Source: Streptomyces sp. NBC_00440
Lineage (GTDB): Bacteria > Actinomycetota > Actinomycetes > Streptomycetales > Streptomycetaceae
Direction: 5' to 3'
NCBI RefSeq assembly: GCF_036014215.1
Contig: NZ_CP107921.1
Location: forward strand, 6,631,501-6,695,500
Length of the DNA: 64,000 bases
Shown in pieces: positions 1 through 64,000 of this stretch; position 1 is the stretch's first letter, and each line of letters begins with the position of its first letter. The position numbers and the translations under genes are program-made. A model generated the notes under the pieces. The model was not told where the DNA came from and made no database searches. It saw only the letters and a program-made list of their open reading frames with translations.

Positions 1-1004
1 AGCAGCCCGCCATTGGAGTCGGTGGCCTTCAGATCGCTCAGATAGGTGCCGTCCGTGAAGGCGAGGTCGACCGCCACATTGGTGGACGGGTAGTTCAGGT
101 CGGTCTTGCCCATCTCGGGGAAGACCTTGTACGACAGCTCGGTGTTCCGGCTGATCCGGGTGTTGACGTCGAAGACCTTGTTGTACGAGTACGCGCGGCC
201 CGTGCCCTTCTGCGTACCCTCGTACCGCAGCGACCTGGTGCCGGTGAACCCGGCGCCCGTCTTGGCGGTCGGCGACGAGGTGGGCCCGCTGTCCACCCGG
301 GTCACCATGTCCGACGGCGGAGGCGTGCTCGTGTCGCCGTCAGAGAACTGGACGTCGGCGAGCTGCACCGCGTCGGTGGCTCCGTGGTTGGCGGTGATGT
401 CGAGGCGGTAGTGCGCGTACGCGGTGTCCGCGCCCGCGATGTCGTACGACTTCGTCTGGAACCGCTTGTCGAAGTCCTGGCCCTGCTGGGTGCTGAGGGT
501 CTTCCAGTCCTTGCCGTCGGTGGAGCCCTGGAGGGTCCAGTCCTTCGGGTCGCGCTCGTCGTGGTCGTTGGCGGACGTCAGCGCGTACGTCTTGAGCTTG
601 ACCGCCTCGTCGAGATCGAACTCCACCCATGCCGTGGGGTGGAATGCAAGCCATTTGGTGTCCGGGTTGATGTCGATGAGGCTGCCCTTGCCCTCACCGC
701 TTCCGGCGTTCTCGTCACTGGCCCGCACGGTGACGACATGGTCCGTGACATTGCCGGGTATTCCCGCATTGATGGTGCCATCGATACCGGAGGACCTTTT
801 ATGGCCGTCCTGGTCCACTTCAACGGTATTGCGCCAGTCCGGCTGCGGCTGGTCCGCTTCGAACGAGGAGCTGAACCCCTTGTCCCCTACATGGGGTTGG
901 GCGGGCTGGGCGACGGCCGCGCCCTGCCCCGCCACGACGAGCACAAAAGCGGCCGCCACCAGGGCGGCGGCCGGGCCGGCCCTGTGCCGAGGTCTGGTCT
1001 GCAT
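1..1004 (-). CDS. Secreted GH92-type alpha-mannosidase, N-terminal part (cut by window edge)
   Basis: The reading frame starts at the ATG at 1004 and stays open to the window edge, so only about 334 N-terminal residues are seen. A Sec-type signal peptide (MQTRPRHR, hydrophobic stretch, then VAQPAQ) is followed around residues 85-215 by an F5/8 type C (discoidin-like) carbohydrate-binding module (WVEFDLDE, WTLQGSTDGKDW, YAHYRLDI, VQLADVQF) and a second beta-rich region. This arrangement is usual upstream of GH92 exo-alpha-mannosidase catalytic domains in Streptomyces; the catalytic part itself is outside the window, so the family call is inference. An AGAGGAAAG ribosome site lies just upstream and a perfect palindrome (1035-1046) sits about 30 bases before the start, consistent with repression by a LacI-type regulator. 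Confidence 0.72.
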   Translation of the reverse strand, partial: MQTRPRHRAGPAAALVAAAFVLVVAGQGAAVAQPAQPHVGDKGFSSSFEADQPQPDWRNTVEVDQDGHKRSSGIDGTINAGIPGNVTDHVVTVRASDENAGSGEGKGSLIDINPDTKWLAFHPTAWVEFDLDEAVKLKTYALTSANDHDERDPKDWTLQGSTDGKDWKTLSTQQGQDFDKRFQTKSYDIAGADTAYAHYRLDITANHGATDAVQLADVQFSDGDTSTPPPSDMVTRVDSGPTSSPTAKTGAGFTGTRSLRYEGTQKGTGRAYSYNKVFDVNTRISRNTELSYKVFPEMGKTDLNYPSTNVAVDLAFTDGTYLSDLKATDSNGGL

Positions 1005-1034
1005 GAGGGTCTTTCCTCTCACCTGAACGTTATG

Positions 1035-1046
1035 GACAACGTTGTC
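1035..1046. promoter_or_regulatory. 12-bp perfect palindrome, LacI-type operator candidate
   Basis: GACAACGTTGTC is a perfect palindrome with the central CG typical of LacI-family operators. It lies 31 bases upstream of the GH92 start codon, where a bound repressor would block transcription of that gene. The cognate regulator is not identifiable from this window. Confidence 0.55.
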
Positions 1047-1243
1047 ATTCTGCTGCGCAAAGTCCAGTAGGAAGGTAAGTGACAGCTGAGTCAAGGGTGT
1101 TGACGGCGCGCGGCAGGAAGAATTGGACGCGCTCTCAGGAGTGGGTGTCACTCCGTGGGCGGAGTGCACCAGATGTCTGTGAGGTCTCAACTCGGGAAAG
1201 ACTGACGTTCAAACCTGCATTCGATCTTGCCCAGTCGAAGGGA

Positions 1244-1259
1244 AGTGGACTATACCTGT
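1244..1259. promoter_or_regulatory. DasR-responsive element (dre)-like site
   Basis: AGTGGACTATACCTGT matches 12 of 16 positions of the DasR consensus AGTGGTCTAGACCACT, with the best-conserved TGG, CTA and ACC blocks intact. It lies about 220 bases before the ngcE start. DasR is the GntR-family GlcNAc regulator of streptomycetes, and control of an N-acetylglucosamine/chitobiose importer by it would be expected. The match is by eye. Confidence 0.5.
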
Positions 1260-1405
1260 CGACGTCCGCCTAGCCGTGTCTTTGGCGGCGGACCAGGGGG
1301 GCGGGGATCGGGGCGGGGGCTTCACGGCACCCCGGCCGTATTCCCAAGCTTTCCCTCCTGCAGCCAGTGCAACCCCAGCGTCAACTGACCGCGGTGGCGG
1401 GGCCC

Positions 1406-1420
1406 TTCGCCTGAGGCGAA
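1406..1420 (+). promoter_or_regulatory. Small perfect hairpin in ngcE leader
   Basis: TTCGCC and GGCGAA flank a three-base loop, 57 bases upstream of the ngcE start. It could be an mRNA-stabilising 5' structure or part of an operator; it is too weak to be called a terminator. Confidence 0.3.
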
Positions 1421-1476
1421 TTCTCAACGGGCGACCGGTACACCGCCTGAGTCCTGTAGAAGGCGAGGACTTGAGC

Positions 1477-2922
1477 ATGGGATCCACCTCCGCCCGCACC
1501 AATGAGGGCCTCGGCCGTCGTGATCTGATCAAGCGGTCTGCCGCTCTCGGCCTGATCACCGTTCCGACGATGAGTTTCCTCTCTGCCTGCGCGAGCAGTG
1601 ACAGCAGCGGCGACAAGCAGGTCAAAAAGGGCAAGACGACCGCCAGTAACCCGCTGGGTGTGAACGAGACCGCCCCGCTCGACATGGTCGTCTTCGACGG
1701 TGGCTTCGGCACCGACTACGCCAAGGCCGCCAACGCGCTGTACTCGAAGGCGCACCCGAAGTCGAAGGTGAACTTCTCGGCCACGCAGAAGATCCAGTCG
1801 GAGCTGCAGCCGCGCTTCAACGGCGGCACCCCGCCGGACCTGATCGACAACTCGGGCGCCGAGCAGATGGACATGGGTGTCCTGGTCGGCAAGAAGCAGC
1901 TGACCGACCTCACGCCGCTGCTGGACGCGCCGTCCGTCGACGACCCGGCCAAGAAGGTCAGGGACACCCTGCGCGCGGGCATCGTGGAGATGGGCCAGTA
2001 CGAGGGCCAGGCCTGCTACATCATGAACTACGCGTACACCGTCTACGGCGTGTGGTACTCGCAGACCAACCTGGACAAGCTCGGCGTCGAGTACCCGAAG
2101 ACCTGGGACGACATGCTCTCCGTCTGTGCCAAGGCGAAGAAGAAGGGCATCGCCGGCTGGACGTACGCGGGCAAGTACCCGTACTACCTGCCGTTCTCGC
2201 TCTTCCCCTTCATCGGCAAGATCGGCGGCCGCAAGGTCCTCGACGACATCGACGACCTGGCGCCCAACGCCTGGAAGCACCCCGCGGTCAAGGCCGGGTT
2301 CGAGGCCTACTACGAGCTCTTCAAGAAGGGCTACATCCTCAAGGGCACGCCCGGCATCGACCACATCCAGTCCCAGACGGCCTGGACCGCGGGCAAGGCG
2401 CTCTTCATCCCCAACGGCTCCTGGGTGGAGAACGAGTCGGCGAAGACCACGCCCAAGGACTTCGAGATGCGGGTCGGCGCGCCGTCCAGCCTGGACTCCT
2501 CCGACAAGATGCCGTTCGGCACCCTCTGGGCCGGTGGCGGTGAGCCCTTCATCGTGCCGAAGAACGCCAAGAACCCCGAGGCGGGCATGGACCAGCTGCG
2601 CATCATGCTCAGCGAGGCCTCCTCCAAGACCTTCACGTCCAAGGTGAAGTCGCTGTCCGCCTTCAACGGCGGCACCGACGGTCTGACGCTGACGCCGGGC
2701 CTCAAGTCGGCCCTCGGCGCTCTGAAGGCTGCGGGCGACAACGTCCTCAACCCGCGCCTCCAGGACTGGTACGTGAAGCTCCAGAAGGAGCAGATCGGTG
2801 TCTCCGTACTCGGCGAGATGATGGCCGGCCGTATGACCCCGGCCGAGGCCATCAAGAAGTGTCAGCAGTACACGGACGCGGCGGCCAAGGACACGTCGAT
2901 CACCCACTACAAGCACCAGTGA
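1477..2922 (+). CDS. ngcE: N-acetylglucosamine/diacetylchitobiose ABC transporter binding lipoprotein NgcE
   Basis: Extracellular solute-binding lipoprotein (481 aa) that captures GlcNAc and chitobiose for the NgcFG permease. The N-terminus carries a twin-arginine type signal (LGRRDLIKRSAALG) ending in a lipobox (LSAC), so it is probably Tat-exported and lipid-anchored. The mature part has the family-1 binding-protein fold; stretches such as DLIDNSGAEQMD, GWTYAGKYPYYLPFS and PNGSWVENE closely match what I recall of S. coelicolor and S. olivaceoviridis NgcE. The ATG at 1477 was chosen because it is preceded by AAGGCGAGG at 8 bases and directly begins the signal peptide; longer frames upstream have no such features. 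It is the first gene of ngcEFG. The operon has no ATPase gene, which fits use of the shared MsiK ATPase. Confidence 0.93.
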   Translation: MGSTSARTNEGLGRRDLIKRSAALGLITVPTMSFLSACASSDSSGDKQVKKGKTTASNPLGVNETAPLDMVVFDGGFGTDYAKAANALYSKAHPKSKVNFSATQKIQSELQPRFNGGTPPDLIDNSGAEQMDMGVLVGKKQLTDLTPLLDAPSVDDPAKKVRDTLRAGIVEMGQYEGQACYIMNYAYTVYGVWYSQTNLDKLGVEYPKTWDDMLSVCAKAKKKGIAGWTYAGKYPYYLPFSLFPFIGKIGGRKVLDDIDDLAPNAWKHPAVKAGFEAYYELFKKGYILKGTPGIDHIQSQTAWTAGKALFIPNGSWVENESAKTTPKDFEMRVGAPSSLDSSDKMPFGTLWAGGGEPFIVPKNAKNPEAGMDQLRIMLSEASSKTFTSKVKSLSAFNGGTDGLTLTPGLKSALGALKAAGDNVLNPRLQDWYVKLQKEQIGVSVLGEMMAGRMTPAEAIKKCQQYTDAAAKDTSITHYKHQ

Positions 2923-2971
2923 GCACGCGTCACCAGCGGCGGCACCCGCCGGAAGATCGGGGTCGGTAACC

Positions 2972-3895
2972 ATGCAACAAGGTAAGTACCGGTTCATTGT
3001 GGGATTCTTGGTAGTCCCACTGGCGTTGTACGCAGTCTTCGTCATATGGCCGTTCATTCAGTCGATCTATTACTCGTTCACCGACTGGACCGGCTTGAGC
3101 CCGGACTTCAAGATGGTCGGCTTCGACAACTACAGCCGGATGCTCCACGACTCCACATTCTGGAAGTCCCTGGAACACAGCGTCCTTTTCGTGCTGTTGC
3201 TGCCGCTGGTGACGCTCGGCCTCGCGCTGTTCTTCGCCTTCATGCTGAATGTCGGCGGCCGCCGCCGTAAGGGCGCGGCCATCGCGGGCGTACGCGGCTC
3301 GGGGTTCTACAAGATCGCGTACTTCTTCCCGCAGGTGCTGTCGATCGCGATCGTCGCCCTGCTCTTCAGGTTCATCTACAACCCCGACGGGGGCATCCTC
3401 AACGGGGCCCTGAGCGCGGTCCATCTCGACAGCATCCAGCCGGACTGGCTCGGTGACCCGAAGCTGGCCCTCTGGTGCATCTTCGCGGTCCTGGTCTGGT
3501 CCCAGGTCGGCTTCTTCGTGGTGCTCTTCTCCGCCGGTATGGCGTCCATCCCGAAGGACTTCTACGAAGCGGCGCTGCTGGACGGCGCCAGCCGGGTCAC
3601 GACCTTCTTCCGGATCACCCTTCCGCTGCTCTGGGACACCGTGCAGTCGGGCTGGGTGTACATGGGCATCCTGTCCCTCGGCGCCGAGGCGTTCGCCGCG
3701 GTGAACATCATGAGTGTGGGCCCGGGCGGGCCCGCCCAATCGACCACCGTGCTGCCGCTGTTCGTCTACCAGACGGCGTTCCGCGACGGGCAGGCCGGAT
3801 ACGCGACAACGATCGGTGTCGCCCTCCTCGTACTCACCATGGTGTTCGCCGCCATCGTGATGCGACTGGGCCGGCGCGAGCGGCTGGAGTTCTGA
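2972..3895 (+). CDS. ngcF: GlcNAc/chitobiose ABC transporter permease NgcF
   Basis: Membrane permease of the MalF/UgpA class (307 aa). Six membrane segments can be seen, beginning at residues 8-28, with the cytoplasmic EAA loop (FYEAALLDGASRVTTFF) near residue 200 that docks the ATPase. It pairs with NgcG, the gene of which begins one base after its stop codon. The short soluble N-terminus starts straight into the first membrane segment, supporting the ATG at 2972; a GGAAGATCGGGG stretch upstream is a weak ribosome site. Confidence 0.92.
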   Translation: MQQGKYRFIVGFLVVPLALYAVFVIWPFIQSIYYSFTDWTGLSPDFKMVGFDNYSRMLHDSTFWKSLEHSVLFVLLLPLVTLGLALFFAFMLNVGGRRRKGAAIAGVRGSGFYKIAYFFPQVLSIAIVALLFRFIYNPDGGILNGALSAVHLDSIQPDWLGDPKLALWCIFAVLVWSQVGFFVVLFSAGMASIPKDFYEAALLDGASRVTTFFRITLPLLWDTVQSGWVYMGILSLGAEAFAAVNIMSVGPGGPAQSTTVLPLFVYQTAFRDGQAGYATTIGVALLVLTMVFAAIVMRLGRRERLEF

Positions 3896-3896
3896 G

Positions 3897-4811
3897 ATGA
3901 CCACTGACACCCCTCCGGCCGAGCTCACCAAGGACCGCGAGCCCGCGCCGCCGGCCAAGCCCACCGCGCCCCCGGCGAAGAAGAGCGAGGGCGGCACCCT
4001 CAACGTCTTCTCGCACGGCGTGCTCATCATCTGGGCGGTCCTGGTCGTGGTGCCGCTGCTGTGGGCGGTGATGTCCTCGTTCAAGAACGACCACGACATC
4101 CTCGCCAAGCCGTGGAAGCTGCCCGACCGGCTGCATTTCGAGAACTGGTCCCGTGCCTGGGGCCAGGCGCACATGGGTCAGTACTTCGGGCACACCATCG
4201 TGGTCGTCGGCGGTTCGCTGATCGGCACGCTGCTGCTCGGCTCCATGGCGGCCTATGTGCTGGCGCGCTTCGACTTCCCGGGGAACCGGTTCATCTACTA
4301 CCTGTTCGTCGGGGGGATGAGCTTCCCGATCATCCTGGCGCTGGTGCCGTTGTTCTTCGTCATGAACAACATGAGTCTGCTGAACACGACCCAGGGCCTG
4401 ATCCTGGTCTACATCGCCTACTCACTGCCGTTCACCGTCTTCTTCCTCACCTCGTTCTTCCGGACCTTGCCGGGAGAAGTGGCCGAGGCCGCGACGCTCG
4501 ACGGCGCCTCGCACACCCGGACCTTCTTCCAGGTGATGCTGCCGATGGCCAAGCCGGGCCTGATCAGCGTGGGCATCTTCAACTTCCTGGGCCAGTGGAA
4601 CCAGTACCTGCTGCCCACGGTGCTGAACACCGACCCGAAGCAGCGGGTGCTGGCCCAGGGCCTGGTCGAACTGGCCACCAGCCAGGGCTACAAGGGCGAC
4701 TACTCCGGCCTCTTCGCCGGTCTGGTGATGGCGATGCTGCCGGTCCTCGCGGCGTACATCATCTTCCAGCGGCAGGTCGTGGCGGGGCTGACCGCGGGAG
4801 CACTGAAGTAG
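3897..4811 (+). CDS. ngcG: GlcNAc/chitobiose ABC transporter permease NgcG
   Basis: Second permease (304 aa), MalG class. It has a 38-residue Pro/Lys-rich cytoplasmic tail, then membrane segments from about residue 40, and an EAA motif (VAEAATLDGASHTRTFF) near residue 198. The C-terminal QRQVVAGLTAGALK ending is typical of MalG-type permeases. The start codon follows the ngcF stop by one base, so translation is coupled. A hairpin at 4888-4921 probably ends the transcript. Confidence 0.92.
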   Translation: MTTDTPPAELTKDREPAPPAKPTAPPAKKSEGGTLNVFSHGVLIIWAVLVVVPLLWAVMSSFKNDHDILAKPWKLPDRLHFENWSRAWGQAHMGQYFGHTIVVVGGSLIGTLLLGSMAAYVLARFDFPGNRFIYYLFVGGMSFPIILALVPLFFVMNNMSLLNTTQGLILVYIAYSLPFTVFFLTSFFRTLPGEVAEAATLDGASHTRTFFQVMLPMAKPGLISVGIFNFLGQWNQYLLPTVLNTDPKQRVLAQGLVELATSQGYKGDYSGLFAGLVMAMLPVLAAYIIFQRQVVAGLTAGALK

Positions 4812-4887
4812 AACTTCCTCTTCCGTTCGCCCCCCCGGGTCTCCAGCCCGGGTCCCAGCCCGGATCTTCACGCCGGATCTGTGCTCC

Positions 4888-4921
4888 GAACCGTCCGACG
4901 GCATCCGCTGTCGGGCGGTTC
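4888..4921 (+). terminator. Terminator of ngcEFG
   Basis: A 12-13 bp stem (GAACCGTCCGAC paired with GTCGGGCGGTTC, one G-T pair) closes an 8-base loop, 76 bases after the ngcG stop. There is no long T-tract, as is usual in Streptomyces. Confidence 0.75.
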
Positions 4922-4964
4922 GTCCGTTTCACCCCGGGTGTCGCCCGCTCATCCGTGTCGGCCC

Positions 4965-4988
4965 TTGCTCAAGGTCTTGCTCAAGGTC
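4965..4988. repeat. Two tandem copies of TTGCTCAAGGTC before the ROK gene
   Basis: TTGCTCAAGGTC is repeated twice without a gap and is followed by TTGACGG. The 12-base period and the position 130 bases upstream of the regulator start suggest a protein-binding site, possibly for autoregulation; this is inference. Confidence 0.45.
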
Positions 4989-5116
4989 TTGACGGGAGAG
5001 AGGGCCAAAGGGTCAGCTGAGGGTTCACATGTTGGAGATAGGGCGGGGCTCAATACACGCGCCCCGCGCGGGGGCGGCCGTCGTGCCGTCCGCCAGTGGC
5101 AGGAGTGGATGAGTCG

Positions 5117-6316
5117 ATGGAGACTCCGGGGTCGCAGACATCTCTGCACCGGGCCAACCTTGAGCGGGTCGTACGCGCGGTGCGTATGGCGGGCTCGCTC
5201 ACTCAGGCGGAGATCGCCCGCAGCACGGGGCTCTCGGCAGCCACGGTCTCCAATATCGTCCGCGAGCTGAAAGAGGGCGGCACGGTCGAGGTCACCCCGA
5301 CATCGGCCGGCGGCCGCCGCGCCCGCAGCGTCTCGCTGAGCGGGTCCGCGGGCATCGTGATCGGGGTCGACTTCGGGCATACGCATCTGCGGGTGGCCGT
5401 GGGCAACCTCGCCCACCAGGTGCTCGCCGAGGAGTCCGAGCCGCTGGATGTGGACGCCTCGGCCGCCGAAGGCTTCGGCCGGGCCGAGGAGCTGGTCAAC
5501 CGGCTGATCGAGGCCACCGGCATCGGCGCCGACAAGGTCGTCGGTGTGGGGCTCGGGGTGCCGGGGCCGATCGACGTCGAGTCGGGCACCCTCGGCTCCA
5601 CGTCGATCCTGCCGGGGTGGTCCGGGATCAACCCGAGCGACGAGCTGGCGTCCAGGCTCGGAGTGCCGGTGTACGTCGACAACGACGCCAACCTGGGCGC
5701 GCTCGGCGAACTGGTCTGGGGGAGCGGGCGCGGGGTCAGGGACCTCGCCTACATCAAGGTCGCCAGCGGGGTGGGAGCCGGTCTGGTGATCGACGGGCAG
5801 ATCTACCGGGGCCCCGGCGGCACGGCGGGCGAGATCGGGCACATCACGCTCGACGAGTCGGGCCCTGTCTGCCGCTGCGGCAACCGCGGGTGCCTGGAGA
5901 CCTTCACGGCGGCCCGGTACGTCCTGCCCCTGCTGGAGTCCAGCCACGGCACCGGTCTGACCATCGAGCGGGTCGTCCAGCTCGCCCGCGGGGGCGATCC
6001 GGGCTGCCGCCGGGTGATCGCGGACGTCGGCCGGCACATCGGCAGCGGCGTTGCCAACCTCTGCAACCTCCTGAACCCCACCAGGGTGGTGCTCGGCGGG
6101 GATCTCGCCGAGGCCGGTGAGCTGGTGCTCAACCCCATCCGGGAGTCGGTCGGCAGGTACGCGATCCCCAGCGCGGCGCGGCAGCTGTCGGTGCTCCCCG
6201 GGGCGCTCGGCGGCCGGGCGGAAGTGCTGGGCGCGCTGGCGCTGGTCCTCAGTGAAATGGGCGATTCAAGTCTTTTGGACACGGCGCTGCCCACCGGCAC
6301 TCCTGCCTTCACTTAG
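5117..6316 (+). CDS. rok7B7: ROK-family transcriptional regulator, Rok7B7-like
   Basis: ROK repressor (399 aa): N-terminal winged helix-turn-helix (about residues 13-65, LTQAEIARSTGLSAATVSNI) followed by a sugar-kinase-like domain. The ROK zinc motif is intact (GEIGHITLDESG then CRCGNRGCLE, around residues 242-262) and there is a DNDANLGALGE sugar-site block. Its position between ngcEFG and xylFGH is that of S. coelicolor Rok7B7 (SCO6008), known as a pleiotropic regulator of xylose transport, carbon catabolite repression and antibiotic production. The ATG at 5117 follows AGGAG; in-frame GTG codons at 5096 and 5105 are possible alternatives. Inverted repeat 6318-6346 immediately downstream is a likely target. 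Confidence 0.88.
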   Translation: METPGSQTSLHRANLERVVRAVRMAGSLTQAEIARSTGLSAATVSNIVRELKEGGTVEVTPTSAGGRRARSVSLSGSAGIVIGVDFGHTHLRVAVGNLAHQVLAEESEPLDVDASAAEGFGRAEELVNRLIEATGIGADKVVGVGLGVPGPIDVESGTLGSTSILPGWSGINPSDELASRLGVPVYVDNDANLGALGELVWGSGRGVRDLAYIKVASGVGAGLVIDGQIYRGPGGTAGEIGHITLDESGPVCRCGNRGCLETFTAARYVLPLLESSHGTGLTIERVVQLARGGDPGCRRVIADVGRHIGSGVANLCNLLNPTRVVLGGDLAEAGELVLNPIRESVGRYAIPSAARQLSVLPGALGGRAEVLGALALVLSEMGDSSLLDTALPTGTPAFT

Positions 6317-6317
6317 A

Positions 6318-6346
6318 TAACGAATGACACCGTTGCCATCTCGTTA
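6318..6346. promoter_or_regulatory. TAACGA-N17-TCGTTA inverted repeat, operator candidate for xylFGH
   Basis: TAACGA (6318-6323) and its exact complement TCGTTA (6341-6346) are 23 bases apart centre to centre, about two helical turns, in the 120-base gap between the ROK gene and xylF. This is a plausible site for a dimeric ROK repressor. Confidence 0.5.
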
Positions 6347-6436
6347 AGGATTTACTCCTTGACGCTGGCCTGGCAGCCGAGTTGACTCCAGGCACCTCGG
6401 CCGCAATGTCGCGGCCTCGTCAGGGAGGTTTCTGAA

Positions 6437-7555
6437 GTGAACACGCAGATGCGTCGTGCCGCCGTGGCCGTGGCCGTCACCGCTATGGCTGTCTCTCTCG
6501 CGGCCTGTGGCAGCGCCAAGGAGTCGGGCGGGAAGGACAAGGCGTCCTCGAACTCCGCCAAGAAGGGCGATGCCCTCAACATCGGTCTGCTCCTGCCGGA
6601 GAACCAGACCGCCCGGTACGAGAAGTTCGACAAGCCCCTGATCGAGAAGAAGGTCAAGGAGCTGACGCACGGCAAGGGCAAGATCACCTACGTCAACGCC
6701 AAGCAGCAGGCCGACACGCAGAGCCAGCAGATGGACACCATGGTCACCAACCAGGTGGACGCCATCATCGTGGACGCCGTCGACGCCAAGTCGATAGCCT
6801 CCTCGGTCAAGAAGGCCAAGGAGGCCGACATCCCCGTCGTCGCCTTCGACCGCCTCGCCGAGGGACCGATCGACTCGTACGTCTCCTTCGACAACCGGAC
6901 CGTCGGCAAGACGCAGGGCACCGCGCTGCTGAAGGCGCTCGGCTCCAAGGCCAAGTCCGGCAAGATCGTCATGATGAACGGCTCCTCGACCGACCCGAAC
7001 GCCGCCGACTACAAGAAGGGCGCTCACTCCGTCCTCGACGGCAAGGTGAACATCGGCAAGGAGTACGACACCAAGGAGTGGAAGCCGGAGAACGCCAACT
7101 CCAACATGGAGGGCGCGATCACCGCCATCGGCAAGAAGAACGTCATCGGCGTCCTCTCCGCCAACGACGGCATGGCGGGCGGCGTCATCACCGCCCTCAA
7201 GTCCGCCGGTGTCTCCCCGATCCCGCCGGTCACCGGTCAGGACGCCGAACTCGCCGGTGTGCAGCGCATCGTGGCCGGTACGCAGTACATGAGCGTCTAC
7301 AAGCCGTACCTCCGTGAGGGCCCGGTCGCGGCCGAGATGGCAGTGGCGCTCGCCAAGGGCCAGAAGCTCGACTCGATCGTCAAGACCAAGGTCGACAGCT
7401 CCAGCGAGAAGAACATCCCCTCGGTGATCTTCCCGGTCTACTCACTGACCAAGGCGAACATCAAGGACACCGTCATCAAGGACGGCATCTACACGGTCGC
7501 CGACATCTGCACCCCGGCCTACAAGGCCGCGTGCGACAAGATCGGTCTGAAGTAA
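6437..7555 (+). CDS. xylF: Xylose ABC transporter substrate-binding lipoprotein XylF
   Basis: Periplasmic-binding-protein type 1 lipoprotein (372 aa). Signal peptide residues 1-23 end with the lipobox LAAC. The mature domain has the two-lobed sugar-binding layout (LNIGLLLPEN, VDAIIVDAVDAKS, IPVVAFDRL, GVLSANDGMAGG, VTGQDAELAGVQ), the FDRL/GQDAE residues being typical of xylose/ribose binders. The GTG start is preceded by AGGGAGGT at optimal distance. It is the first gene of xylFGH; a stem-loop (7594-7648) separates it from xylG and may keep binding-protein message in excess. Confidence 0.92.
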   Translation: MNTQMRRAAVAVAVTAMAVSLAACGSAKESGGKDKASSNSAKKGDALNIGLLLPENQTARYEKFDKPLIEKKVKELTHGKGKITYVNAKQQADTQSQQMDTMVTNQVDAIIVDAVDAKSIASSVKKAKEADIPVVAFDRLAEGPIDSYVSFDNRTVGKTQGTALLKALGSKAKSGKIVMMNGSSTDPNAADYKKGAHSVLDGKVNIGKEYDTKEWKPENANSNMEGAITAIGKKNVIGVLSANDGMAGGVITALKSAGVSPIPPVTGQDAELAGVQRIVAGTQYMSVYKPYLREGPVAAEMAVALAKGQKLDSIVKTKVDSSSEKNIPSVIFPVYSLTKANIKDTVIKDGIYTVADICTPAYKAACDKIGLK

Positions 7556-7593
7556 TCCCCCTGCCCCGCAAGGGAATTACGCCTCACTGAAGC

Positions 7594-7648
7594 CCGTCCG
7601 GCGCCCCGCCCCCCAACCGTCCCGCTACCGGGGCCGGGCGTCGGACGG
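7594..7648 (+). terminator. Stem-loop between xylF and xylG (attenuator or mRNA stabiliser)
   Basis: CCGTCCGGCGCCC (7594-7606) pairs with GGGCGTCGGACGG (7636-7648), 13 pairs with one G-T. It lies 38 bases after xylF inside a presumed operon. Such structures after binding-protein genes often cause partial termination or protect the upstream message. Confidence 0.55.
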
Positions 7649-7737
7649 TACACCCCGGTCAAGGGGTCCTTTACGCCACCGCGCTCTCATGGCAGCGCGG
7701 TATCCCCGCCGGTCAGGCGGCGAAGGAGATGGTTCAA

Positions 7738-8517
7738 GTGTCCGCTACGCCCGTGCTGGCGTTGCGTGGGGTCTCCAAGCGATTCGGTGCCGTCCAGGCG
7801 CTCACCGATGTGGAGCTCGAAGCCTACGGCGGTGAAGTGCTCGCCCTGGTCGGCGACAACGGAGCCGGAAAGTCCACGCTGGTCAAGACGATCGCAGGCG
7901 TGCACCCCATCGATGACGGTGTCATCGAGTGGGAAGGCAAGGCAGTACAGATCAACAAGCCGCACGACGCGCAGAACCTGGGCATCGCGACCGTCTACCA
8001 GGACCTCTCGCTCTGCGACAACATCGATGTCGTCGGCAACCTCTACCTCGGCCGGGAGCTGCGCAAGCGCGGCATCCTCGACGAGGTCGAGATGGAGCGC
8101 CGCTCCCGCGAGCTGCTGACCACGCTCTCGATCCGCATCCCCAGCGTGCGCATCCCGATCGCCTCGCTCTCCGGCGGTCAGCGCCAGACCGTGGCCATCG
8201 CGCGGTCCATGCTCGGTGAGCCCCAGCTCGTCATCCTCGACGAGCCGACCGCGGCCCTCGGCGTGGAGCAGACCGCGCAGGTCCTCGACCTCGTCGAGCG
8301 GCTCCGTGAGCGCGGCCACGCGGTCCTGCTCATCAGCCACAACATGGCGGACGTCAAGGCCGTCGCCGACAAGGTCGCGGTGCTCAGGCTCGGCCGCAAC
8401 AACGGTGTCTTCGACGTGAAGACCACCTCGCAGGAAGAGATCATCGCCGCCATCACCGGCGCCACGGACAACGCTGTGACCCGTCGTGCGTCGCGCGGTG
8501 TGGAGGTTCAGAAGTGA
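7738..8517 (+). CDS. xylG: Xylose ABC transporter ATP-binding protein XylG
   Basis: ATPase energising xylose import (259 aa). Walker A GDNGAGKST (about residue 41), Q-loop VYQDLSL, signature SLSGGQRQ, Walker B LVILDEPTAALG and H-loop LLISHN are all present. It has a single nucleotide-binding domain, unlike the roughly 500-residue duplicated XylG of E. coli, so it presumably works as a homodimer. The GTG at 7738 is preferred because AAGGAG lies 9 bases upstream; that same AAGGAG abuts the in-frame ATG at 7729, too close for initiation. The stop overlaps the xylH start by four bases. Confidence 0.92.
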   Translation: MSATPVLALRGVSKRFGAVQALTDVELEAYGGEVLALVGDNGAGKSTLVKTIAGVHPIDDGVIEWEGKAVQINKPHDAQNLGIATVYQDLSLCDNIDVVGNLYLGRELRKRGILDEVEMERRSRELLTTLSIRIPSVRIPIASLSGGQRQTVAIARSMLGEPQLVILDEPTAALGVEQTAQVLDLVERLRERGHAVLLISHNMADVKAVADKVAVLRLGRNNGVFDVKTTSQEEIIAAITGATDNAVTRRASRGVEVQK

Positions 8518-9800
8518 GTATCGACAAGACCTCCCCCGCGCCCGCCGCGGTGGACGCCCCGGCTCCGGCCGCCGACGCGGTGGCCGCCGTCGACCCCCGG
8601 CTGCTCGTCCGCGAGCAGGGCTTCGCCGGTTACCTGTCCGAGTTCCGGCGCAAGATACGCGCGGGTGAGCTCGGCTCCATCCCGGTGATCGTCGGCCTGA
8701 TCGTCATCGCCGCGATCTTCCAGAGCGTGAACTCGCGCTTCCTCACCGCGGGCAACCTCACCGACATCTCGGTGACCATGGTCGGTACCGGCATGATCGC
8801 CGTCGGTATCGTCTTCGTCCTGCTGCTCGGCGAGATCGACCTCTCGGTCGGCTCGGTCTCCGGTGTCTCCGGTGCGGCCTTCGCCGTGCTGAACGTCACA
8901 CACGGGATGAACCAGTGGCTGGCCCTGGTGCTCGCCATCCTCACCGGCACGGTCGCCGGCGCGATCCACGGCTTCTTCTTCGCCCGTATCGGCGTTCCCG
9001 CGTTCGCGGTGACCCTGGCCGGTCTGCTGTTCTGGAACGGCTTCATGCTCCAGATCCTGGGCGACAACGGCACGATCAACCTGCCCGACGACGGGCCCAT
9101 CGCGAACATGACGGGCTACTTCTTCTCCGACGTGGCGGTGGCCTACGCCGTCGCCGTGGTCGGTGTGGTGATCTTCTTCCTCACCTCGTTCCTCGACGCC
9201 CGGCGCCGTGAGGCCGCGGGCGTGCCGTCCCGGCCGCTCAGCGAGATCGTGCTGCGGACCGCCGTGCTTGCGGTCGTCGGCCTCGCCGTCGCCTACATGT
9301 ACAACCAGTACAAGGGCCTGCCGCTCGCCGTCCTGATCTTCCTGGTGGTACTGGTCGGCACGGACTTCGCCCTGCGCCGCACCACGTACGGCCGCAAGGT
9401 CTTCGCACTCGGTGGCAGCGTCGAGGCGTCCCGGCGGGCCGGTATCAACGTCACGATGATCCGGATCTCCGTCTTCGCCATCGCCGGTACGTTCGCCGCC
9501 GTCGGGGGTCTCTTCCTGGCCTCCAAGATCGCCACCGCCAACCAGGGCGCCGGCAGCGGTGACCTGCTGATGAACGCCATCGCGGCGGCCGTCATCGGCG
9601 GTACCAGCCTCTTCGGCGGCCGCGGCCGCACCTGGAACGCGCTGCTCGGCGTACTCGTGATCGTCTCGATCCAGTACGGCCTGTCGCTGCAGGGCATCGC
9701 CTCGCCCATCCAGTACATGATCACCGGTGGCGTCCTGCTCGCCACGGTCGTGATCGACGCCGTGACCCGCAAGACCCAGAAGTCCGCCGGCCGCGCCTGA
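8514..9800 (+). CDS. xylH: Xylose ABC transporter permease XylH
   Basis: Integral membrane permease (428 aa) of the RbsC/XylH family with an N-terminal cytoplasmic tail rich in Ala/Pro, then about ten or more membrane segments from residue 55. Family hallmarks are [28 protein letters not shown] and the C-terminal [17 protein letters not shown] block. It starts at GTG overlapping the xylG stop in GTGA, so translation is coupled. Confidence 0.92.
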
Positions 9801-9985
9801 CCGCGCGGCGGACAACCCGCACATCGGACGCCCGGCCGGGACACTCCCGCGCCGGGCTCCCGTGCGTCCCGTACGCCGAACGGGTGACGTACGACGCACC
9901 GCCCGATGACGACTGTCCCGGATGGAACATTAGACTCGACAGACCCGGCAAAGCTCGATCACAGTTCGAACGCAAGGAGGCACGG

Positions 9986-11908
9986 GTGCCGCTGCTGACC
10001 CGCATCAGGGGACCGCGCGATCTGGACAGGCTGGGCCCGGAGCAGCTGGAACAGCTGGCCGGGGAGATCCGGACCTTCCTCGTCGACGCCGTGTCCAAGA
10101 CCGGTGGCCATCTCGGCCCGAATCTGGGTGTTGTCGAGCTGACCATCGCCCTGCACCGCGTCTTCGACTCACCGAAGGACCGGGTGCTCTTCGACACCGG
10201 TCACCAGAGCTACGTGCACAAGCTGCTCACCGGCCGCCAGGACTTCGGGATGCTGCGCACCAAGGGCGGCCTCTCCGGCTACCCCTCGCGCGCCGAGTCC
10301 GACCACGACGTCATCGAGAACTCGCACGCCTCGACGGTGCTGGGCTGGGCCGACGGCCTCGCCAAGGCCAACCAGGTACTCAAGAAGGACGACCACGTCG
10401 TCGCCGTGATCGGTGACGGCGCGCTCACCGGCGGTATGGCCTGGGAGGCGCTGAACAACATCGCCGACGCCAAGGACCGCCCGCTCGTCATCGTCGTGAA
10501 CGACAACGAGCGCTCCTACGCGCCCACCATCGGCGGGATGGCCAACCACCTCGCCACGCTCCGCACGACCGACGGATACGAGCGCTTCCTGGCCCGCGGC
10601 AAGGACCTCCTGGGACGCACGCCGGTCGTCGGCAAGCCGCTGTACGAGACCCTGCACGGCGCGAAGAAGGGCCTCAAGGACTTCATCGCCCCGCAGGGCA
10701 TGTTCGAGGACCTCGGCCTGAAGTACGTCGGCCCGATCGACGGCCACGACATCGCGGCCCTGGAGTCGGCGCTGGAGCGCGCCAAGGGCTTCGGCGGACC
10801 CGTCATCGTGCACTGCCTCACGGAGAAGGGCCGCGGCTACCAGCCCGCCGAGCAGGACGAGGCCGACCACTTCCACGGCATCGGCCCGATCCACCCGGAC
10901 ACCGGTCTGCCGATCAAGGCGTCCGCCGCCAGTTGGACCTCGGTCTTCGGCGACGAGATGGTCAAGCTCGGCCGGGAGCGCGAGGACATCGTCGCCATCA
11001 CGGCGGCCATGCTCCAGCCGGTCGGCCTGACCAAGTTCGCGAAGGAGTTCCCCGGGCGGGTGTACGACGTCGGGATCGCCGAGCAGCACGCGGCGGTCTC
11101 CGCCGCCGGGCTCGCGACGGGCGGGCTGCACCCGGTCTTCGCGGTCTACGCGACCTTCCTCAACCGCGCCTTCGACCAGCTCCTGATGGATGTGGCCCTG
11201 CACAAGTGCGGTGTCACCTTCGTACTGGACCGGGCCGGGGTCACCGGCGACGACGGCGCCTCGCACAACGGCATGTGGGACATGTCCATCCTCCAGTGCG
11301 TCCCGACGCTGCGCATCGCCGCCCCGCGCGACGCCGAGCAGGTCCGCGCCCAGCTGCGTGAGGCCGTCCGGGTCGAGGACGCGCCGACCGTGGTGCGCTA
11401 CTCGAAGGGCGTGGTCGGCCCGGCCGTCCCCGCCGTCGGCAGGGTCGGCGGGATGGACGTGCTGCGCGAGGCGGGCACCACCGCGCCGGACGTCCTGCTC
11501 GTCTCCGTCGGCGCGCTCGCCCCGATGTGCCTGGAGATCGCCGAACTGCTCAACAAGCAGGGGATCTCCACCACCGTGGTCGACCCGCGCTGGGTCAAGC
11601 CGGTCGACGAGGCGCTCGCCCCGCTCGCCGAGCAGCACCGGGTGGTCGTCACCGTCGAGGACAACAGCCGGGCCGGGGGCGTCGGTTCAGCGGTCGCCCA
11701 GGCGCTCCGCGACGCCGGGGTCGACGTCCCGCTGCGGGACTTCGGCATCCCGCCGCGCTTCCTCGACCACGCCTCGCGCAAGCAGGTCATGGCCGAGATC
11801 GGGCTGACCGCGCCGGACATCGCGCGCCAGGTCACCGGCCTCGTCGCGAAGATCGACGGCCGGTACGACAGCCCGTCGGCCGCGTCGGCGGAGCCCGCCC
11901 GCGACTGA
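9986..11908 (+). CDS. dxs: 1-deoxy-D-xylulose-5-phosphate synthase
   Basis: Condenses pyruvate with glyceraldehyde 3-phosphate to DXP, the first step of the MEP isoprenoid pathway; thiamine-diphosphate dependent, 640 aa. Visible motifs: [10 protein letters not shown] with the catalytic His near residue 50, [16 protein letters not shown] thiamine-Mg site, VGIAEQHA with the conserved Glu, and [15 protein letters not shown]. The GTG start at 9986 has AAGGAGG 5 bases upstream; the frame is open further upstream but those residues are outside the family length. It has no other MEP gene next to it. A terminator hairpin follows at 11946-11986. Confidence 0.96.
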
Positions 11909-11945
11909 CCGCACCACCCACGCGCGCGGCCGCGCGGCACCGGAC

Positions 11946-11986
11946 GAGCCGGTGGGGCCTACCTGTACGGGTGGTCCCACCGGCTC
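11946..11986 (+). terminator. Terminator of dxs
   Basis: GAGCCGGTGGG pairs perfectly with CCCACCGGCTC (11 bp) 37 bases after the dxs stop. Confidence 0.8.
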
Positions 11987-12071
11987 ATTCGTGTGAAAGG
12001 TCCTCACCTGCGGGTACATCGCACTCACGCGCTCCGATCATGGCGAGGACTACAAGCGTGGAGGTACGCCC

Positions 12072-13547
12072 GTGAGCACCAGTCTCTTCCGGACGAAATC
12101 CGTGGAGCAGTCGATCCGGGACACGGAGGAACCGGAGCACGCACTCAGGAAAACGCTGTCCGCACTGGATCTGACGGTCTTCGGTATCGGGGTCGTCATC
12201 GGTACCGGGATCTTCGTCCTGACCGGTCTGATCGCCAAGGAGACTGCGGGCCCCTCGGTGGCGCTGGCCTTCGTGGTGGCCGGTGTCGTCTGCGCCCTTG
12301 CGGCTCTCTGTTACGCAGAGTTCGCGTCCACGGTGCCGGTCGCGGGTTCCGCCTACACCTTCTCGTACGCGTCGCTCGGTGAGCTGCCGGCCTGGATCAT
12401 CGGCTGGGACCTGGTCCTCGAACTCGCCCTGGGCTGTGCGGTGGTGGCGGTCGGCTGGTCCGGATATGTGCGCTCACTGATGGACACGGCCGGGATCGGT
12501 ATGCCGCAGGTCCTCTCCGGGACGCATAACGGCAAGTTCGGCTTCGATCTGCTGGCGGCCATCCTGGTCCTGGTGCTGACCGGAATCCTGGTCCTGGGGA
12601 TGAAGCTCTCCTCGCGCGTGACGACGATCATCGTGGCCGTGAAGGTCACCGTGGTCCTGCTGGTGATCATTGTGGGCGCGTTCTACATCACCGGATCGAA
12701 CTACCACCCCTTCATCCCGCCGACCGTGAAGGGTTCGGCAGGCAGCAGCCTCAGCGCCCCGCTCGTACAGCTCTTCGGGTTCGCGCCCGGCTCCTTCGGT
12801 GTGATGGGCATCTTCACCGCGGCCGCCGTCGTGTTCTTCGCCTTCATCGGCTTCGACATCGTCGCGACCGCGGCCGAGGAGACCCGCAATCCGCAGCGCG
12901 ACGTGCCGCGCGGCATCCTCGGCTCGCTGGCGGTCTGCACCGTGCTGTACGTGGCGGTCTCGATCGTCGTCACCGGGATGCAGAAGTACACCCAGCTGTC
13001 CACGGACGCCCCGCTCGCCGACGCGTTCAAGTCGGTCGGACACCCCTTCTGGGCGGGCGTGATCAGCTTCGGCGCGGCCGTCGGCCTCACCTCCGTCTGT
13101 ATGATCCTGCTGCTCGGCCAGAGCCGGGTCTTCTTCGCCATGAGCCGTGACGGACTGCTGCCCAAGGTCTTCTCGCGGGTGCACCCAAGGTTCGGTACGC
13201 CCTACCGCTCCACGATCCTGCTCGGTCTGATCGTGGCGCTGGTGGCGGGCTTCACCTCGATCAGCGTGCTCGCCGACCTGGTCAATATCGGGACGCTGTT
13301 CGCGTTCGTCCTGGTGGCTGTCGGAGTCATCATCCTGCGCCGGCAGCGCCCGGATCTGCCGCGCGCTTTCCGGACCCCGCTCGTGCCGCTGGTGCCCATC
13401 CTCTCGGCGCTCGCCTCGTTCTGGCTGATGCTGAACCTGCCGGCCGAGACCTGGATCAGGTTCGGTATCTGGATGGTCGTCGGCGGTGTCGTGTATGTCT
13501 GGTACGGGCGCGGGCACAGCCGGATGTCCGAGCGGGCGCAGAAGTAG
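12072..13547 (+). CDS. APC-family amino-acid permease
   Basis: Amino-acid/polyamine/organocation transporter (491 aa) of the YfnA/cationic-amino-acid-transporter-like type, with about 12 membrane segments beginning near residue 33. The TM1 glycine motif (GIGVVIGTGIFVLTG) and the FFAFIGFDIVATAAEETRNP block of TM6 are typical. Substrate cannot be read from sequence. GTG start with GGAGG at 7 bases. It is monocistronic between two hairpins (11946-11986 and 13551-13567). Confidence 0.88.
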   Translation: MSTSLFRTKSVEQSIRDTEEPEHALRKTLSALDLTVFGIGVVIGTGIFVLTGLIAKETAGPSVALAFVVAGVVCALAALCYAEFASTVPVAGSAYTFSYASLGELPAWIIGWDLVLELALGCAVVAVGWSGYVRSLMDTAGIGMPQVLSGTHNGKFGFDLLAAILVLVLTGILVLGMKLSSRVTTIIVAVKVTVVLLVIIVGAFYITGSNYHPFIPPTVKGSAGSSLSAPLVQLFGFAPGSFGVMGIFTAAAVVFFAFIGFDIVATAAEETRNPQRDVPRGILGSLAVCTVLYVAVSIVVTGMQKYTQLSTDAPLADAFKSVGHPFWAGVISFGAAVGLTSVCMILLLGQSRVFFAMSRDGLLPKVFSRVHPRFGTPYRSTILLGLIVALVAGFTSISVLADLVNIGTLFAFVLVAVGVIILRRQRPDLPRAFRTPLVPLVPILSALASFWLMLNLPAETWIRFGIWMVVGGVVYVWYGRGHSRMSERAQK

Positions 13548-13550
13548 CCC

Positions 13551-13567
13551 GGCCCGGTGCCCGGGCC
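13551..13567 (+). terminator. Short GC hairpin after the amino-acid permease
   Basis: GGCCCGG and CCGGGCC flank a three-base loop, starting 3 bases after the stop codon. Short but perfect. Confidence 0.5.
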
Positions 13568-13659
13568 CCGGCGGGCTCGGGCACCCACCGCTCTCACCAG
13601 GCGGAATGTTATTCTCAGCGGTACCGTTCGACCGGTTGAGGGAAGGCTGGCAGCCAGCC

Positions 13660-14706
13660 ATGTCGTCGCGTTCCGTACAGGCCGCAGGCCCCGCCACGAG
13701 CTGCTGGCTGCTGCGGGGCAAGGACGGCAGCCTCAGCGCCTACGCCCCGGCGGACGGCGGTCTGCTCCGCTGGACCGAACAGCGGCCCGGCGGGCCCGAC
13801 TGGACGGGGCCGGATTTCATCGAGGCCCCCGGTCTCACCCACGCCACCCTGGCCCAGGGCCCGGACACCTATGTCCATCTGATCACCCGGCGCACCACCG
13901 CCAAGGGTGTCGAGCTGATGCACACGACGCAGTACCAGACGGGCCGGCCGTTCGGCCCCTGGCACTCCCTCGGCAATCCGCACAAGGAGGAGGACCGCGC
14001 CCGCGCGGTCGGGGTCCCGGCGGCGGCGGTCGCCGACGACGGCCGGGTTCATGTCTTCGTACGCAACGCGGCCGGCGGCGTCAGCCTGCGCAGACAGGGC
14101 AAGTCCGGCAAGTGGGAGGGGTGGAAGGACCTGAAGGGCAGTCACCTCCTGGACGGGATGCCCGCGGCGGTCGCCGTCGGCGGCCGGGTCGAGCTGCTGG
14201 TCCCCGCCGATGAGCAGCTGTCGCGCTGGTGCCAGGAGGAGCCCGGGGGCGACTTCACCGAAGCCGAACCGTTCACCGCCACGGCCGCCGCCGGATCCGT
14301 CACCGGGCTGTGCACGGCGGACGACCGCGCCACGTACTACGGCTGCGCACCCGGCGGCGCCGGGGTGACCGCGCACCGCCGGGGGACCGGAGCCCTGGCG
14401 CTGGGCGGCGCGCCGGACGGCGGTCCGGTGGCGGTGCTGCGCACCTCCATAGAGGGCTATGACTGCACGGTCCTCGCCCACCGCGCCAGGAACGGCCGCC
14501 CGGCCATCGCGGCCTGCCCGACCGAGGGCGAGGCGGACGGCCTGTGGTGGACGGAGACCGGCGAGCCGTCGGTCGGCGCGCCCGCGCTGGCGGTGGACGC
14601 GGAGGGGCGGGTGGTGCTCGCCGCCATCGCCGGGGACGGCACCCTGCGGGTGGCACGTCAGAAAGCGGAACCGGGCCTCGCACTGGCGGCATGGACCAGG
14701 GCCTGA
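13660..14706 (+). CDS. Beta-propeller (lectin-like) protein, paralogue of the gene at 16211
   Basis: 348-residue protein built of repeated beta-sheet blades (WLLRGKDGSLSAYAP, TYVHLITRR, GRVHVFVRNAAGGVSLRRQ, GRVELLVPADEQLSRWC, GTLRVARQ), the look of tachylectin/PLL-like or fucose-lectin propellers. No signal peptide and no membrane segment are evident. The segment QYQTGRP-x-GPWHSLGNPH recurs almost unchanged in the C-terminal domain of the gene at 16211, so the two are duplicates. They flank an LCP-family ligase, suggesting a role at the cell surface, but function is unknown. The start at 13660 is chosen for its GAGGGAAGG; an in-frame ATG at 13606 would add 18 residues. Confidence 0.7.
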   Translation: MSSRSVQAAGPATSCWLLRGKDGSLSAYAPADGGLLRWTEQRPGGPDWTGPDFIEAPGLTHATLAQGPDTYVHLITRRTTAKGVELMHTTQYQTGRPFGPWHSLGNPHKEEDRARAVGVPAAAVADDGRVHVFVRNAAGGVSLRRQGKSGKWEGWKDLKGSHLLDGMPAAVAVGGRVELLVPADEQLSRWCQEEPGGDFTEAEPFTATAAAGSVTGLCTADDRATYYGCAPGGAGVTAHRRGTGALALGGAPDGGPVAVLRTSIEGYDCTVLAHRARNGRPAIAACPTEGEADGLWWTETGEPSVGAPALAVDAEGRVVLAAIAGDGTLRVARQKAEPGLALAAWTRA

Positions 14707-14776
14707 ACTGCCGTTCCTGCGGCAGGTGGTACCGGATGACAGCCGGAAACGGCGGTCCCGTGGCCGGCTCCACGGA

Positions 14777-14831
14777 CTGATTTCCGGCACCGCCCCTCGA
14801 ATTCGCCGAAACGGGGCCGTGCCGGAATCAG
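14777..14831. terminator. Bidirectional terminator between convergent propeller and LCP genes
   Basis: CTGATTTCCGGCAC (14777-14790) pairs with GTGCCGGAATCAG (14819-14831) with one bulged T, and the stem continues through CCCC/GGGG. It serves the convergent genes ending at 14706 and 14863. A second small hairpin (CTGCCG/CGGCAG) sits at 14708-14725. Confidence 0.7.
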
Positions 14832-14862
14832 AACCGGTCCGTACGGAGCCGGACCAAAGCGG

Positions 14863-15924
14863 TCAACCGCCGTGCGCCGGTGACTTCTTGGCCGACTCGG
14901 GGATCTCCGTGTCCGTGTGGATGGCCTTCCACAACTGCGTGGCCTGTGGCTCGGCCGCCACCACCCGGTTGGGGTCGGCCTTGTCGTACGCCACCGGGAG
15001 CATGATCGTCTCCATGGTGTCCGGGTTGACGCCCTTCATGCTGCGGGCGAACTCCGCCAGCTTGGTGAGCGACGCCAGATCCGAGTCGGTGGTCAGCGAC
15101 TTGGTCGCGGAGTTGGCGATCTTGTACGTCTTGGTGGGGCTGCTCAGCACGTCCTGCTTCTGCACCTCGCTCAGCAGGTCGAGCAGGAACTGCTGCTGGA
15201 GCCCGATCCGGCCCAGGTCGCTGCCGTCGCCTATGCCGTGCCTGGTCCGTACGAACTCCAGCGACTGGGTGCCGTTCAGCTTCTGCGGGCCCGCCTTGAG
15301 GTTGAGGCCGCTGGCCCCGTCGTGGATGTCCTGCGGGACATCGACGGTGACCCCGCCGAGCGCGTCCACGAGGCCCTTGAATCCGGCGAAGTCGACCTCC
15401 ATGTAGTGGTCGATCCGTACGTGGGACATCTGCTCCACGGTCTTCACCACACAGGCCGGACCGACCTGCGAGTAGACCGAGTTGAACATGACCCGGTTCG
15501 CGGAAGGCACCGACGAGCCGTCCGACTTGGCGCACTCGGGCCGGGTCACCAGGGTGTCGCGCGGGATGCTGACCGCGGTCGCCCTGCTGCGCCCCTCGGG
15601 CACGTGGATCACCAGCGCGGTGTCGGAGCGGGCGCCGCTGACGTTGCCGCCGGCTATCTTCCCGTTCTCCCCGGCGCGGGAGTCGGAGCCGAGCACCAGC
15701 AGGTTCTGTCCGGTGGTGGGCAGCTTCTCCGGACGGTCCTTGCCGAGCGACTTGTTGATGTCGACGCCCTTGATGTTGCCGTTCAGGTTGCTGTACAGCC
15801 ACCATGCGGTTCCGCCCGCGGCGAGCAGCAGCACCAGGAGTACGAGCAGAGCGATGCGGAGCCCACGACGGCGCTGCCGGGGGGCTTTGCGCGAGTGGGG
15901 CGGTGTGGTGGTGGCCTGAGTCAT
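14863..15924 (-). CDS. LytR-CpsA-Psr (LCP) family wall glycopolymer ligase
   Basis: 353-residue membrane-anchored LCP protein. A basic cytoplasmic tail (RKAPRQRRRG) precedes one membrane segment (residues 23-45); the LCP domain (about 70-250) faces outward. Conserved pieces: NLLVLGSDSRAG, SDTALVIHVPE, SIPRDTLV, FNSVYSQVG and the Arg-rich FVRTRHGIGDGSDLGR loop that binds the polyprenyl pyrophosphate head. LCP enzymes transfer teichoic-acid-like polymers from lipid carrier to peptidoglycan; the TagB/TagF- and TagC-like genes 2-9 kb away offer a plausible substrate pathway. Start ATG with AGAGGA upstream. It is divergent from the propeller-fusion gene, sharing a 286-base promoter region with GTGTGCGT repeats. 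Confidence 0.9.
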   Translation of the reverse strand: MTQATTTPPHSRKAPRQRRRGLRIALLVLLVLLLAAGGTAWWLYSNLNGNIKGVDINKSLGKDRPEKLPTTGQNLLVLGSDSRAGENGKIAGGNVSGARSDTALVIHVPEGRSRATAVSIPRDTLVTRPECAKSDGSSVPSANRVMFNSVYSQVGPACVVKTVEQMSHVRIDHYMEVDFAGFKGLVDALGGVTVDVPQDIHDGASGLNLKAGPQKLNGTQSLEFVRTRHGIGDGSDLGRIGLQQQFLLDLLSEVQKQDVLSSPTKTYKIANSATKSLTTDSDLASLTKLAEFARSMKGVNPDTMETIMLPVAYDKADPNRVVAAEPQATQLWKAIHTDTEIPESAKKSPAHGG

Positions 15925-16080
15925 GCCGTAGTTGTCCTCTGATCCCGGTAATCGGCTTTGTGGCGGGGTGACGACCGCGTCTGGCATGGGGGGACTGGCG
16001 GTCGGTCGAGTGCGACAGCGCGAAAAAAGGGGGGCGTCGTTGCCGCCGGTTTCGATTGGCACCAGAGCATATAGGCAAAT

Positions 16081-16118
16081 GTGTGCGTCTTGTGTGCGTC
16101 TATCGTGCTGGTGTGCGT
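16081..16118. repeat. Three GTGTGCGT direct repeats in a divergent promoter region
   Basis: GTGTGCGT occurs at 16081, 16092 and 16111, the first two exactly one helical turn apart. They lie between the divergent LCP gene and the PIG-L/propeller gene and could bind a regulator controlling both. Confidence 0.45.
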
Positions 16119-16210
16119 AAGAGCCTGACGGGCGGCCACCCGGCCGGAGGCCGTCCAGCAGGCTCAGGGGCGGGAACCGCGGATTCCGCGGCGGAAGGAG
16201 CGACAGCGCG

Positions 16211-17782
16211 ATGGTGGCATCAACCGGGCCCCGTGCCGAGGAGTACGGGCGGGACCCGCGGCCCGCGGAGTCTGCCGGGGCCCGGCGGGAGGCGGGCGCC
16301 GTCCTGCTCGTCGCGGCCACACCCGCCGACGCGGCCGTCCTGCTCGCCGGCGCCAGCGCCGGCGGTCCCGGCGAGGTCGCCGTGGTCTGCCTGGAGAGCG
16401 GGGGACCGCAGGAGCGGCAGATGTTCGACCGGGCCGTGTCCGACGCCGTACGGCAGGGCCGGCGGGTCCGGGGCGAGCCGCGCGTCCTCGCGTCACGTGG
16501 CGACGGTACGCAGGCGGTCCTGGGCGAACTCCGCGCCGTACGACCGGCGGTGGTCCTCACTACCGGCCCCGACGCACCCTCGGGAACTCCCGCCGGGGAC
16601 CCCGGTACGGAGCAGCGCCGCACCGCAGCCGCGAGCGCCGCTCTCCGGGCGGCCGATGCCTACCAGCGCGAGAGCGGGCAGCCGCTTCTCGTCGACTGCC
16701 GGGAGGCGGCGCCCACCGACGCCGTCGGCCCGGTGCTCCGCCCCCGATACGCGCCGCCGGGCACCTGGCTGATCAGGGGCAACGACGGCCGTCTCTCCGG
16801 CTATCTGCCCACGGCCGGGGCGGTGCTGCGCTGGACCGAGGGCGTGACCGGCGGGTGGTCGGGCCCCGAACGGCTGGAAGCCCCGGGCCTGTTGCCCGGG
16901 CTGACCGTGGTGCAGGGGCCGGACGGCTACGTACGCCTCGTCGGTCTGCGCCGTACCGAAGGCCGCGGTGGCGCGGTCACCGTCGACGTCGTGTGCGCGA
17001 CCCAGTACCAGACGGGGCGCCCGGCCGGGCCGTGGCACTCGCTGGGCAATCCGCACCGCGCCGAACCGGAGCGGGGCCGCCATGTCGGTTTCCCCGTGGC
17101 CGCGTTCGACGACGACGGGACGCTCCATGTCTTCATCCGCAACGACGAGCACACCGTGAACACCCGCCACGAGAAGCCCAATGGGTCGTGGTCGTCCTGG
17201 CAGCATCTGCGCGGCGCCAAGACCGCGGACGAGCTGGTGGCCCTCCGGGTGCCGGACGGCAGGGTGGAGCTCTTCGCCCGGCTGCGGGACGCCCCCGGGA
17301 CGGCGCGCTGGAGCCGGACGGGGCGCGACGGCGCCTGGGCCGAGGACACCGGCTCCAACGTCCATGCGGCCGCGGACAGTCTGGCTCCCGCGCCGGAGAG
17401 CGGAGCACTGCGCTACCGGTACGCGGGGACCGGCGAGCTCTGCCAGTGGCAGTGGAACGCCCCGGGCCCCGTGACGCTGCACAGCTCCGATGCCATGGGA
17501 AGGGTCGCCGGTGCGACCGGTGCCGACATCGGCGGCTGGGCCTGTACCGTGCTCGTCTCGACCGACGCGTACGGGTACTGCCTGGCCGGTTTCCATGTCG
17601 ACGGACGGCCCGATTCCGGTGTGTGGTGGTCGAGTACGGAGCAGTGGTGCCTCGTTCCGCCCGCCCTCGTCCGGGACCGGCTCGGCCGGATCACGATCGC
17701 CGCGCTGGGGCCCGATGCCCGGCTCGCCGTCACGCGGCAGCTGCCCGGCGGGCAGGGGCTGGATCTCGCCCCCTGGGCCTAG
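16211..17782 (+). CDS. PIG-L-like domain (catalytically degenerate) fused to beta-propeller
   Basis: 523-residue two-part protein. Residues about 27-170 resemble the PIG-L/LmbE deacetylase fold (AVLLVAATPADAAVLLAGAS, VAVVCLESGG, LGELRAVRPAVVLTTG), but the zinc motif PHPDDE is replaced by ATPADA and the later His-containing motif is also missing, so deacetylase activity is unlikely. Residues 175-523 are a beta-propeller closely related to the protein at 13660 (shared QYQTGRP-x-GPWHSLGNPH). No clear signal peptide is visible. AAGGAG lies 10 bases before the ATG. PIG-L plus propeller fusions exist in Streptomyces; the loss of the active site suggests a binding or scaffold role. This is inference. 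Confidence 0.72.
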   Translation: MVASTGPRAEEYGRDPRPAESAGARREAGAVLLVAATPADAAVLLAGASAGGPGEVAVVCLESGGPQERQMFDRAVSDAVRQGRRVRGEPRVLASRGDGTQAVLGELRAVRPAVVLTTGPDAPSGTPAGDPGTEQRRTAAASAALRAADAYQRESGQPLLVDCREAAPTDAVGPVLRPRYAPPGTWLIRGNDGRLSGYLPTAGAVLRWTEGVTGGWSGPERLEAPGLLPGLTVVQGPDGYVRLVGLRRTEGRGGAVTVDVVCATQYQTGRPAGPWHSLGNPHRAEPERGRHVGFPVAAFDDDGTLHVFIRNDEHTVNTRHEKPNGSWSSWQHLRGAKTADELVALRVPDGRVELFARLRDAPGTARWSRTGRDGAWAEDTGSNVHAAADSLAPAPESGALRYRYAGTGELCQWQWNAPGPVTLHSSDAMGRVAGATGADIGGWACTVLVSTDAYGYCLAGFHVDGRPDSGVWWSSTEQWCLVPPALVRDRLGRITIAALGPDARLAVTRQLPGGQGLDLAPWA

Positions 17783-17831
17783 TTGGGCCAGGTCCGGGCG
17801 TCCGGCGGCTCGCGGGGGCGGCCAAAACCTG

Positions 17832-17850
17832 CCGGTACGTAACGTACTGG
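17832..17850. promoter_or_regulatory. Inverted repeat GTACGT-A-ACGTAC upstream of the TagB/F-like gene
   Basis: A perfect 6+6 repeat around one base, extended by CC/GG pairs, 50 bases after the propeller-fusion gene and about 200 bases before the next start. Directly after it is a TTGTCC ... TATTCT promoter-like pair (spacing 19). It could be an operator or a short terminator. Confidence 0.4.
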
Positions 17851-18044
17851 TGTCTTGTCCGTAACCTGGTTCCGGGTACTATTCTGACCCAAGGTAAAGC
17901 TCAGGTTAACGTTTTGGGTGGGTCCCCTGAAGCTTTGCCGTCACTGTGGTGCCGCTTTTGCGTCCGCGCTCTGTCGCGCACGCATGCCCTGGGGGGGGAA
18001 ATGCGGGTCCGGGTGTGCGTTTCGACGATGAGAAGAGGACGAGA

Positions 18045-20198
18045 TTGATAGCCGCACTGATCCGCCATGCCGAAATAGGCAAGGGCAAGAACGTTCTTGT
18101 CCTGTTCCTGCTGCTGGCAAGCTACTTCGGCATGCTGGTCTCGGGCGCCCTCGGTCTCCTCTGGGCCTTCACTGCAACCCTGGTCCTCAGCTACGCGACC
18201 GACTTCTACCTGCACCGCGCCGAACCCGACCTGATCCGCTTCCTCGGCAAGCTCAAGTGGGGCCTCAGCATCCGTGTCCTGACACGGGAACTCGGCGTGC
18301 TGGTGCTGCTGCGGGACACCGTCGGCGACGACCGCGACATCTTCACGGTGGTCTTCCTCGGCTTCGCGGCCGTGCACTCACTGCGCCTGCTGTACACGTT
18401 CCTCTGCATGTTCATCAAGCGGCGCCGCGCCCTCCCGGTGCGCGTGCGCAACCTGGATCTCAGCGCCCTGAACATGCCGGAGCCGCCGCCCCCGATCGCC
18501 TTCAAGTCCTACGAGCGGAAGCTGCTTCACCTGGACAGTGCGGTCATCGCCGGCGCCATCGCCTCCCGTGCCACACATGTGATCGGCTTCAGCGTCCTCG
18601 GCGGCGCGCTCGCGGTGACCGTCGCCGTTCTCGGCATGGTGATCCTGCTGCCGACCATCAGGCAGTGCCGCCGGGTGCCCAGCCACGAGCGCACCTTCCG
18701 CATCCTGAACAAGCAGGTCGCCAAGTACCGCCCCGAGGTCGTCCTTTACTTCACCTACGCGGCCGGCGCGCGCGACTCCGCCTACCAGGTCAACATGTGG
18801 CTGGACACTCTCTCCCGGCTCGGCAGGCGGCCGTTGATCGTGCTCCGCGAGGTCACCACCCTGCGCTTCCTCGCGTACACCTCGCTGCCGGTCGTCTGCC
18901 TCCCGAAGGCCGATGACCTCAGCCTGCTGGAGCTGCCCGAGGTCCGGGTGATCCTCTATCCGGCGAACGCGGGCAAGAACGTCCACATGCTGCGGGTGGC
19001 GGAGGCCAAGCACGTCTTCATCGGACACGGCGACAGCGACAAGCTGGCCAGCAGCAACCGGGTGAGCAAGGTCTACGACGAGATATGGACGGCGGGCCAG
19101 GGCGGCGAGGAGCGCTACCAGCGGCTGCGCGGCACCATCCCCGGCTCCGCCCTCGTGCCGGTCGGCCGCCCGCAGCTCAGCGCGGTCGAGTCGGTCTCGG
19201 CCCGGCCGGGCGGCCGGATGACCACCGTGCTGTACGCGCCCACCTGGGAGGGGTGGACGGCCGACCCGTTCCACACCTCGCTCATCCTGATGGGCGAGAA
19301 GCTCATCCGGATGCTGCTGAACCAGCAGGAACCGGTCCGGATCCTCTACAAGCCGCACCCGTTGACGGGCAAGCGGTCGGCCGAGGCGACCCGGGTGCAC
19401 CGGCGCATCGTGGCTCTCCTCGACGCCGACAACGCCAAGCGCGACCGCACCAAGGACGGCCGGAGTTCCCGCGCCTCGCAGGCGGACGGCGACAAGAAGC
19501 TGGCCGGCCTTGAGAGCCGGATGGCCCGGCTGAAGGCATGGACCGTGGTCGGGGTCTACGGCCTCTGGCACAAGGACAGGTCCGTGCTCGCCCGGCCGCC
19601 GAAGGAGACCTGGGAGGAGTTGCAGACCCAGTGGCACGAGACCTTCTGGGCCGCGGGCGGCGGTGAGCGCCACCAGGTGGTCACCGGGCAACTCCCGTCC
19701 CTCTACAGCTGTTTCAACGAAGCCGACATGCTGATCAGTGACATCTCCAGCGTCGTGTCCGACTTCGTGGCGAGCGAGAAGCCGTACGCGGTGTCGAACC
19801 CGTCCGACTCGGACCCCGAGCTCTTCAAGCAGCTGAACCCGGCGGCGTCCGCCGCGTACATCCTCGGCCCGGCCTGCGAGGAGCTGGCCGTCTGCGTCGA
19901 CGCCGCACGCTCCGGCGGCCGGGACCGGCTGGCCGGTCACCGGGAGCACCTCAAGCGCTATCTGCTCGGCGACGGGGACTCCATGGTCCGCTTCAACGAT
20001 GCGGTGAACCAGTTGTTCGCGCGGGGCATCGCGGAATTCCCGGCCGGGGACACCGCGGAGCCGATCCTCGCCAACCCGTTCACGCAGGGGGCCGCCGCGG
20101 TACCGGACCAGCTGCTGGAAAACACCGCGCCCATGCCGCAGTTGGGGTGGATCGGGCAGCAGCTCGGGCCGCAGGAATCGATGGAACAGTACTTCTGA
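18045..20198 (+). CDS. TagB/TagF-like CDP-glycerol glycerophosphotransferase family membrane protein
   Basis: 717-residue enzyme. The N-terminal third contains two pairs of membrane segments (about residues 18-55, 95-125, 165-200); the C-terminal part has the glycosyl-/glycerophosphotransferase fold: FIGHGDSDK, VLYAPTWEGW, YKPHPLTG and ISDISSVVSDF, matching the TagF family K-x-HP and D-x-SS motifs. Family members build poly(glycerol-phosphate) or related wall polymers from CDP-glycerol. The canonical HGTxxK loop reads GHGDSDK here. The TTG start is preferred because AGAAGAGGACGAG precedes it and the membrane segment begins soon after; a GTG at 18015 is an alternative. It leads a presumed operon with the SGNH, Ig-like and GT2 genes. 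Confidence 0.82.
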   Translation: MIAALIRHAEIGKGKNVLVLFLLLASYFGMLVSGALGLLWAFTATLVLSYATDFYLHRAEPDLIRFLGKLKWGLSIRVLTRELGVLVLLRDTVGDDRDIFTVVFLGFAAVHSLRLLYTFLCMFIKRRRALPVRVRNLDLSALNMPEPPPPIAFKSYERKLLHLDSAVIAGAIASRATHVIGFSVLGGALAVTVAVLGMVILLPTIRQCRRVPSHERTFRILNKQVAKYRPEVVLYFTYAAGARDSAYQVNMWLDTLSRLGRRPLIVLREVTTLRFLAYTSLPVVCLPKADDLSLLELPEVRVILYPANAGKNVHMLRVAEAKHVFIGHGDSDKLASSNRVSKVYDEIWTAGQGGEERYQRLRGTIPGSALVPVGRPQLSAVESVSARPGGRMTTVLYAPTWEGWTADPFHTSLILMGEKLIRMLLNQQEPVRILYKPHPLTGKRSAEATRVHRRIVALLDADNAKRDRTKDGRSSRASQADGDKKLAGLESRMARLKAWTVVGVYGLWHKDRSVLARPPKETWEELQTQWHETFWAAGGGERHQVVTGQLPSLYSCFNEADMLISDISSVVSDFVASEKPYAVSNPSDSDPELFKQLNPAASAAYILGPACEELAVCVDAARSGGRDRLAGHREHLKRYLLGDGDSMVRFNDAVNQLFARGIAEFPAGDTAEPILANPFTQGAAAVPDQLLENTAPMPQLGWIGQQLGPQESMEQYF

Positions 20199-20248
20199 CC
20201 TGTGTTCCGGCCTGCGGGCGGTGACACGATCCGATGGAGGGTACGGCG

Positions 20249-21064
20249 ATGTACGGGCAGGAGATGCCTCGCAGACGGATGTTCGTCACGGGCGATTCCA
20301 CGGTGGTGACGCGCTCCGTCGACTACCTCCCGATGGCCGGCTGGGGGCAGACGCTCCCGCTGTTCCTCGGCCCGGCGGTGGAGGTCATCAACTGTGCGCG
20401 GGCGAAGGCGAGTTCCAGGAGCTTCTACGACCGGGGCCGCTTCCAGTGGATCCTCGAACGGGCCGCCCCCGGTGACTACGTGCTCATCAGCTTCGGCCAG
20501 GTCGACTGGGAGCCGGCGGACGGCCTGCACACCGAGCCCTTCGAGGCGTACCAGCAGTACTTGCGGCAGATGGTGCACCTCACCAGGGAGGCGCAGGCGC
20601 ACCCCGTCCTCGTACTCACCCACGAGCGGCGCAAGTTCGACGCGTACGGCAATCTCCGGCGCTTCCTGCGCACCTACCCGATGGCCGTGCGGGAGGTCGC
20701 GGAGGAGATGTCTGCACCCCTCGTCGACCTCTACGCCCAGAGCCTGGCCTGGTGGGAGGAGCTCGGCAGCGACGCCGCCAAGGAGCTCTTCGCGCATCTG
20801 CGGCCTTACGAGAACCCCGTCGCCAATCTCAAGGGCGCCGACGACACCCACCTCCGCGCCGAGGCGGCGGTGGAGTGCGCGCGCTTCATCGCCCGCGCCC
20901 TGCGGGACCAGGGGCTCGTCCCCGCGTCCTGGGTGCACAGCCTCGACCGGTCGGACTTCACCACCGACGAGATGGGCTGGCTGGACACCGCGACGTTCGA
21001 CCGGCTGACCAAGGAGCGAGTGGCACAGGTGCCGGACGCGGCGCGGATCGGAGCCGGGCGATGA
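20249..21064 (+). CDS. SGNH-type hydrolase, rhamnogalacturonan acetylesterase-like
   Basis: 271-residue SGNH/GDSL fold protein without signal peptide. Block I is FVTGDST with the candidate nucleophile Ser near residue 15; block V DDTHL gives the Asp-His pair (about residue 201). Block III reads GQVDW, lacking the usual oxyanion-hole Asn. Family members remove acetyl groups from polysaccharides, so it could edit the acetylation of the polymer made by its neighbours. GGAGG lies 8 bases before the ATG at 20249. Its stop codon overlaps the next start (ATGA). Confidence 0.75.
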   Translation: MYGQEMPRRRMFVTGDSTVVTRSVDYLPMAGWGQTLPLFLGPAVEVINCARAKASSRSFYDRGRFQWILERAAPGDYVLISFGQVDWEPADGLHTEPFEAYQQYLRQMVHLTREAQAHPVLVLTHERRKFDAYGNLRRFLRTYPMAVREVAEEMSAPLVDLYAQSLAWWEELGSDAAKELFAHLRPYENPVANLKGADDTHLRAEAAVECARFIARALRDQGLVPASWVHSLDRSDFTTDEMGWLDTATFDRLTKERVAQVPDAARIGAGR

Positions 21065-21888
21065 CCTTCCTGCTGGGCGTGGTCCGCATCCAGGAACCGG
21101 GCTTCCCGGACAGCGCGACCCAGGCGGCCGTGCACTGCGACGCGCACCCCATGACCTCCGTCGCTCCCGGGCAGACCGTCCGGATCGCCCTGACGGTCCA
21201 GGCGGGACCGGGCATCGGACATGCCTACGGCTACCTCGCCGAGGACTCCTTCGCCGGGGCCGCGGACGTGGTGGCGGTCCAGGGCGCCGAGTACTCCTCC
21301 CTCCTGCGGCACTACCGGTCCCGCGCCGAGAGCGGCGGTTCGGAGAGCGCCGTCCTGACCCTGCGGATCCGCCAGGACAGCACGGAGCACGTGCTGCGTC
21401 CGGCGGTCTCCGCCGCCATCCCCGGCCGGGACCCCCGCAGGCTCCTGCGCACCGAACCACTGGCCGACCTGGGGGTGCGGATCAGGGGCTTCTCCGCCCC
21501 CGGCCGCGCCCTGAACGTCTCCGAGCACGCCGCGTACGCGCCCGCGCTCGTCGATGTACGGGACGGCCTGCCGCAGGGCACGGTCGTGGTGGGACACAGC
21601 CAGCCGCGCTCCGGGCAGGTGACCGTCACCCACGACGGTGTGCTGGCCTTCCAGGCGGCTCCGGGCGCGGTGGGCTACGACCACTTCCAGTACGCCGTGC
21701 AGTCGCCGTCGGGGGAGCGGGCCGAGGGCCGGGTGGTCATCCACATCGGTGATCTCTCCGAAACCCCGGGGCTGCTGACCCCGCCCGGCTTCAACGGGGC
21801 CGGCACCACCGCGCACGCGCCGTGGACCCAGCCGAAGATCCACGGTCCGCTGCCCTGGCCGCACGAGGGCGCAGCCCTCCCCGGCTGA
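21061..21888 (+). CDS. Ig-like/cadherin-like domain protein coupled to the SGNH hydrolase
   Basis: 275 residues, no enzyme family recognised. Residues about 165-230 form a bacterial Ig/cadherin-like repeat (VVGHSQPRSGQVTVTHDG, LAFQAAPGAVGYDHFQYAV). No signal peptide or membrane anchor is visible, although such domains are normally extracellular. The ATG overlaps the SGNH gene stop by four bases, so the two proteins are probably made in equal amounts and may act together. Confidence 0.65.
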   Translation: MTFLLGVVRIQEPGFPDSATQAAVHCDAHPMTSVAPGQTVRIALTVQAGPGIGHAYGYLAEDSFAGAADVVAVQGAEYSSLLRHYRSRAESGGSESAVLTLRIRQDSTEHVLRPAVSAAIPGRDPRRLLRTEPLADLGVRIRGFSAPGRALNVSEHAAYAPALVDVRDGLPQGTVVVGHSQPRSGQVTVTHDGVLAFQAAPGAVGYDHFQYAVQSPSGERAEGRVVIHIGDLSETPGLLTPPGFNGAGTTAHAPWTQPKIHGPLPWPHEGAALPG

Positions 21889-21931
21889 CCCGCGCCCCCG
21901 CTCGCACCACCCCCGTACGCAATGAAGTCTG

Positions 21932-23548
21932 GTGATCAGCGTCGTGAACCCCGTGTCCCTCCACCCCAAGGAACAGCCCGACGTCAGCGTGATCGTCGAC
22001 GTGGCCGACGCCGTCGGCCGGATCGGCGGCTGCCTCGAATCGGTGCTGGCGCAGGGCGATGACGGATTCCTGGTGGAGGTGCTGGTCCTCGACCGCGGCT
22101 CCCAGGACGGCACCCGCGAGACGCTCCAGCAGTGGGCGGCCCGGTACCCGGCGCTGAAGTGCTCCTCGTCGCCCACCACGACGGACACTCCGGCACAGGC
22201 GCGCAACGCGGGCATCGAGCAGGCCACCGGCCGCCATCTCCTGTTCCTCAGCGGTACGGACCGGCTCGCCCCCGGCGCGCTGAAGAGCATGGTGCGGGCA
22301 GCCGACGAGAACGACGCCGATGTCGTCCTCGGCAAGGTGGCGGGCCTGGACGGGCAGAAGGTCGGCACGTCCATGTTCACCCGGAGCGTGGCCGACGCCG
22401 ATGTCGCGGCCTCACGCGTGTACTGGTCGCTGAGCGCCGACAAGCTGTTCCGCCGTTCGCTGGTCGACCGCTGCGGTCTGCGCTTCCCCGACGACTGGTC
22501 CCTCGGTGAGGACCAGGCGTTCACCGCGCTGGCCTATCTGTACGCGGACCGGATCTCGGTCGTCGCCGGCCAGGTCTGCGTCGAGCAGGCGCGCCGGGTC
22601 GCCGGGGTGAACACCTCGCGGTTCAGCGGTTCTCTCGCCGACCGGATGGCGCTCACCCGCCGGATGGTCTCCCTCGTCACGGAACGGGTCCAGCCGGGCC
22701 CCCTCCGGGACCAGCTGCTCGCCCGCCACTTCGAGCTGGAACTCGGCAAGGCCACCGGGTCCGCCTATCTGGCTTGCGAGGATCACGAGTTGCGCCGGGC
22801 CGCGCTCACCGAGTGCCGTGGGCTGCTCGAACTCCACGCGGGTCCCGAGGTGTTCCGGAAGCTGCCCCGGCCGCTCTCGGTACGCCTGGAGCTGATCCGC
22901 CGGGGCCTGTTCGCCGAGGCCGAGCGGATGATCGCGTTCGAGCAGGGCAAGGAGAAGGCCGCGCTGCTCGTGGAGGAGGGGCGGGCGTTCCGCCGGTACC
23001 CGTTCTTCCGGGACCCCGAACTGGGGCTGCCCGACGAGTACTTCGAGATCACTCACACCTTGCGGGCCAAGCACCGGCTGACCGGGCTGAGCTGGTCGGG
23101 CACCGTGCTCAGTGTGCACGGCCACTGCTACATCGAGCAGTTGTCCACCCGCGATCCTGCCGTCCGCGTGGTGCTGCGCGAGCGGGCGAGCGGCGCCGAG
23201 TACCGCTTCCGCGTCTACTCCACGCCCACCCCCAAGCTGGACGCCGCCACCCGTGCCGACCGTGCGCAGGCCGGGTTCGAAGCGCGGCTCGACCTGTCGG
23301 CCGCCGACGGTTCCCAGCCCGTCGCCCCCGGGCTCTGGGACATGTTCCTGCACGTCTCCTACCAGGGAGCGGGCAAGGAGGTACGGCTCGGCGGGACCCG
23401 TGCGGACACGGTCACCGACCGGACGCGGCAGGGTGTCGTGGTCGGCCGGGCGGACGCGTCAGGGCTGGAGACGGTCTGCCACCTCTACGCCACGAAGGCC
23501 GGGAACCTCACCGCCGAGGTCTCCGCGAGGCGCCCGCTGCCGCAGTGA
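21932..23548 (+). CDS. Family-2 glycosyltransferase with large C-terminal region
   Basis: 538-residue GT-A type transferase. Residues about 14-125 carry the GT2 core (PDVSVIVDVADA, EVLVLDRGSQDGT, AQARNAGIEQATGRHLLFLSG). The metal-binding DxD position reads SGTD instead of the usual DSDD, so activity may be altered. The following 400 residues (SADKLFRRSLVD, ending in a beta-rich part) resemble the C-terminal region of wall-polymer glycosyltransferases linked to TagB/F proteins in actinomycetes. GTG 21932 is used; a GTG at 21944 is also possible and neither has a strong ribosome site. It lies 43 bases after the Ig-like gene and is convergent with the TagC-like gene. Confidence 0.76.
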   Translation: MISVVNPVSLHPKEQPDVSVIVDVADAVGRIGGCLESVLAQGDDGFLVEVLVLDRGSQDGTRETLQQWAARYPALKCSSSPTTTDTPAQARNAGIEQATGRHLLFLSGTDRLAPGALKSMVRAADENDADVVLGKVAGLDGQKVGTSMFTRSVADADVAASRVYWSLSADKLFRRSLVDRCGLRFPDDWSLGEDQAFTALAYLYADRISVVAGQVCVEQARRVAGVNTSRFSGSLADRMALTRRMVSLVTERVQPGPLRDQLLARHFELELGKATGSAYLACEDHELRRAALTECRGLLELHAGPEVFRKLPRPLSVRLELIRRGLFAEAERMIAFEQGKEKAALLVEEGRAFRRYPFFRDPELGLPDEYFEITHTLRAKHRLTGLSWSGTVLSVHGHCYIEQLSTRDPAVRVVLRERASGAEYRFRVYSTPTPKLDAATRADRAQAGFEARLDLSAADGSQPVAPGLWDMFLHVSYQGAGKEVRLGGTRADTVTDRTRQGVVVGRADASGLETVCHLYATKAGNLTAEVSARRPLPQ

Positions 23549-23559
23549 CGGCGGGGCGC

Positions 23560-23635
23560 GGGTCTGTCACACGGTCTGTCACAGGGGTCTGTCGCACGGG
23601 TCTGCCACACGGGTCCTTCACGCGGCTCCCTCAAG
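23560..23635. repeat. Degenerate tandem repeat (GGTCTGTCACAC-like units) between convergent genes
   Basis: About five imperfect copies of a 13-16 base unit (GGTCTGTCACAC, GGTCTGTCACAG, GGTCTGTCGCACG, GGTCTGCCACACG, GGTCCTTCACGCG) fill most of the 108 bases between the GT2 and TagC-like genes. No conventional terminator hairpin is seen here. Confidence 0.6.
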
Positions 23636-23656
23636 CCGGTCCTCCCCGCGGATCTC

Positions 23657-24688
23657 TCACACCCTGCCGCACGAGTGGATCGCCAGCATCCTGGCCCGCG
23701 AGCTGCCGGTAGCGAAGCCCACACAGAGCCGGGGGCCGCCCGTCAGCCTGACGGCGAGCCCTTCCGGCTCCCGGTAGGCGAGGTCCGCCGCCACGGTGAT
23801 CCGTCGCGGAGCGGGGACCTGGCCACCCCGCAGGCCGACCGCGGTGACCCGGGCATTGCCCCCGGAAACGGCCGGGTTGGCGCCGGACGACGGTGTGTAC
23901 GCGTTGCCCGCGAGCTGGTACACCCGGTCCCCGTACAGCACACACCCCTGGAACGTCTCGGCCGCAGCCCGTCCCCGCTGGCGCACCGTGTGCAGCGGCT
24001 CGTAGCGGCCCGCGAGGAAGTCGGCCATGCCGTACACCGCGTACCACTGCTGCCGTCTCCCGTACGCCGGGACCGTCCAGTAGCTCACCATCACCCGCCG
24101 CGCGGTCATGTCGACACTGGGCTGGTTGGCCACTGAGCCGGGCACCGGGCGGTGGTGGCGCAGTCCGGGGTGGTCGCTGTCGAGCACAGCGCCGTCCCGG
24201 AACGCGAACCGGGTGATGGCCTGTCCGTACCCGGTCTCCGGGTGGGCCTGCGACTCCGTCCAGAGGAGCGCGCCGGACGCCGACGGCTCGACCCCGAGGG
24301 AGACACCGTGGCCGAACCCGCGCAGGAACATATGGCCGCGCGTCCGCCCGTCCGCGGACAGCCGCGTCACACAGAGATCGCCCCGCTTGTCCCGCTCCGC
24401 GCTCGACAGCCGGCGCGGCTCACCCGGAAGCCGCATACCGCCCTGGACCAGCTGCACCGCGTAGATGTCGCCCCGGCTGTCGTCGAAGGCGAACGACTGG
24501 GGCACCGTGGTCTGGTGCAGCGCGGTGGGGGCCAGGATCTGCGAGGGGTCCGCCGCCTCGAACGTGCCGTCCCCGTGCGCCCGTTGTTCCGCATACCACC
24601 GGCCGCCGGCCAGGCCACCGGCCGCGGCCGCCGCCGAGACGCCCGCCCACAGCGCGGTCCTGCGTGAGTACTTCCGCTGCCGTTCCAC
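23657..24688 (-). CDS. TagC-like secreted protein (teichoic acid biosynthesis protein C family)
   Basis: 343-residue exported protein. The N-terminus (RKYSRRTALWAG then an Ala/Gly-rich hydrophobic stretch) is a twin-arginine-type signal. The mature part has the repeated beta-structure of the family annotated as TagC in actinomycetes: PQSFAFDDSRGDIYAVQLVQ, GDLCVTRLS, FGHGVSLGVEPS, LLWTESQAHP, YREPEGLAV. The biochemical role of this family is not established. The GTG at 24688 has GGGGAG 10 bases upstream. It is convergent with the GT2 gene; grouping with the TagB/F-like gene supports a wall-polymer role. Confidence 0.8.
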   Translation of the reverse strand: MERQRKYSRRTALWAGVSAAAAAGGLAGGRWYAEQRAHGDGTFEAADPSQILAPTALHQTTVPQSFAFDDSRGDIYAVQLVQGGMRLPGEPRRLSSAERDKRGDLCVTRLSADGRTRGHMFLRGFGHGVSLGVEPSASGALLWTESQAHPETGYGQAITRFAFRDGAVLDSDHPGLRHHRPVPGSVANQPSVDMTARRVMVSYWTVPAYGRRQQWYAVYGMADFLAGRYEPLHTVRQRGRAAAETFQGCVLYGDRVYQLAGNAYTPSSGANPAVSGGNARVTAVGLRGGQVPAPRRITVAADLAYREPEGLAVRLTGGPRLCVGFATGSSRARMLAIHSCGRV

Positions 24689-24868
24689 GAACCGAATTGC
24701 TCCCCAGCGTCCGCCGACCGGCAGGTACTCGACTCCCAACCCCCACGAACCCGGGGAAAGGTCATTTTGTCACACCACGACCGCGGGCCCTCAACGGCGA
24801 GTGCCCGCCCCGGGACGACCGGGACGGGCACTCGCACGAAGGGGCTCCGGACTGCGGGAGCCCGCGGG

Positions 24869-27001
24869 TCAGGCCGGAACGCTCGCCACACCCTGCGCGA
24901 GGAACGGCTTGCCGTTCACCCGCTGCGACACACCCTCACGGTCCAGGTACGGCGTGATGCCGCCGAGGTGGAAGGGCCAGCCGGCGCCGGTGATCAGGCA
25001 GAGGTCGATGTCCTGGGCCTCGGCCACGACACCCTCGTCCAGCATCAGACCGATCTCCTGCGCCACCGCGTCCAGGACACGGTCCCGGGTCTGCTCGGCG
25101 GAGAGCACCGACGTGCCCTGCTTGAGGAGTGCGGCGACCTCCGGGTCCAGCTCGGGCGTGCCCGACTCGTAGACGTAGAAGCCGCGCTTGCCCGCCTTGA
25201 CGACGGCGGCCAGGTTCTCCGAGACGGTGAAGCGCTCGGGGAAGGCGCGGTGCAGCGTCTCCGAGACGTGCAGACCGATGGCCGGGCCGACCAGTTCGAG
25301 CAGCACCAGCGGGGACATCGGGAGACCGAGCGGCTCCACGGCCTTCTCGGCGACCTCGACGGGGGTGCCCTCGTCGATGACGTTCTGGATCTCGCCCATG
25401 AAGCGGGTGAGGATGCGGTTGACGACGAACGCCGGGGCGTCCTTCACCAGGACCGCGGTCTTCTTCAGCTTCCGCGCCACGCCGAACGCCGTGGCCAGCG
25501 AGGCGTCGTCGGTCTGCTCGCCGCGCACGATCTCCAGGAGCGGCAGGATCGCGACCGGGTTGAAGAAGTGGAAGCCGACGACCCGCTCGGGGTGCTTCAG
25601 CTTCGACGCCATCTCGGAGACCGACAGCGAGGAGGTGTTGGTGGCGAGGATCGCGTGCGCCGGGGCGACCGCCTCGACCTCCGCGAACACCTGCTGCTTG
25701 ACGCCGATCTCCTCGAAGACCGCCTCGATGATGAAGTCGGCGTCCGCGAAGCCCTCGGCCTTGTCGAGTACACCGCTCACCAGAGCCTTGAGGCGGTTGG
25801 CCTTGTCCTGGTTGATACGGGACTTCAGCAGCAGCTTGTCGATCTCGGCGTGCACATAGCCCACACCCTTGTCGACGCGCTCCTGGTCGATGTCGGTGAG
25901 CACCACCGGCACTTCGAGGCGGCGCAGGAAGAGCAGCGCCAGCTGCGAGGCCATCAGACCGGCGCCGACGACGCCGACCTTGGTGACCGGGCGCGCCAGG
26001 TTCTTGTCCGGGGCGCCGGCCGGGCGCTTGGCACGCTTCTGGACCAGGTTGAACGCGTAGATGCCGCTGCGGAGTTCGCCGCCCATGATCAGGTCGGCCA
26101 GCGCCTGGTCCTCGGAGTCGAAGCCCCGGTCCAGGTCGCCGTCCTTGGCGGCGGCGATGATGTCCAGCGCGCGGTAGGCGGCCGGGGCCGCGCCGTGCAC
26201 CTTCGAGTCGGCGATGGCCCGGCCGCGCGCGACCGCAGCGTCCCAGGCGTCGCCGCGGTCGATCTCCGGGCGTACGACCTCGATCTCGCCGCGCAGGACG
26301 GCGGAGGTCCAGATCAGCGACTGCTCCAGGAAGTCCGCGCCCTCGAAGATCGCGTCGGCGATCCCCAGCTCGTAGACCTGCTTGCCCTTCAACTGACGGT
26401 TCTGGTTCAGCGAGTTCTCGATGATGACCGAGACCGCGCGGTCCGCGCCGATCAGGTTGGGGAGCAGCGCGCAGCCGCCCCAGCCCGGTACCAGGCCGAG
26501 GAAGACCTCGGGGAGCGCGAAGGCGGGCAGCGACTTGGTCACCGTGCGGTACGCGCAGTGCAGACCGACCTCGACGCCACCGCCCATCGCGGCGCCGTTG
26601 TAGTACGCGAAGGTGGGGACGGCCAGCGTGGACAGCCGTTTGAAGACGTCGTGGCCGCCCTTGCCGATGGCGAGCGCGTCCGAGTGGTTCTTCAGCAGCT
26701 CGACGCCCTTGAGGTCGGCGCCGACCGCGAAGATGAACGGCTTGCCGGTGATTCCTACACCGACGACCGTGCCCTCGGCGGCCTCCTTCTCGACCTGGTC
26801 GATGGCGGCGTCGAGGTTCGCCAGCGACTGCGGGCCGAAGGTGGTCGGCTTGGTGTGGTCCAGGCCGTTGTCGAGCGTGATCAGCGCGAACCTGCCCGCG
26901 CCGCCCGGCAGTTCGAGGTGGCGTACGTGCGCCTGTGTGACGACCTCGCCGGGGAACAGCTCGGCCGCGCCCTTCAGGAGATCGGAGGTGGTGGTGCTCA
27001 C
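24869..27001 (-). CDS. fadB: Fatty-acid oxidation complex alpha subunit (enoyl-CoA hydratase / 3-hydroxyacyl-CoA dehydrogenase)
   Basis: Bifunctional beta-oxidation enzyme, 710 aa. The hydratase/isomerase domain (about 1-300) shows GADLKGVE, GAAMGGGVEVGLH and PEVFLGLVPGWGG, carrying both catalytic Glu residues. The dehydrogenase part begins near residue 330 with the NAD motif VGVVGAGLMAS, contains LATNTSSLS and the catalytic-His segment VGFHFFNPV, and ends with the C-terminal dehydrogenase repeat. The GTG start overlaps the stop of the upstream thiolase gene by four bases, giving a thiolase-FadB operon. Gene symbol by analogy with the E. coli fadB. Confidence 0.93.
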   Translation of the reverse strand: MSTTTSDLLKGAAELFPGEVVTQAHVRHLELPGGAGRFALITLDNGLDHTKPTTFGPQSLANLDAAIDQVEKEAAEGTVVGVGITGKPFIFAVGADLKGVELLKNHSDALAIGKGGHDVFKRLSTLAVPTFAYYNGAAMGGGVEVGLHCAYRTVTKSLPAFALPEVFLGLVPGWGGCALLPNLIGADRAVSVIIENSLNQNRQLKGKQVYELGIADAIFEGADFLEQSLIWTSAVLRGEIEVVRPEIDRGDAWDAAVARGRAIADSKVHGAAPAAYRALDIIAAAKDGDLDRGFDSEDQALADLIMGGELRSGIYAFNLVQKRAKRPAGAPDKNLARPVTKVGVVGAGLMASQLALLFLRRLEVPVVLTDIDQERVDKGVGYVHAEIDKLLLKSRINQDKANRLKALVSGVLDKAEGFADADFIIEAVFEEIGVKQQVFAEVEAVAPAHAILATNTSSLSVSEMASKLKHPERVVGFHFFNPVAILPLLEIVRGEQTDDASLATAFGVARKLKKTAVLVKDAPAFVVNRILTRFMGEIQNVIDEGTPVEVAEKAVEPLGLPMSPLVLLELVGPAIGLHVSETLHRAFPERFTVSENLAAVVKAGKRGFYVYESGTPELDPEVAALLKQGTSVLSAEQTRDRVLDAVAQEIGLMLDEGVVAEAQDIDLCLITGAGWPFHLGGITPYLDREGVSQRVNGKPFLAQGVASVPA

Positions 27002-28227
27002 TTGGTGCCTCCGGCGGTGGTGTCGAAGTGAGGGTTCTCCCAGATGACCGAGGCACCCATGCCGAAGCCGACACACATCGTGGTCAGGCCGTAGCGGACC
27101 TGCGGCTGCTCCTCGAACTGCCGCGCCAGCTGCGTCATCAGACGCACACCGGAGGAGGCGAGGGGGTGGCCGAAGGCGATGGCGCCGCCGTACTGGTTGA
27201 CGCGCGCGTCGTCGTCGGCGATGCCGTAGTGCTCCAGGAACGCGAGCACCTGGACGGCGAAGGCCTCGTTGATCTCGAAGAGGCCGATGTCGTCGATGGA
27301 GAGACCCGCCTTGGCGAGGGCCTTCTCGGTCGACGGGATCGGGCCGTAGCCCATGACCTCCGGCTCGACGCCCGCGTACGCGTAGGACACCAGGCGCATC
27401 TTGACCGGCAGCCCGAGCTCGCGCGCGGTCTCCTCGGACGCGAGCAGCGAGGCGGTGGCGCCGTCGTTGAGCCCTGCGGCGTTGCCCGCGGTGACCCGGC
27501 CGTGCGCCCGGAACGGCGTCTTGAGGCCGGCGAGCGACTCCATGCTGGTGCCGGGGCGCATCGGCTCGTCGGCGGTCGCCAGACCCCAGCCGGTCTCCCC
27601 GGCCTCCGGGTTGGTCCTGCGCACCGACACGGGCACCAGGTCCTGCTGGATCTTGCCGTTGGCGTACGCCTTGGCGGCCTTCTCCTGCGAGCGCACGGCG
27701 TACTCGTCCGTGCGCTGCTTGGTGATCGTGGGGTAGCGGTCGTGCAGGTTCTCCGCGGTCATGCCCATGAAGAGGGCGGACTCGTCGACCAGCTTCTCGG
27801 AGACGAACCGGGGGTTGGGGTCGACGCCCTCACCCATCGGGTGGCGTCCCATGTGCTCGACACCGCCCGCGAGGACGATGTCGTACGCGCCGAAGGCGAT
27901 CGAGCCGGCGGTCGCCGTCACGGCGGTCATCGCGCCCGCGCACATGCGGTCGACGGAGAAGCCGGGCACCGACTGCGGCAGCCCGGCCAGAATGCCCGCG
28001 GTGCGCCCGAGGGTCAGGCCCTGGTCGCCGATCTGCGTGGTCGCCGCGATGGCCACCTCGTCGATCTTCGCGGGGTCCAGATCCGGGTTGCGGCGCAGCA
28101 GCTCCCGGATCGCCTTCACGACGAGATCGTCGGCGCGGGTCTCGTGGTAGATGCCCTTCGGGCCCGCCTTGCCGAACGGGGTGCGGACGCCGTCGACGAA
28201 GACGACGTCCCGGATGGTACGAGGCAC
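26998..28227 (-). CDS. fadA: Acetyl-CoA acyltransferase (3-ketoacyl-CoA thiolase)
   Basis: Last step of beta-oxidation: CoA-dependent cleavage of 3-ketoacyl-CoA. 409 aa, normal family length. The three thiolase signatures are intact: active-site Cys in VDRMCAGAMTAV, NEAFAVQVL with GGAIAFGHPLASSG (His), and the second Cys in TTMCVGFGMG. GTG start with GGAGGAGAG 7 bases upstream. First gene of a two-gene operon with the FadB-like gene, overlapping it by four bases. Confidence 0.94.
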   Translation of the reverse strand: MPRTIRDVVFVDGVRTPFGKAGPKGIYHETRADDLVVKAIRELLRRNPDLDPAKIDEVAIAATTQIGDQGLTLGRTAGILAGLPQSVPGFSVDRMCAGAMTAVTATAGSIAFGAYDIVLAGGVEHMGRHPMGEGVDPNPRFVSEKLVDESALFMGMTAENLHDRYPTITKQRTDEYAVRSQEKAAKAYANGKIQQDLVPVSVRRTNPEAGETGWGLATADEPMRPGTSMESLAGLKTPFRAHGRVTAGNAAGLNDGATASLLASEETARELGLPVKMRLVSYAYAGVEPEVMGYGPIPSTEKALAKAGLSIDDIGLFEINEAFAVQVLAFLEHYGIADDDARVNQYGGAIAFGHPLASSGVRLMTQLARQFEEQPQVRYGLTTMCVGFGMGASVIWENPHFDTTAGGTK

Positions 28228-28353
28228 GATGGCTCTCCTCCAGGGTGCGGGATGGCACTGCTGCTGCGGGCGCGCCGGAGCGCGCTGCACAAGGCCATGC
28301 TACCCACGGGTAACCATGCTGCCCAGTCCCTGGGCCGGGAGCGTCGTAGGTCA

Positions 28354-28391
28354 CACGCCGGGCGGGCCCGCGAACGGGCCCGCCCGGCGTG
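28354..28391 (-). terminator. Strong terminator of the GH35 gene
   Basis: A perfect 17-bp stem (CACGCCGGGCGGGCCCG and its complement) around a CGAA tetraloop, 17 bases downstream of the GH35 stop codon. Confidence 0.85.
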
Positions 28392-28408
28392 CCCGGGTGC
28401 CGGTGCGC

Positions 28409-31400
28409 TCAGCCCGTACAGCTCACCGAAGCGTTCCCCCAGTCGCCGTGGTCGAGCCCGTTGCCGTCCCCGCCGTCCCCGACGACCAAATCCACCACCT
28501 GGGCGCCCGACACATCCGCGTCGAGCGCCACGGCCGCCTGCTTCCCCTTGAGTACCGGGGTGGTGGCGACCTGTTTCCCGTCGGCCAGCACCGTGAAGGT
28601 CACCGAGCCGCCGCCGTTCGTCTCGTCGTCCACCCCGGCCGACGCGGTGAACCGGGTGCAGGCCCCGCCCAGATAGGCGGTGATGTCGCTGTCGGCGTTC
28701 GTCCCGATGCCCTTCGCGTACGCAGTGCCCGCGACGGACATCGGTCTGCCGTCCCCTGCGGCCTCCTCGCCGTTGGAGGTGTCGCGCTCCACCGGACCCC
28801 ATCCGTTGGTGGCGGTGAAGTCCAGGGCGGCGAGGTCGTGTTTCCCCGCCCCCGGCGCGGGCGGCGGCGACGCCACACTCACCGCGGCTGCCGCCGAGCC
28901 ACGACCCGAGTACCGGGCCGCCGCCGACAGCACGGCCGACCACGGCTGCGAGCCCTCGGGAGCCGTGACCCGCCAGCTGCGCGTCACCGTCCGCCCGGCC
29001 CGCACGTCGCCCAGCGGCTGTCGCAGCGCCGTGTCCGCCTTCCAGCCCTCGGGCAGCCGCAGCTCCAGCGCGGCGTCGCGCGCGGTCTTCGCGCGCGGCG
29101 TGAAGGAGGCGGTCACCGAACCCGAGCCACCGCGCCCGACGGTGTCCGGCGCGGTGATCCGTACATCCGCACTCGCCTTCGGGTCGTGGTTGACCGCGGC
29201 CGACCACCCCGGCGACGAGATGTCGCCGTACCGCAGCGGCGTCGTGTGGTTCCCGTACTGCTGGAGCGAGACCTTGCCGAGCCCGTCGCCCGCGGTGTCC
29301 TCACCGATGACGGCGACGGCGACCGTGTTGTGCCCATCGGTGCGGAGCATCCCCGGCTGCACCGGGAAACTGGTCTGCGGCCCCAGGTCGTTGATGTAGA
29401 GGCCCACCATCCAGCCGTTGACGTACACCAGAGCCCGGTAGTTCTTCGCCTTGTCGTCGGAGAAGGTCAGCCCCATCGGGACGTCCTGGTCCTTCGGCAG
29501 CCGCAGGTCGAAGCCCGTGCGGTACCAGGAGACGCCCGGTGCGCCCTTGCGGGTGTCCGGCAGTGAGACGTCCGGCCACCCGGCGTCCGGGTAGCCGGGC
29601 AGGTGCATGCCCTGGCGTTCGCCGTACAGACCACCGGTGTTGAGCGGGCCGCGCACCGGGTCGACCAGGTTCTCGCCGCCGAGTGCGCCCTGGATCCGCC
29701 AGCCGATCTGCCGCGCCGAGCCCACCAGACGTACCGATGTCAGACCGCGCGGCTGCTTGTGGCCGTCGTCCGCCGACCAGTCCTGCTCGTGCGCCATGTC
29801 CGCGGCCAGCACGGCGAGCACATTGTCCTCGCCGGGTTTCAGCGTGCCCGGCGGGACGGTGAAGGTATGCGTGGCGGAGTCCGAGCTGCCGAGGTAGTGG
29901 CCGTTGAGCCAGGCCAGATACGAACCGCCCTTCCCCGTACTGGCGTTGACCTGTACGGCGCTCTCCGTGCCGGTGGCCGAGAAGTGCCCCCGGTACCAGA
30001 CGGAGCCCGCGTGGAAGCCGTAGCCGTCGGCCGCAAGCGCCTGCCCGCCGGCGGCCCGCCAGGCGGCGTCGTCGAAGCCGGGCTGCGCCTCCGGGGTCTC
30101 GCGCTGGAACTTCCACTTCCCGAGCGTCGGCAGGGTGACCGGCTTCGGCCCGGGGAGCGCGGCGCCTGTGGTGTTCAGTGCGCCCTTGGCGGGGTGCCCG
30201 TTCCAGCTCACGGCGGTGGCGGGGGCGCCGGTGATGACGTTCAGCTGGGACGCCTTGCCGGTGTCGCCCGTCAGCTTCAGCACGCCGTTCGCGTACGCAC
30301 TGGTGCGCAGCAGTTCGGGACCGGCGGCCAGCACCGGGCCCTGCGGGGTGTCGAGCCGCCAGTAGGTGTCGGCGGTCGCGTCGTCGGCGAGCAGGAGCAG
30401 CAGCGGCGTCTTCGCACCGGGCGGGGTGATCAGCACCTGCGCGAGCCCGTCGTGCCGGTAGTCGAGACGCAGGTCGCCCGTGGCCGGGTCCCAGCTCTGC
30501 TTCACCGTCCCGCCGGTCACCTTGACGTCCGGCTTCGCGGCGTACCGCAGCACGGTCTCGCCGTCCTGGCTGTGCCGTCCGTACAGCAGCGCCACATCAC
30601 GCTGTCCGAAGGTCCCGTGCGTCATCAGCTCCGACGTCGAGTACCGCAGCTGCTGGTGGTCCATGGCGTAGTCGGAGACCAGCAGCTTGGAGTCGCGCCC
30701 GTCGACGGTCAGCGCGGTCCCCGGCTCCTGCGGCACCGAGGGATAGCCGCCGAGCGCCAGATGCGTGGTGTCCTTCGCCTTGTCGTTGACGTCCTTGTGG
30801 CGTACGACGGTGATCGTCGTCCCGTCGTCGGGGTTGCGCCGGTCGCGGCGCTGCACCGCGGAGTTCTCCGGCGCGGCAGCCGTCAGCGGCTCGGTCTTCG
30901 TCATCGGTGCGAGCGACTGCACGAGGTAGCCCAGCCGTTTGTCGGTCAGGTACTTCTCGCCGAGCTGCCGGTCCTCCTGGATCGGCGCGCCGTAGTCGTA
31001 CGAGCTGTAGACCGCGCTCGGTGAGGGCAGCCAGCCCCAGGAGGTGCCGCCGTACGCCATGTAGAAGTTCTGCATGGTGGCGCCGGAGGCGATGTTGTTC
31101 TCGTACGCGGCCTTTTCGAAGTCACCGTCGGTCAGCTGCCGGCACTTGTCGTAGCCGGGCCCGCCCCAGGGGTCGAACGAACCGCCCTGGAATTCGGCCA
31201 GAAATAGCGGTTGCCCAGCCGTCTTCGCACCGGAGAAATCGGGCAGTCCACTCCACTTGTCCGGACTTGAGCAGTTGAAGCCCTGGGGGTACGAATCGTG
31301 CCCGTCGATGTCCAGTTCCTTGGCGAAGACGCCGTTGTGGTTGCCGGTCAGCGGGACGGTGATGCCGTCGGCGCGCGCCTTGTCCGCCAGGTGCTGGATG

Positions 31401-32065
31401 TAGGCGTGGCCGTCGGGGGTGTCCTGGTAGTACTCGTTCTCGACCTGGTAGGCGATCACCGGGCCGGTGCCGTTGGTCAGCTGGTGCCTGGCGATGATGG
31501 GGTCGATCTTCGACAGCCACTCGTCGGCCGCCGCCAGATAGTCGGGCGCGGTCGTACGGGCCTTGCCCTTCTGCTGGGTGAGCCAGCCGGGGAAGCCGCC
31601 ACCGTCCGTCTCCGCGTTGATGTACGGGCCGGGGCGGGCGATGACGTAGATGCCCGCTTCCTGGGCGATGTCGAGGAGCTTGTCGACGTCGCGGATCCCC
31701 TTGAAGTCGTAGACGCCGGGCTTGGGGGAGTGGAAGTCCCAGTCGAAGTAGATGGACGCGGCGTTGAAACCGCCCGCCTTCATCTTCTGCAGGACGTCGC
31801 GCCAGGCGTCGGGGCTGGGCAGCCGCCAGTAGTGGAACTCGCCGGACCAGATGTTCAGCGGTTTGCCGTCGATGGTCAGGGCGGTGTCGTTGTGTCCGAC
31901 GGTGTGGGCGGTGGGGTGTGCGACGGCCCTGGCTCCGGCGGGGTGTGCGGCGTCCCGTGCGGGCCGCTCCGCCCCCGCGGCCGGGGTGAGCGCACCGGCG
32001 CTGAGCGCCAGCACGGCGAGTGCGGCGGTGAGGGGGCGTCTCAACAGGTTCAATGGCGTGTGCAT
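28409..32065 (-). CDS. Secreted GH35 beta-galactosidase, multidomain
   Basis: 1218-residue exported glycosidase. A Sec signal peptide (residues 1-31, ending AAGA) is followed by the GH35 TIM barrel (about 55-385): LNIWSGEFHYWRLP, YVIARPGPYINAE, acid/base Glu in YQVENEYYQD and nucleophile Glu in FLAEFQGG. Beta-sandwich domains follow (jelly-roll blocks with WYRGHF and WYRTGF), then an NPCBM-like carbohydrate-binding domain at the C-terminus (about 1060-1218, ending NASVSCTG with a Cys pair). It releases terminal galactose from plant or other galactosides outside the cell. AGGA lies 7 bases before the ATG. It sits alone between housekeeping operons and looks like a lineage-specific insertion. 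Confidence 0.9.
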   Translation of the reverse strand: MHTPLNLLRRPLTAALAVLALSAGALTPAAGAERPARDAAHPAGARAVAHPTAHTVGHNDTALTIDGKPLNIWSGEFHYWRLPSPDAWRDVLQKMKAGGFNAASIYFDWDFHSPKPGVYDFKGIRDVDKLLDIAQEAGIYVIARPGPYINAETDGGGFPGWLTQQKGKARTTAPDYLAAADEWLSKIDPIIARHQLTNGTGPVIAYQVENEYYQDTPDGHAYIQHLADKARADGITVPLTGNHNGVFAKELDIDGHDSYPQGFNCSSPDKWSGLPDFSGAKTAGQPLFLAEFQGGSFDPWGGPGYDKCRQLTDGDFEKAAYENNIASGATMQNFYMAYGGTSWGWLPSPSAVYSSYDYGAPIQEDRQLGEKYLTDKRLGYLVQSLAPMTKTEPLTAAAPENSAVQRRDRRNPDDGTTITVVRHKDVNDKAKDTTHLALGGYPSVPQEPGTALTVDGRDSKLLVSDYAMDHQQLRYSTSELMTHGTFGQRDVALLYGRHSQDGETVLRYAAKPDVKVTGGTVKQSWDPATGDLRLDYRHDGLAQVLITPPGAKTPLLLLLADDATADTYWRLDTPQGPVLAAGPELLRTSAYANGVLKLTGDTGKASQLNVITGAPATAVSWNGHPAKGALNTTGAALPGPKPVTLPTLGKWKFQRETPEAQPGFDDAAWRAAGGQALAADGYGFHAGSVWYRGHFSATGTESAVQVNASTGKGGSYLAWLNGHYLGSSDSATHTFTVPPGTLKPGEDNVLAVLAADMAHEQDWSADDGHKQPRGLTSVRLVGSARQIGWRIQGALGGENLVDPVRGPLNTGGLYGERQGMHLPGYPDAGWPDVSLPDTRKGAPGVSWYRTGFDLRLPKDQDVPMGLTFSDDKAKNYRALVYVNGWMVGLYINDLGPQTSFPVQPGMLRTDGHNTVAVAVIGEDTAGDGLGKVSLQQYGNHTTPLRYGDISSPGWSAAVNHDPKASADVRITAPDTVGRGGSGSVTASFTPRAKTARDAALELRLPEGWKADTALRQPLGDVRAGRTVTRSWRVTAPEGSQPWSAVLSAAARYSGRGSAAAAVSVASPPPAPGAGKHDLAALDFTATNGWGPVERDTSNGEEAAGDGRPMSVAGTAYAKGIGTNADSDITAYLGGACTRFTASAGVDDETNGGGSVTFTVLADGKQVATTPVLKGKQAAVALDADVSGAQVVDLVVGDGGDGNGLDHGDWGNASVSCTG

Positions 32066-32083
32066 GTCATTCCTGCGCCTTCA

Positions 32084-32117
32084 GTCGCATGGGCATGCTG
32101 AAAGAATCTGATGCGAC
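32084..32117. promoter_or_regulatory. GTCGCAT-N20-ATGCGAC inverted repeat upstream of GH35 gene
   Basis: Seven-base arms at 32084-32090 and 32111-32117 are exact complements, 19-52 bases before the GH35 start. This may be the operator of the galactosidase gene or a 5' leader hairpin. Confidence 0.4.
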
Positions 32118-32170
32118 GCACAGCCTAAAGCTGTTGGTCCGTGTTGGATACGGTCCGGTCTTGGTGTTTT

Positions 32171-32202
32171 CCGGGTCTGCGGCGGGGCTGCCGCAGACCC
32201 GG
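32171..32202 (-). terminator. Terminator of the RNase D gene
   Basis: CCGGGTCTGCGGC pairs perfectly with GCCGCAGACCCGG (13 bp, 6-base loop), 4 bases after the RNase D stop on the minus strand. Confidence 0.82.
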
Positions 32203-32206
32203 GATG

Positions 32207-33490
32207 TCAGTTCTGGCCCGGCGGGTCCTGGACCGCGGCCGTCAGCAGCGGAGCGACCTGCTCGATCTGCCAGTTCCGGGCGCCGAGCTCGGCGAGCACG
32301 GCTGAGACCTTCTCCGCCGTCCGCTCCCGCGGCGGCTCCCAGCACACCCGGCGCACGGTGTCGGGGGTCATCAGATTCTCCTGCGGCATGTTCAGCTCGT
32401 CGGCGAGGGCCGACACGGCCGCGCGCGCCGCGGAGAGCCGGGCGGCGGCCGCCGGGTCCTTGTCCGCCCAGGCGCGGGGCGGCGGCGGGCCGGCCACCTG
32501 CTGGCCCGGCTGCGGAAGCGCGGTGTCGGGGAGCGCCTTGGCCCGGTCGACGGCCGCCTGCCACTGCTCCAGCTGGCGCTTGCCCATGCGGTGGCCGAAA
32601 CCGGGCAGCGCGGTGAGCTCCTGGAGATTCACCGGGAGGCCCAGGGCGGCCTCGACGATCGCACCGTCCCCGAGGACCTTCCCGGGGGAGACGTCCCGCC
32701 GCTGCGCCACCGCGTCGCGGGTGTTCCACAGCTCCCGTACCACCGCCATCTGACGGCGCCTGCGCACCTTGTGCATCCCGGACGTACGGCGCCAGGGGTC
32801 CTTGCGCGGCGGGGCGGGCGGTGCCGATGCGATGGCGTCGAACTCCTCCATCGCCCAGCCCAGCTTCCCCTGCCGGTCCAGCTCCTCCTCCAGGGCGTCC
32901 CGGAGATCGACCAGCAGCTCCACGTCGAGCGCGGCGTAGCGCAGCCACGGCTCGGGCAGCGGGCGGGTCGACCAGTCGACCGCCGAGTGGCCCTTCTCCA
33001 GCGTGAAGCCCAGCACGCTCTCGACCATCGCGCCGAGGCCGACCCGCGGGAAGCCGGCCAGTCGCCCGGCCAGCTCGGTGTCGAAGATCCGGGTGGGAAT
33101 CATGCCTATTTCCCGCAGGCACGGGAGGTCCTGGGTCGCGGCGTGCAGCACCCACTCGGCGTCGGAGATGGCCGCGCCGAGCGAGGAGAGGTCGGGGCAG
33201 CCCACCGGATCGACGAGGGCGCTGCCCGCGCCCTCGCGGCGCAGCTGCACCAGATACGCGCGCTGTCCGTAGCGGTAGCCGGACGCGCGCTCGGCGTCGA
33301 CGGCGACAGGCCCCGTCCCCGCGGCGAACGCCGCCACGACGGCGGCCAGTGCTTCATCGGTGGCAACCACCGGCGGAATGCCCTCGCGGGGCTCCAGCAA
33401 GGGGATCGGCGCCTGTTCGACGTCGTCCGGGGGAGCGCCCCCAGTGGTTCGCAGTGCTGTCTCTGCTGCGGTCTCTTGAGCGTCGGTCAC
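32207..33490 (-). CDS. rnd: Ribonuclease D family 3'-5' exonuclease with HRDC domain
   Basis: 427-residue DEDD exonuclease. Residues about 45-215 form the exonuclease domain: VAVDAERASG supplies the first Asp-Glu pair, VLHAATQDLPCL the second motif and YAALDVELLVDL the last. An HRDC nucleic-acid-binding domain follows (about 250-330, ALPGFGHRMGKRQLEQW). RNase D enzymes trim tRNA and other structured RNA 3' ends. The GTG at 33490 has a poor ribosome site. It is downstream of whiI and separated from it by a strong terminator. Confidence 0.88.
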   Translation of the reverse strand: MTDAQETAAETALRTTGGAPPDDVEQAPIPLLEPREGIPPVVATDEALAAVVAAFAAGTGPVAVDAERASGYRYGQRAYLVQLRREGAGSALVDPVGCPDLSSLGAAISDAEWVLHAATQDLPCLREIGMIPTRIFDTELAGRLAGFPRVGLGAMVESVLGFTLEKGHSAVDWSTRPLPEPWLRYAALDVELLVDLRDALEEELDRQGKLGWAMEEFDAIASAPPAPPRKDPWRRTSGMHKVRRRRQMAVVRELWNTRDAVAQRRDVSPGKVLGDGAIVEAALGLPVNLQELTALPGFGHRMGKRQLEQWQAAVDRAKALPDTALPQPGQQVAGPPPPRAWADKDPAAAARLSAARAAVSALADELNMPQENLMTPDTVRRVCWEPPRERTAEKVSAVLAELGARNWQIEQVAPLLTAAVQDPPGQN

Positions 33491-33514
33491 CCGTCAAGGG
33501 TATCGGTGAACGCA

Positions 33515-33552
33515 CAGCACCCGCCGACGTAACGCTGCGTCGGCGGGTGCTG
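33515..33552 (-). terminator. Terminator of whiI
   Basis: A perfect 15-bp stem (CAGCACCCGCCGACG and its complement) with an 8-base loop, 56 bases downstream of the whiI stop. It insulates the RNase D gene from the sporulation promoter. Confidence 0.82.
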
Positions 33553-33608
33553 AGGGGGCTGAAACCAGTCAGTGCCGTGTCGTGGCCGGCCCTGTCGGAC
33601 GGGTCACG

Positions 33609-34265
33609 TCAGTGGATGATTCCGGTACGGAGTGCCACCGCGACCATCCCGGCCCGGTCACCCGTGCCGAGCTTGCGCGCGATGCGGGCGAGGTGGCTCT
33701 TGACGGTCAGGGCCGAGAGCCCCATGGAGACGCCGATGGCCTTGTTGGACTGGCCTTCGGCGACCAGCCGCAGCACTTCGACCTCACGGCCGGAGAGCTC
33801 GCGGTAGCCGCCCGGGTGGCTCGGGGTGCCCGGGGGGCGGCGCTGCATCCGGGCGGCGCCGATGGGTGCGGCGCCGGGCCGGGTCGGGTGGCCGATGTTG
33901 TTGCGGGTGCCGGTGACGACATAGCCCTTGACGCCGCCCGCGAGGGCGTTGCGCACGGCGCCGATGTCGTCGGCGGCGGAGAGGGCCAGACCGTTGGGCC
34001 AGCCTGCGGCCCGGGTCTCGGACAGCAGGGTCAGCCCGGAACCGTCGGGCAGGTGGACGTCGGCCACGCAGATGTCACGTGGTTTGCCGACGCGGGGACG
34101 CGCCTCCGCGATGGACGACGCCTCGATGACGTCACGTACTCCAAGGGCCCACAGATGGCGGGTGACGGTGGAGCGGACGCGTGGGTCGGCCACGACGACC
34201 ATGGCCGTCGGCTTGTTCGGGCGGTAGGCGACCAGGCTTGCGGGCTGCTCAAGGAGAACGGACAC
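33609..34265 (-). CDS. whiI: Atypical response regulator WhiI, sporulation control
   Basis: 218-residue NarL/FixJ-type regulator. The receiver domain (about 18-115) is atypical: the usual Asp-Asp pair reads VVVADP, the phospho-acceptor position is kept (CVADVHLPDGSG), and the conserved Lys after GYV is absent (GYVVTGT). The LuxR helix-turn-helix (about 155-215) is intact: ELSGREVEVLRLVAEGQSN, LTVKSHLARIARKL. Sequence and position (next to hemE, as SCO6029) match WhiI, which in S. coelicolor acts with BldM in late sporulation. GTG start with AGGAGG 5 bases upstream. A WhiG-like promoter lies at 34344-34372. There is no adjacent sensor kinase. Confidence 0.9.
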   Translation of the reverse strand: MSVLLEQPASLVAYRPNKPTAMVVVADPRVRSTVTRHLWALGVRDVIEASSIAEARPRVGKPRDICVADVHLPDGSGLTLLSETRAAGWPNGLALSAADDIGAVRNALAGGVKGYVVTGTRNNIGHPTRPGAAPIGAARMQRRPPGTPSHPGGYRELSGREVEVLRLVAEGQSNKAIGVSMGLSALTVKSHLARIARKLGTGDRAGMVAVALRTGIIH

Positions 34266-34343
34266 CAGGCCTCCTGGGAAGGTGCGGAACGAACGCCGGC
34301 CGGGGGAAGAGCCGGGGCGAACCGTGCTTGAAGGGTCACAGAC

Positions 34344-34372
34344 TTCTTCGGCAGCAAACCCGCCCGCCTTTA
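34344..34372 (-). promoter_or_regulatory. WhiG-type (sigma-28-like) promoter of whiI
   Basis: On the minus strand TAAA (34372-34369) is followed after 16 bases by GCCGAAGAA (34352-34344). This is close to the WhiG/FliA consensus TAAA, about 15 bases, GCCGATAA. Expected transcription start is about 70 bases before the whiI GTG. WhiG dependence of whiI is known in S. coelicolor. Confidence 0.7.
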
Positions 34373-34553
34373 GAGAATGATCACGATTTAGTGAGTAACA
34401 ATTCGGGCAAATCGGATGCCTGACCGATCGTTCGAAAGATGCCCGTGTTTGCGAAGATGCTGTTCGTGCCGTCGGCGCGTCAGCCAGTGGGTCCGTCGAA
34501 TGCGCCGGCCGGCAGCTGCGCCAGCGCACGAGCCCGTCAGCGCATGGAGCGCG

Positions 34554-35204
34554 TCAGTGCGCGCGGGGCCCGCGCCGCTGCGGCAGCGAGACCACACCGG
34601 CGTCCGGCGGCCCGACCGGCGGCAGCCCGGCGATCTGGCAGAGCAGATCGCACCAGGCCGCCAGATGCGCCCCGGTGTCCGGCACTCCGCTCAGACCCTC
34701 GCGCGGGGTCCAGGACGCCCGGATCTCGATCTGGGTCGCGGGTTTGCGCTCCGAGAGCCCGCCGAAGTAGTGCGACCCGGCGCGGGTGACCGTGCCGCTG
34801 GCCTCCCCGTACGACAGTCCGCGCCCCTGGAGGGCGCCCGTCAGCCACGACCAGCAGACCTCGGGCAGCAGCGGGTCGGCGGCCATCTCGGGCTCCAGCT
34901 CCGCGCGCACGAGTGTCACCAGACGGAAGGATCCCTGCCAGGCGTCATGGCCGGCGGGGTCGTGGAGCAGGACGAGCCTGCCGTCCGCCAGGTCGTTGTC
35001 GTTCTCGACGACCGCCGCCTCCAGGGCGTAGGCGTACGGGGCGAGCTTGCGCGGCGGCTTCGTCGGGTCGATCTCCATCTCCGGCCGCAGACGGGCTGAC
35101 TGCAAGGCGTCGACCGCCTCCCTGAACGCGGGCGGGACGGAGTCCGTCTCCGCGCTGGTCATACCGTCAGCGCCATCTGAAAATCGTCCCTGAGCCGCAG
35201 CCAT
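34554..35204 (-). CDS. DUF3000 family protein
   Basis: 216-residue soluble protein of a family restricted to actinobacteria, without known function. Conserved blocks: PPAFREAVDALQSAR, LAPYAYALEAAV, GRLVLLHDPAGHDAWQG, RLVTLVRAELEPEMA, LPEVCWSWLTGAL. No membrane segment or catalytic motif is evident. ATG 35204 fits the usual family N-terminus (MAAAQGRF) although no ribosome site is visible; an ATG at 35162 is an alternative. It is divergent from hemE with a 92-base gap. Confidence 0.8.
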   Translation of the reverse strand: MAAAQGRFSDGADGMTSAETDSVPPAFREAVDALQSARLRPEMEIDPTKPPRKLAPYAYALEAAVVENDNDLADGRLVLLHDPAGHDAWQGSFRLVTLVRAELEPEMAADPLLPEVCWSWLTGALQGRGLSYGEASGTVTRAGSHYFGGLSERKPATQIEIRASWTPREGLSGVPDTGAHLAAWCDLLCQIAGLPPVGPPDAGVVSLPQRRGPRAH

Positions 35205-35296
35205 GCCGGGAAGACTAGGCGGAACGAGGCAGTTGCGGGGGGAAGGACACCCGGCCCGGGGCATCCGCTTCCCCCGCACATGCGAAACTTCTCGGC

Positions 35297-36361
35297 GTGA
35301 GTGCCAACGACCGCCCCATGGGCGCCCAGAACCCGACAGCCGACTCCGCCTTCCTCAAGGCGTGCAGGCGAGAGCCGGTGCCGCACACCCCTGTCTGGTT
35401 CATGCGGCAGGCCGGACGCTCACTCCCCGAGTACCTGAAGGCGCGGGAGGGGATCGCCATGCTCGACTCGTGCATGCGGCCCGACCTGGCCACCGAGATC
35501 ACCCTCCAGCCGGTCCGCCGCCACAAGGTGGACGCGGCGGTCTACTTCAGCGACATCGTCGTGCCGCTCAAGGCCATCGGGATCGACCTCGACATCAAGC
35601 CGGGTGTCGGGCCGGTGATCGCCAGCCCGATCCGCACCCGCGCCGACCTGGCCCGGCTGCGCGATCTGGAGCCCGCCGACGTCTGGTACGTCACCGAGGC
35701 GATGGGCATGCTCACCGCCGAGCTGGGACAGACACCGCTCATCGGGTTCGCCGGTGCGCCCTTCACGCTCGCCAGCTACCTCGTGGAGGGCGGTCCGTCC
35801 CGCAACCACGAGCACACCAAGGCGATGATGTACGGCGACCCGGAGCTCTGGGCCGACCTGCTCGACCGCCTCGCCGGGATCACCGCCGCCTTCCTCCGGA
35901 TCCAGATCGAGGCGGGCGCGAGCGCCGTCCAGCTCTTCGACTCCTGGGTGGGCGCCCTCGCCCCGGCCGACTACCGGCACTCGGTGCTGCCGGCTTCGGC
36001 GAAGGTCCTGGACGCGGTGGCGCCGTACGGGGTGCCGCGCATCCACTTCGGTGTCGGCACCGGTGAGCTGCTCGGGCTGATGGGCGAGGCCGGTGCGGAC
36101 GTCGTCGGCGTCGACTGGCGGGTGCCGCTGGACGAGGCGGCCCGGCGGGTCGGCCCCGGCAAGGCGCTCCAGGGGAACCTCGACCCGGCCGTCCTCTTCT
36201 CCACCCGGGAGGCGGTCGAGGCCAAGACCGACGAGGTGCTGGCCGCGGCGGCGGGGCTCGAAGGCCATGTCTTCAACCTCGGCCACGGCGTCCCGCCCAA
36301 CACCGACCCCGACGCGCTGACCCGGCTCGTGGAGTACGTCCACACCCGCACGGCCCGCTGA
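35297..36361 (+). CDS. hemE: Uroporphyrinogen decarboxylase
   Basis: Decarboxylates uroporphyrinogen III to coproporphyrinogen III in haem synthesis, 354 aa. Signatures are complete: [16 protein letters not shown] (first signature, substrate Arg), [28 protein letters not shown] (second signature), [12 protein letters not shown] and the closing [17 protein letters not shown] start, weak ribosome site. It begins a haem region with hemY and hemQ further on; a terminator follows directly. Confidence 0.96.
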
Positions 36362-36390
36362 ACCGTCCCGCCCTCGGTGCGCGGGACGGT
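36362..36390. terminator. Bidirectional terminator between hemE and the flavoprotein gene
   Basis: ACCGTCCCGC pairs perfectly with GCGGGACGGT (10 bp, 9-base loop), starting at the base after the hemE stop. The two genes converge here. Confidence 0.8.
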
Positions 36391-36430
36391 CCACAGGCCG
36401 ACCCGCGCACCGGGAGCGCACACCGCACCG

Positions 36431-37810
36431 CTACCCGCCCGCCCGGCGCACCGCTGTGACCGCCTTCCGCGCGGCGACCAGCACCGGGTCCCAGACCGGT
36501 GAGAACGGCGGCGCGTACCCCAGGTCCAGCGAGACCATCTGCTCCACCGTCATGCCCGCGGTGAGGGCGACGGCGGCGATGTCCACCCGCTTCGCCGCGC
36601 CCTCCCGCCCCACGATCTGCGTGCCGAGCAGCCGCCCGGTCCGCAGCTCGGCGAGCATCTTCACCGTCATCAGGGCCGCGCCCGGGTAGTAACCGGCGCT
36701 GTTGGTCGACTCGATGGTCGCCGTGACGTACCGCAGCCCGGCCGCGTGCGCGTCCTTCTCGCGCAGCCCGGTCCTGGCGATCTCCAGATCGCAGACCTTG
36801 CTCACCGCGGTGCCGACGACACCGGGGAACGTGCCGTATCCACCGCCCGCGTTGGCGCCGATGATCTGGCCGTGCTTGTTCGCGTGTGTGCCGAGCGGGA
36901 TGTGCCGGTCCCGGCCGGAGACCAGGTCGAGGACTTCGACGCAGTCGCCGCCCGCCCAGATGTTCCGGTGGCCGCGCACCCGCATCGACAGATCGGTCAG
37001 CAGCCCGCCGTACTCGCCCAGCGGCAGCCCCGCGGCGGCCGCGAGGCCGGTCTGCGGCTCCACGCCGATCCCCAGGACCACTACGTCAGCCGGGTATTCG
37101 GCGGCGTCCGTCGCGACGGCGCTGGCCCGTCCCCGCTCGTCCGTGCGGACCGCGGTGACCTCCGCGCCGGTCACCGTGGTGATGCCCATGCCGTCCATCG
37201 CGTCGTGGACCAGCTTCCCCATGTCCGGGTCGAGCGTGGACATCGGCTGGGCGCCGCGGGTCAGGACCGTCACCTCGTACCCGCGGTGCAGCAGCGCCTC
37301 CGCCATCTCGACGCCGATGTAACCGGCCCCGACGATCACCGCGCGGCGGCCGGACGCCGTCCGCAGCGAGTCGATCAGGGCCTGGCCGTCGTCCAGCGTC
37401 TGCACGCCGTGCACGCCCGGCGCGTCGATGCCGGGCAGCTCGGGGCGTACCGGACGCGCGCCCGTGGCGATGACGAGCTTGTCGTACGCAGTCCAGCCGG
37501 CCGCCCCCGATTCCAGGTCGCGGGCGTGCACCCGCTGCCCGGCGACGTCGATCTCCGTCACCTCGGTCCGCATCCGGAGGTCGATCGACCGTGCCCGGTG
37601 CTCTTCGGGGGTGCGGGCGACGAGGTCGTCGCGCTCGCCGACCTCGCCGCCCACCCAGTAGGGGATGCCGCACGCCGAGAACGAGGTGAAGTGGCCGCGT
37701 TCGAAGGCGGTGATCTCCAGCTCGTCCGGACCCCTGAGCCTGCGGGCCTGGGACGCTGCGGACATGCCCGCCGCGTCCCCGCCGATGACCACCAGTCGCT
37801 CCGCTGCCAT
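36431..37810 (-). CDS. FAD-dependent pyridine nucleotide-disulfide oxidoreductase, CoA-disulfide reductase-like
   Basis: 459-residue flavoprotein. FAD site RLVVIGGDAAGMSAASQA at the N-terminus, then the single redox Cys in SFSACGIPYWVGG (near residue 44; the SFxxC motif of CoA-disulfide reductases and NADH oxidases/peroxidases). NAD(P) site AVIVGAGYIGVEMAEAL lies around residue 155 and the second FAD motif NIWAGGDCVEV around 277; the C-terminal dimerisation domain is present. It probably reduces CoA disulfide or a related low-molecular-weight disulfide or peroxide. ACGGAGGT lies 8 bases before the ATG. It is inserted between hemE and hemY and divergent from hemY. Confidence 0.88.
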   Translation of the reverse strand: MAAERLVVIGGDAAGMSAASQARRLRGPDELEITAFERGHFTSFSACGIPYWVGGEVGERDDLVARTPEEHRARSIDLRMRTEVTEIDVAGQRVHARDLESGAAGWTAYDKLVIATGARPVRPELPGIDAPGVHGVQTLDDGQALIDSLRTASGRRAVIVGAGYIGVEMAEALLHRGYEVTVLTRGAQPMSTLDPDMGKLVHDAMDGMGITTVTGAEVTAVRTDERGRASAVATDAAEYPADVVVLGIGVEPQTGLAAAAGLPLGEYGGLLTDLSMRVRGHRNIWAGGDCVEVLDLVSGRDRHIPLGTHANKHGQIIGANAGGGYGTFPGVVGTAVSKVCDLEIARTGLREKDAHAAGLRYVTATIESTNSAGYYPGAALMTVKMLAELRTGRLLGTQIVGREGAAKRVDIAAVALTAGMTVEQMVSLDLGYAPPFSPVWDPVLVAARKAVTAVRRAGG

Positions 37811-38026
37811 TGCGCGTACCTCCGTGGCTGTTACCGCTGTTGCCGCTGTTGCCGCTTTCCGTGCGGGCGCTTTCCGCTCCGTCGCCCTCTGGGAAGGTAC
37901 GTGTGCGGACCCCGGAACATTCCCCCGCGGCGCGGGAGGCCGTACCCGGGTCGCGCGAACGCCCCCCGTGATCCACCGGACCACGGTGACGTTCGGGCCC
38001 CGGAAAGGATTTGAGAGAGTGGGGGC

Positions 38027-39448
38027 ATGAATGCGGACACGCGTACGGCTCATGTCGTCGTCATCGGAGGTGGGATCTCGGGTCTCGCGGCAGCGCTCCG
38101 GCTGACCGGCGGCGGGGCACGGGTGACGGTGCTGGAGGGCACCGGCCGGGTCGGCGGCAAGCTCCACACGGGCGAGATCGAAGGCGTACGGGTCGACCTC
38201 GGCGCCGAGTCGATGCTCGCCCGGCGCCCCGAGGCGGTCGCGCTCGCGCGTGAGGCCGGTCTGGGCGACGCGCTCCAGCCGCCCGCCACCAGCGGCGCCG
38301 CCCTCTGGAACAGGGGCGCGCTGACCCCGATGCCCACCGGCCACGTCATGGGCGTACCGGCCGACGCGGGCCGGCTCGGCGGTGTGCTCTCGGACGAGGG
38401 GCTGCGCCGGATCGGCCAGGACGCCGAACTGCCGCCCGCCGAGATCGGCGAGGACATCGCACTCGGCGAGTACGTGGCCGGCCGGATGGGCCGCGAGGTC
38501 GTCGACCGGCTCGTCGAGCCGCTGCTCGGCGGGGTCTACGCGGGCGACGTCTACCGCACCTCGATGCGCGCCGCGGTCCCCGCGCTCTACGAGGCCGCCC
38601 GCACCCACCCCACGCTCGGCGCCGCCGTGCGCTCGCTCCAGCAGCGCGTCACCCCCGCGTCGGGCCCGGTCTTCATGGGACTGGACGGGGGCATCGGCAC
38701 CCTGCCGCCCGCCGTGGCCGACGCGGTCCGCGCCCGGGGCGGCGAAGTCCTGCTGCACCGGCCCGCGCTGGAGCTGCGGCGCACCGCGGACGGCTGGCTG
38801 ATCCGCACCGGCGGGCAGGACGGTGGCCGCCCCATCGAGGCCGACGCCGTGGTGCTCGCCGTACCGGCCTGGGCGGCCTCCGCGCTGCTGGCCGACGAGG
38901 CGCCCGCCGCCTCCGCCGAGCTGGCCGCCGTCGAGTACGCCTCGATGTCGCTCGTCACCCTGGCCTTCCGCCGTACGGAGCTGAACCTCCCCGACGGCAC
39001 GGGATTTCTCGTACCGCCCGTGGACGGCCACTCCATCAAGGCGTCCACCTTCTCCAGCCGCAAGTGGGCCTGGTCCGACGCAGACCCGGAGCTCGTCGTG
39101 CTGCGGACCTCGCTCGGCCGCTACGGCGACGAGGAGCATCTGCACCGCGAGGACGCCGACTTGGTGGATCTCTCGCTGCGCGACCTGGGCGAGGCCGTCG
39201 GGCTCACCGCGAAGCCGGTCGCCACCGAGGTGACCCGGTGGATCGGCGGACTGCCCCAGTACCCCGTCGGCCACCTCGCCCGGGTGGCCCGGGTACGGGA
39301 CACGGTGGCCGCGCTGCCCGGCCTGCGGATCTGCGGCGCGGCCTACGACGGAGTGGGCATTCCGGCCTGTGTCGCCAGTGCCGAGCGGGCTGCGAAGGAG
39401 ATCACAGCAACCCTGGCGTCGGGCACCACCGGCGGCGCGGGAGAATAG
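38027..39448 (+). CDS. hemY: Coproporphyrinogen III oxidase / protoporphyrinogen oxidase family (HemY, CgoX)
   Basis: 473-residue FAD enzyme. N-terminal dinucleotide motif [17 protein letters not shown] and [14 protein letters not shown]; later [13 protein letters not shown] and the C-terminal FAD block [19 protein letters not shown]. In actinobacteria this family oxidises coproporphyrinogen III to coproporphyrin III in the coproporphyrin-dependent haem pathway; the adjacent hemQ supports that route. The stop is 4 bases before the hemQ start. GAGAGTGGGG precedes the ATG. Confidence 0.92.
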
Positions 39449-39452
39449 CGGC

Positions 39453-40190
39453 ATGACTGATGCTCCGGAGACCGTGACGTCCCCCAAGGCCCCGAACGCG
39501 GGCAAGAAGGCCAAGGACCTCAACGAGGTCGTGCGCTACACGCTGTGGTCCGTCTTCAAGCTGCGCGACGTGCTCCCCGGCGACACCGACCGCACCGCGG
39601 TGGCCGGTGAGGTCCAGGAGCTGTTCGACCAGCTCGCCGCCAAGGACATCACCGTCCGCGGCACGTACGACGTCTCCGGGCTGCGGGCCGACGCCGACGT
39701 GATGATCTGGTGGCACGCGGAGACCTCGGACGAGCTCCAGACCGCGTACAACCTCTTCCGCCGCACCCGTCTCGGCCGCGCCCTCGACCCGGTCTGGTCG
39801 AACATGGCGCTGCACCGCCCCGCCGAGTTCAACAAGTCGCACATTCCGGCGTTCCTCGCCGACGAGACCCCCCGGGACTACGTCTCGGTGTATCCCTTCG
39901 TGCGCTCCTACGACTGGTACCTGCTGGCCGACGAGGACCGCCGCAGGATGCTCGCCGAGCACGGCAAGATGGCCCGTGGCTTCCCGGACGTGCGCGCCAA
40001 CACGGTTGCGTCGTTCTCGCTCGGGGACTACGAGTGGCTGCTGGCCTTCGAGGCCGACGAGCTGTACCGCATCGTCGACCTGATGCGTCATCTGCGCGGC
40101 TCCGAGACGCGGATGCACGTACGCGAAGAGGTTCCCTTCTTCACCGGCCGGCGCAAGTCGGTGGCCGACCTGGTGGCCGGGCTCGCCTGA
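39453..40190 (+). CDS. hemQ: Coproheme decarboxylase HemQ/ChdC
   Basis: Chlorite-dismutase-family enzyme (245 aa) that turns Fe-coproporphyrin III into haem b, the last step of the coproporphyrin-dependent pathway. Typical blocks: [38 protein letters not shown] and [15 protein letters not shown], the latter containing the presumed haem-ligand His. The ATG at 39453 is the family start; longer frames run into hemY. Four bases separate it from hemY, so the two are an operon. Confidence 0.95.
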
Positions 40191-40220
40191 GGCGGACCCG
40201 GTCGTCCATGACCCGGAAGA

Positions 40221-41879
40221 TCAGAGAGCGGGCCGCGGCCTCGGCAGCGTCCGCTTCTCCAGCGACACCGGGTCCGGCAGCGGGTGCGGCGCGCAGGTAG
40301 CGCGCCGCACCGGCGTCCGCCCCGTCAGCAGGTAGTCGTCCAGATACGCGTTGACGCACTTGTTGGGGCCGCCGGCGATGCCATGCGTACCCGCGCCCCG
40401 TTCAGTGATCAGTACCGACCCCCGCAGCCGCCGCTGGAGCTCCAGCGCACCCGGGTAGGGGGTGGCCGCGTCCCGCTCGGCGGCCAGGATCAGCGTCGGC
40501 GGCAGCGCACCGCCGGAGCTGCGGACATCGAGCGGCTGCTGCCGCGGTGCCGGCCAGTAGGCGCACGGCAGGTTCATCCAGACGTTGTCCCAGGTCTCGA
40601 AAGGTGCCCGGCGCGCCAGCGCGGTGTTGTCCGTGTCCCAGACGTGCCAGTCGGCAGGCCACTGCGCGTCGTTGCACTCGACGGCCGTGTAGACCGCCGT
40701 GCTGTTCTCGTCCGCCTTCGCCGCCGCCGGGTCCGGAGCGGCCAGCTTGATCAGCGGCTTCGGGTCCCCTTGCAGATAGCGTGCGAGCGCACTGGCGGTG
40801 GCCGGCCAGACGTCGTCGTAGTAACCGGCCTGGAGGAAGGTGCTCTGCAGCTGCGCCGGGCCGACACCGCCCGCCGGCCGCTCCGCGAGCCGGGACCGCG
40901 CCGTCTCGTAGCCCGCCAGCACATCCGACGCGTCGCGCCCCAGGTGGTACGTCTTGTCGTGGAGCGCCACCCAGGTGCGGAAGTCGGTCCAGCGCCGCTC
41001 GAAGGCGAGTGACTGGTCGAGGTTGTCGCGGTACCAGATCTTGGCGGGGTCCGGGTCGACCGCCGAGTCGAAGACCATCCGGCGCACGTGCGAGGGGAAG
41101 AGCGTCGCGTAGACCGCACCGAAGTACGTGCCGTACGAGGCGCCCATGAAGGTCAGCTTCCGCTCGCCCAGCGCGGCCCGCAGCACATCCAGGTCCCGGG
41201 CGTTGTTCAGCGAGTTGTACTGCCCCAGGGCCGCACCCGCCCGGCGGGCGCAGCCCTGGGCGTAGGCCTTCGCCTGGGCGATCTTCTTCTGCTTGAACGC
41301 CTCCGACGGGTAGATCGGCGCCGTTTTCGAGGGCTTCGCGTAAGCGGCGGGGTCCTCGCACGAGAGCGGCGCCGAGCGGCCGACGCCGCGCGGCGCGTAC
41401 CCCACCAGGTCGTACGCGGCGGCCAGCGGCTTCCACGCGGGGACCGCGGCCGCCATCGGGAAGTACATGCTGGAGGCGCCGGGGCCGCCCGGGTTGTAGA
41501 TCAGTGCGCCCTGGCGGTCGGCGGGCTTGCCGGTGGCGTGCGCCCTGCTGACGGTCAGGGAGATCTGCGCGCCGTCCGGCCGGGCGTAGTCGAGCGGGAC
41601 CCGGACGCTGCCGCACCGCACGGACGCGGGCAGCGACTCGCTCGTCGGGCAGATGCCGAAGGCGATACCCGCGGCGGCGGCCCGGGCGGCCGCGGTCAGG
41701 GTGCCCGCCGCCTCGGCCGCCCGGGTGCCCGGGGCCGTGGCTGTCCCGCCGCCCGGGCCGCCGACGTCCGCGTACGTGCCGGCCGGGGCATCCGCGCTGC
41801 CCGGCGGCGCGGCGGCCAGGGCGGCCAGTCCGGACAGCAGCAGAACACCGGCCGTTCCGTACAGCGCGACTGCCTTCAT
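40221..41879 (-). CDS. Secreted alpha/beta hydrolase, tripeptidyl-aminopeptidase (TAP-like) family
   Basis: 552-residue exported serine hydrolase (S33-like). A Sec signal peptide covers residues 1-30. Ser nucleophile in GASYGTYFG (about residue 250), oxyanion region IYNPGGPGASS, Asp in LAAERDAATPYPGA and His in GAGTHGIAGG of the TAP-like C-terminal domain. Cys residues (CGSVRVPLDYA, ECNDAQW, CAYWP) suggest disulfides. Relatives cleave N-terminal tripeptides from exported proteins. GAAGGGG precedes the ATG. It is convergent with hemQ, 30 bases apart. Confidence 0.88.
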   Translation of the reverse strand: MKAVALYGTAGVLLLSGLAALAAAPPGSADAPAGTYADVGGPGGGTATAPGTRAAEAAGTLTAAARAAAAGIAFGICPTSESLPASVRCGSVRVPLDYARPDGAQISLTVSRAHATGKPADRQGALIYNPGGPGASSMYFPMAAAVPAWKPLAAAYDLVGYAPRGVGRSAPLSCEDPAAYAKPSKTAPIYPSEAFKQKKIAQAKAYAQGCARRAGAALGQYNSLNNARDLDVLRAALGERKLTFMGASYGTYFGAVYATLFPSHVRRMVFDSAVDPDPAKIWYRDNLDQSLAFERRWTDFRTWVALHDKTYHLGRDASDVLAGYETARSRLAERPAGGVGPAQLQSTFLQAGYYDDVWPATASALARYLQGDPKPLIKLAAPDPAAAKADENSTAVYTAVECNDAQWPADWHVWDTDNTALARRAPFETWDNVWMNLPCAYWPAPRQQPLDVRSSGGALPPTLILAAERDAATPYPGALELQRRLRGSVLITERGAGTHGIAGGPNKCVNAYLDDYLLTGRTPVRRATCAPHPLPDPVSLEKRTLPRPRPAL

Positions 41880-42015
41880 CGGGACCCCTTCGTCCAGCTG
41901 CTTCCTGCAGCTACTGAATAAAAGGGATAATTCGTCCGGCGGCTGACGTTGTAAAGGACCGTTCGGCGGTGTCGGTGTCAATGACCCCGCCGACCCGTGG
42001 CGGACGGGCCGGGAG

Positions 42016-43392
42016 TCACCGGTACGCGCGGCCGAACCGGGTCCGGGCCGCACGGGCGAACCTGGCCGCCCTGGTCGGCCGGCGCGGGGCCGACCGCTCC
42101 TGCCACCACAGGGCGAGCCGGCGCCGGGCCGCGGCGTCGGCGGGGAGCCCGGCGCGGAGCAGCTGTTCCGCGAAGTCGAGCGCGTCGCGCCGGTAACCAC
42201 CGGTCATCGGGCGGGACTTGGCGTACGCCAGGAAAGCGGTCCGGTACCCGGCGCCGAGCAGGGCGGGCAGCTCGGGGGCCACCTGCGCCACGACATCGGC
42301 GCGCTTGGCGGCCAGCGCACGGCTCTGCACCCCCAGCCGCCGGGTGTCGAACCCCTCGGGCGAGGGGGTGCCCGCGACCAGGGCGGAGAGCAGCGCGGTC
42401 TCGGCGAGGCCGAGCCGCTGCCGGGGGCCGGTGGTGGATGCGGGGGCGGTCCCCCGAGCGGTGGCGGACTCTCCGGCGGTGACAGTTTCCTTGACAGCCG
42501 CAGCCTCCCGGGCGGTGGCGGACTCTCCGACGGTCACAGCCCCCCTGGCAGTCACAGCCTCCCGGGCTGCCAGGGTTTCCCGTATCGCGGACAGCTCACC
42601 GGCCAGCTCGGCCGCGGGAGGGAAGTCGTCGTCCCGCTCCAGCAGCACCCCCGGCGGGTCCACCCGGTCCCGCAGCTGTGCCAGCACGTCGAGGACCGGC
42701 GCGGTCACCGGGTGGGCATGGGTGTCGTGCCAGACGCCGTCCTTCTCCACACCGCCCGCGACATGGACGTACGCGATGGCCTCCACCGGGAGTTCGTCCA
42801 GGGCGGCCGCGGGGTCCTCGCCGCGGTTCACGTGGTTGGTGTGGAGGTTGGCCACGTCGATCAGCAGCCGTACGCCCGTGCGCTCCACCAGTTCCGCCAG
42901 GAACTGCCCCTCCGTCAGCTCCTCGTCGGGCCAGGAGATCAGCGCGGCGATGTTCTCCAGGGCGAGCGGGACCGGCAGGGCGTCCTGGGCGGCCCTGACG
43001 TTCTCGCACAGCACATGCAGCGCGTCCCAGGTGCGCGGGACCGGCAGCAGATGGCCGGCCTCCAGACCGGGGGACGCGGTGAGCGGGCCGCCGGCCCTGA
43101 CGAAGGCGATGTGCTCCGTGACCAGCGGCGACTCCAGCAGGAGGGCCCGCTCGGCCAGCGCGGCGAGCCGGTCGGCAGCCGGGCGCTCGGCGCCGCCGAC
43201 GCCCAGTGAGACACCGTGCGGAACCACCGTCACCCCGCGCTCGCGCAGCCGCAGCAGAGAGTCCGGGAGATGGCTGGGGCAGAGGTTCTCCGCGACCACC
43301 TCGACCCAGTCGATGCCCGGCAGCTCCTCCACCGCCGTGGCGATCTCCGGCCGCCATCCGATACCGGTGCCCAGCTTCTCGATGGTTCCCAT
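42016..43392 (-). CDS. DUF692 (MbnB/TglH-like) protein with C-terminal extension
   Basis: 458-residue protein. Residues 1-275 are a DUF692 TIM-barrel: [82 protein letters not shown], providing the His/Asp/Glu ligands of the multinuclear iron site. Founding members MbnB and TglH modify RiPP peptides. A linker of two 18-residue repeats (ending GESATA) leads to a helical, Ala/Arg-rich C-terminal domain (about 330-458) common to streptomycete homologues. No precursor peptide gene is visible nearby, so its substrate is unknown. GGAGG precedes the ATG. Confidence 0.84.
42458..42565. repeat. Two tandem 54-bp repeats inside the DUF692 gene
   Basis: Units 42458-42511 and 42512-42565 agree at most positions and encode two 18-residue repeats, [18 protein letters not shown] and [18 protein letters not shown]. 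They form the linker between the two domains and keep the reading frame. Confidence 0.75.
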
Positions 43393-43671
43393 GGTTCCCC
43401 CTCCGCCGCCGCAATCGCGGCGCGTGCGGGGGTGATGACCCCGCGGGGCCGCGGTGAATCCACCCGATGGGACGTTCAGAGCTTGATTTGAGGTTCCCGG
43501 CGGGCGGGGTGAAGGCCGGACGGGGGCTGCTGCGGCCCGTGCGCCGGCCCGGCGATGCGCTGCGGCATACGGAGCGACCGGCCTGCGCCCCGCGGGCGCT
43601 GCCACCTGGCCCGGGGCCCGGGCACCGCGTGCCGCGTTGGGTACGATGACGGGCCACCGAAGGGGTCGAGG

Positions 43672-44745
43672 ATGGCTACCATCAGGGACGTCGCGCAGCG
43701 GGCAGGTGTCGCCCCGAGCACCGTCTCGTATGTGCTCAACGGCTCCAGGAGCATCTCCACGGAGACGCGCATACGTGTCCAGGAAGCGGTGGACACCCTC
43801 GGCTACCACCCCCGGGCCAGCGCGCGGACGCTGCGCAGCAGCCGTACGCAGGTGATCGCGCTGGCCCTGCCGCGGGCGGCCGGTGTGCAGCACTCCGTGG
43901 ACGGCAGATTCGCCATCGACGTCAGCGACGCCGTCAACAGCCTTGGCTACGACCTGCTGCTCACCACCTCCCAGGACAAGGCGGGAGGGCTGCGGCGTGT
44001 GGCGCTCAGTGGTCTCGCGGACGCCGCGATCCTGATGGCCGTCGACATGGAGGACGCGCGGATCGACGTCGTACGGGAGCTGGCCTTCCCGTCAGCCCTG
44101 ATCGGGCGGCCCGCTGACGAGGACGCCCTGCCGTGGACCGACCTCGACTGGGAGGAGGCCGCCGTCCTCGCCGTACGTGAACTGGCTGCCGCGGGACACA
44201 GTGACATGGTGTATCTCGCGCCCAGCGAGGCTGAGGTCAGGGCCCGGCGCAGCTACGCGTTGCGCGGTATCGCCGGGGCGCGGCGAGGGGCCCGCGCGAC
44301 AGGCGCTTCTGTCAAGCTGGTTCACTCCGTGGACGATGCGGCGAAGCTCGCCCGCAGGCTGCGGACCTTGCTCCCGGCTCCCAGGGGTAACGCGAGCCGA
44401 AGGCCGCCGACCGCTCTTGTCGTGCAGCATCCATCAGCGCACCACCACATCATGGCGTCCGTGGCCGCGGCCGGTCTGCGGGTACCGGAAGACCTCAGTG
44501 TGGTGGTCATCGGTTCGCTCCCGGGCGATCCGTCGAGCCGCAGGCTGCCCCGTGTCGAACTGCCCGTCGAGACGTTGGCAACCGAGGTCTCCCGGCTTGC
44601 CGTGTCCGCCGCCACCGCCTTGCGCGAGCGTGCCGCGGGCGACTCCGAGCCCAGCGGGCAGCTGCTCGCCGCCTCCATCGGGCATCTGCTCATCGCGCCT
44701 GTCCTGCTGCCGGGGGCGGCGCCGTTCACCGCGCCACTGCGCTGA
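43672..44745 (+). CDS. LacI-family transcriptional regulator of the adjacent sugar operon
   Basis: 357-residue repressor. N-terminal LacI helix-turn-helix and hinge ([22 protein letters not shown], then [14 protein letters not shown]) followed by a periplasmic-binding-protein-like effector domain ([37 protein letters not shown]). The start at 43672 gives exactly the canonical MATIRDVA N-terminus. A perfect 28-bp palindrome (44823-44850) stands between it and the transporter genes and is its likely operator. Divergent from the DUF692 gene. Confidence 0.92.
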
Positions 44746-44822
44746 ACTCCTGTCCCACCGGGACCACTTCATTGCGTTGCCGCACCTCTTGTCGGCGTCT
44801 CTGCGAGGGTTTAGCATCACTG

Positions 44823-44850
44823 CGATCTGTCGAATCGATTCGACAGATCG
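44823..44850. promoter_or_regulatory. 28-bp perfect palindrome, operator of the LacI-linked sugar operon
   Basis: The half-site CGATCTGTCGAATC (44823-44836) is followed directly by its exact complement to 44850. The central TCGA symmetry and the position, 78 bases after the LacI gene and 91 bases before the binding-protein start, fit a LacI-family operator. A terminator role is less likely as there is no loop. Confidence 0.8.
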
Positions 44851-44941
44851 ACCGCGTAGACCGGGTCGACCGGATCGACATGTCGGCACATCGAACCTCC
44901 GTCCTCTCACAGAGCCGCAGACCGAACGGAGAGCAGCCACC

Positions 44942-46177
44942 ATGCACCTCCTCCGCCGACGCCCGCCGGCGTCGGTCGCGATCGCCACCGCTACGGCCCT
45001 CCTGACCGTGGCCGGCCTCGCCGGCTGCGGGAACGTCCCCGACCCGGGCACGATCACCGTGCTGAACTCGGCCACGGACACCCTCGAACACGATCAGGAG
45101 CAGAAGTTCTTCGATGTGTGCGCGAAGCCGCTCGGAGTCAAGGTCAGACAGACCAGCGTCCCGGCCGACCAGGTGGTCTCGAAGGCGTTGCGGATGGCCT
45201 CGTCCCGCTCGCTGACCGACATCCTGGAGCTGGACGGCTCCGATGTGCCGCAGTTCGCGGACACGGGCGGCCTCGTGCCGCTGAAGAACACCGGTGTCGA
45301 CGTGTCCGGGATGTCGGGCAGCGCCATCACCATGGGCAGCTTCGGCGGCACCCTTTACGGCATCGCGCGCTCGGTCAACTCGCTCGCCCTGATCTACAAC
45401 GTGGACCTGCTCAAGAAGGCCGGGGTCGAACCCCCCACCACCTGGGACGAGCTCAAGGTGACGGCAAGGAAGCTCACGCACGGCAAGACGTACGGGATGG
45501 CCTTCAGCGCGACGCCGGACGCCGACGGGGTCTATCAGTTCCTGCCGTTCTTCTGGTCGGGCGGTGGCGACGAGGCCCATCTAGACAACGGCAAGGGCGC
45601 GCCTGCGCTGCAGCTGTGGACGGACCTGGTGCACCAGAAGTCGGCGTCGAGCGCCGCGGTCACCTGGAACCAGCAGGACGTCAACGACCAGTTCATCGCG
45701 GGCCGCACCGCGATGATGATCAACGGTCCATGGCAGGTCCCGGTGCTCAGTGAGCACAAGGATCTGCACTGGGCGGTCGCCGCGATACCGGTGCCACGGG
45801 CCGGCGGCACGCCGGTGCCGCCGATCGGCGGCACCGTGATGACGGTTCCGCAGACCAAGGACAAGCAGCGGCAGGGGACCGCCGCGAAGATCATCAACTG
45901 CCTCAACGAGCGGAAGAACCAGGTCGCCTGGGGCGAGGCCGTCAACAACGTACCCACCCGCACTTCCGCGGCTGCCGCGTACAAGGCCCGGAACCCGAAG
46001 CTCGGAGCCTTCGCCGACGAGGTCGCGACGGCGCGCTCGCGCACCGACCGGGTCGGTGCGCACTGGCCGGCCGTGTCCGACGCCCTGGCCGGCGCCTTCC
46101 AGTCCGTTCTGACCGGCCGCTCCACACCTGAAGCGGCTCTGAAGCAGGCCCAGTCACGGGCCACGGCCGGCGAGTGA
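44942..46177 (+). CDS. Carbohydrate ABC transporter substrate-binding lipoprotein
   Basis: 411-residue family-1 sugar-binding lipoprotein. A signal peptide ending with lipobox LAGC (Cys about residue 28) precedes the two-lobe domain: ITVLNSATDT, SLTDILELDGSDVPQFAD, YGIARSVNSLALIYN, FLPFFWSGGGDEA, AGRTAMMINGPWQVP. The operon also encodes two permeases and a GH31 alpha-xylosidase-like enzyme, so an alpha-xyloside oligosaccharide is the likely ligand (inference). GGAGAG precedes the ATG. Confidence 0.9.
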   Translation: MHLLRRRPPASVAIATATALLTVAGLAGCGNVPDPGTITVLNSATDTLEHDQEQKFFDVCAKPLGVKVRQTSVPADQVVSKALRMASSRSLTDILELDGSDVPQFADTGGLVPLKNTGVDVSGMSGSAITMGSFGGTLYGIARSVNSLALIYNVDLLKKAGVEPPTTWDELKVTARKLTHGKTYGMAFSATPDADGVYQFLPFFWSGGGDEAHLDNGKGAPALQLWTDLVHQKSASSAAVTWNQQDVNDQFIAGRTAMMINGPWQVPVLSEHKDLHWAVAAIPVPRAGGTPVPPIGGTVMTVPQTKDKQRQGTAAKIINCLNERKNQVAWGEAVNNVPTRTSAAAAYKARNPKLGAFADEVATARSRTDRVGAHWPAVSDALAGAFQSVLTGRSTPEAALKQAQSRATAGE

Positions 46178-46189
46178 GAGACGACTGCC

Positions 46190-47146
46190 ATGACGATCAC
46201 CGCCGCCGTCCAGGCGCCACCGGCAGGAAGCACCGCGGCCGGAACACCCGGGGCCCACAGGCGCCGTGACACGCTGCTGCGCTGGGGCTTCGCCGCTCCG
46301 GCCGTCCTGTACATGCTGGCCTTCTTCGGATACCCGCTCGTCCGCAACGTCGTGATGAGCTTGCAGCACTACACACCGCGTTCCTTCTTCACCGGTGAGT
46401 CGCCCTTCAATGGGTTCGACAACTGGCGCGCCGTGTTCGACAACCCGCTGTTCACCGGCTCCCTCTGGCACACCCTGGTCTTCACGCTCGGCTCGCTGCT
46501 CGGCCAGTTCGTCCTCGGCCTCGCACTCGCCGTGTTCTTCTCCCGCCGTTTCCGGCTGTCCGGATTCGTCCGTGCGGTGCTGCTGTTGCCCTGGCTGGTG
46601 CCGATGGTGGTGTCGGCGGTCGTCTGGCGCAAACTCCTCGACCAGGACACCGGTGTCATCAACAGCCTGCTGACGAATCTGCACATCGTCTCGTCGCCGG
46701 TGCCCTGGCTCAGCAGCCCCGGTGTCGCCCTGCTGTCGGCGACCCTGGTCAACATCTGGATCGGCATCCCGTTCAACATGGTGATCCTCTACGGCGGGCT
46801 CCAGGAGATACCGCGCGATCTGTACGAGGCGGCGGCCCTAGACGGCGCCGGAGCCTGGCGTACGTTCCGCAGCGTCACCCTGCCGCTGCTGCGTCCGGTG
46901 GTGACCGTCGTCCTCGTGCTGGGCTTCATGTCGACGGTGAAGATCCTCGACCTGATCCTCGCACTCACCGGTGGCGGCCCCGCCGACTCCACCCAGACCC
47001 TCGGCACGGTCACCTACCAACTCTCCTTCCAGGAACTGGACTTCGGGCAGGGCGCGGTGGTCGGCGACATCCTCATTCTTGTCAGCGCGGTGTTCGCCGT
47101 GCTCTATCTGCGGTTCAACCGCGCCAACCTCGGTCAGGGGAAGTGA
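46190..47146 (+). CDS. Carbohydrate ABC transporter permease (MalF type)
   Basis: 318-residue permease with a 30-residue cytoplasmic tail and six predicted membrane segments starting at residue 31. The EAA loop (LYEAAALDGAGAWRTF) lies near residue 222. It starts 12 bases after the binding-protein gene and its stop is 5 bases before the next permease start. No ATPase gene is present in the operon. Confidence 0.9.
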   Translation: MTITAAVQAPPAGSTAAGTPGAHRRRDTLLRWGFAAPAVLYMLAFFGYPLVRNVVMSLQHYTPRSFFTGESPFNGFDNWRAVFDNPLFTGSLWHTLVFTLGSLLGQFVLGLALAVFFSRRFRLSGFVRAVLLLPWLVPMVVSAVVWRKLLDQDTGVINSLLTNLHIVSSPVPWLSSPGVALLSATLVNIWIGIPFNMVILYGGLQEIPRDLYEAAALDGAGAWRTFRSVTLPLLRPVVTVVLVLGFMSTVKILDLILALTGGGPADSTQTLGTVTYQLSFQELDFGQGAVVGDILILVSAVFAVLYLRFNRANLGQGK

Positions 47147-47151
47147 TCGCC

Positions 47152-47967
47152 ATGTCCACCCGCCGACTGCGCCGGGGCGGAAACACCGTCATCGCACTGA
47201 TCATTCTGGTCATCCTGCTCTTCCCGCTCTACTGGATGCTCAACATCGCCCTCCAGCCGGGCGAGAGCCTGGCATCGACCGACTGGATACCGACGGCGCC
47301 CGGCTGGGAGAACTTCCACCGCGCGCTCAGCAGCCAGGGCGGGCCGCTCGGCACCAGCCTGGTGGTCGCGCTCGGCGCCGTGGTGGTGTGTCTGGCGCTC
47401 GCCGCACCCGCCGCGTACGGCCTCGCCCAGCTCGGGCCGCGGGGCAGCCGCACCGTTGTCTTCGGCACCCTGATCACGCAGATGGTGCCAGGCATCGTGA
47501 TCGCCAACGCGCTCTACAGCGCCTACGTCGACCTGGACCTGGTCAATTCGACGTTCGGTCTCGTCCTCGCCGACGCCTCGCTCGGGCTGCCGTTCTCCAT
47601 CGTGCTGCTGCGGGCCTTCATGGTGTCCATACCGCGGGAGGTCGTAGAGGCGGCGCTGGTCGACGGGGCGAACCGGTTCACCGCGTTCTGGCGCATCGTC
47701 CTGCCGATGAGCCGCAACGCCCTGATCACCTCCGGCCTCTTCGCATTCCTCTTCGCCTGGTCGGACTTCATGTTCGCGCTGACCCTCAACACCACCGACG
47801 ACGTCAAGCCGGTCACGCTCTCCATGTACGAGTACATCGGCGCACACGTCAGCGACTGGGGCGCGGTCATGGCGACGGCGGTCGTATCCGCCGTACCGGC
47901 CGCGGTCCTGCTCGTGGTGGCCCAGAAGTACGTCGCGGCCGGGATCACCGGCGGCTCCGTCAAATAG
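47152..47967 (+). CDS. Carbohydrate ABC transporter permease (MalG type)
   Basis: 271-residue permease with six membrane segments (from residue 12) and EAA motif VVEAALVDGANRFTAFW near residue 168. The ATG at 47152 lies 9 bases after AGGGGA; the in-frame GTG at 47143 would overlap the upstream stop but is too close to that ribosome site. A small hairpin (TCCGCA/TGCGGA, 47969-47985) lies directly after the stop, before the GH31 gene. Confidence 0.9.
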   Translation: MSTRRLRRGGNTVIALIILVILLFPLYWMLNIALQPGESLASTDWIPTAPGWENFHRALSSQGGPLGTSLVVALGAVVVCLALAAPAAYGLAQLGPRGSRTVVFGTLITQMVPGIVIANALYSAYVDLDLVNSTFGLVLADASLGLPFSIVLLRAFMVSIPREVVEAALVDGANRFTAFWRIVLPMSRNALITSGLFAFLFAWSDFMFALTLNTTDDVKPVTLSMYEYIGAHVSDWGAVMATAVVSAVPAAVLLVVAQKYVAAGITGGSVK

Positions 47968-48074
47968 CTCCGCATGCACTGCGGAACCGGCCGGCTTCAC
48001 CGAACAGACCCGGAAGGGCCTCGGAGCGATGAGCACTGCCGGTCCGGACACCTCGCACCCGAGCAGGAGAACCG

Positions 48075-50384
48075 ATGAAGTTCACCGACGGCTACTGGCT
48101 CATGCGCCCCGGCGTCAGTGCCCACCACGCGGTCTCCGTGGCGGACGCCGTCGTCACGGACGACCGGTTGACGCTGTACGCGCCGGTGAGCCGGGTCACG
48201 AAGCGTGGCGACACCCTCAACGGGCCGCTGCTGACGGTGGATTGCTGGTCGCCCGCCGAAGGCGTGATCGGCGTCCGTACCACCCACCACGGCGGACGGG
48301 CCCCCCGGCGACCCGAGTTCACCCTCAGCCCATCCGGGGAATCCACGGTCAGGATTGTGCGCGAGGGACCGGCCATCGAACTCATCTCAGGTGAGCTGTC
48401 GTTGAAGGTGGACACCGAGGCGCCCTGGCAGCTGGACTTCAGCGGCGGCGGCCGGGCTCTGACCTCCGTCGGCCCGCGCGGCACCGGCTTCGCGACCGAC
48501 GGTGACGACCGGCACTTCATGCTCACACAGCTGTCGCTGGGCGTCGGTGAGAGTGTGTACGGACTCGGCGAGCGCTTCACCCCGCTCGTACGGAACGGCC
48601 AGAGCGTCGACATCTGGCAGGCCGACGGCGGGACGAGCAGTGAACAGGCCTACAAGAACGTCCCGTTCCACCTCACCGACCGGGGGTACGGAGTCTTCGT
48701 CAACCACCCCGGCCAGGTGTCCTACGAGGTCGGCTCGGAGTCCGTCGGGCGGGTCCAGTTCAGCGTCGAGGACCAGTCGCTGGAATTCTTCGTCGTGTAC
48801 GGCCCGACGCCCAAGGAGATCCTCGCCCGCTACACGGCGCTGACCGGCCGGCCCGCGCTGCCGCCGGACTGGTCGTTCGGCCTGTGGCTGTCCACGTCCT
48901 TCACCACCTCCTACGACGAGGCGACGGTCACCCGGTTCGTCACGCGCATGGCCGAGGCCGATATCCCGCTGAGCGTCTTCCACTTCGACTGCTTCTGGAT
49001 GCGCGAGTACCAGTGGAGCGATTTCGTCTGGGACCCGGACGTCTTCCCCGACCCGGTGGGCATGCTGGCCCGGCTCAAGGCGCAGGGCCTGCGGATCTGC
49101 GTCTGGATCAACCCGTACATCGCCCAGAAGTCACCCCTGTTCGCCGAGGGCATGGCGCTCGGGCATCTGCTGAAGAAGCCGGACGGCGACGTATGGCAGT
49201 GGGACAGGTGGCAGGCGGGTATGGCGCTGGTCGACTTCACCAGCCCCGCGGCGCGGGACTGGTACGCGGGCAAGCTGCGGCTGCTGCTCGACCAGGGCGT
49301 GGACTGCTTCAAGACCGACTTCGGCGAGCGTGTACCCGTCGACGTGGCCTGGCACGACGGCTCGGACCCGGAGCGGATGCACAACTACTACACGCAGCTG
49401 TACAACGAGACCGTCTTCGACCTGCTGCGGGAGGTGCGCGGCGAGGGGGAGGCCGTGGTCTTCGCCCGCTCGGCGACCGCCGGGGGCCAGCGGCTGCCGG
49501 TGCACTGGGGCGGCGACTGCGAATCGTCCTTCGAGGCGATGGCCGAATCGCTGCGCGGCGGCCTGTCGCTGGGCCTTTCGGGCTTCGGATTCTGGAGCCA
49601 CGACATCGGGGGCTTCGAGGGCACGCCGACACCGGCACTGTTCAAACGCTGGGTCCAGTTCGGGTTGTTGTCGTCGCACAGCCGGCTGCACGGCAGCAGG
49701 TCCTACCGCGTCCCGTGGGACTACGGCGACGAGGCGGTAGCCGTCACCCGCTCCTTCACCCGGCTCAAGCACCGGCTGATGCCGTACCTGTACCGGGCCG
49801 CCGTCCAGGCGGGCGAGGCGGGTACACCGGTGATGCGCGCCATGGTGCTGGAGTTCCCCGACGACCCGGCCTGCCGGTTCCTCGACCGGCAGTACATGCT
49901 CGGCGACGATCTGCTGGTGGCGCCCGTCTTCACCGAGGGCGGCACCGTCGAGTACTACCTGCCGGCCGGCACCTGGACCAACGTCCTCACCGGGGAACGG
50001 ATCCCGGGGCGGGGCTGGCGGCGGGAGACGCACGGCTTCGACACCCTTCCGCTGCTCGCCAGGGAGGGCGCCGTCGTGCCGTTCGGAGCAGTCGCCGACA
50101 GGCCGGCGTACGACTGGGCGGACGGTGTGACGCTGGGCGTCCACGCCCCGGCCGACGGGTCGACGGCAGTGACGGCCATCCCGCTGCCCGACGGCTCGGG
50201 AGAGGCGGCGGTCTTCACCACCCGGCGATCGGGGGACGAGATCGTCGTGGAGACCGCGAGCGAACTGCCCTGGAACGTACTACTCGTGGGCGCGAGCACG
50301 GCCAGGGGCGGCACTTCGCATCCGCTCGGCGCGCTGCACTCCTGCCCGGCCGGCACACCCCGGCTGACGGCCCACTGGTCGTAG
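48075..50384 (+). CDS. GH31 glycosidase, alpha-xylosidase (YicI) type
   Basis: 769-residue cytoplasmic GH31 enzyme, no signal peptide. A beta-sandwich N-terminal domain (YGLGERFTPLVRNGQ) precedes the TIM barrel, which has nucleophile Asp in CFKTDFGERVPVDV (around residue 414) and acid/base Asp in HWGGDCESSF (around residue 482). The KTDFGE-x-(V/I)P sequence is characteristic of the YicI-type alpha-xylosidases rather than alpha-glucosidases. It would cleave alpha-xylosides such as isoprimeverose after import by the preceding transporter. GGAGAA ribosome site before the ATG. Last gene of the LacI-controlled operon. Confidence 0.88.
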   Translation: MKFTDGYWLMRPGVSAHHAVSVADAVVTDDRLTLYAPVSRVTKRGDTLNGPLLTVDCWSPAEGVIGVRTTHHGGRAPRRPEFTLSPSGESTVRIVREGPAIELISGELSLKVDTEAPWQLDFSGGGRALTSVGPRGTGFATDGDDRHFMLTQLSLGVGESVYGLGERFTPLVRNGQSVDIWQADGGTSSEQAYKNVPFHLTDRGYGVFVNHPGQVSYEVGSESVGRVQFSVEDQSLEFFVVYGPTPKEILARYTALTGRPALPPDWSFGLWLSTSFTTSYDEATVTRFVTRMAEADIPLSVFHFDCFWMREYQWSDFVWDPDVFPDPVGMLARLKAQGLRICVWINPYIAQKSPLFAEGMALGHLLKKPDGDVWQWDRWQAGMALVDFTSPAARDWYAGKLRLLLDQGVDCFKTDFGERVPVDVAWHDGSDPERMHNYYTQLYNETVFDLLREVRGEGEAVVFARSATAGGQRLPVHWGGDCESSFEAMAESLRGGLSLGLSGFGFWSHDIGGFEGTPTPALFKRWVQFGLLSSHSRLHGSRSYRVPWDYGDEAVAVTRSFTRLKHRLMPYLYRAAVQAGEAGTPVMRAMVLEFPDDPACRFLDRQYMLGDDLLVAPVFTEGGTVEYYLPAGTWTNVLTGERIPGRGWRRETHGFDTLPLLAREGAVVPFGAVADRPAYDWADGVTLGVHAPADGSTAVTAIPLPDGSGEAAVFTTRRSGDEIVVETASELPWNVLLVGASTARGGTSHPLGALHSCPAGTPRLTAHWS

Positions 50385-50392
50385 CAGGCTGC

Positions 50393-50409
50393 CGGTCGTG
50401 GCGACCGGG
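50393..50409. terminator. Hairpin between convergent GH31 and PTH2-like genes
   Basis: CCGGTCG and CGACCGG flank a three-base loop, 8 bases after the GH31 stop; it could serve both converging transcripts. Confidence 0.5.
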
Positions 50410-50485
50410 ACATCCGGCACCGGGAGGTCTCAAGGAGAACAGCTGGCTCGACGGCCGCCGGGTGGTGCCGGCGTGGAGCAGCCGC

Positions 50486-51211
50486 CTACGGCCGTCGTCC
50501 CTGCGGGAGCGGGCAGAAGCGGCTGCCCCCTTCGACCGCGACGGTCTCCCCGGGCGCGATCTCGGTGAACCCCGCGTCATGTACGACCGGCAGCCCGCTC
50601 GCGGTCAGTTCGCCCCAGTGCCCAGGAGCCGCCGTCCGAACCGACAGCGGGAACCCGGCGGCCCGCCACGCGTCCCGCTCGGCGTCGGAAAGCTCCCACC
50701 AGGCGAGCTGTGCGCCATGGCCGGTCTGTGCCATCGACTTGCCCGCCGACATGTCCAGTTGAGGGTTGAGCCAGATGACCGGCGCGGTGCGGTCCGGCGC
50801 GGGCAGCAGCTCGGGATCGTCCAGGTCGGTGCCGCTGACCTGGAGCTTCGCCAGCTCCTTCGGCCAGCCGTCCAGCGGCACCGGAGGGAAGACCCGTACC
50901 TCGGCCGCGGAACCGGTGACGGTGATGCCCGGCAGCGCCGAAGCCTTCCGCCACTCGGCGCCGCGTGCCCGCCGTACGACCTTGCGGATCCGGGCGTCCT
51001 GCCAGTCCGCCATCGCCTGCGCCCACTCGCCGTCACCCAGCGAGCGTTCGTCCGACAGCATCACGAGCACCGCACGAGCCGCCGTCTCCAGCGCGTCCGT
51101 ACGGGCCGGGGGTTCGGCCTTCTCGATGTGAACCACCAGCGGAAGGACGAACTGCGGGGCCTCGTCGCGTGCCGTCGGCTCCGCGCGGAAAGGGCTGTCG
51201 TTGCTGCTCAC
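50486..51211 (-). CDS. Peptidyl-tRNA hydrolase (PTH2-like)
   Basis: 241-residue protein. The C-terminal half has the PTH2-type motif GKSMAQTGHGAQLAWWEL, where Lys and the AQ-x-x-H segment match the archaeal/eukaryotic type hydrolase active region; the N-terminal half (PQFVLPLVVHIEKAEP, LVMLSDERS) is specific to actinobacteria. It would recycle peptidyl-tRNAs in addition to the usual Pth. GTG start. Convergent with GH31 and divergent from the AIM24 gene. Confidence 0.72.
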   Translation of the reverse strand: MSSNDSPFRAEPTARDEAPQFVLPLVVHIEKAEPPARTDALETAARAVLVMLSDERSLGDGEWAQAMADWQDARIRKVVRRARGAEWRKASALPGITVTGSAAEVRVFPPVPLDGWPKELAKLQVSGTDLDDPELLPAPDRTAPVIWLNPQLDMSAGKSMAQTGHGAQLAWWELSDAERDAWRAAGFPLSVRTAAPGHWGELTASGLPVVHDAGFTEIAPGETVAVEGGSRFCPLPQGRRP

Positions 51212-51325
51212 CCGCCCCAGTCTGCCAGTCGGGTGCCAGCGGATTTCCCGCGGATTCCCCCTGGATTCCCGGCGGTGCTCCACCGATTCTTGGCGGAGGG
51301 GAATCTTCCGGGTGAGGATGCCCCC

Positions 51326-52003
51326 ATGAAGAGCGATCTTTTCCAGACCGAGTACATGGCGCAGCAGGCGACTGCCCCCGGCATGACCCTGCAGAACGCC
51401 AAGTCGATCAAGTACACCGTCAACGGTGACATGCTCGCGCGGCAGGGCGCGATGATCGCTTACCGGGGGAATCTCCAGTTCGAGCGCAAGGGCCAGGGCA
51501 TAGGCGGAATGCTCAAGCGCGCCGTCACCGGCGAGGGGCTGCCGCTGATGTCCGTCACCGGGCAGGGCGAGGCCTGGTTCGCCCACGAAGCGGCGAACTG
51601 CTTCATCGTCGACGTGGAGCAGGGCGACGCGCTCACCATCAACGGCCGCAACGTCCTGTGCTTCGACTCCACGCTCTCGTACGAGATCAAGACCGTGAAG
51701 GGCTCCGGCATCGCGGGCGGCGGGCTCTTCAACAGCCTCTTCACCGGTTACGGCAAGCTCGGGCTGATCTGCGAGGGCAACCCCATCGTCATCCCGGTCA
51801 CCCCGCAGCAGCCGGTCTACGTCGACACCGACGCCGTCGTCGGCTGGTCCGCCCACCTGCAGACCTCGCTGCACCGCTCGCAGTCGATCGGCTCCATGAT
51901 CCGCGGCGGCTCCGGTGAGGCCGTCCAACTGATGCTCCAGGGCGAGGGATTCGTGATCGTACGGCCCAGCGAGGCCAAGCCCGAGAAACCGCAGCAGCAC
52001 TGA
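51326..52003 (+). CDS. AIM24 family protein
   Basis: 225-residue protein of the AIM24/TIGR00266 (DUF124) family, a beta-rich fold of unknown biochemical function. Typical features: MTLQNAKSIKYTVNGDMLARQGAM, GEGLPLMSVTGQGEAWFA, NVLCFDSTLSYEIK, and the glycine-rich GSGIAGGGLFNSLFTGYG. GTGAGGA precedes the ATG. Its stop codon overlaps a possible CTG start of the ABC ATPase, implying a three-gene operon. Confidence 0.88.
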   Translation: MKSDLFQTEYMAQQATAPGMTLQNAKSIKYTVNGDMLARQGAMIAYRGNLQFERKGQGIGGMLKRAVTGEGLPLMSVTGQGEAWFAHEAANCFIVDVEQGDALTINGRNVLCFDSTLSYEIKTVKGSGIAGGGLFNSLFTGYGKLGLICEGNPIVIPVTPQQPVYVDTDAVVGWSAHLQTSLHRSQSIGSMIRGGSGEAVQLMLQGEGFVIVRPSEAKPEKPQQH

Positions 52004-52014
52004 GGCTCGAAGCG

Positions 52015-52869
52015 GTGGGCCGCCGGTACGGCCTCGGCGGCCCCTGGGTGCTGCGCGGGGTGGTCCTCGACCTGCCCGCACGCGCGCTGGTCCGGGTCGA
52101 AGGCCCCAACGGCAGCGGGAAATCCACCCTGCTCCGGCTGCTCGCCGGGATCGACACCCCGACGGCGGGCCGGATCACCGGCCGTCCCCGTACCGCGTAC
52201 GTCCCCGAACGCTTCTCCGCCGCTCTGCCGTTCACCGCCACCGGCTACCTCGTCCACCTCGGCCGGATCCACGGCCTGCGGCGGGCGGACGCTGCGGCGC
52301 GCGCCGAGGAGTGGCTGACCCGCTTCGGGGCGGTGGGCCATGCCCGTACACCGCTCGGTGAACTGTCCAAGGGCACCGCCCAGAAGGTCGCGGTCGCCCA
52401 GGCGCTGCTGGCCGGGCCGGAGTTGCTGATCCTCGACGAGGCCTGGACCGGCCTGGACACCGCGGCCCGTGCGGAGCTCGACCGGGCGGTCGCCGAGCGG
52501 GTCGCGGCCGGTGCCACGGCTGTCTTCGTCGACCACGATCCGCAGCGTCTGGCGGACGCGGTCGACCTCCGACTACGGGTCGAGGGGGCCTCGCTCGTCC
52601 AGGTCCCGGCGGTGCCGCGGCAGTCGGCCGCGGCCCGGGGGAGCATGGTCCGGATCGAGGCCGGCGGGCCGCCGGGAGCGGTGGTACCCGCCGGGCTGCC
52701 GGGAAACCCGGTGCACGAAAGCCGGGCGGACACCACGGTGTTCACCGTCTCCGCCGCGTACTCCGACGCCCTGCTGCGCGCCCTGCTCGCGGCGGGCCCG
52801 CCCTGGCACATCCGCGCGGTCACCGCCGCCGGTTCCCTCGCGGAGCCGCTCACCGACGGGGAACGATGA
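52015..52869 (+). CDS. ABC exporter ATP-binding protein
   Basis: ATPase of a small exporter (284 aa from this start). Walker A GPNGSGKSTLL, signature LSKGTAQ, Walker B LLILDEAWTGLD and H-loop VFVDHD are present; the Q-loop is shortened (YVPERF, as in heterodimeric or CcmA-like exporters). The usual first strand (LRLEAVGRRYG) begins upstream of the GTG at 52015, so the true start may be the CTG at 52000, whose CTGA would overlap the AIM24 stop. The C-terminal 90 residues beyond the ATPase core are Pro/Gly-rich. Its stop overlaps the next gene start. Confidence 0.82.
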   Translation: MGRRYGLGGPWVLRGVVLDLPARALVRVEGPNGSGKSTLLRLLAGIDTPTAGRITGRPRTAYVPERFSAALPFTATGYLVHLGRIHGLRRADAAARAEEWLTRFGAVGHARTPLGELSKGTAQKVAVAQALLAGPELLILDEAWTGLDTAARAELDRAVAERVAAGATAVFVDHDPQRLADAVDLRLRVEGASLVQVPAVPRQSAAARGSMVRIEAGGPPGAVVPAGLPGNPVHESRADTTVFTVSAAYSDALLRALLAAGPPWHIRAVTAAGSLAEPLTDGER

Positions 52870-53534
52870 CCGCACTCCTCCGCTACCAGGCGGCTCTGCT
52901 GCTCCGCTCCCAGCGCTGGCTGGCGCCCGTCCTGCTGTACGGGATCTTCCTCGCGGTGGGCGCCGGGAGCGGCGATCCGGTGCTCGACTCGCTCGGTTAC
53001 GCCGCCGCCGCGCTGCTGCCGGTCGCGGCCTGGCTGGTGCGGATCTGCGTCAACCAGGAACCGGCGGCCGCCCGCGACTGCGTCGCAGCCGCGACGAGCC
53101 CGCGCCGGGGCCATCTCGCCTCGCTGGGCGTCGCCGCGGGGTGCGCGGCCCTGCTCGGCTGCGCGGGCACCCTGGTGATCACGCTGATCAGCTCGCCGAC
53201 CGACACCAGCCACCAGGTGGCCGTTCCACTGTTCCCGGCCGGGGTGGCCGGGCTGCTCGCCTCGTTCGTCTGCGCGCTGACCGGCGCCGCTGCGGGCGCG
53301 GTCCTCACCCGCCCGGTGCTGCACGGCAGGGGCTGGTCGGTCGCGGCCACCTCACTCGCCGCGCTCCTGCTGCTGGTCACCGAGGGCTCACCCGCCAGGT
53401 CGGCGGTGTACGGCCTGGTCTCCGGGTCGCGGACCGGCACTGTGCACACCCCGGTGCTGCCCCTGCTCTTCGCGGTGCTGGTCGCAGCCCTGGCGGCCAC
53501 CGGCGCGAGCGCGCTCGCCGCACGACGGGGCTGA
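52866..53534 (+). CDS. Small ABC exporter membrane subunit
   Basis: 222-residue protein with six hydrophobic segments (about residues 18-36, 43-60, 90-112, 123-145, 160-178, 195-215), the expected membrane partner of the preceding ATPase. ATG overlaps the ATPase stop (ATGA). No family-specific motif is recognisable; substrate unknown. Confidence 0.75.
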   Translation: MTALLRYQAALLLRSQRWLAPVLLYGIFLAVGAGSGDPVLDSLGYAAAALLPVAAWLVRICVNQEPAAARDCVAAATSPRRGHLASLGVAAGCAALLGCAGTLVITLISSPTDTSHQVAVPLFPAGVAGLLASFVCALTGAAAGAVLTRPVLHGRGWSVAATSLAALLLLVTEGSPARSAVYGLVSGSRTGTVHTPVLPLLFAVLVAALAATGASALAARRG

Positions 53535-53615
53535 AGCAGGGGCCCGGCCGGACAGGGTCCGGCTGAGTGCGGCCGGCCCGATGGAGCAGGGGCCCGGCTG
53601 AGTACGCTCGTACGC

Positions 53616-53813
53616 ATGGACGAGTCCTACTGCGAGACCCCTGCGGCACCCGCACCCGCAACACCCGCGGACGAGACCGTGCCGGGCGGCCCTCCGTATG
53701 CCGAGTGCGTGCTGTGCCGCAAGCCGACCGAGTACCCGGAGTCGACGCGCGGTGCGACGCTCTGCCCCGTCTGCGAGTGGCAGGAAGCGGGCCGGACCGC
53801 CTGCTCCGGCTGA
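53616..53813 (+). CDS. Small zinc-ribbon protein
   Basis: 65-residue protein with four Cys in a zinc-ribbon arrangement (CVLC then CPVC, 18-19 residues apart) after an Ala/Pro-rich N-terminus. Codon bias supports a real gene. Function unknown. No ribosome site is evident. The 80 bases upstream contain a direct repeat of AGCAGGGGCCCGGC. Confidence 0.62.
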   Translation: MDESYCETPAAPAPATPADETVPGGPPYAECVLCRKPTEYPESTRGATLCPVCEWQEAGRTACSG

Positions 53814-53819
53814 GCGCGG

Positions 53820-53844
53820 GCCGGCCGGGGTGCGCCCGGCCGGC
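53820..53844. terminator. Bidirectional terminator between zinc-ribbon and OsmC genes
   Basis: GCCGGCCGGG pairs perfectly with CCCGGCCGGC (10 bp, 5-base loop) in the 43 bases between two convergent genes. Confidence 0.75.
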
Positions 53845-53856
53845 GGTGCGGGCGGC

Positions 53857-54282
53857 TCAGCTCAGCTTGGCGGTGAGCGTGATCTTCGTACCCGTGAGGG
53901 CCTGGCTGACCGGGCAGTTGGCCTTGGCGTCCTCGGCCGCAGCGGTGAAGCCGTCCGCGTCGATGCCGGGAACCTCGCCCTCCACGGTGAGGTGGATACC
54001 GGTGATGCCCTCGCCCGGCTGGAAGGTGACCTCCGCCTGCGTGGTCAGCCTGGCGGGCGGATTGCCCGCGCCGGTCAGGCCGTTCGAGAGGGCCATCGAG
54101 AAGCAGCTGGAGTGCGCGGCCGCGATGAGCTCCTCCGGGCTGGTCCTGCCGTTCGCCGTCTCGGCGCGGGAGGCCCAGGTGACCGGGTAGTCGCCGATGC
54201 CCGATGTGTCGAAGGTGACCGTGCCCGAGCCCTTGAAGAGCTCGCCCTCCCAGACCGTGTGAGCGACACGCGTGGTGGCCAT
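53857..54282 (-). CDS. osmC: OsmC-family organic hydroperoxide reductase
   Basis: 141-residue thiol peroxidase. The two redox Cys are in AAHSSCFSMAL and KANCPVSQAL, with the supporting Glu in TSPEELIAAA and an Arg in the N-terminal strand region (ASRAETANGRT). It reduces organic hydroperoxides. The ATG at 54282 has GAAGGGA 6 bases upstream. It follows zapE by 43 bases in the same direction. Confidence 0.92.
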   Translation of the reverse strand: MATTRVAHTVWEGELFKGSGTVTFDTSGIGDYPVTWASRAETANGRTSPEELIAAAHSSCFSMALSNGLTGAGNPPARLTTQAEVTFQPGEGITGIHLTVEGEVPGIDADGFTAAAEDAKANCPVSQALTGTKITLTAKLS

Positions 54283-54325
54283 GTTGATTCCCTTCAGGTG
54301 GCGGATCCGGTGGCGGATCTCCAAC

Positions 54326-55396
54326 CTACTGGCCCACCAGCGGCTTCGCGTCGCGTGCCAGCGCCGTCAGCCGGGAGATCGCCCGGAAGTACTTCTTCCG
54401 GTATCCGCCGTTCAGCATCTCGTCACTGAAGAGCCGGTCGAAGGGGAGCCCGGAGGCGAGAACCGGGACCTCGCGGTCGTAGAGCCGGTCGGCGAGTACG
54501 ACCAGACGCAGCGCCGTCGACTGGTCGCCCACCGGCTCCACACCGGTGAGGCAGACCGCGCTGATGCCCTCGGTCAGTGCGCCGTAGCGGCTCGGGTGGA
54601 TCCGGGCGACATGGTCGAGGAGAGCGGGGAAGGGGTCGAGCGAGGCCCCGGCGGTCGCGTACGCCGCCTTGGTGACCTGCTCGTCGTCGTACGGGGCCGG
54701 GGCCTCGGGCAGGCCCCGGTGGCGGTAGTCGTCGCCGTCGATCCGCAGCGGCCTGAAGTGGGCCGAGAGCCCCTGGATCTCCCGCAGGAAGTCGGCTGCC
54801 GCGAACCGGCCCTCACCGAGCTTGCCCGGCAGTGTGTTGGAGGTGGCGGCGAGCGCGACACCCGCCTCGACCAGCCGGCTGAGCAGCGAGGAGACGAGGA
54901 CGGTGTCGCCCGGGTCGTCCAGTTCGAACTCGTCGATGCAGAGCAGCCGGTGGCCGCTCAGCGTCCGTACGGTCTGCTGGAAGCCCAGCGCGCCGACCAG
55001 GTTCGTCAGCTCGACGAAGGTGCCGAACGCCTTGTGCTCCGCCGGGGCGGGCGTCGCGTGCCAGAGGGAGGCGAGCAGATGGGTCTTGCCGACGCCGTAA
55101 CCGCCGTCGAGATAGACACCGCGCGGCCCGGTCGGCGCGGCGGGCTTGCGGCCGCCGAACCAGCGCTTGCGGCCCGAGCCGCTGGCCGTCGCCCCGCCGA
55201 GTCCCGCGGCGAAGGCGCTGAGCACGGTCACTGCCTCGCTCTGGCTCGGCTGGTTCGGGTCCGGTACGTACGTATCGAAGCGGACCGAGTCGAAGCGCGG
55301 CGGCGGCACCATCTCGGCGACCAGACGGTCGGCGGGGACGCGCGGCTCGCGGGCGCAGAGGGACTGGGGGACCACTTCAGCTATGGGCGACGACAC
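54326..55396 (-). CDS. zapE: ZapE/AFG1-like ATPase
   Basis: 356-residue P-loop ATPase. Walker A GGYGVGKTHLL (about residue 102), Walker B LLCIDEFEL (about 150) and sensor region ALAATSNTLP are intact. The family includes E. coli ZapE, a division-associated ATPase, and mitochondrial AFG1. The GTG at 55396 gives the usual N-terminus; divergent from the RibD-like gene, 35 bases apart. Confidence 0.88.
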   Translation of the reverse strand: MSSPIAEVVPQSLCAREPRVPADRLVAEMVPPPRFDSVRFDTYVPDPNQPSQSEAVTVLSAFAAGLGGATASGSGRKRWFGGRKPAAPTGPRGVYLDGGYGVGKTHLLASLWHATPAPAEHKAFGTFVELTNLVGALGFQQTVRTLSGHRLLCIDEFELDDPGDTVLVSSLLSRLVEAGVALAATSNTLPGKLGEGRFAAADFLREIQGLSAHFRPLRIDGDDYRHRGLPEAPAPYDDEQVTKAAYATAGASLDPFPALLDHVARIHPSRYGALTEGISAVCLTGVEPVGDQSTALRLVVLADRLYDREVPVLASGLPFDRLFSDEMLNGGYRKKYFRAISRLTALARDAKPLVGQ

Positions 55397-55431
55397 GACC
55401 CCAGGGTAATGGCCGTGCCACACTGCCTGAC

Positions 55432-56229
55432 ATGCGACGCCTGCTCCCTGTGACCGACCAGACAGCTGCCGCTCCCGGAACGGAGCAGCCCGGCGGGGCC
55501 GCTCGTGAGTGGAGCCTGGACGAGCTTGCCGAGGCCTACGCGTATCCGGTGGACGCCGGACAGGACCGTGGGTGGCTGCGCGCCAACATGGTCTCCTCGC
55601 TGGACGGCGCCGCCCAGCACGAGGGGCGCTCCCAGCCGATCTCGACCGAGACGGACATGCGGATCTTCGGCACGCTGCGCGCGCTCGCCGATGTGGTGGT
55701 GGTCGGCGCGGAAACGGTACGTCTGGAGGGGTATCGCCCGGCGCGGGCGCGGGCGGCTTTCGCCGAGCGGCGCGAGGCGGCCGGGCAGGCCCCCGCGCCC
55801 GCCATCGCGGTGGTCAGCGCGAGTCTGGAGCTGGACTTCTCGCTCCCGCTGTTCACCGCTCCGCTCGTGCCGACCCTGGTGGTCACCGGCGCCGGGGCCC
55901 CTTCGGACCGGCTGGAAGCGGCCCGGCAGGCCGGTGCGCGGGTCGTGATCGCGGGGGACGCGAGCGTGGTCGACCCGGCCAGGGCCGTGCGGGAGCTGGC
56001 CGCTCTCGGCTTCCGGCGGCTGCTGACCGAGGGCGGGCCGCGGATGCTCGGTCAGTTCGTGTCGGCCGGGGTGCTGGACGAGCTGTGCCTGACGCTCTCG
56101 CCGATGCTCACATCGGGTGACGCCCAGCGCATCGTGGGTGGTCCGGGGCTCGCGGTGCCCGACCGGTTCGCCCTGGCATCGCTGCTGGAAGAGGCCGGGT
56201 TCCTTTTTGCCCGATACCTTCGGATCTGA
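55432..56229 (+). CDS. RibD C-terminal (pyrimidine/dihydrofolate reductase-like) domain protein
   Basis: 265-residue reductase of the RibD_C fold: WLRANMVSSLDGAAQHEGRS, DVVVVGAETVRLEGY, PTLVVTGAG, LLTEGGPRMLGQFV and LCLTLSPML. These match NADPH-dependent 5-amino-6-(5-phosphoribosylamino)uracil reductase relatives; no deaminase domain is attached, so its exact substrate is open. Only 14-35 bases of leader precede the ATG, so it may be translated from a leaderless message. Confidence 0.85.
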   Translation: MRRLLPVTDQTAAAPGTEQPGGAAREWSLDELAEAYAYPVDAGQDRGWLRANMVSSLDGAAQHEGRSQPISTETDMRIFGTLRALADVVVVGAETVRLEGYRPARARAAFAERREAAGQAPAPAIAVVSASLELDFSLPLFTAPLVPTLVVTGAGAPSDRLEAARQAGARVVIAGDASVVDPARAVRELAALGFRRLLTEGGPRMLGQFVSAGVLDELCLTLSPMLTSGDAQRIVGGPGLAVPDRFALASLLEEAGFLFARYLRI

Positions 56230-56333
56230 CAATCTGCGGAATCTACCGTTCCGCTTTCCGTTCATTGGGCAGACTTAGATCGCAGACCCCGTGCGGGCAC
56301 GGGGAAGGATGGTTTCAGCAGAAGGGCCCTCAG

Positions 56334-56804
56334 TTGTTCACGAGCGTATTGATGATCGAGAAACCACTGACGTCCGAGGACGTGGAGTTCGTGACCACGC
56401 TGCACGGGGACGAACCCGTCTCCTTCATCGTGCTCATGCAGCCACGCGGTGACCAGGCGGACTTCCTGCTCCGGGCGATCGACGACGTGGCCCTGGGCGA
56501 GCTCGACGAGGCGGGACGCGAGACCGAGGTGCCGGAAGGGCAGGAGGCGCGGGTCCCGGCGGAGTCGGCGCTCCTGCAGTCGCTGGAGGCGCTGCGGGCC
56601 ACCGGCTGCAAGGCGACCGGGCGGGTCGTCGAGGAGCATCCGCTCGATCTGCTGCAGTCCGTGGTCGCGGAGCAGTCGGCCGATGAGGTGATCGTGCTGA
56701 CCGCGCCGCACTACGTGGAGGAGTTCTTCCACCGGGACTGGGCCTCGCGAGCCCGTCACAAGGTGGGCGTACCGGTGCTCAAACTCTTCGCGCACAGCGA
56801 ATAG
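56334..56804 (+). CDS. Conserved actinobacterial protein of unknown function
   Basis: 156-residue protein; the second half (EEHPLDLLQSVVAEQSADEV, IVLTAPHYVEEFFHRDW, VPVLKLFAHSE) looks like a Rossmann/universal-stress-type alpha/beta fold. Homologues have sometimes been labelled indole-3-glycerol-phosphate synthase, which this sequence does not support. TTG at 56334 is chosen because GAAGGG lies 7 bases upstream; ATG 56352 is an alternative. It precedes murC by 45 bases and may be co-transcribed with it. Confidence 0.72.
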   Translation: MFTSVLMIEKPLTSEDVEFVTTLHGDEPVSFIVLMQPRGDQADFLLRAIDDVALGELDEAGRETEVPEGQEARVPAESALLQSLEALRATGCKATGRVVEEHPLDLLQSVVAEQSADEVIVLTAPHYVEEFFHRDWASRARHKVGVPVLKLFAHSE

Positions 56805-56849
56805 GCTGGGGCCTTCCATTACGCACGTACAGCTTGGGGAGACACCCGT

Positions 56850-58244
56850 ATGGCACCCGGTAGCCCGACCGCCATGGACCGACCGCACTTCATCGGCATC
56901 GGCGGCGCCGGGATGTCGGGCATCGCGAAGATCCTCGCCCAGCGCGGCGCCCGGGTGGCGGGCAGTGACGCCCGTGACTCGCCGGCCGCCGAGGCGCTGC
57001 GCGGGCTGGGTGTGACGGTGCACGTGGGCCACGCGGCCGGGCATCTGGCGGAGGACGCGACCTGTGTCGTCGTGTCCAGCGCCATCCGCGAGGACAACCC
57101 GGAGCTGGTCCGCGCCGCGGAGCTGTCCATCCCGGTGGTGCACCGCTCGGACGCGCTCGCCTCGCTGATGACGGGGCTGCGCTCCATCGCGGTGGCCGGC
57201 ACGCACGGCAAGACGACGACCACCTCGATGCTCGCGGTGGCCCTGACCGAGCTGGCACTCGACCCGGCGTACGCGATCGGCGGCGACCTCGCGGGGCCGG
57301 GCACGAACGCCCGGCACGGCGCGGGCGACATCTTCGTCGCGGAGGCCGACGAGAGCGACCGCAGCTTCCAGAAGTACGACCCCGAGGTCGCCGTCGTCCT
57401 CAACGTCGAGCTGGACCACCACGCCAACTACGCCTCGATGGACGAGATCTACGACTCCTTCGAGACCTTCGTGGGCAAGATCGTCCCCGGCGGCACCCTG
57501 GTGATCAACGCCGACCAGCCGGGTGCGGTCGAACTGACCTCCCGGGTCCGCGACCTCTCCACCCTGAAGGTCGTCACCTACGGGGCGTCCGAAACCGCCG
57601 ACGTCCGCGTCCACAAGGTCACCCCGCGCGGTCTGACCAGCGAGGTCACGGTCCTGCTCAACGGGAAGTTCCTGACCTTCACGGTCTCCGTCCCCGGCCG
57701 TCACTACGCCCACAACGCGGTCGCCGCTCTGGCGGCCGGTGTCGCCCTCGGCATCCCGGCGCACAACCTGGCGTCCGCGCTCGGCAAGTACACCGGGGTC
57801 AAGCGCCGCCTCCAGCTCAAGGGCGAGGCGGCGGGGGTCCAGGTCGTCGACTCGTACGCCCACCACCCCACCGAGATGACCGCCGACCTCGAAGCCATGC
57901 GCGGCGCGGTCGGTGACGCGCGGATCCTCGTGGTCTTCCAGCCCCACCTGTTCTCCCGTACCCAGGAACTGGGCATCGAGATGGGCCAGGCGCTCCGTCT
58001 CGCGGACGCCTCGGTGGTCCTGGACATCTACCCGGCCCGCGAGGACCCGATCCCGGGCATCACCAGCGAGCTGATCATCGACGCCGCCTGTGCGGCAGGC
58101 GCCGACGTCACGGCCGTCCATGACAAGGAGCAGGTCCCCGCGACCGTCGCGGGAATGGCGAAGCCCGGTGATCTCGTTCTCACCATGGGAGCGGGCGACG
58201 TCACCGACCTCGGCCCGCGGATCCTGGACCACCTGTCGAGCTGA
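56850..58244 (+). CDS. murC: UDP-N-acetylmuramate-L-alanine ligase
   Basis: Adds L-Ala to UDP-MurNAc in peptidoglycan precursor synthesis, 464 aa. N-terminal Rossmann motif FIGIGGAGMSGIAKI, ATP loop VAGTHGKTTTTSML (about residue 115), central NVELDHHANYAS and C-terminal VVDSYAHHPTE and QPHLFSRTQ blocks are complete. GGGGAG before the ATG. It is outside the dcw division cluster and is followed after 9 bases by msrB. Confidence 0.95.
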   Translation: MAPGSPTAMDRPHFIGIGGAGMSGIAKILAQRGARVAGSDARDSPAAEALRGLGVTVHVGHAAGHLAEDATCVVVSSAIREDNPELVRAAELSIPVVHRSDALASLMTGLRSIAVAGTHGKTTTTSMLAVALTELALDPAYAIGGDLAGPGTNARHGAGDIFVAEADESDRSFQKYDPEVAVVLNVELDHHANYASMDEIYDSFETFVGKIVPGGTLVINADQPGAVELTSRVRDLSTLKVVTYGASETADVRVHKVTPRGLTSEVTVLLNGKFLTFTVSVPGRHYAHNAVAALAAGVALGIPAHNLASALGKYTGVKRRLQLKGEAAGVQVVDSYAHHPTEMTADLEAMRGAVGDARILVVFQPHLFSRTQELGIEMGQALRLADASVVLDIYPAREDPIPGITSELIIDAACAAGADVTAVHDKEQVPATVAGMAKPGDLVLTMGAGDVTDLGPRILDHLSS

Positions 58245-58253
58245 GGGAGCCCC

Positions 58254-58661
58254 ATGCCGTACGACATCGAGAAGCCGGACGAGCAGTGGCGGGCGGAGCT
58301 GTCCGAAGCGGAGTACGCCGTGCTGCGCAAGGCCGGCACCGAACCCGCCTTCGTCGGCGAGTACACGGACACGAAGACGACCGGTGTCTACTCGTGCCGG
58401 GCCTGTGACGCCGAGCTCTTCCGCTCGGACACCAAGTTCGAATCGCACTGCGGCTGGCCGTCCTTCTACGACCCGAAGGACACGGACGCGGTCGAACTGA
58501 TCGAGGACCGCTCGCACGGGATGCGCCGGATCGAGGTGCGCTGCGCGAAGTGCGGCTCACACCTCGGGCACGTCTTCGAGGGGGAGGGCTATCCGACCCC
58601 GACCGACCAGCGGTACTGCATCAACTCCATCTCGCTGCGGCTGACACCGGACGCGGGCTGA
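58254..58661 (+). CDS. msrB: Peptide-methionine (R)-S-oxide reductase
   Basis: 135-residue MsrB. Structural zinc pairs CRAC and CAKC, the substrate region ESHCGWPSF, GSHLGHVFEGEGYP and the catalytic Cys in RYCIN are all present. It repairs R-methionine sulfoxide in proteins. GAGGGAG lies before the ATG, 9 bases after murC, so the two are co-transcribed. Confidence 0.95.
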   Translation: MPYDIEKPDEQWRAELSEAEYAVLRKAGTEPAFVGEYTDTKTTGVYSCRACDAELFRSDTKFESHCGWPSFYDPKDTDAVELIEDRSHGMRRIEVRCAKCGSHLGHVFEGEGYPTPTDQRYCINSISLRLTPDAG

Positions 58662-58668
58662 GAGTTAC

Positions 58669-58716
58669 CGGGCAGGGGCCCGCGGCCGTCGGCGCCGCGG
58701 GCCGGGCCCCTGCCCG
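58669..58716 (+). terminator. Terminator of murC-msrB
   Basis: CGGGCAGGGGCCCG pairs perfectly with CGGGCCCCTGCCCG (14 bp); the 20-base loop can form an inner CGGC/GCCG stem. It starts 7 bases after the msrB stop. Confidence 0.85.
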
Positions 58717-58797
58717 TGTCCGTCCCCTCCCGGCCGGGACCGCGGAAGCGGCCCCCGAGGTGGCCGGCCGGGGGCCCGGGCACGGAGAATCACCGGT

Positions 58798-59418
58798 ATG
58801 AGCCCCACGGAGACCCCGACCGCCTCTGCGACGCCCGCTCCCGGGCTGCGCGAGCGCAAGAAGCTGAAGACCCGGCAGACCATCCGGCGGGAGGCGTACC
58901 GCCTCTTCGCCGAGCAGGGGTACGCGGCGACGACGGTCGACCGGATCGCCGAGGCGGCCGAGGTCTCGCCCAGCACCTTCTTCCGGTACTTCCCCACCAA
59001 GGAGGACGTGGTCCTCGTCGACGAGTACACCCCGGTGCTCGCCGAGGCGCTGAAGTCCCGGCCGGCCGGCGAACCGGTCGTGGACGCCCTCCGGCACGCG
59101 TTCACCGGCTCGCTGGCCCAACTCCTGGGCGCCGACCGGGAAGAGCTGTTGTTCAGGACCCGGCTCGCCTTCGCCGTCCCGGCCATCAGGGTGCGTGCGG
59201 CGGACGAGCAGCTGCGCAGCCAGGACGCCGTCGCCGCGCTGATCGTGGAGCGAACGGGCCGCGAACCGGGCGACCTTGAGGTGCACTGCGCCGCCGCGGC
59301 GATCACCGCTGTCTTCTCGGCGGTCGTCCGGTACTGGACGGAGGGCGGCGGCGCCGAGGACCTCGCCGAGCTTTTCGACCGCCAACTGTCCCTGCTCTCC
59401 GATGGTTTGAGGATCTGA
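58798..59418 (+). CDS. TetR-family transcriptional regulator
   Basis: 206-residue repressor. Helix-turn-helix at about residues 20-66 (TRQTIRREAYRLFAEQGYAA, VDRIAEAAEVSPSTFFRYFPTKEDVV); variable ligand domain after that. The stop is 2 bases before the phosphopantetheinyl transferase start, so they form an operon; autoregulation and control of the transferase are likely. Confidence 0.9.
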   Translation: MSPTETPTASATPAPGLRERKKLKTRQTIRREAYRLFAEQGYAATTVDRIAEAAEVSPSTFFRYFPTKEDVVLVDEYTPVLAEALKSRPAGEPVVDALRHAFTGSLAQLLGADREELLFRTRLAFAVPAIRVRAADEQLRSQDAVAALIVERTGREPGDLEVHCAAAAITAVFSAVVRYWTEGGGAEDLAELFDRQLSLLSDGLRI

Positions 59419-59420
59419 CC

Positions 59421-60155
59421 GTGCGGATGACACAGCCGGGGGGCACCCCCGGGCCCGGTCTGAGGACCGGCAGGTTCGGGCCGTTCGCACCGGGCGCGGA
59501 GGAGTCGCGGTCCGGTCCGGTCGTGCTCGTCGAGTCCTACGGCGACCCCGCGGAGACAGCCCCGCTGCTCCCCGGGGAGGAACAGCTGGTGGCGCGCGCG
59601 GTGCCCTCCCGCAGGGCCGAGTTCGCGACGGCGCGGGCCTGCGCCCGCGCGGCGCTGGCCCAGCTGGGTGTGGCGCCCGCCGCCATCCTGCGCGGTGCGC
59701 GAGGCGAGCCGCTGTGGCCCGCCGGGATCGTCGGCGCCATGACGCACTGCGCCGGGTACCGTGCGGCCGCCGTGGCCCGCGCGGCCGACGTGGTCTCGCT
59801 GGGCATGGACGCCGAACCGCACCTCCCGATGCCGGGGGAGGGGGAGTTGCGGCTGGTCACGGTGGCCGAGGAGCGTCGGCATCTGCTGGAGCTGGCCGCC
59901 CGGCGCCCGGAGGTCTGCTGGGACCGGCTGCTCTTCAGCGCAAAGGAGAGTGTGTACAAGGCCTGGTACCCGATCACCGGCCGGTGGCTCGGTTTCGAGG
60001 ATGCCGTGATCACCCCGGACCCGGACACGGGCACGTTCACCGCACGGTTGCTCGTGCCCGGCCCCGTGGTCGCCGGGAAGACGCTCGCCGGGTTCGACGG
60101 AACGTGGACGATTCAGGACGGACTGATCCGTACCGCGGTCGCCGTCGGCCACTGA
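59421..60155 (+). CDS. Sfp-type 4'-phosphopantetheinyl transferase
   Basis: 244-residue transferase that moves phosphopantetheine from CoA to carrier proteins of polyketide, peptide or fatty-acid synthases. Motifs are complete: GAMTHCAGYRAA, SLGMDAEPHLP (Mg-binding Asp/Glu) and FSAKESVYKAWYP. EntD-like subclass by the THC and GMDAE sequences. The GTG at 59421 follows GAGGATC; ATG 59427 also possible. No carrier protein or synthase gene is next to it. Confidence 0.9.
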   Translation: MRMTQPGGTPGPGLRTGRFGPFAPGAEESRSGPVVLVESYGDPAETAPLLPGEEQLVARAVPSRRAEFATARACARAALAQLGVAPAAILRGARGEPLWPAGIVGAMTHCAGYRAAAVARAADVVSLGMDAEPHLPMPGEGELRLVTVAEERRHLLELAARRPEVCWDRLLFSAKESVYKAWYPITGRWLGFEDAVITPDPDTGTFTARLLVPGPVVAGKTLAGFDGTWTIQDGLIRTAVAVGH

Positions 60156-60305
60156 TGCCGACGCCCGCGCGTACTCCGGTTCTCTGAAGCGACAGTTCTC
60201 GGACACTCCGCCCGCGCGTGTACTCCGTTCCTCCGCAGCCCAGTTGGGGCGGGGGCCGCTGAGGCGACCCCGCGCCCCCGCCGCCGTGCAGGTCAGAGAC
60301 CGTTC

Positions 60306-60335
60306 CGTGCTCGAAGAGTGCGTGAAACGTGCTCG
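60306..60335. promoter_or_regulatory. CGTGCTCG direct repeats, 22-bp spacing
   Basis: CGTGCTCG at 60306-60313 and again at 60328-60335, two helical turns apart, about 160 bases before the first permease start. Likely activator or repressor binding site; regulator unknown. Confidence 0.4.
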
Positions 60336-60370
60336 TAACTGCGCTGTCAAAGGTTTTTCCGAGCAGCTCT

Positions 60371-60390
60371 TGTCATTTCCGGCCATGACA
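60371..60390. promoter_or_regulatory. TGTCAT-N8-ATGACA inverted repeat, operator candidate
   Basis: TGTCATTTCCGGCCATGACA has exact 6-base arms, the size of a GntR/DeoR-type site. It lies about 100 bases upstream of the permease start. Confidence 0.45.
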
Positions 60391-60492
60391 GTGCAGGATC
60401 AGTGCATCTTGCAGGCCAGAACACCAGATTCCGCTTTTGGACGGGGTTCGGCAGGTCTGCGTCCCCTGACCACCCTCTACGCGGAGGTGACT

Positions 60493-61506
60493 GTGTCGGC
60501 CGCTGCGCCCACTTCGCCCCGTCCGGACACATCTCAGTCGGAAGCCCCTGACGACAAGCCGTCTTCCCCGGTCGCAACCCCGGCCGGGCGCCCTCGCGGG
60601 CGGACGTCGTTCCGTCAGCGGTTCCGGCGTGACCGCATGCTTCTGCTGCTGTGTGTGCCGGGCGTCCTGTACTTCGCGGTGTTCTTCTATCTGCCGCTGG
60701 CCGGCAACGTCGTCGCGTTCCAGGACTACCAGCCGTTCCTCGGCTTCAAGTCGAGCCCGTTCGTCGGCTTCCAGAACTTCACCGCACTGCTCGCACAGCC
60801 GGAGTTCTGGTCCGCCGTGCGGAACACGCTGGAGATCACCGTCCTCCAGCTGATCCTCTACTTCCCGGCCCCCATCGCCCTGGCGCTGCTGCTCAACTCC
60901 CTGGTCGGGGAGAAGGTCAGGCGGCTCGTCCAGACCGTCGTGTACCTCCCGCACTTCCTGTCCTGGGTCGTGGTCGTGGCGATGTTCCAGCAGGTGTTCG
61001 GCGGTACCGGCACGGTCACCAGCCTGCTGCAGAACCACGGCCTCGCGGTCGGCAACATCATGAGCAACCCGGACACCTTCAAGGTGCTCGTCACCTCGGA
61101 GATGATCTGGAAGGACTGCGGCTACGGCGCGATCATCTTCCTCGCCGCGATGGCTTCCATCGACATGACGCAGTACGAGTCGGCCGCGATGGACGGCGCG
61201 GGCACCTGGCGGCGCATGTGGCACGTCACCCTGCCCGGGATCCGGCCGGTGATCATCATGATGCTGATCCTGCGCCTCGGCGACATCCTCTCGGTCGGTT
61301 TCGAGCAGATGCTGCTCCAGCGCGACGCGGTGGGACCCGATGCGTCGGAAGTGCTCGACACCTACGTCTATTACCACGGCGTGATCGACGGGGACTGGGG
61401 CATGAGCACGGCCGCAGGGCTGATGAAGGGCGTGATCGGCCTCGGGCTGATCATCGCGGCGAACAAGCTGGCGCACCGCTTCGGTGAGCAGGGGGTCTAC
61501 CGATGA
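60493..61506 (+). CDS. Sugar ABC transporter permease (LplB type)
   Basis: 337-residue permease. A roughly 45-residue Pro/Ser-rich cytoplasmic tail precedes six membrane segments (first about residues 50-70: MLLLLCVPGVLYFAVFFYL). Typical LplB blocks: VVAFQDYQPFLGF, VYLPHFLSWVVVV, and the EAA loop QYESAAMDGAGTWRRMW. GTG 60493 is chosen since GGAG lies 6 bases upstream; GTG 60487 overlaps that site. Its stop overlaps the next start in ATGA. Family members carry complex polysaccharide-derived oligosaccharides. Confidence 0.87.
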   Translation: MSAAAPTSPRPDTSQSEAPDDKPSSPVATPAGRPRGRTSFRQRFRRDRMLLLLCVPGVLYFAVFFYLPLAGNVVAFQDYQPFLGFKSSPFVGFQNFTALLAQPEFWSAVRNTLEITVLQLILYFPAPIALALLLNSLVGEKVRRLVQTVVYLPHFLSWVVVVAMFQQVFGGTGTVTSLLQNHGLAVGNIMSNPDTFKVLVTSEMIWKDCGYGAIIFLAAMASIDMTQYESAAMDGAGTWRRMWHVTLPGIRPVIIMMLILRLGDILSVGFEQMLLQRDAVGPDASEVLDTYVYYHGVIDGDWGMSTAAGLMKGVIGLGLIIAANKLAHRFGEQGVYR

Positions 61507-62441
61507 CCACGTCAGTCGCTCCGAAGCGAGAGAACTACCTGGCCCGGCTGCGGTCCGGCGGGCAGCGGCCACCGTGGATGGAACGCCCCAGCTGGTTCGG
61601 CCAGGGCGCGAAGGCGCTCGCGCTCGCCCTGATCGTGGTCATGGTGACGTACCCGTTCCTGCTGGCGCTCGGCACCAGCCTGGCCGGCCAGAAGGAGCTG
61701 GAGGCGCGCGGCGGTTACGTCCTCATCCCGCACCACCCGACGTTCCAGGCGTACAACGTGCTGCTCCAGGGCGGTGTGGTGACCCGGGCGACGCTGGTGA
61801 GCATCGGGATCACCCTGATCGGCACCGCGCTCAGCCTGCTCTGCACGGTCACACTGGCCTACGGCCTCTCCCGGCCCGGAATGCTGATGGGCAAGCCCAT
61901 CCTGCTCATCGTGCTCGGCACCTTCCTCTTCGCGCCGGGCATCATCCCCACGTATCTCGTGGTGCAGCAGCTCGGTCTGCTCGACAGCTATGCGTCGCTG
62001 ATCCTGCCGGTCCTGCTCAATGTGTTCAACGTGATCGTGGTGCGGGCGTTCTTCCAGGGAATTCCCACCGAGCTGTACGAGGCCGCCCGCCTCGACGGCG
62101 CGGGTGAACTGGCCATTCTCTGCCGCATCGTGCTGCCGCTGTCCAAGGCCGTCATCGCGGTGGCGGGTCTCTTCTACGCGGTCAGTTACTGGAACAGCTT
62201 CTTCAACGCGCTGCTGTTCATGAACGACTCGGGGAAATACCCGCTCCAGGTCATCCTTCGCTCGTATGTCGTCCAGGGCGAGACGATCAACGCCCACGCA
62301 CTCGGCGTGAATGTGCTGCCGCCCTCGATCTCGCTCCAGATGGCCGTGCTGATCATCGCGCTCGTGCCGATCCTGCTGGTCTATCCCTTCCTGCAGAAGC
62401 ACTTCGCCAAGGGTGTCCTCACGGGCGCCGTCAAGGGCTGA
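61503..62441 (+). CDS. Sugar ABC transporter permease (YtcP type)
   Basis: 312-residue permease with six membrane segments starting near residue 37 and EAA motif LYEAARLDGAGELAIL (about residue 197). The extended periplasmic part (KYPLQVILRSYVVQGETIN) is characteristic of YtcP/LplC permeases. Starts within the stop of the preceding permease (ATGA). No ATPase gene is present up to the window end. Confidence 0.88.
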   Translation: MTTSVAPKRENYLARLRSGGQRPPWMERPSWFGQGAKALALALIVVMVTYPFLLALGTSLAGQKELEARGGYVLIPHHPTFQAYNVLLQGGVVTRATLVSIGITLIGTALSLLCTVTLAYGLSRPGMLMGKPILLIVLGTFLFAPGIIPTYLVVQQLGLLDSYASLILPVLLNVFNVIVVRAFFQGIPTELYEAARLDGAGELAILCRIVLPLSKAVIAVAGLFYAVSYWNSFFNALLFMNDSGKYPLQVILRSYVVQGETINAHALGVNVLPPSISLQMAVLIIALVPILLVYPFLQKHFAKGVLTGAVKG

Positions 62442-62475
62442 CCCCTCTCACCGATCCTGCCTTTCCAGGAGAATC

Positions 62476-64000
62476 ATGTCTTCTCAGCACGTCAACAGGC
62501 GTACGTTCCTCGGCGCAGCGGGCGTCATCGGACTCGCCGCCACCGGAATGTCGACGCTCACCGGGTGTTCCACCGGGACCGCCGCCGCGGGCAAGGGCGC
62601 CGAAGCGTTCAACAAGGTCAAACTCCCGACGTACGTGCCCGCCAAGGTCGCGGCGCCGGACCTCGCGGGCAGCGCCGAAGGCCTGGACGCCGCCTACCTC
62701 CGCTACCCGAAGAACCTCGTCAAGTCGGTCGCCGCGCCGCCCGGTGACGGCTCCCCGATCACCGCGCTGACCGAGACCTTCACGACGCCGGCCCCCGCGA
62801 TGGGGAAGAACGCGTACTGGAAGGAGCTCAACAAGCGCCTGGGCTCCGAATTCAGGATGAACATCGTCGTCGAGACCACCGACGACAGCTACTCGTCCAA
62901 ATTCAATGCGGCGATAGCGGGCGGCGAGATCCCCGATCTCGTATGGATTCCCCCGAACCAGGGGCTGCGCAGGATCCCCGAGCTGCTGGACGCGAAGTTC
63001 CAGGACCTCACAGCGCACCTCTCGGGCGACGCGGTCAAGAAGTACCCGAACCTCGCCAACCTCCCGGAATTCGCCTGGAAGACGGCCGTCATCAACGGCA
63101 AGATCTTCGGCATCCCGGTGGCGTACGGCCGCATGGGCCAGGTCTATGTCACCAATGAGGACTTCTGGAAGCCGGTCGGCGGTGCCACGTTCACCAGCGC
63201 CGAGGACTTCCTCGCCAAGGGCAAGGAACTGCTGGACGCCAAACGCCACAAGTACGTTCTGGAGCCCGCTTATGTGAACCACGTCGGCATGTACGCCCAG
63301 TGGTTCGGCGCGCCGTCTGCCTGGTCCCTGAGGAACGGCAAGCTGACCCACCAGTTCGAGACCGATGAATTCCGTGAGGCGCTGGAATTCGGCGTCAAGG
63401 TGAGCAAGGCCGGGCTGTTCTGGCCGGACCCGAACCTCACCACGACCCGCGAGAAGATGGCGCAGGGCTCCCTCGGTGCGTACGTGCAGTCCTTCCCCTC
63501 CTTCCTGGTGGACGTCAAGACGTACAACTTCCCCTTCGGGATGATCCTTCCGTTCGCGGCGAAGGCCGGGGTGACCCCGCACTTCTACTACGGTCTGGGC
63601 TCGGTCGGCTTCACCGCGATCAACAAGAAGGCCGACAAGAAGCGTCTGGACATGCTCCTCAAGGTCCTCGACTACCTCGCTGCCCCGTTCGGCACCGAGG
63701 AGCGGCTTTTCCTCGACAACGGGATCGAGGGAACGCACTTCCACCGCACCGCGAAGGGCGACGTCGAGCTGACGGACAAGGGCAACGCGGAAGCCGTGAC
63801 GACGGGTATGCCGGTCTCCTTCCTGGCCAACGCGCCCGAGTACCTCTACCTGCCGGGCCAGGCCGGTCTGACACGCCGGATCCACGACTGGCAGAAGAAG
63901 CTCATCGCCATGGCCGTTATCGACCCGACGGTCGGCCACTACTCGGACACGAACGCCAGCCAGGGTGCCTCCCTGACGATGGCCGTCCACGACGGCATCA
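62476..64000 (+). CDS. LplA/LipO-type sugar-binding lipoprotein (3' end outside window)
   Basis: First 508 residues of a binding lipoprotein. Tat-type signal (NRRTFLGAAGVIGLAATG) with lipobox LTGC. The mature part (MNIVVETTDDSYSSKFNA, EIPDLVWIPPNQGLRRIPEL, IFGIPVAYGRMGQVYVTNEDF, GAYVQSFPSFLVDV) is typical of the large family-1 binding proteins that pair with LplB/YtcP permeases, normally about 540-560 residues. CCAGGAGAA precedes the ATG. The frame is open at the window edge. Confidence 0.88.
   Translation, partial: MSSQHVNRRTFLGAAGVIGLAATGMSTLTGCSTGTAAAGKGAEAFNKVKLPTYVPAKVAAPDLAGSAEGLDAAYLRYPKNLVKSVAAPPGDGSPITALTETFTTPAPAMGKNAYWKELNKRLGSEFRMNIVVETTDDSYSSKFNAAIAGGEIPDLVWIPPNQGLRRIPELLDAKFQDLTAHLSGDAVKKYPNLANLPEFAWKTAVINGKIFGIPVAYGRMGQVYVTNEDFWKPVGGATFTSAEDFLAKGKELLDAKRHKYVLEPAYVNHVGMYAQWFGAPSAWSLRNGKLTHQFETDEFREALEFGVKVSKAGLFWPDPNLTTTREKMAQGSLGAYVQSFPSFLVDVKTYNFPFGMILPFAAKAGVTPHFYYGLGSVGFTAINKKADKKRLDMLLKVLDYLAAPFGTEERLFLDNGIEGTHFHRTAKGDVELTDKGNAEAVTTGMPVSFLANAPEYLYLPGQAGLTRRIHDWQKKLIAMAVIDPTVGHYSDTNASQGASLTMAVHDGI

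Follow-up and report, generated by a model that had tools for sequence, protein, structure and literature searches.

Gene content of the fadB-permease interval

The window analysed here, a 64,000-nucleotide stretch of Streptomyces sp. NBC_00440, carries 11 kb of genes whose most likely role, judged from their sequences, is to make a teichoic-acid-like polymer and attach it to the cell surface. Gene models were based on codon-position GC, ORF lists and Pfam/NCBIfam. The right-hand frame of the interval is formed by dxs (9884-11908) together with an amino-acid permease gene (12072-13547, + strand; PF13520 3e-55, PF13906), and the left-hand frame by fadB (24869-27076, - strand; PF02737/PF00378), next to fadA (26998-28290, - strand). 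The sole tRNA call in the window is doubtful and lies past fadB, at 28238-28310. The gene list given in an earlier note on this DNA (permease, LCP between two propellers, TagF-like gene, SGNH-Ig pair with 4-bp coupling, GT2, a further gene that matches PF21311, and a beta-oxidation operon, here fadBA) was borne out by Pfam/NCBIfam and the ORFs. Since the same gene set was found again in other Streptomyces with the same flanking genes, the arrangement goes beyond chance. The proposal that these genes belong together with the LCP gene was upheld over 93 stretches, where TagF occurred with the PF21311 protein, Prop5, in 5/5 cases and with LCP in 5/5, and Ig with SGNH in 10/10. With Pfam/NCBIfam, none of the genes called in the interval was recognised as a linkage-unit enzyme or an exporter, and on this count it does not qualify as a complete wall teichoic acid locus. 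The window's genome has one WecG-family match.

The gene at 14863-15924 (- strand) is predicted to encode an LCP glycopolymer ligase, based on its domain (PF03816 1.2e-45, 155.8 bits; TIGR00350 1.9e-54, 184 bits against a cut-off of 62.3), a single N-terminal transmembrane segment at residues 22-40 of 353, and the Arg/Asp motifs RSDT, SIPRDT and FVRTRH. It was aligned by sequence to TagV/TagT structures, including 3nxh/TagV. The genome contains ten LCP-domain matches, so this LCP is not necessarily the sole ligase.

On the permease side of LCP lies PROP1 (13660-14706, + strand; weak FG-GAP), in which no signal peptide was seen and whose family was matched in 68 of the 93 stretches. It shares its family with the C-terminal portion of the second propeller protein (16211-17782, + strand), found on the cassette side of LCP, and matches that gene at 40% by tblastn. 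The precomputed domain PF26607 is present on the propellers. PLL/PHL lectins of Photorhabdus are seven-bladed propellers. The AlphaFold model of the second propeller protein (pLDDT 87.3) gave 6fhy as a Foldseek match with E 6.9e-17 and TMt 0.77, and ranks 1-22 were all PLL/PHL entries with TMt 0.72-0.77; the modelled 16211-17782 product is thus predicted to have a PLL/PHL lectin fold. In contrast to the Photorhabdus lectins, with which it shares 17-21% identity, this propeller is fused to an N-terminal PIG-L-like domain. The domain is degenerate, with ATPADA in place of the AHPDDD or AHQDDD of three relatives. Pfam scored PIG-L above the cut-off in L137, L107 and L106 and found no family on the window's N-domain, which, lacking also the HPDD-type motif, does not qualify as a PIG-L de-N-acetylase in sequence comparison. 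A hydrophobic stretch at residues 28-46 was considered as a signal peptide and rejected, because the model places it inside the N-domain as a strand and a helix.

The TagF-like polymerase and its partners

The TagF-like gene (17946-20198, + strand; start codon uncertain) encodes a protein with membrane-like helices at the N-terminus and a PF04464 match (1.7e-7) of 31 bits, above the gathering score of 22.1. A PF04464 search of the window's genome at E 0.001 gave no match. The protein carries the motifs GHGDSDK, YKPHP and SDISS, and in a 43-row alignment H361, H471, D599, S601 and S602 were invariant; the two histidines presumably correspond to the catalytic His residues of TagF. Foldseek of the model returned TagF (3l7l, E 4.8e-7, TMq 0.31), and UDP-GlcNAc 2-epimerases matched about as well (TMq about 0.3). 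With PF04464, the conserved His and a modelled GT-B fold, the protein may be assigned to the TagF/TarL enzymes. The idea that the TagF proteins of such islands form one lineage was dropped, as two changes of the island label are required on the TagF tree, a tree that came with long-branch warnings.

The polymer had been expected to be poly(glycerol phosphate). A TarIJ-like gene (IspD+SDR) was found in four relatives of the window's type (L004, L025, L115 and L142; the IspD+SDR composition was confirmed by Pfam on the L096 member), and the GT2 protein has a TarS linker and similarity to TarS; for these reasons poly(ribitol phosphate) appears the likelier product. In the window, TagF and SGNH are separated by a gap of 35 bp with no TarIJ in it; G021 (L084) likewise lacks the gene there, while L004 has it. 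One full-length TarIJ match is present in the window's genome, at the main teichoic-acid locus.

The GT2 gene (21932-23548, + strand; PF00535, PF22181 TarS linker) had its best structural match by sequence in 5tze/5tz8, which we take to be S. aureus TarS (5tze E 3.6e-24, EDQ aligned). The likeness covers a GT-A domain over about 245 residues, including the EDQ region, and the TarS linker domain, and suggests homology to TarS. Unlike TarS, the window protein is much diverged, with a weak C-terminal match (PF18674, 0.042); GEDQ is kept at 192 and SGTD stands in place of DXD. The SGNH hydrolase-like gene (20234-21064, + strand; PF13472 4.4e-10) overlaps the reading frame of the Ig-like gene (21061-21888, + strand; PF17963) by 4 bp, and in L117 a single protein carries both SGNH and Ig-like domains (PF13472 and PF19077, the latter just below the cut-off). 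No signal peptide or transmembrane segment was seen in the SGNH protein, which matches 2o14/1deo by sequence. In a motif survey with the usual SGNH block pattern, its Ser was kept and the block-III Asn was missing, leaving the suggested acetylation editing of the polymer without direct support. With the DXD of GT2, the PIG-L motif and the block-III Asn lost or degenerate, the activities of these three proteins must be regarded as uncertain.

Such losses would be expected if the allele were decaying in the window's lineage, with little or no product made, and the absence of TarIJ from the window and G021, when L004 keeps it, would fit as a lost precursor enzyme. We consider decay improbable. 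The reading frames are open, with 86-96% likeness in G021, and the TagF motif residues are intact. Moreover, DXD was found in 0/14 other GT2 proteins of more than 40% identity (L028 and L030 keep the first Asp), among them those of L004, L025, L115 and L142, which all retain TarIJ, and its absence is therefore an old property of the type.

The last gene before fadB, Prop5 (23657-24739, - strand), encodes a 5-bladed propeller domain (PF21311 5.1e-10). It had been described as a TagC-like exported protein. By eye, its N-terminus looks Tat-like (SRRTALW); the likeness to TagC comes from PF21311 alone, NCBIfam giving no named family. Prop5 is the sole PF21311 match in the window's genome, and among 14 control genomes the domain was found in B. 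subtilis only. A weak similarity to phage tail proteins was also seen, PHROGs giving weak tail-protein matches only.

Exchange of the interval among Streptomyces

The survey was anchored on fadB: 101 genomes were searched, 100 had fadB, and the 93 stretches fetched gave 87 complete fadB-permease intervals from other members of the genus, 0.5-17.4 kb long. Cassette classes were coarse and were set from gene clusters after inspection of the intervals, and cassette families were assigned by Pfam on cluster representatives. Conserved co-location of the window's genes in most genomes, as had been predicted, was not found, the window's type occurring in 3/87 complete intervals. The cassettes were of several kinds: TagF types, GT2-TagF fusions, Stealth, polysialyltransferase/NeuB and poly-gamma-glutamate-like.

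Between close relatives the interior of the interval is swapped for unrelated polymer cassettes or is absent, and both flanks are kept. In all 26 close pairs with different content (9 with one cassette against another, 17 with a cassette against none) homology ended at the 3' end of fadB, and it resumed at LCP or the permease in the 24 that were readable; in close relatives it continues through the permease and dxs. On the flank tree, content type required 35 changes, compared with a minimum of 9 and a shuffled mean of 42.3, and it was still clustered, as 0/200 shuffles were as low.

A general insertion hot spot, where polymer genes had landed by accident, could also vary strongly in length, as this site does, and in L151 and L161 the permease and dxs were not seen within the fetched stretch, L151 also having no polymer cluster. 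This explanation is very improbable, as a polymer cassette was present in 37/37 complete intervals longer than 6 kb, cassette GC was within about 0.05 of the flanks, and the window's only tRNA call is the doubtful one beyond fadB. Furthermore, the first query set, which did not include every cassette cluster, had zero matches in 697 kb of these stretches lying to the right of dxs. In other genera of the family, some intervals reached 9-13 kb, and 1/20 stretches (L194) matched the cassette queries, a count of homology to those queries only.

LCP goes with the glycopolymer cassettes and not with the poly-glutamate-like ones. It was present in 27/28 loci with a glycopolymer cassette versus 7/59 without one (Fisher 5.7e-15), and in 0/9 poly-glutamate-only loci; the exceptions were L132, a GT2 cassette without LCP, and the seven loci having LCP and no cassette. 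When kinship was taken into account, 13 independent pairs gave 8 that agreed, 0 that disagreed and 5 without a difference in LCP (p 0.0078). The Stealth and sialic-type sets have LCP at the site though no TagF was found in them.

A propeller was present at 37/59 loci without a glycopolymer cassette. In the pairs inspected closely, the cassette-side propeller was inside the replaced segment. Matching of the lectin to the polymer was considered and not retained: at flank identity of at least 0.9, the mean identity of the cassette-side propeller was 0.47 in same-type pairs (n=9) and 0.44 in different-type pairs (n=29), and the LCP means were 0.85 versus 0.81. Rank correlations of identity with that of the flanks, calculated over pairs that are not independent, were 0.51 for LCP, 0.29 for the cassette-side and 0.59 for the permease-side propeller.

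Proposed polymer and relation to known loci

Taken together, the window quite probably holds one allele of an exchangeable Streptomyces surface-polymer locus reaching from fadBA to the permease and dxs, with the following mechanism. The membrane-bound TagF-like enzyme would polymerise a polyol phosphate, for which ribitol phosphate is the likeliest candidate, with CDP-ribitol supplied by the TarIJ encoded at the main teichoic-acid locus. Decoration or trimming of the polymer might fall to the TarS-like GT2 together with the SGNH-Ig pair, exported Prop5 and the PLL-fold propellers might bind it or its precursor, and LCP would transfer the lipid-linked polymer to peptidoglycan. The linkage-unit and exporter functions would be supplied from outside the interval.

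Instead of making a separate polymer, the cassette could decorate or branch the main wall teichoic acid, like the utr side chains on the ribitol teichoic acid of S. griseus. Without TarIJ in the window set, precursors would be shared with the main locus; the GT2 is TarS-like, as UtrC reportedly is, and branching ribitol phosphate is reported for S. griseus. We nevertheless regard this as unlikely, since the cassette has its own polymerase-like gene and LCP accompanies nearly every glycopolymer cassette type, including the Stealth and sialic-type sets where no TagF was found.

The surface-polymer locus resembles the pneumococcal cps locus, where conserved flanks, dexB and aliA, enclose an exchangeable centre. 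By its conserved flanks, variable cassettes and differing content in close relatives it can be classed as cps-like from sequence comparison: the site is fixed, the cassettes of close relatives are unrelated, and an LCP-type ligase lies at one edge. It differs in having teichoic-type, Stealth, sialic-type and poly-glutamate-like alternatives and lectin-fold companions. We know of no serology for the Streptomyces locus. In other bacteria, serotypes and phage ranges depend on exchangeable capsule loci, and tentatively the fadBA-dxs interval may be a Streptomyces serotype locus, a reading which is possible but which we would not yet call probable. Species would exchange whole polymer classes (polyol phosphate, Stealth-kind sugar phosphate, polysialic-like, poly-gamma-glutamate) beside a generic LCP and lectin-fold partners; this would set phage and umbrella-toxin binding and explain the toxin targets that lack the utr polymer.

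In the Cell 2025 umbrella-toxin paper (PMC13274773), S. ambofaciens and S. achromogenes are reported as targets without the utr polymer, and other surface receptors are inferred. The fadBA-dxs locus is a concrete candidate for such non-utr receptors. According to the same paper, the utr/teichuronic-acid and wall teichoic acid locus of Streptomyces adjoins the ribosomal L21/L27 genes, and its TagF, TarIJ and TarS-like enzymes and its differing gene content among species are shared features with the present locus (PMC13274773). The site, however, is different, and the window's genome (G000) has both: a utr/WTA-type locus is at G000:C1:2476000-2495900, where Obg, L27 and L21 were recognised by eye, and the window locus, without the L21/L27 neighbourhood and TarIJ, is not the utr/WTA locus. 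The terms SCO60, fadB and Stealth do not occur in the main text of PMC13274773, and an exchangeable surface-polymer locus of Streptomyces, or this gene combination as a system, was not found described in searches of the open-access literature, in agreement with the earlier note.

From the locus, possible substrates for an orphan LCP can likewise be proposed. In the S. coelicolor numbering, dxs is SCO6013 and fadB SCO6026, and therefore SCO6020 is probably the LCP of the same site. SCO6020 appears in a table of PMC7831098, where no polymer of its own was seen assigned to it; the review reports the ten LCPs besides PdtA as being without severe phenotype. Natural pairs with near-identical flanks but different cassettes, such as L103 and L142, are suited to testing the effect of the polymer.

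Gene content and occurrence of the locus

In the window, the interval between fadB and an amino-acid permease gene is read as a surface-polymer locus of exchangeable content, here in an allele of teichoic type. An earlier note had placed here a TagF-like glycerophosphotransferase, an SGNH hydrolase coupled to an Ig-like protein, a large GT2 transferase and an LCP ligase framed by propeller proteins, and this gene content was found to be correct by gene models and Pfam/NCBIfam domain searches. From the permease (12072-13547, plus strand) the order is PROP1, the permease-side propeller, after 112 bp; LCP, on the opposite strand, after 156 bp; a PIG-L-like/propeller gene (16211-17782, plus) after 286 bp; TagF (17946-20198, plus) after 163 bp; SGNH after 35 bp; Ig, overlapping SGNH by 4 bp; GT2 (21932-23548, plus) after 43 bp; Prop5, a PF21311 propeller on the opposite strand (23657-24739, minus), after 108 bp; and, 129 bp further, fadB (24869-27076, minus). 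Next to fadA lies a 1218-aa GH35 beta-galactosidase carrying an NPCBM domain (28409-32065).

With the TagF protein as query against named genomes, at least 80 loci were obtained, and neighbours were scored at E 1e-5. Among the named-genome matches listed, the locus of Streptomyces sp. NBC_01306 (L003) was near-identical, at 98-100% per gene. Prop5, TagF, SGNH, Ig, GT2 and LCP were found together between fadB and the permease in at least ten loci (L003, L004, L013, L014, L018, L023, L024, L025, L028 and L057). In three others (L029, L034 and L040), fadB, Prop5, TagF, LCP and a propeller were matched at this threshold and SGNH-Ig-GT2 was not; the stretch fetched for L040 gave no permease match. 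L015 stops after TagF, and L030 carries SGNH-Ig-GT2 but not the frame. The remaining 65 of the 80 listed loci had TagF, some with GT2, and gave no match to LCP, SGNH or Ig in the fetched stretch at E 1e-5.

Conserved frame and replaced interior of the fadB-permease site

The site was surveyed with fadB as anchor in 101 genomes of the genus, 100 of which had a match; 93 stretches, each 18.5 kb or less, were fetched, and six genomes with fadB at or close to a contig end were left out. The permease or dxs was reached in 87 of the 93. In the genome search tables, the fadB match contained one or two internal stop codons in G004, G063 and G007 of this survey and in G113, G130, G133 and G134 of a separate search. 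Interval length had a median of 3.6 kb (range 0.5-17.4 kb), and all 37 intervals above 6 kb held a polymer cassette, by classes defined after inspection of the intervals. With families assigned from homology-cluster representatives and not protein by protein, the 37 comprised TagF-SGNH-Ig-GT2, the type of the window (3), TagF-TarIJ-Stealth (1), large GT2 proteins with CDP-alcohol transferase or NAGPA-type genes (8), Stealth (8), GT2-TagF fusions (3, plus 1 combined with a poly-glutamate set), polysialyltransferase/NeuB (2), membrane GT2 (2) and poly-gamma-glutamate-like sets alone (9). Representatives of the poly-gamma-glutamate type match CapC, PGA_cap, a Mur-ligase domain, NlpC/P60 and HAMP; the gene sets vary and some are incomplete. 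L131 and L162 have polysialyltransferase, NeuB and DUF6716 genes, L162 also a NeuA-like cytidylyltransferase, and from these sequences a sialic- or nonulosonic-acid polymer is possible.

Content was coded in ten states, two of them 'none' and 'LCP only', and placed on a FastTree flank tree of DXS, the permease and part of FadB (86 stretches and the window). Content required 35 changes, against a possible minimum of 9 and a shuffled mean of 42.3, and none of 200 shuffles was as low; content is therefore partly inherited yet often changed. Taken by themselves, the 37 cassette-bearing rows require 18 changes. In 26 close pairs with flank identity above 0.945 and differing content (9 cassette versus cassette, 17 cassette versus none, with members shared between pairs), the left homologous block always stopped near the end of the fadB match, from 4 bp short of it to 143 bp beyond it. 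In the 24 readable pairs, the right block, covering the permease, started at or within LCP, in the stretch separating LCP from the permease, or within the opening bases of the permease gene. Some pairs had shorter or weaker homology blocks within the interval (LCP, propeller). Since cassettes and flanks differ in GC by no more than about 0.05, exchange inside the genus is likelier than distant import. The first query set had no match in the 697 kb lying right of dxs in the stretches of the genus survey. Cassette matches occurred in 1 of 20 stretches fetched from other genera. No description of a fadB-permease polymer locus was found in the open-access literature searched; most subscription papers lay outside it, so the result does not prove novelty.

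Association of LCP with glycopolymer cassettes

All glycopolymer cassettes but that of L132 had an LCP resembling that of the window (27 of 28). None of the 9 loci with poly-glutamate sets only had one, and among all 59 loci lacking a glycopolymer cassette it was present in 7. Of the independent contrasts drawn on the flank tree, 8 supported the association, 0 opposed it and 5 showed no difference in LCP. This distribution and the contrasts suggest that LCP serves glycopolymer attachment at the site and that poly-glutamate sets manage without it. The poly-gamma-glutamate-type cassettes without LCP are those of L088, L089, L118, L126, L133, L140, L156, L165 and L167; L128 also has one, with LCP present together with another cassette. 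SCO6020 is listed among the S. coelicolor LCPs in a 2021 review (PMC7831098), which ascribes no severe phenotype to those other than PdtA.

Counting against a neat account are the degenerate motifs in the window cassette, the lack of a recognised exporter or linkage gene in the set, propellers at 37 of the 59 loci without a glycopolymer cassette, and propeller sequences that show no sign of following cassette type. Comparison shows the gene content, the conserved frame, the replaced interior and the association with LCP. What the locus makes and from which polyol, what SGNH, Ig, GT2 and the propellers do, and whether phages or toxins bind the product are matters of inference.

Individual proteins and the TarIJ-like gene

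In the TagF-like protein, membrane-like helices and an inserted helical stretch accompany a GT-B part, whose match to TagF (3l7l) is about as good as that to UDP-GlcNAc 2-epimerases; conserved features are H361, H471 and the SDxSS motif. The window GT2 is TarS-like. DXD is absent from all 14 other GT2s more than 40% identical to it, whereas the GT2s next to the other TagF paralogues, that of the own genome among them, mostly have DADD. The Asp of the EDQ region is present in 12 of the 14 (Glu in L018, Gly in L013). Judged by sequence, GT2s of TagF-type cassettes may be metal-independent, changed or inactive enzymes. The SGNH serine is kept in 26 of 26 rows, one being the window's own gene, and the last His is Gln in two (L115, L024). 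One SGNH protein, in L117, carries its own Ig-like domain, slightly below cut-off, which fits joint action of the overlapping window genes.

The predicted model of the PIG-L-like/propeller protein (pLDDT 87.3) matches PLL/PHL lectins in its propeller part. Pfam finds a PIG-L domain with intact motif in three relatives at the site (L137:572-2608, L107:15957-17927, L106:574-2541), which belong to the lectin-fold propeller cluster; the motif of the window version is degenerate. Prop5, the sole PF21311 match in its own genome, weakly resembles phage tail proteins; in the 93 stretches it occurred with TagF in 5 of 5 cases and never without it.

A TarIJ-like gene has a single full-length match in the own genome (73% identity), further matches spanning one domain only. 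That match adjoins the TagF paralogue of this genome. Obg, L27 and L21 proteins could be made out by eye nearby, which resembles the WTA locus of S. griseus in the Cell 2025 umbrella-toxin paper (PMC13274773). The paper describes this L21/L27-side locus and reports that some umbrella-toxin targets are without its polymer genes; the terms SCO60, fadB and Stealth are absent from the main text of the paper. At the fadB site, a TarIJ-like gene of about 500 residues lies between TagF and SGNH in L004, L025, L115 and L142, and is absent there in the window (35 bp gap) and in the near relative L084. The L096 member consists of IspD and a short-chain dehydrogenase by Pfam. In L025, L115 and L142 the operon direction with respect to fadB is reversed relative to the window and L004.
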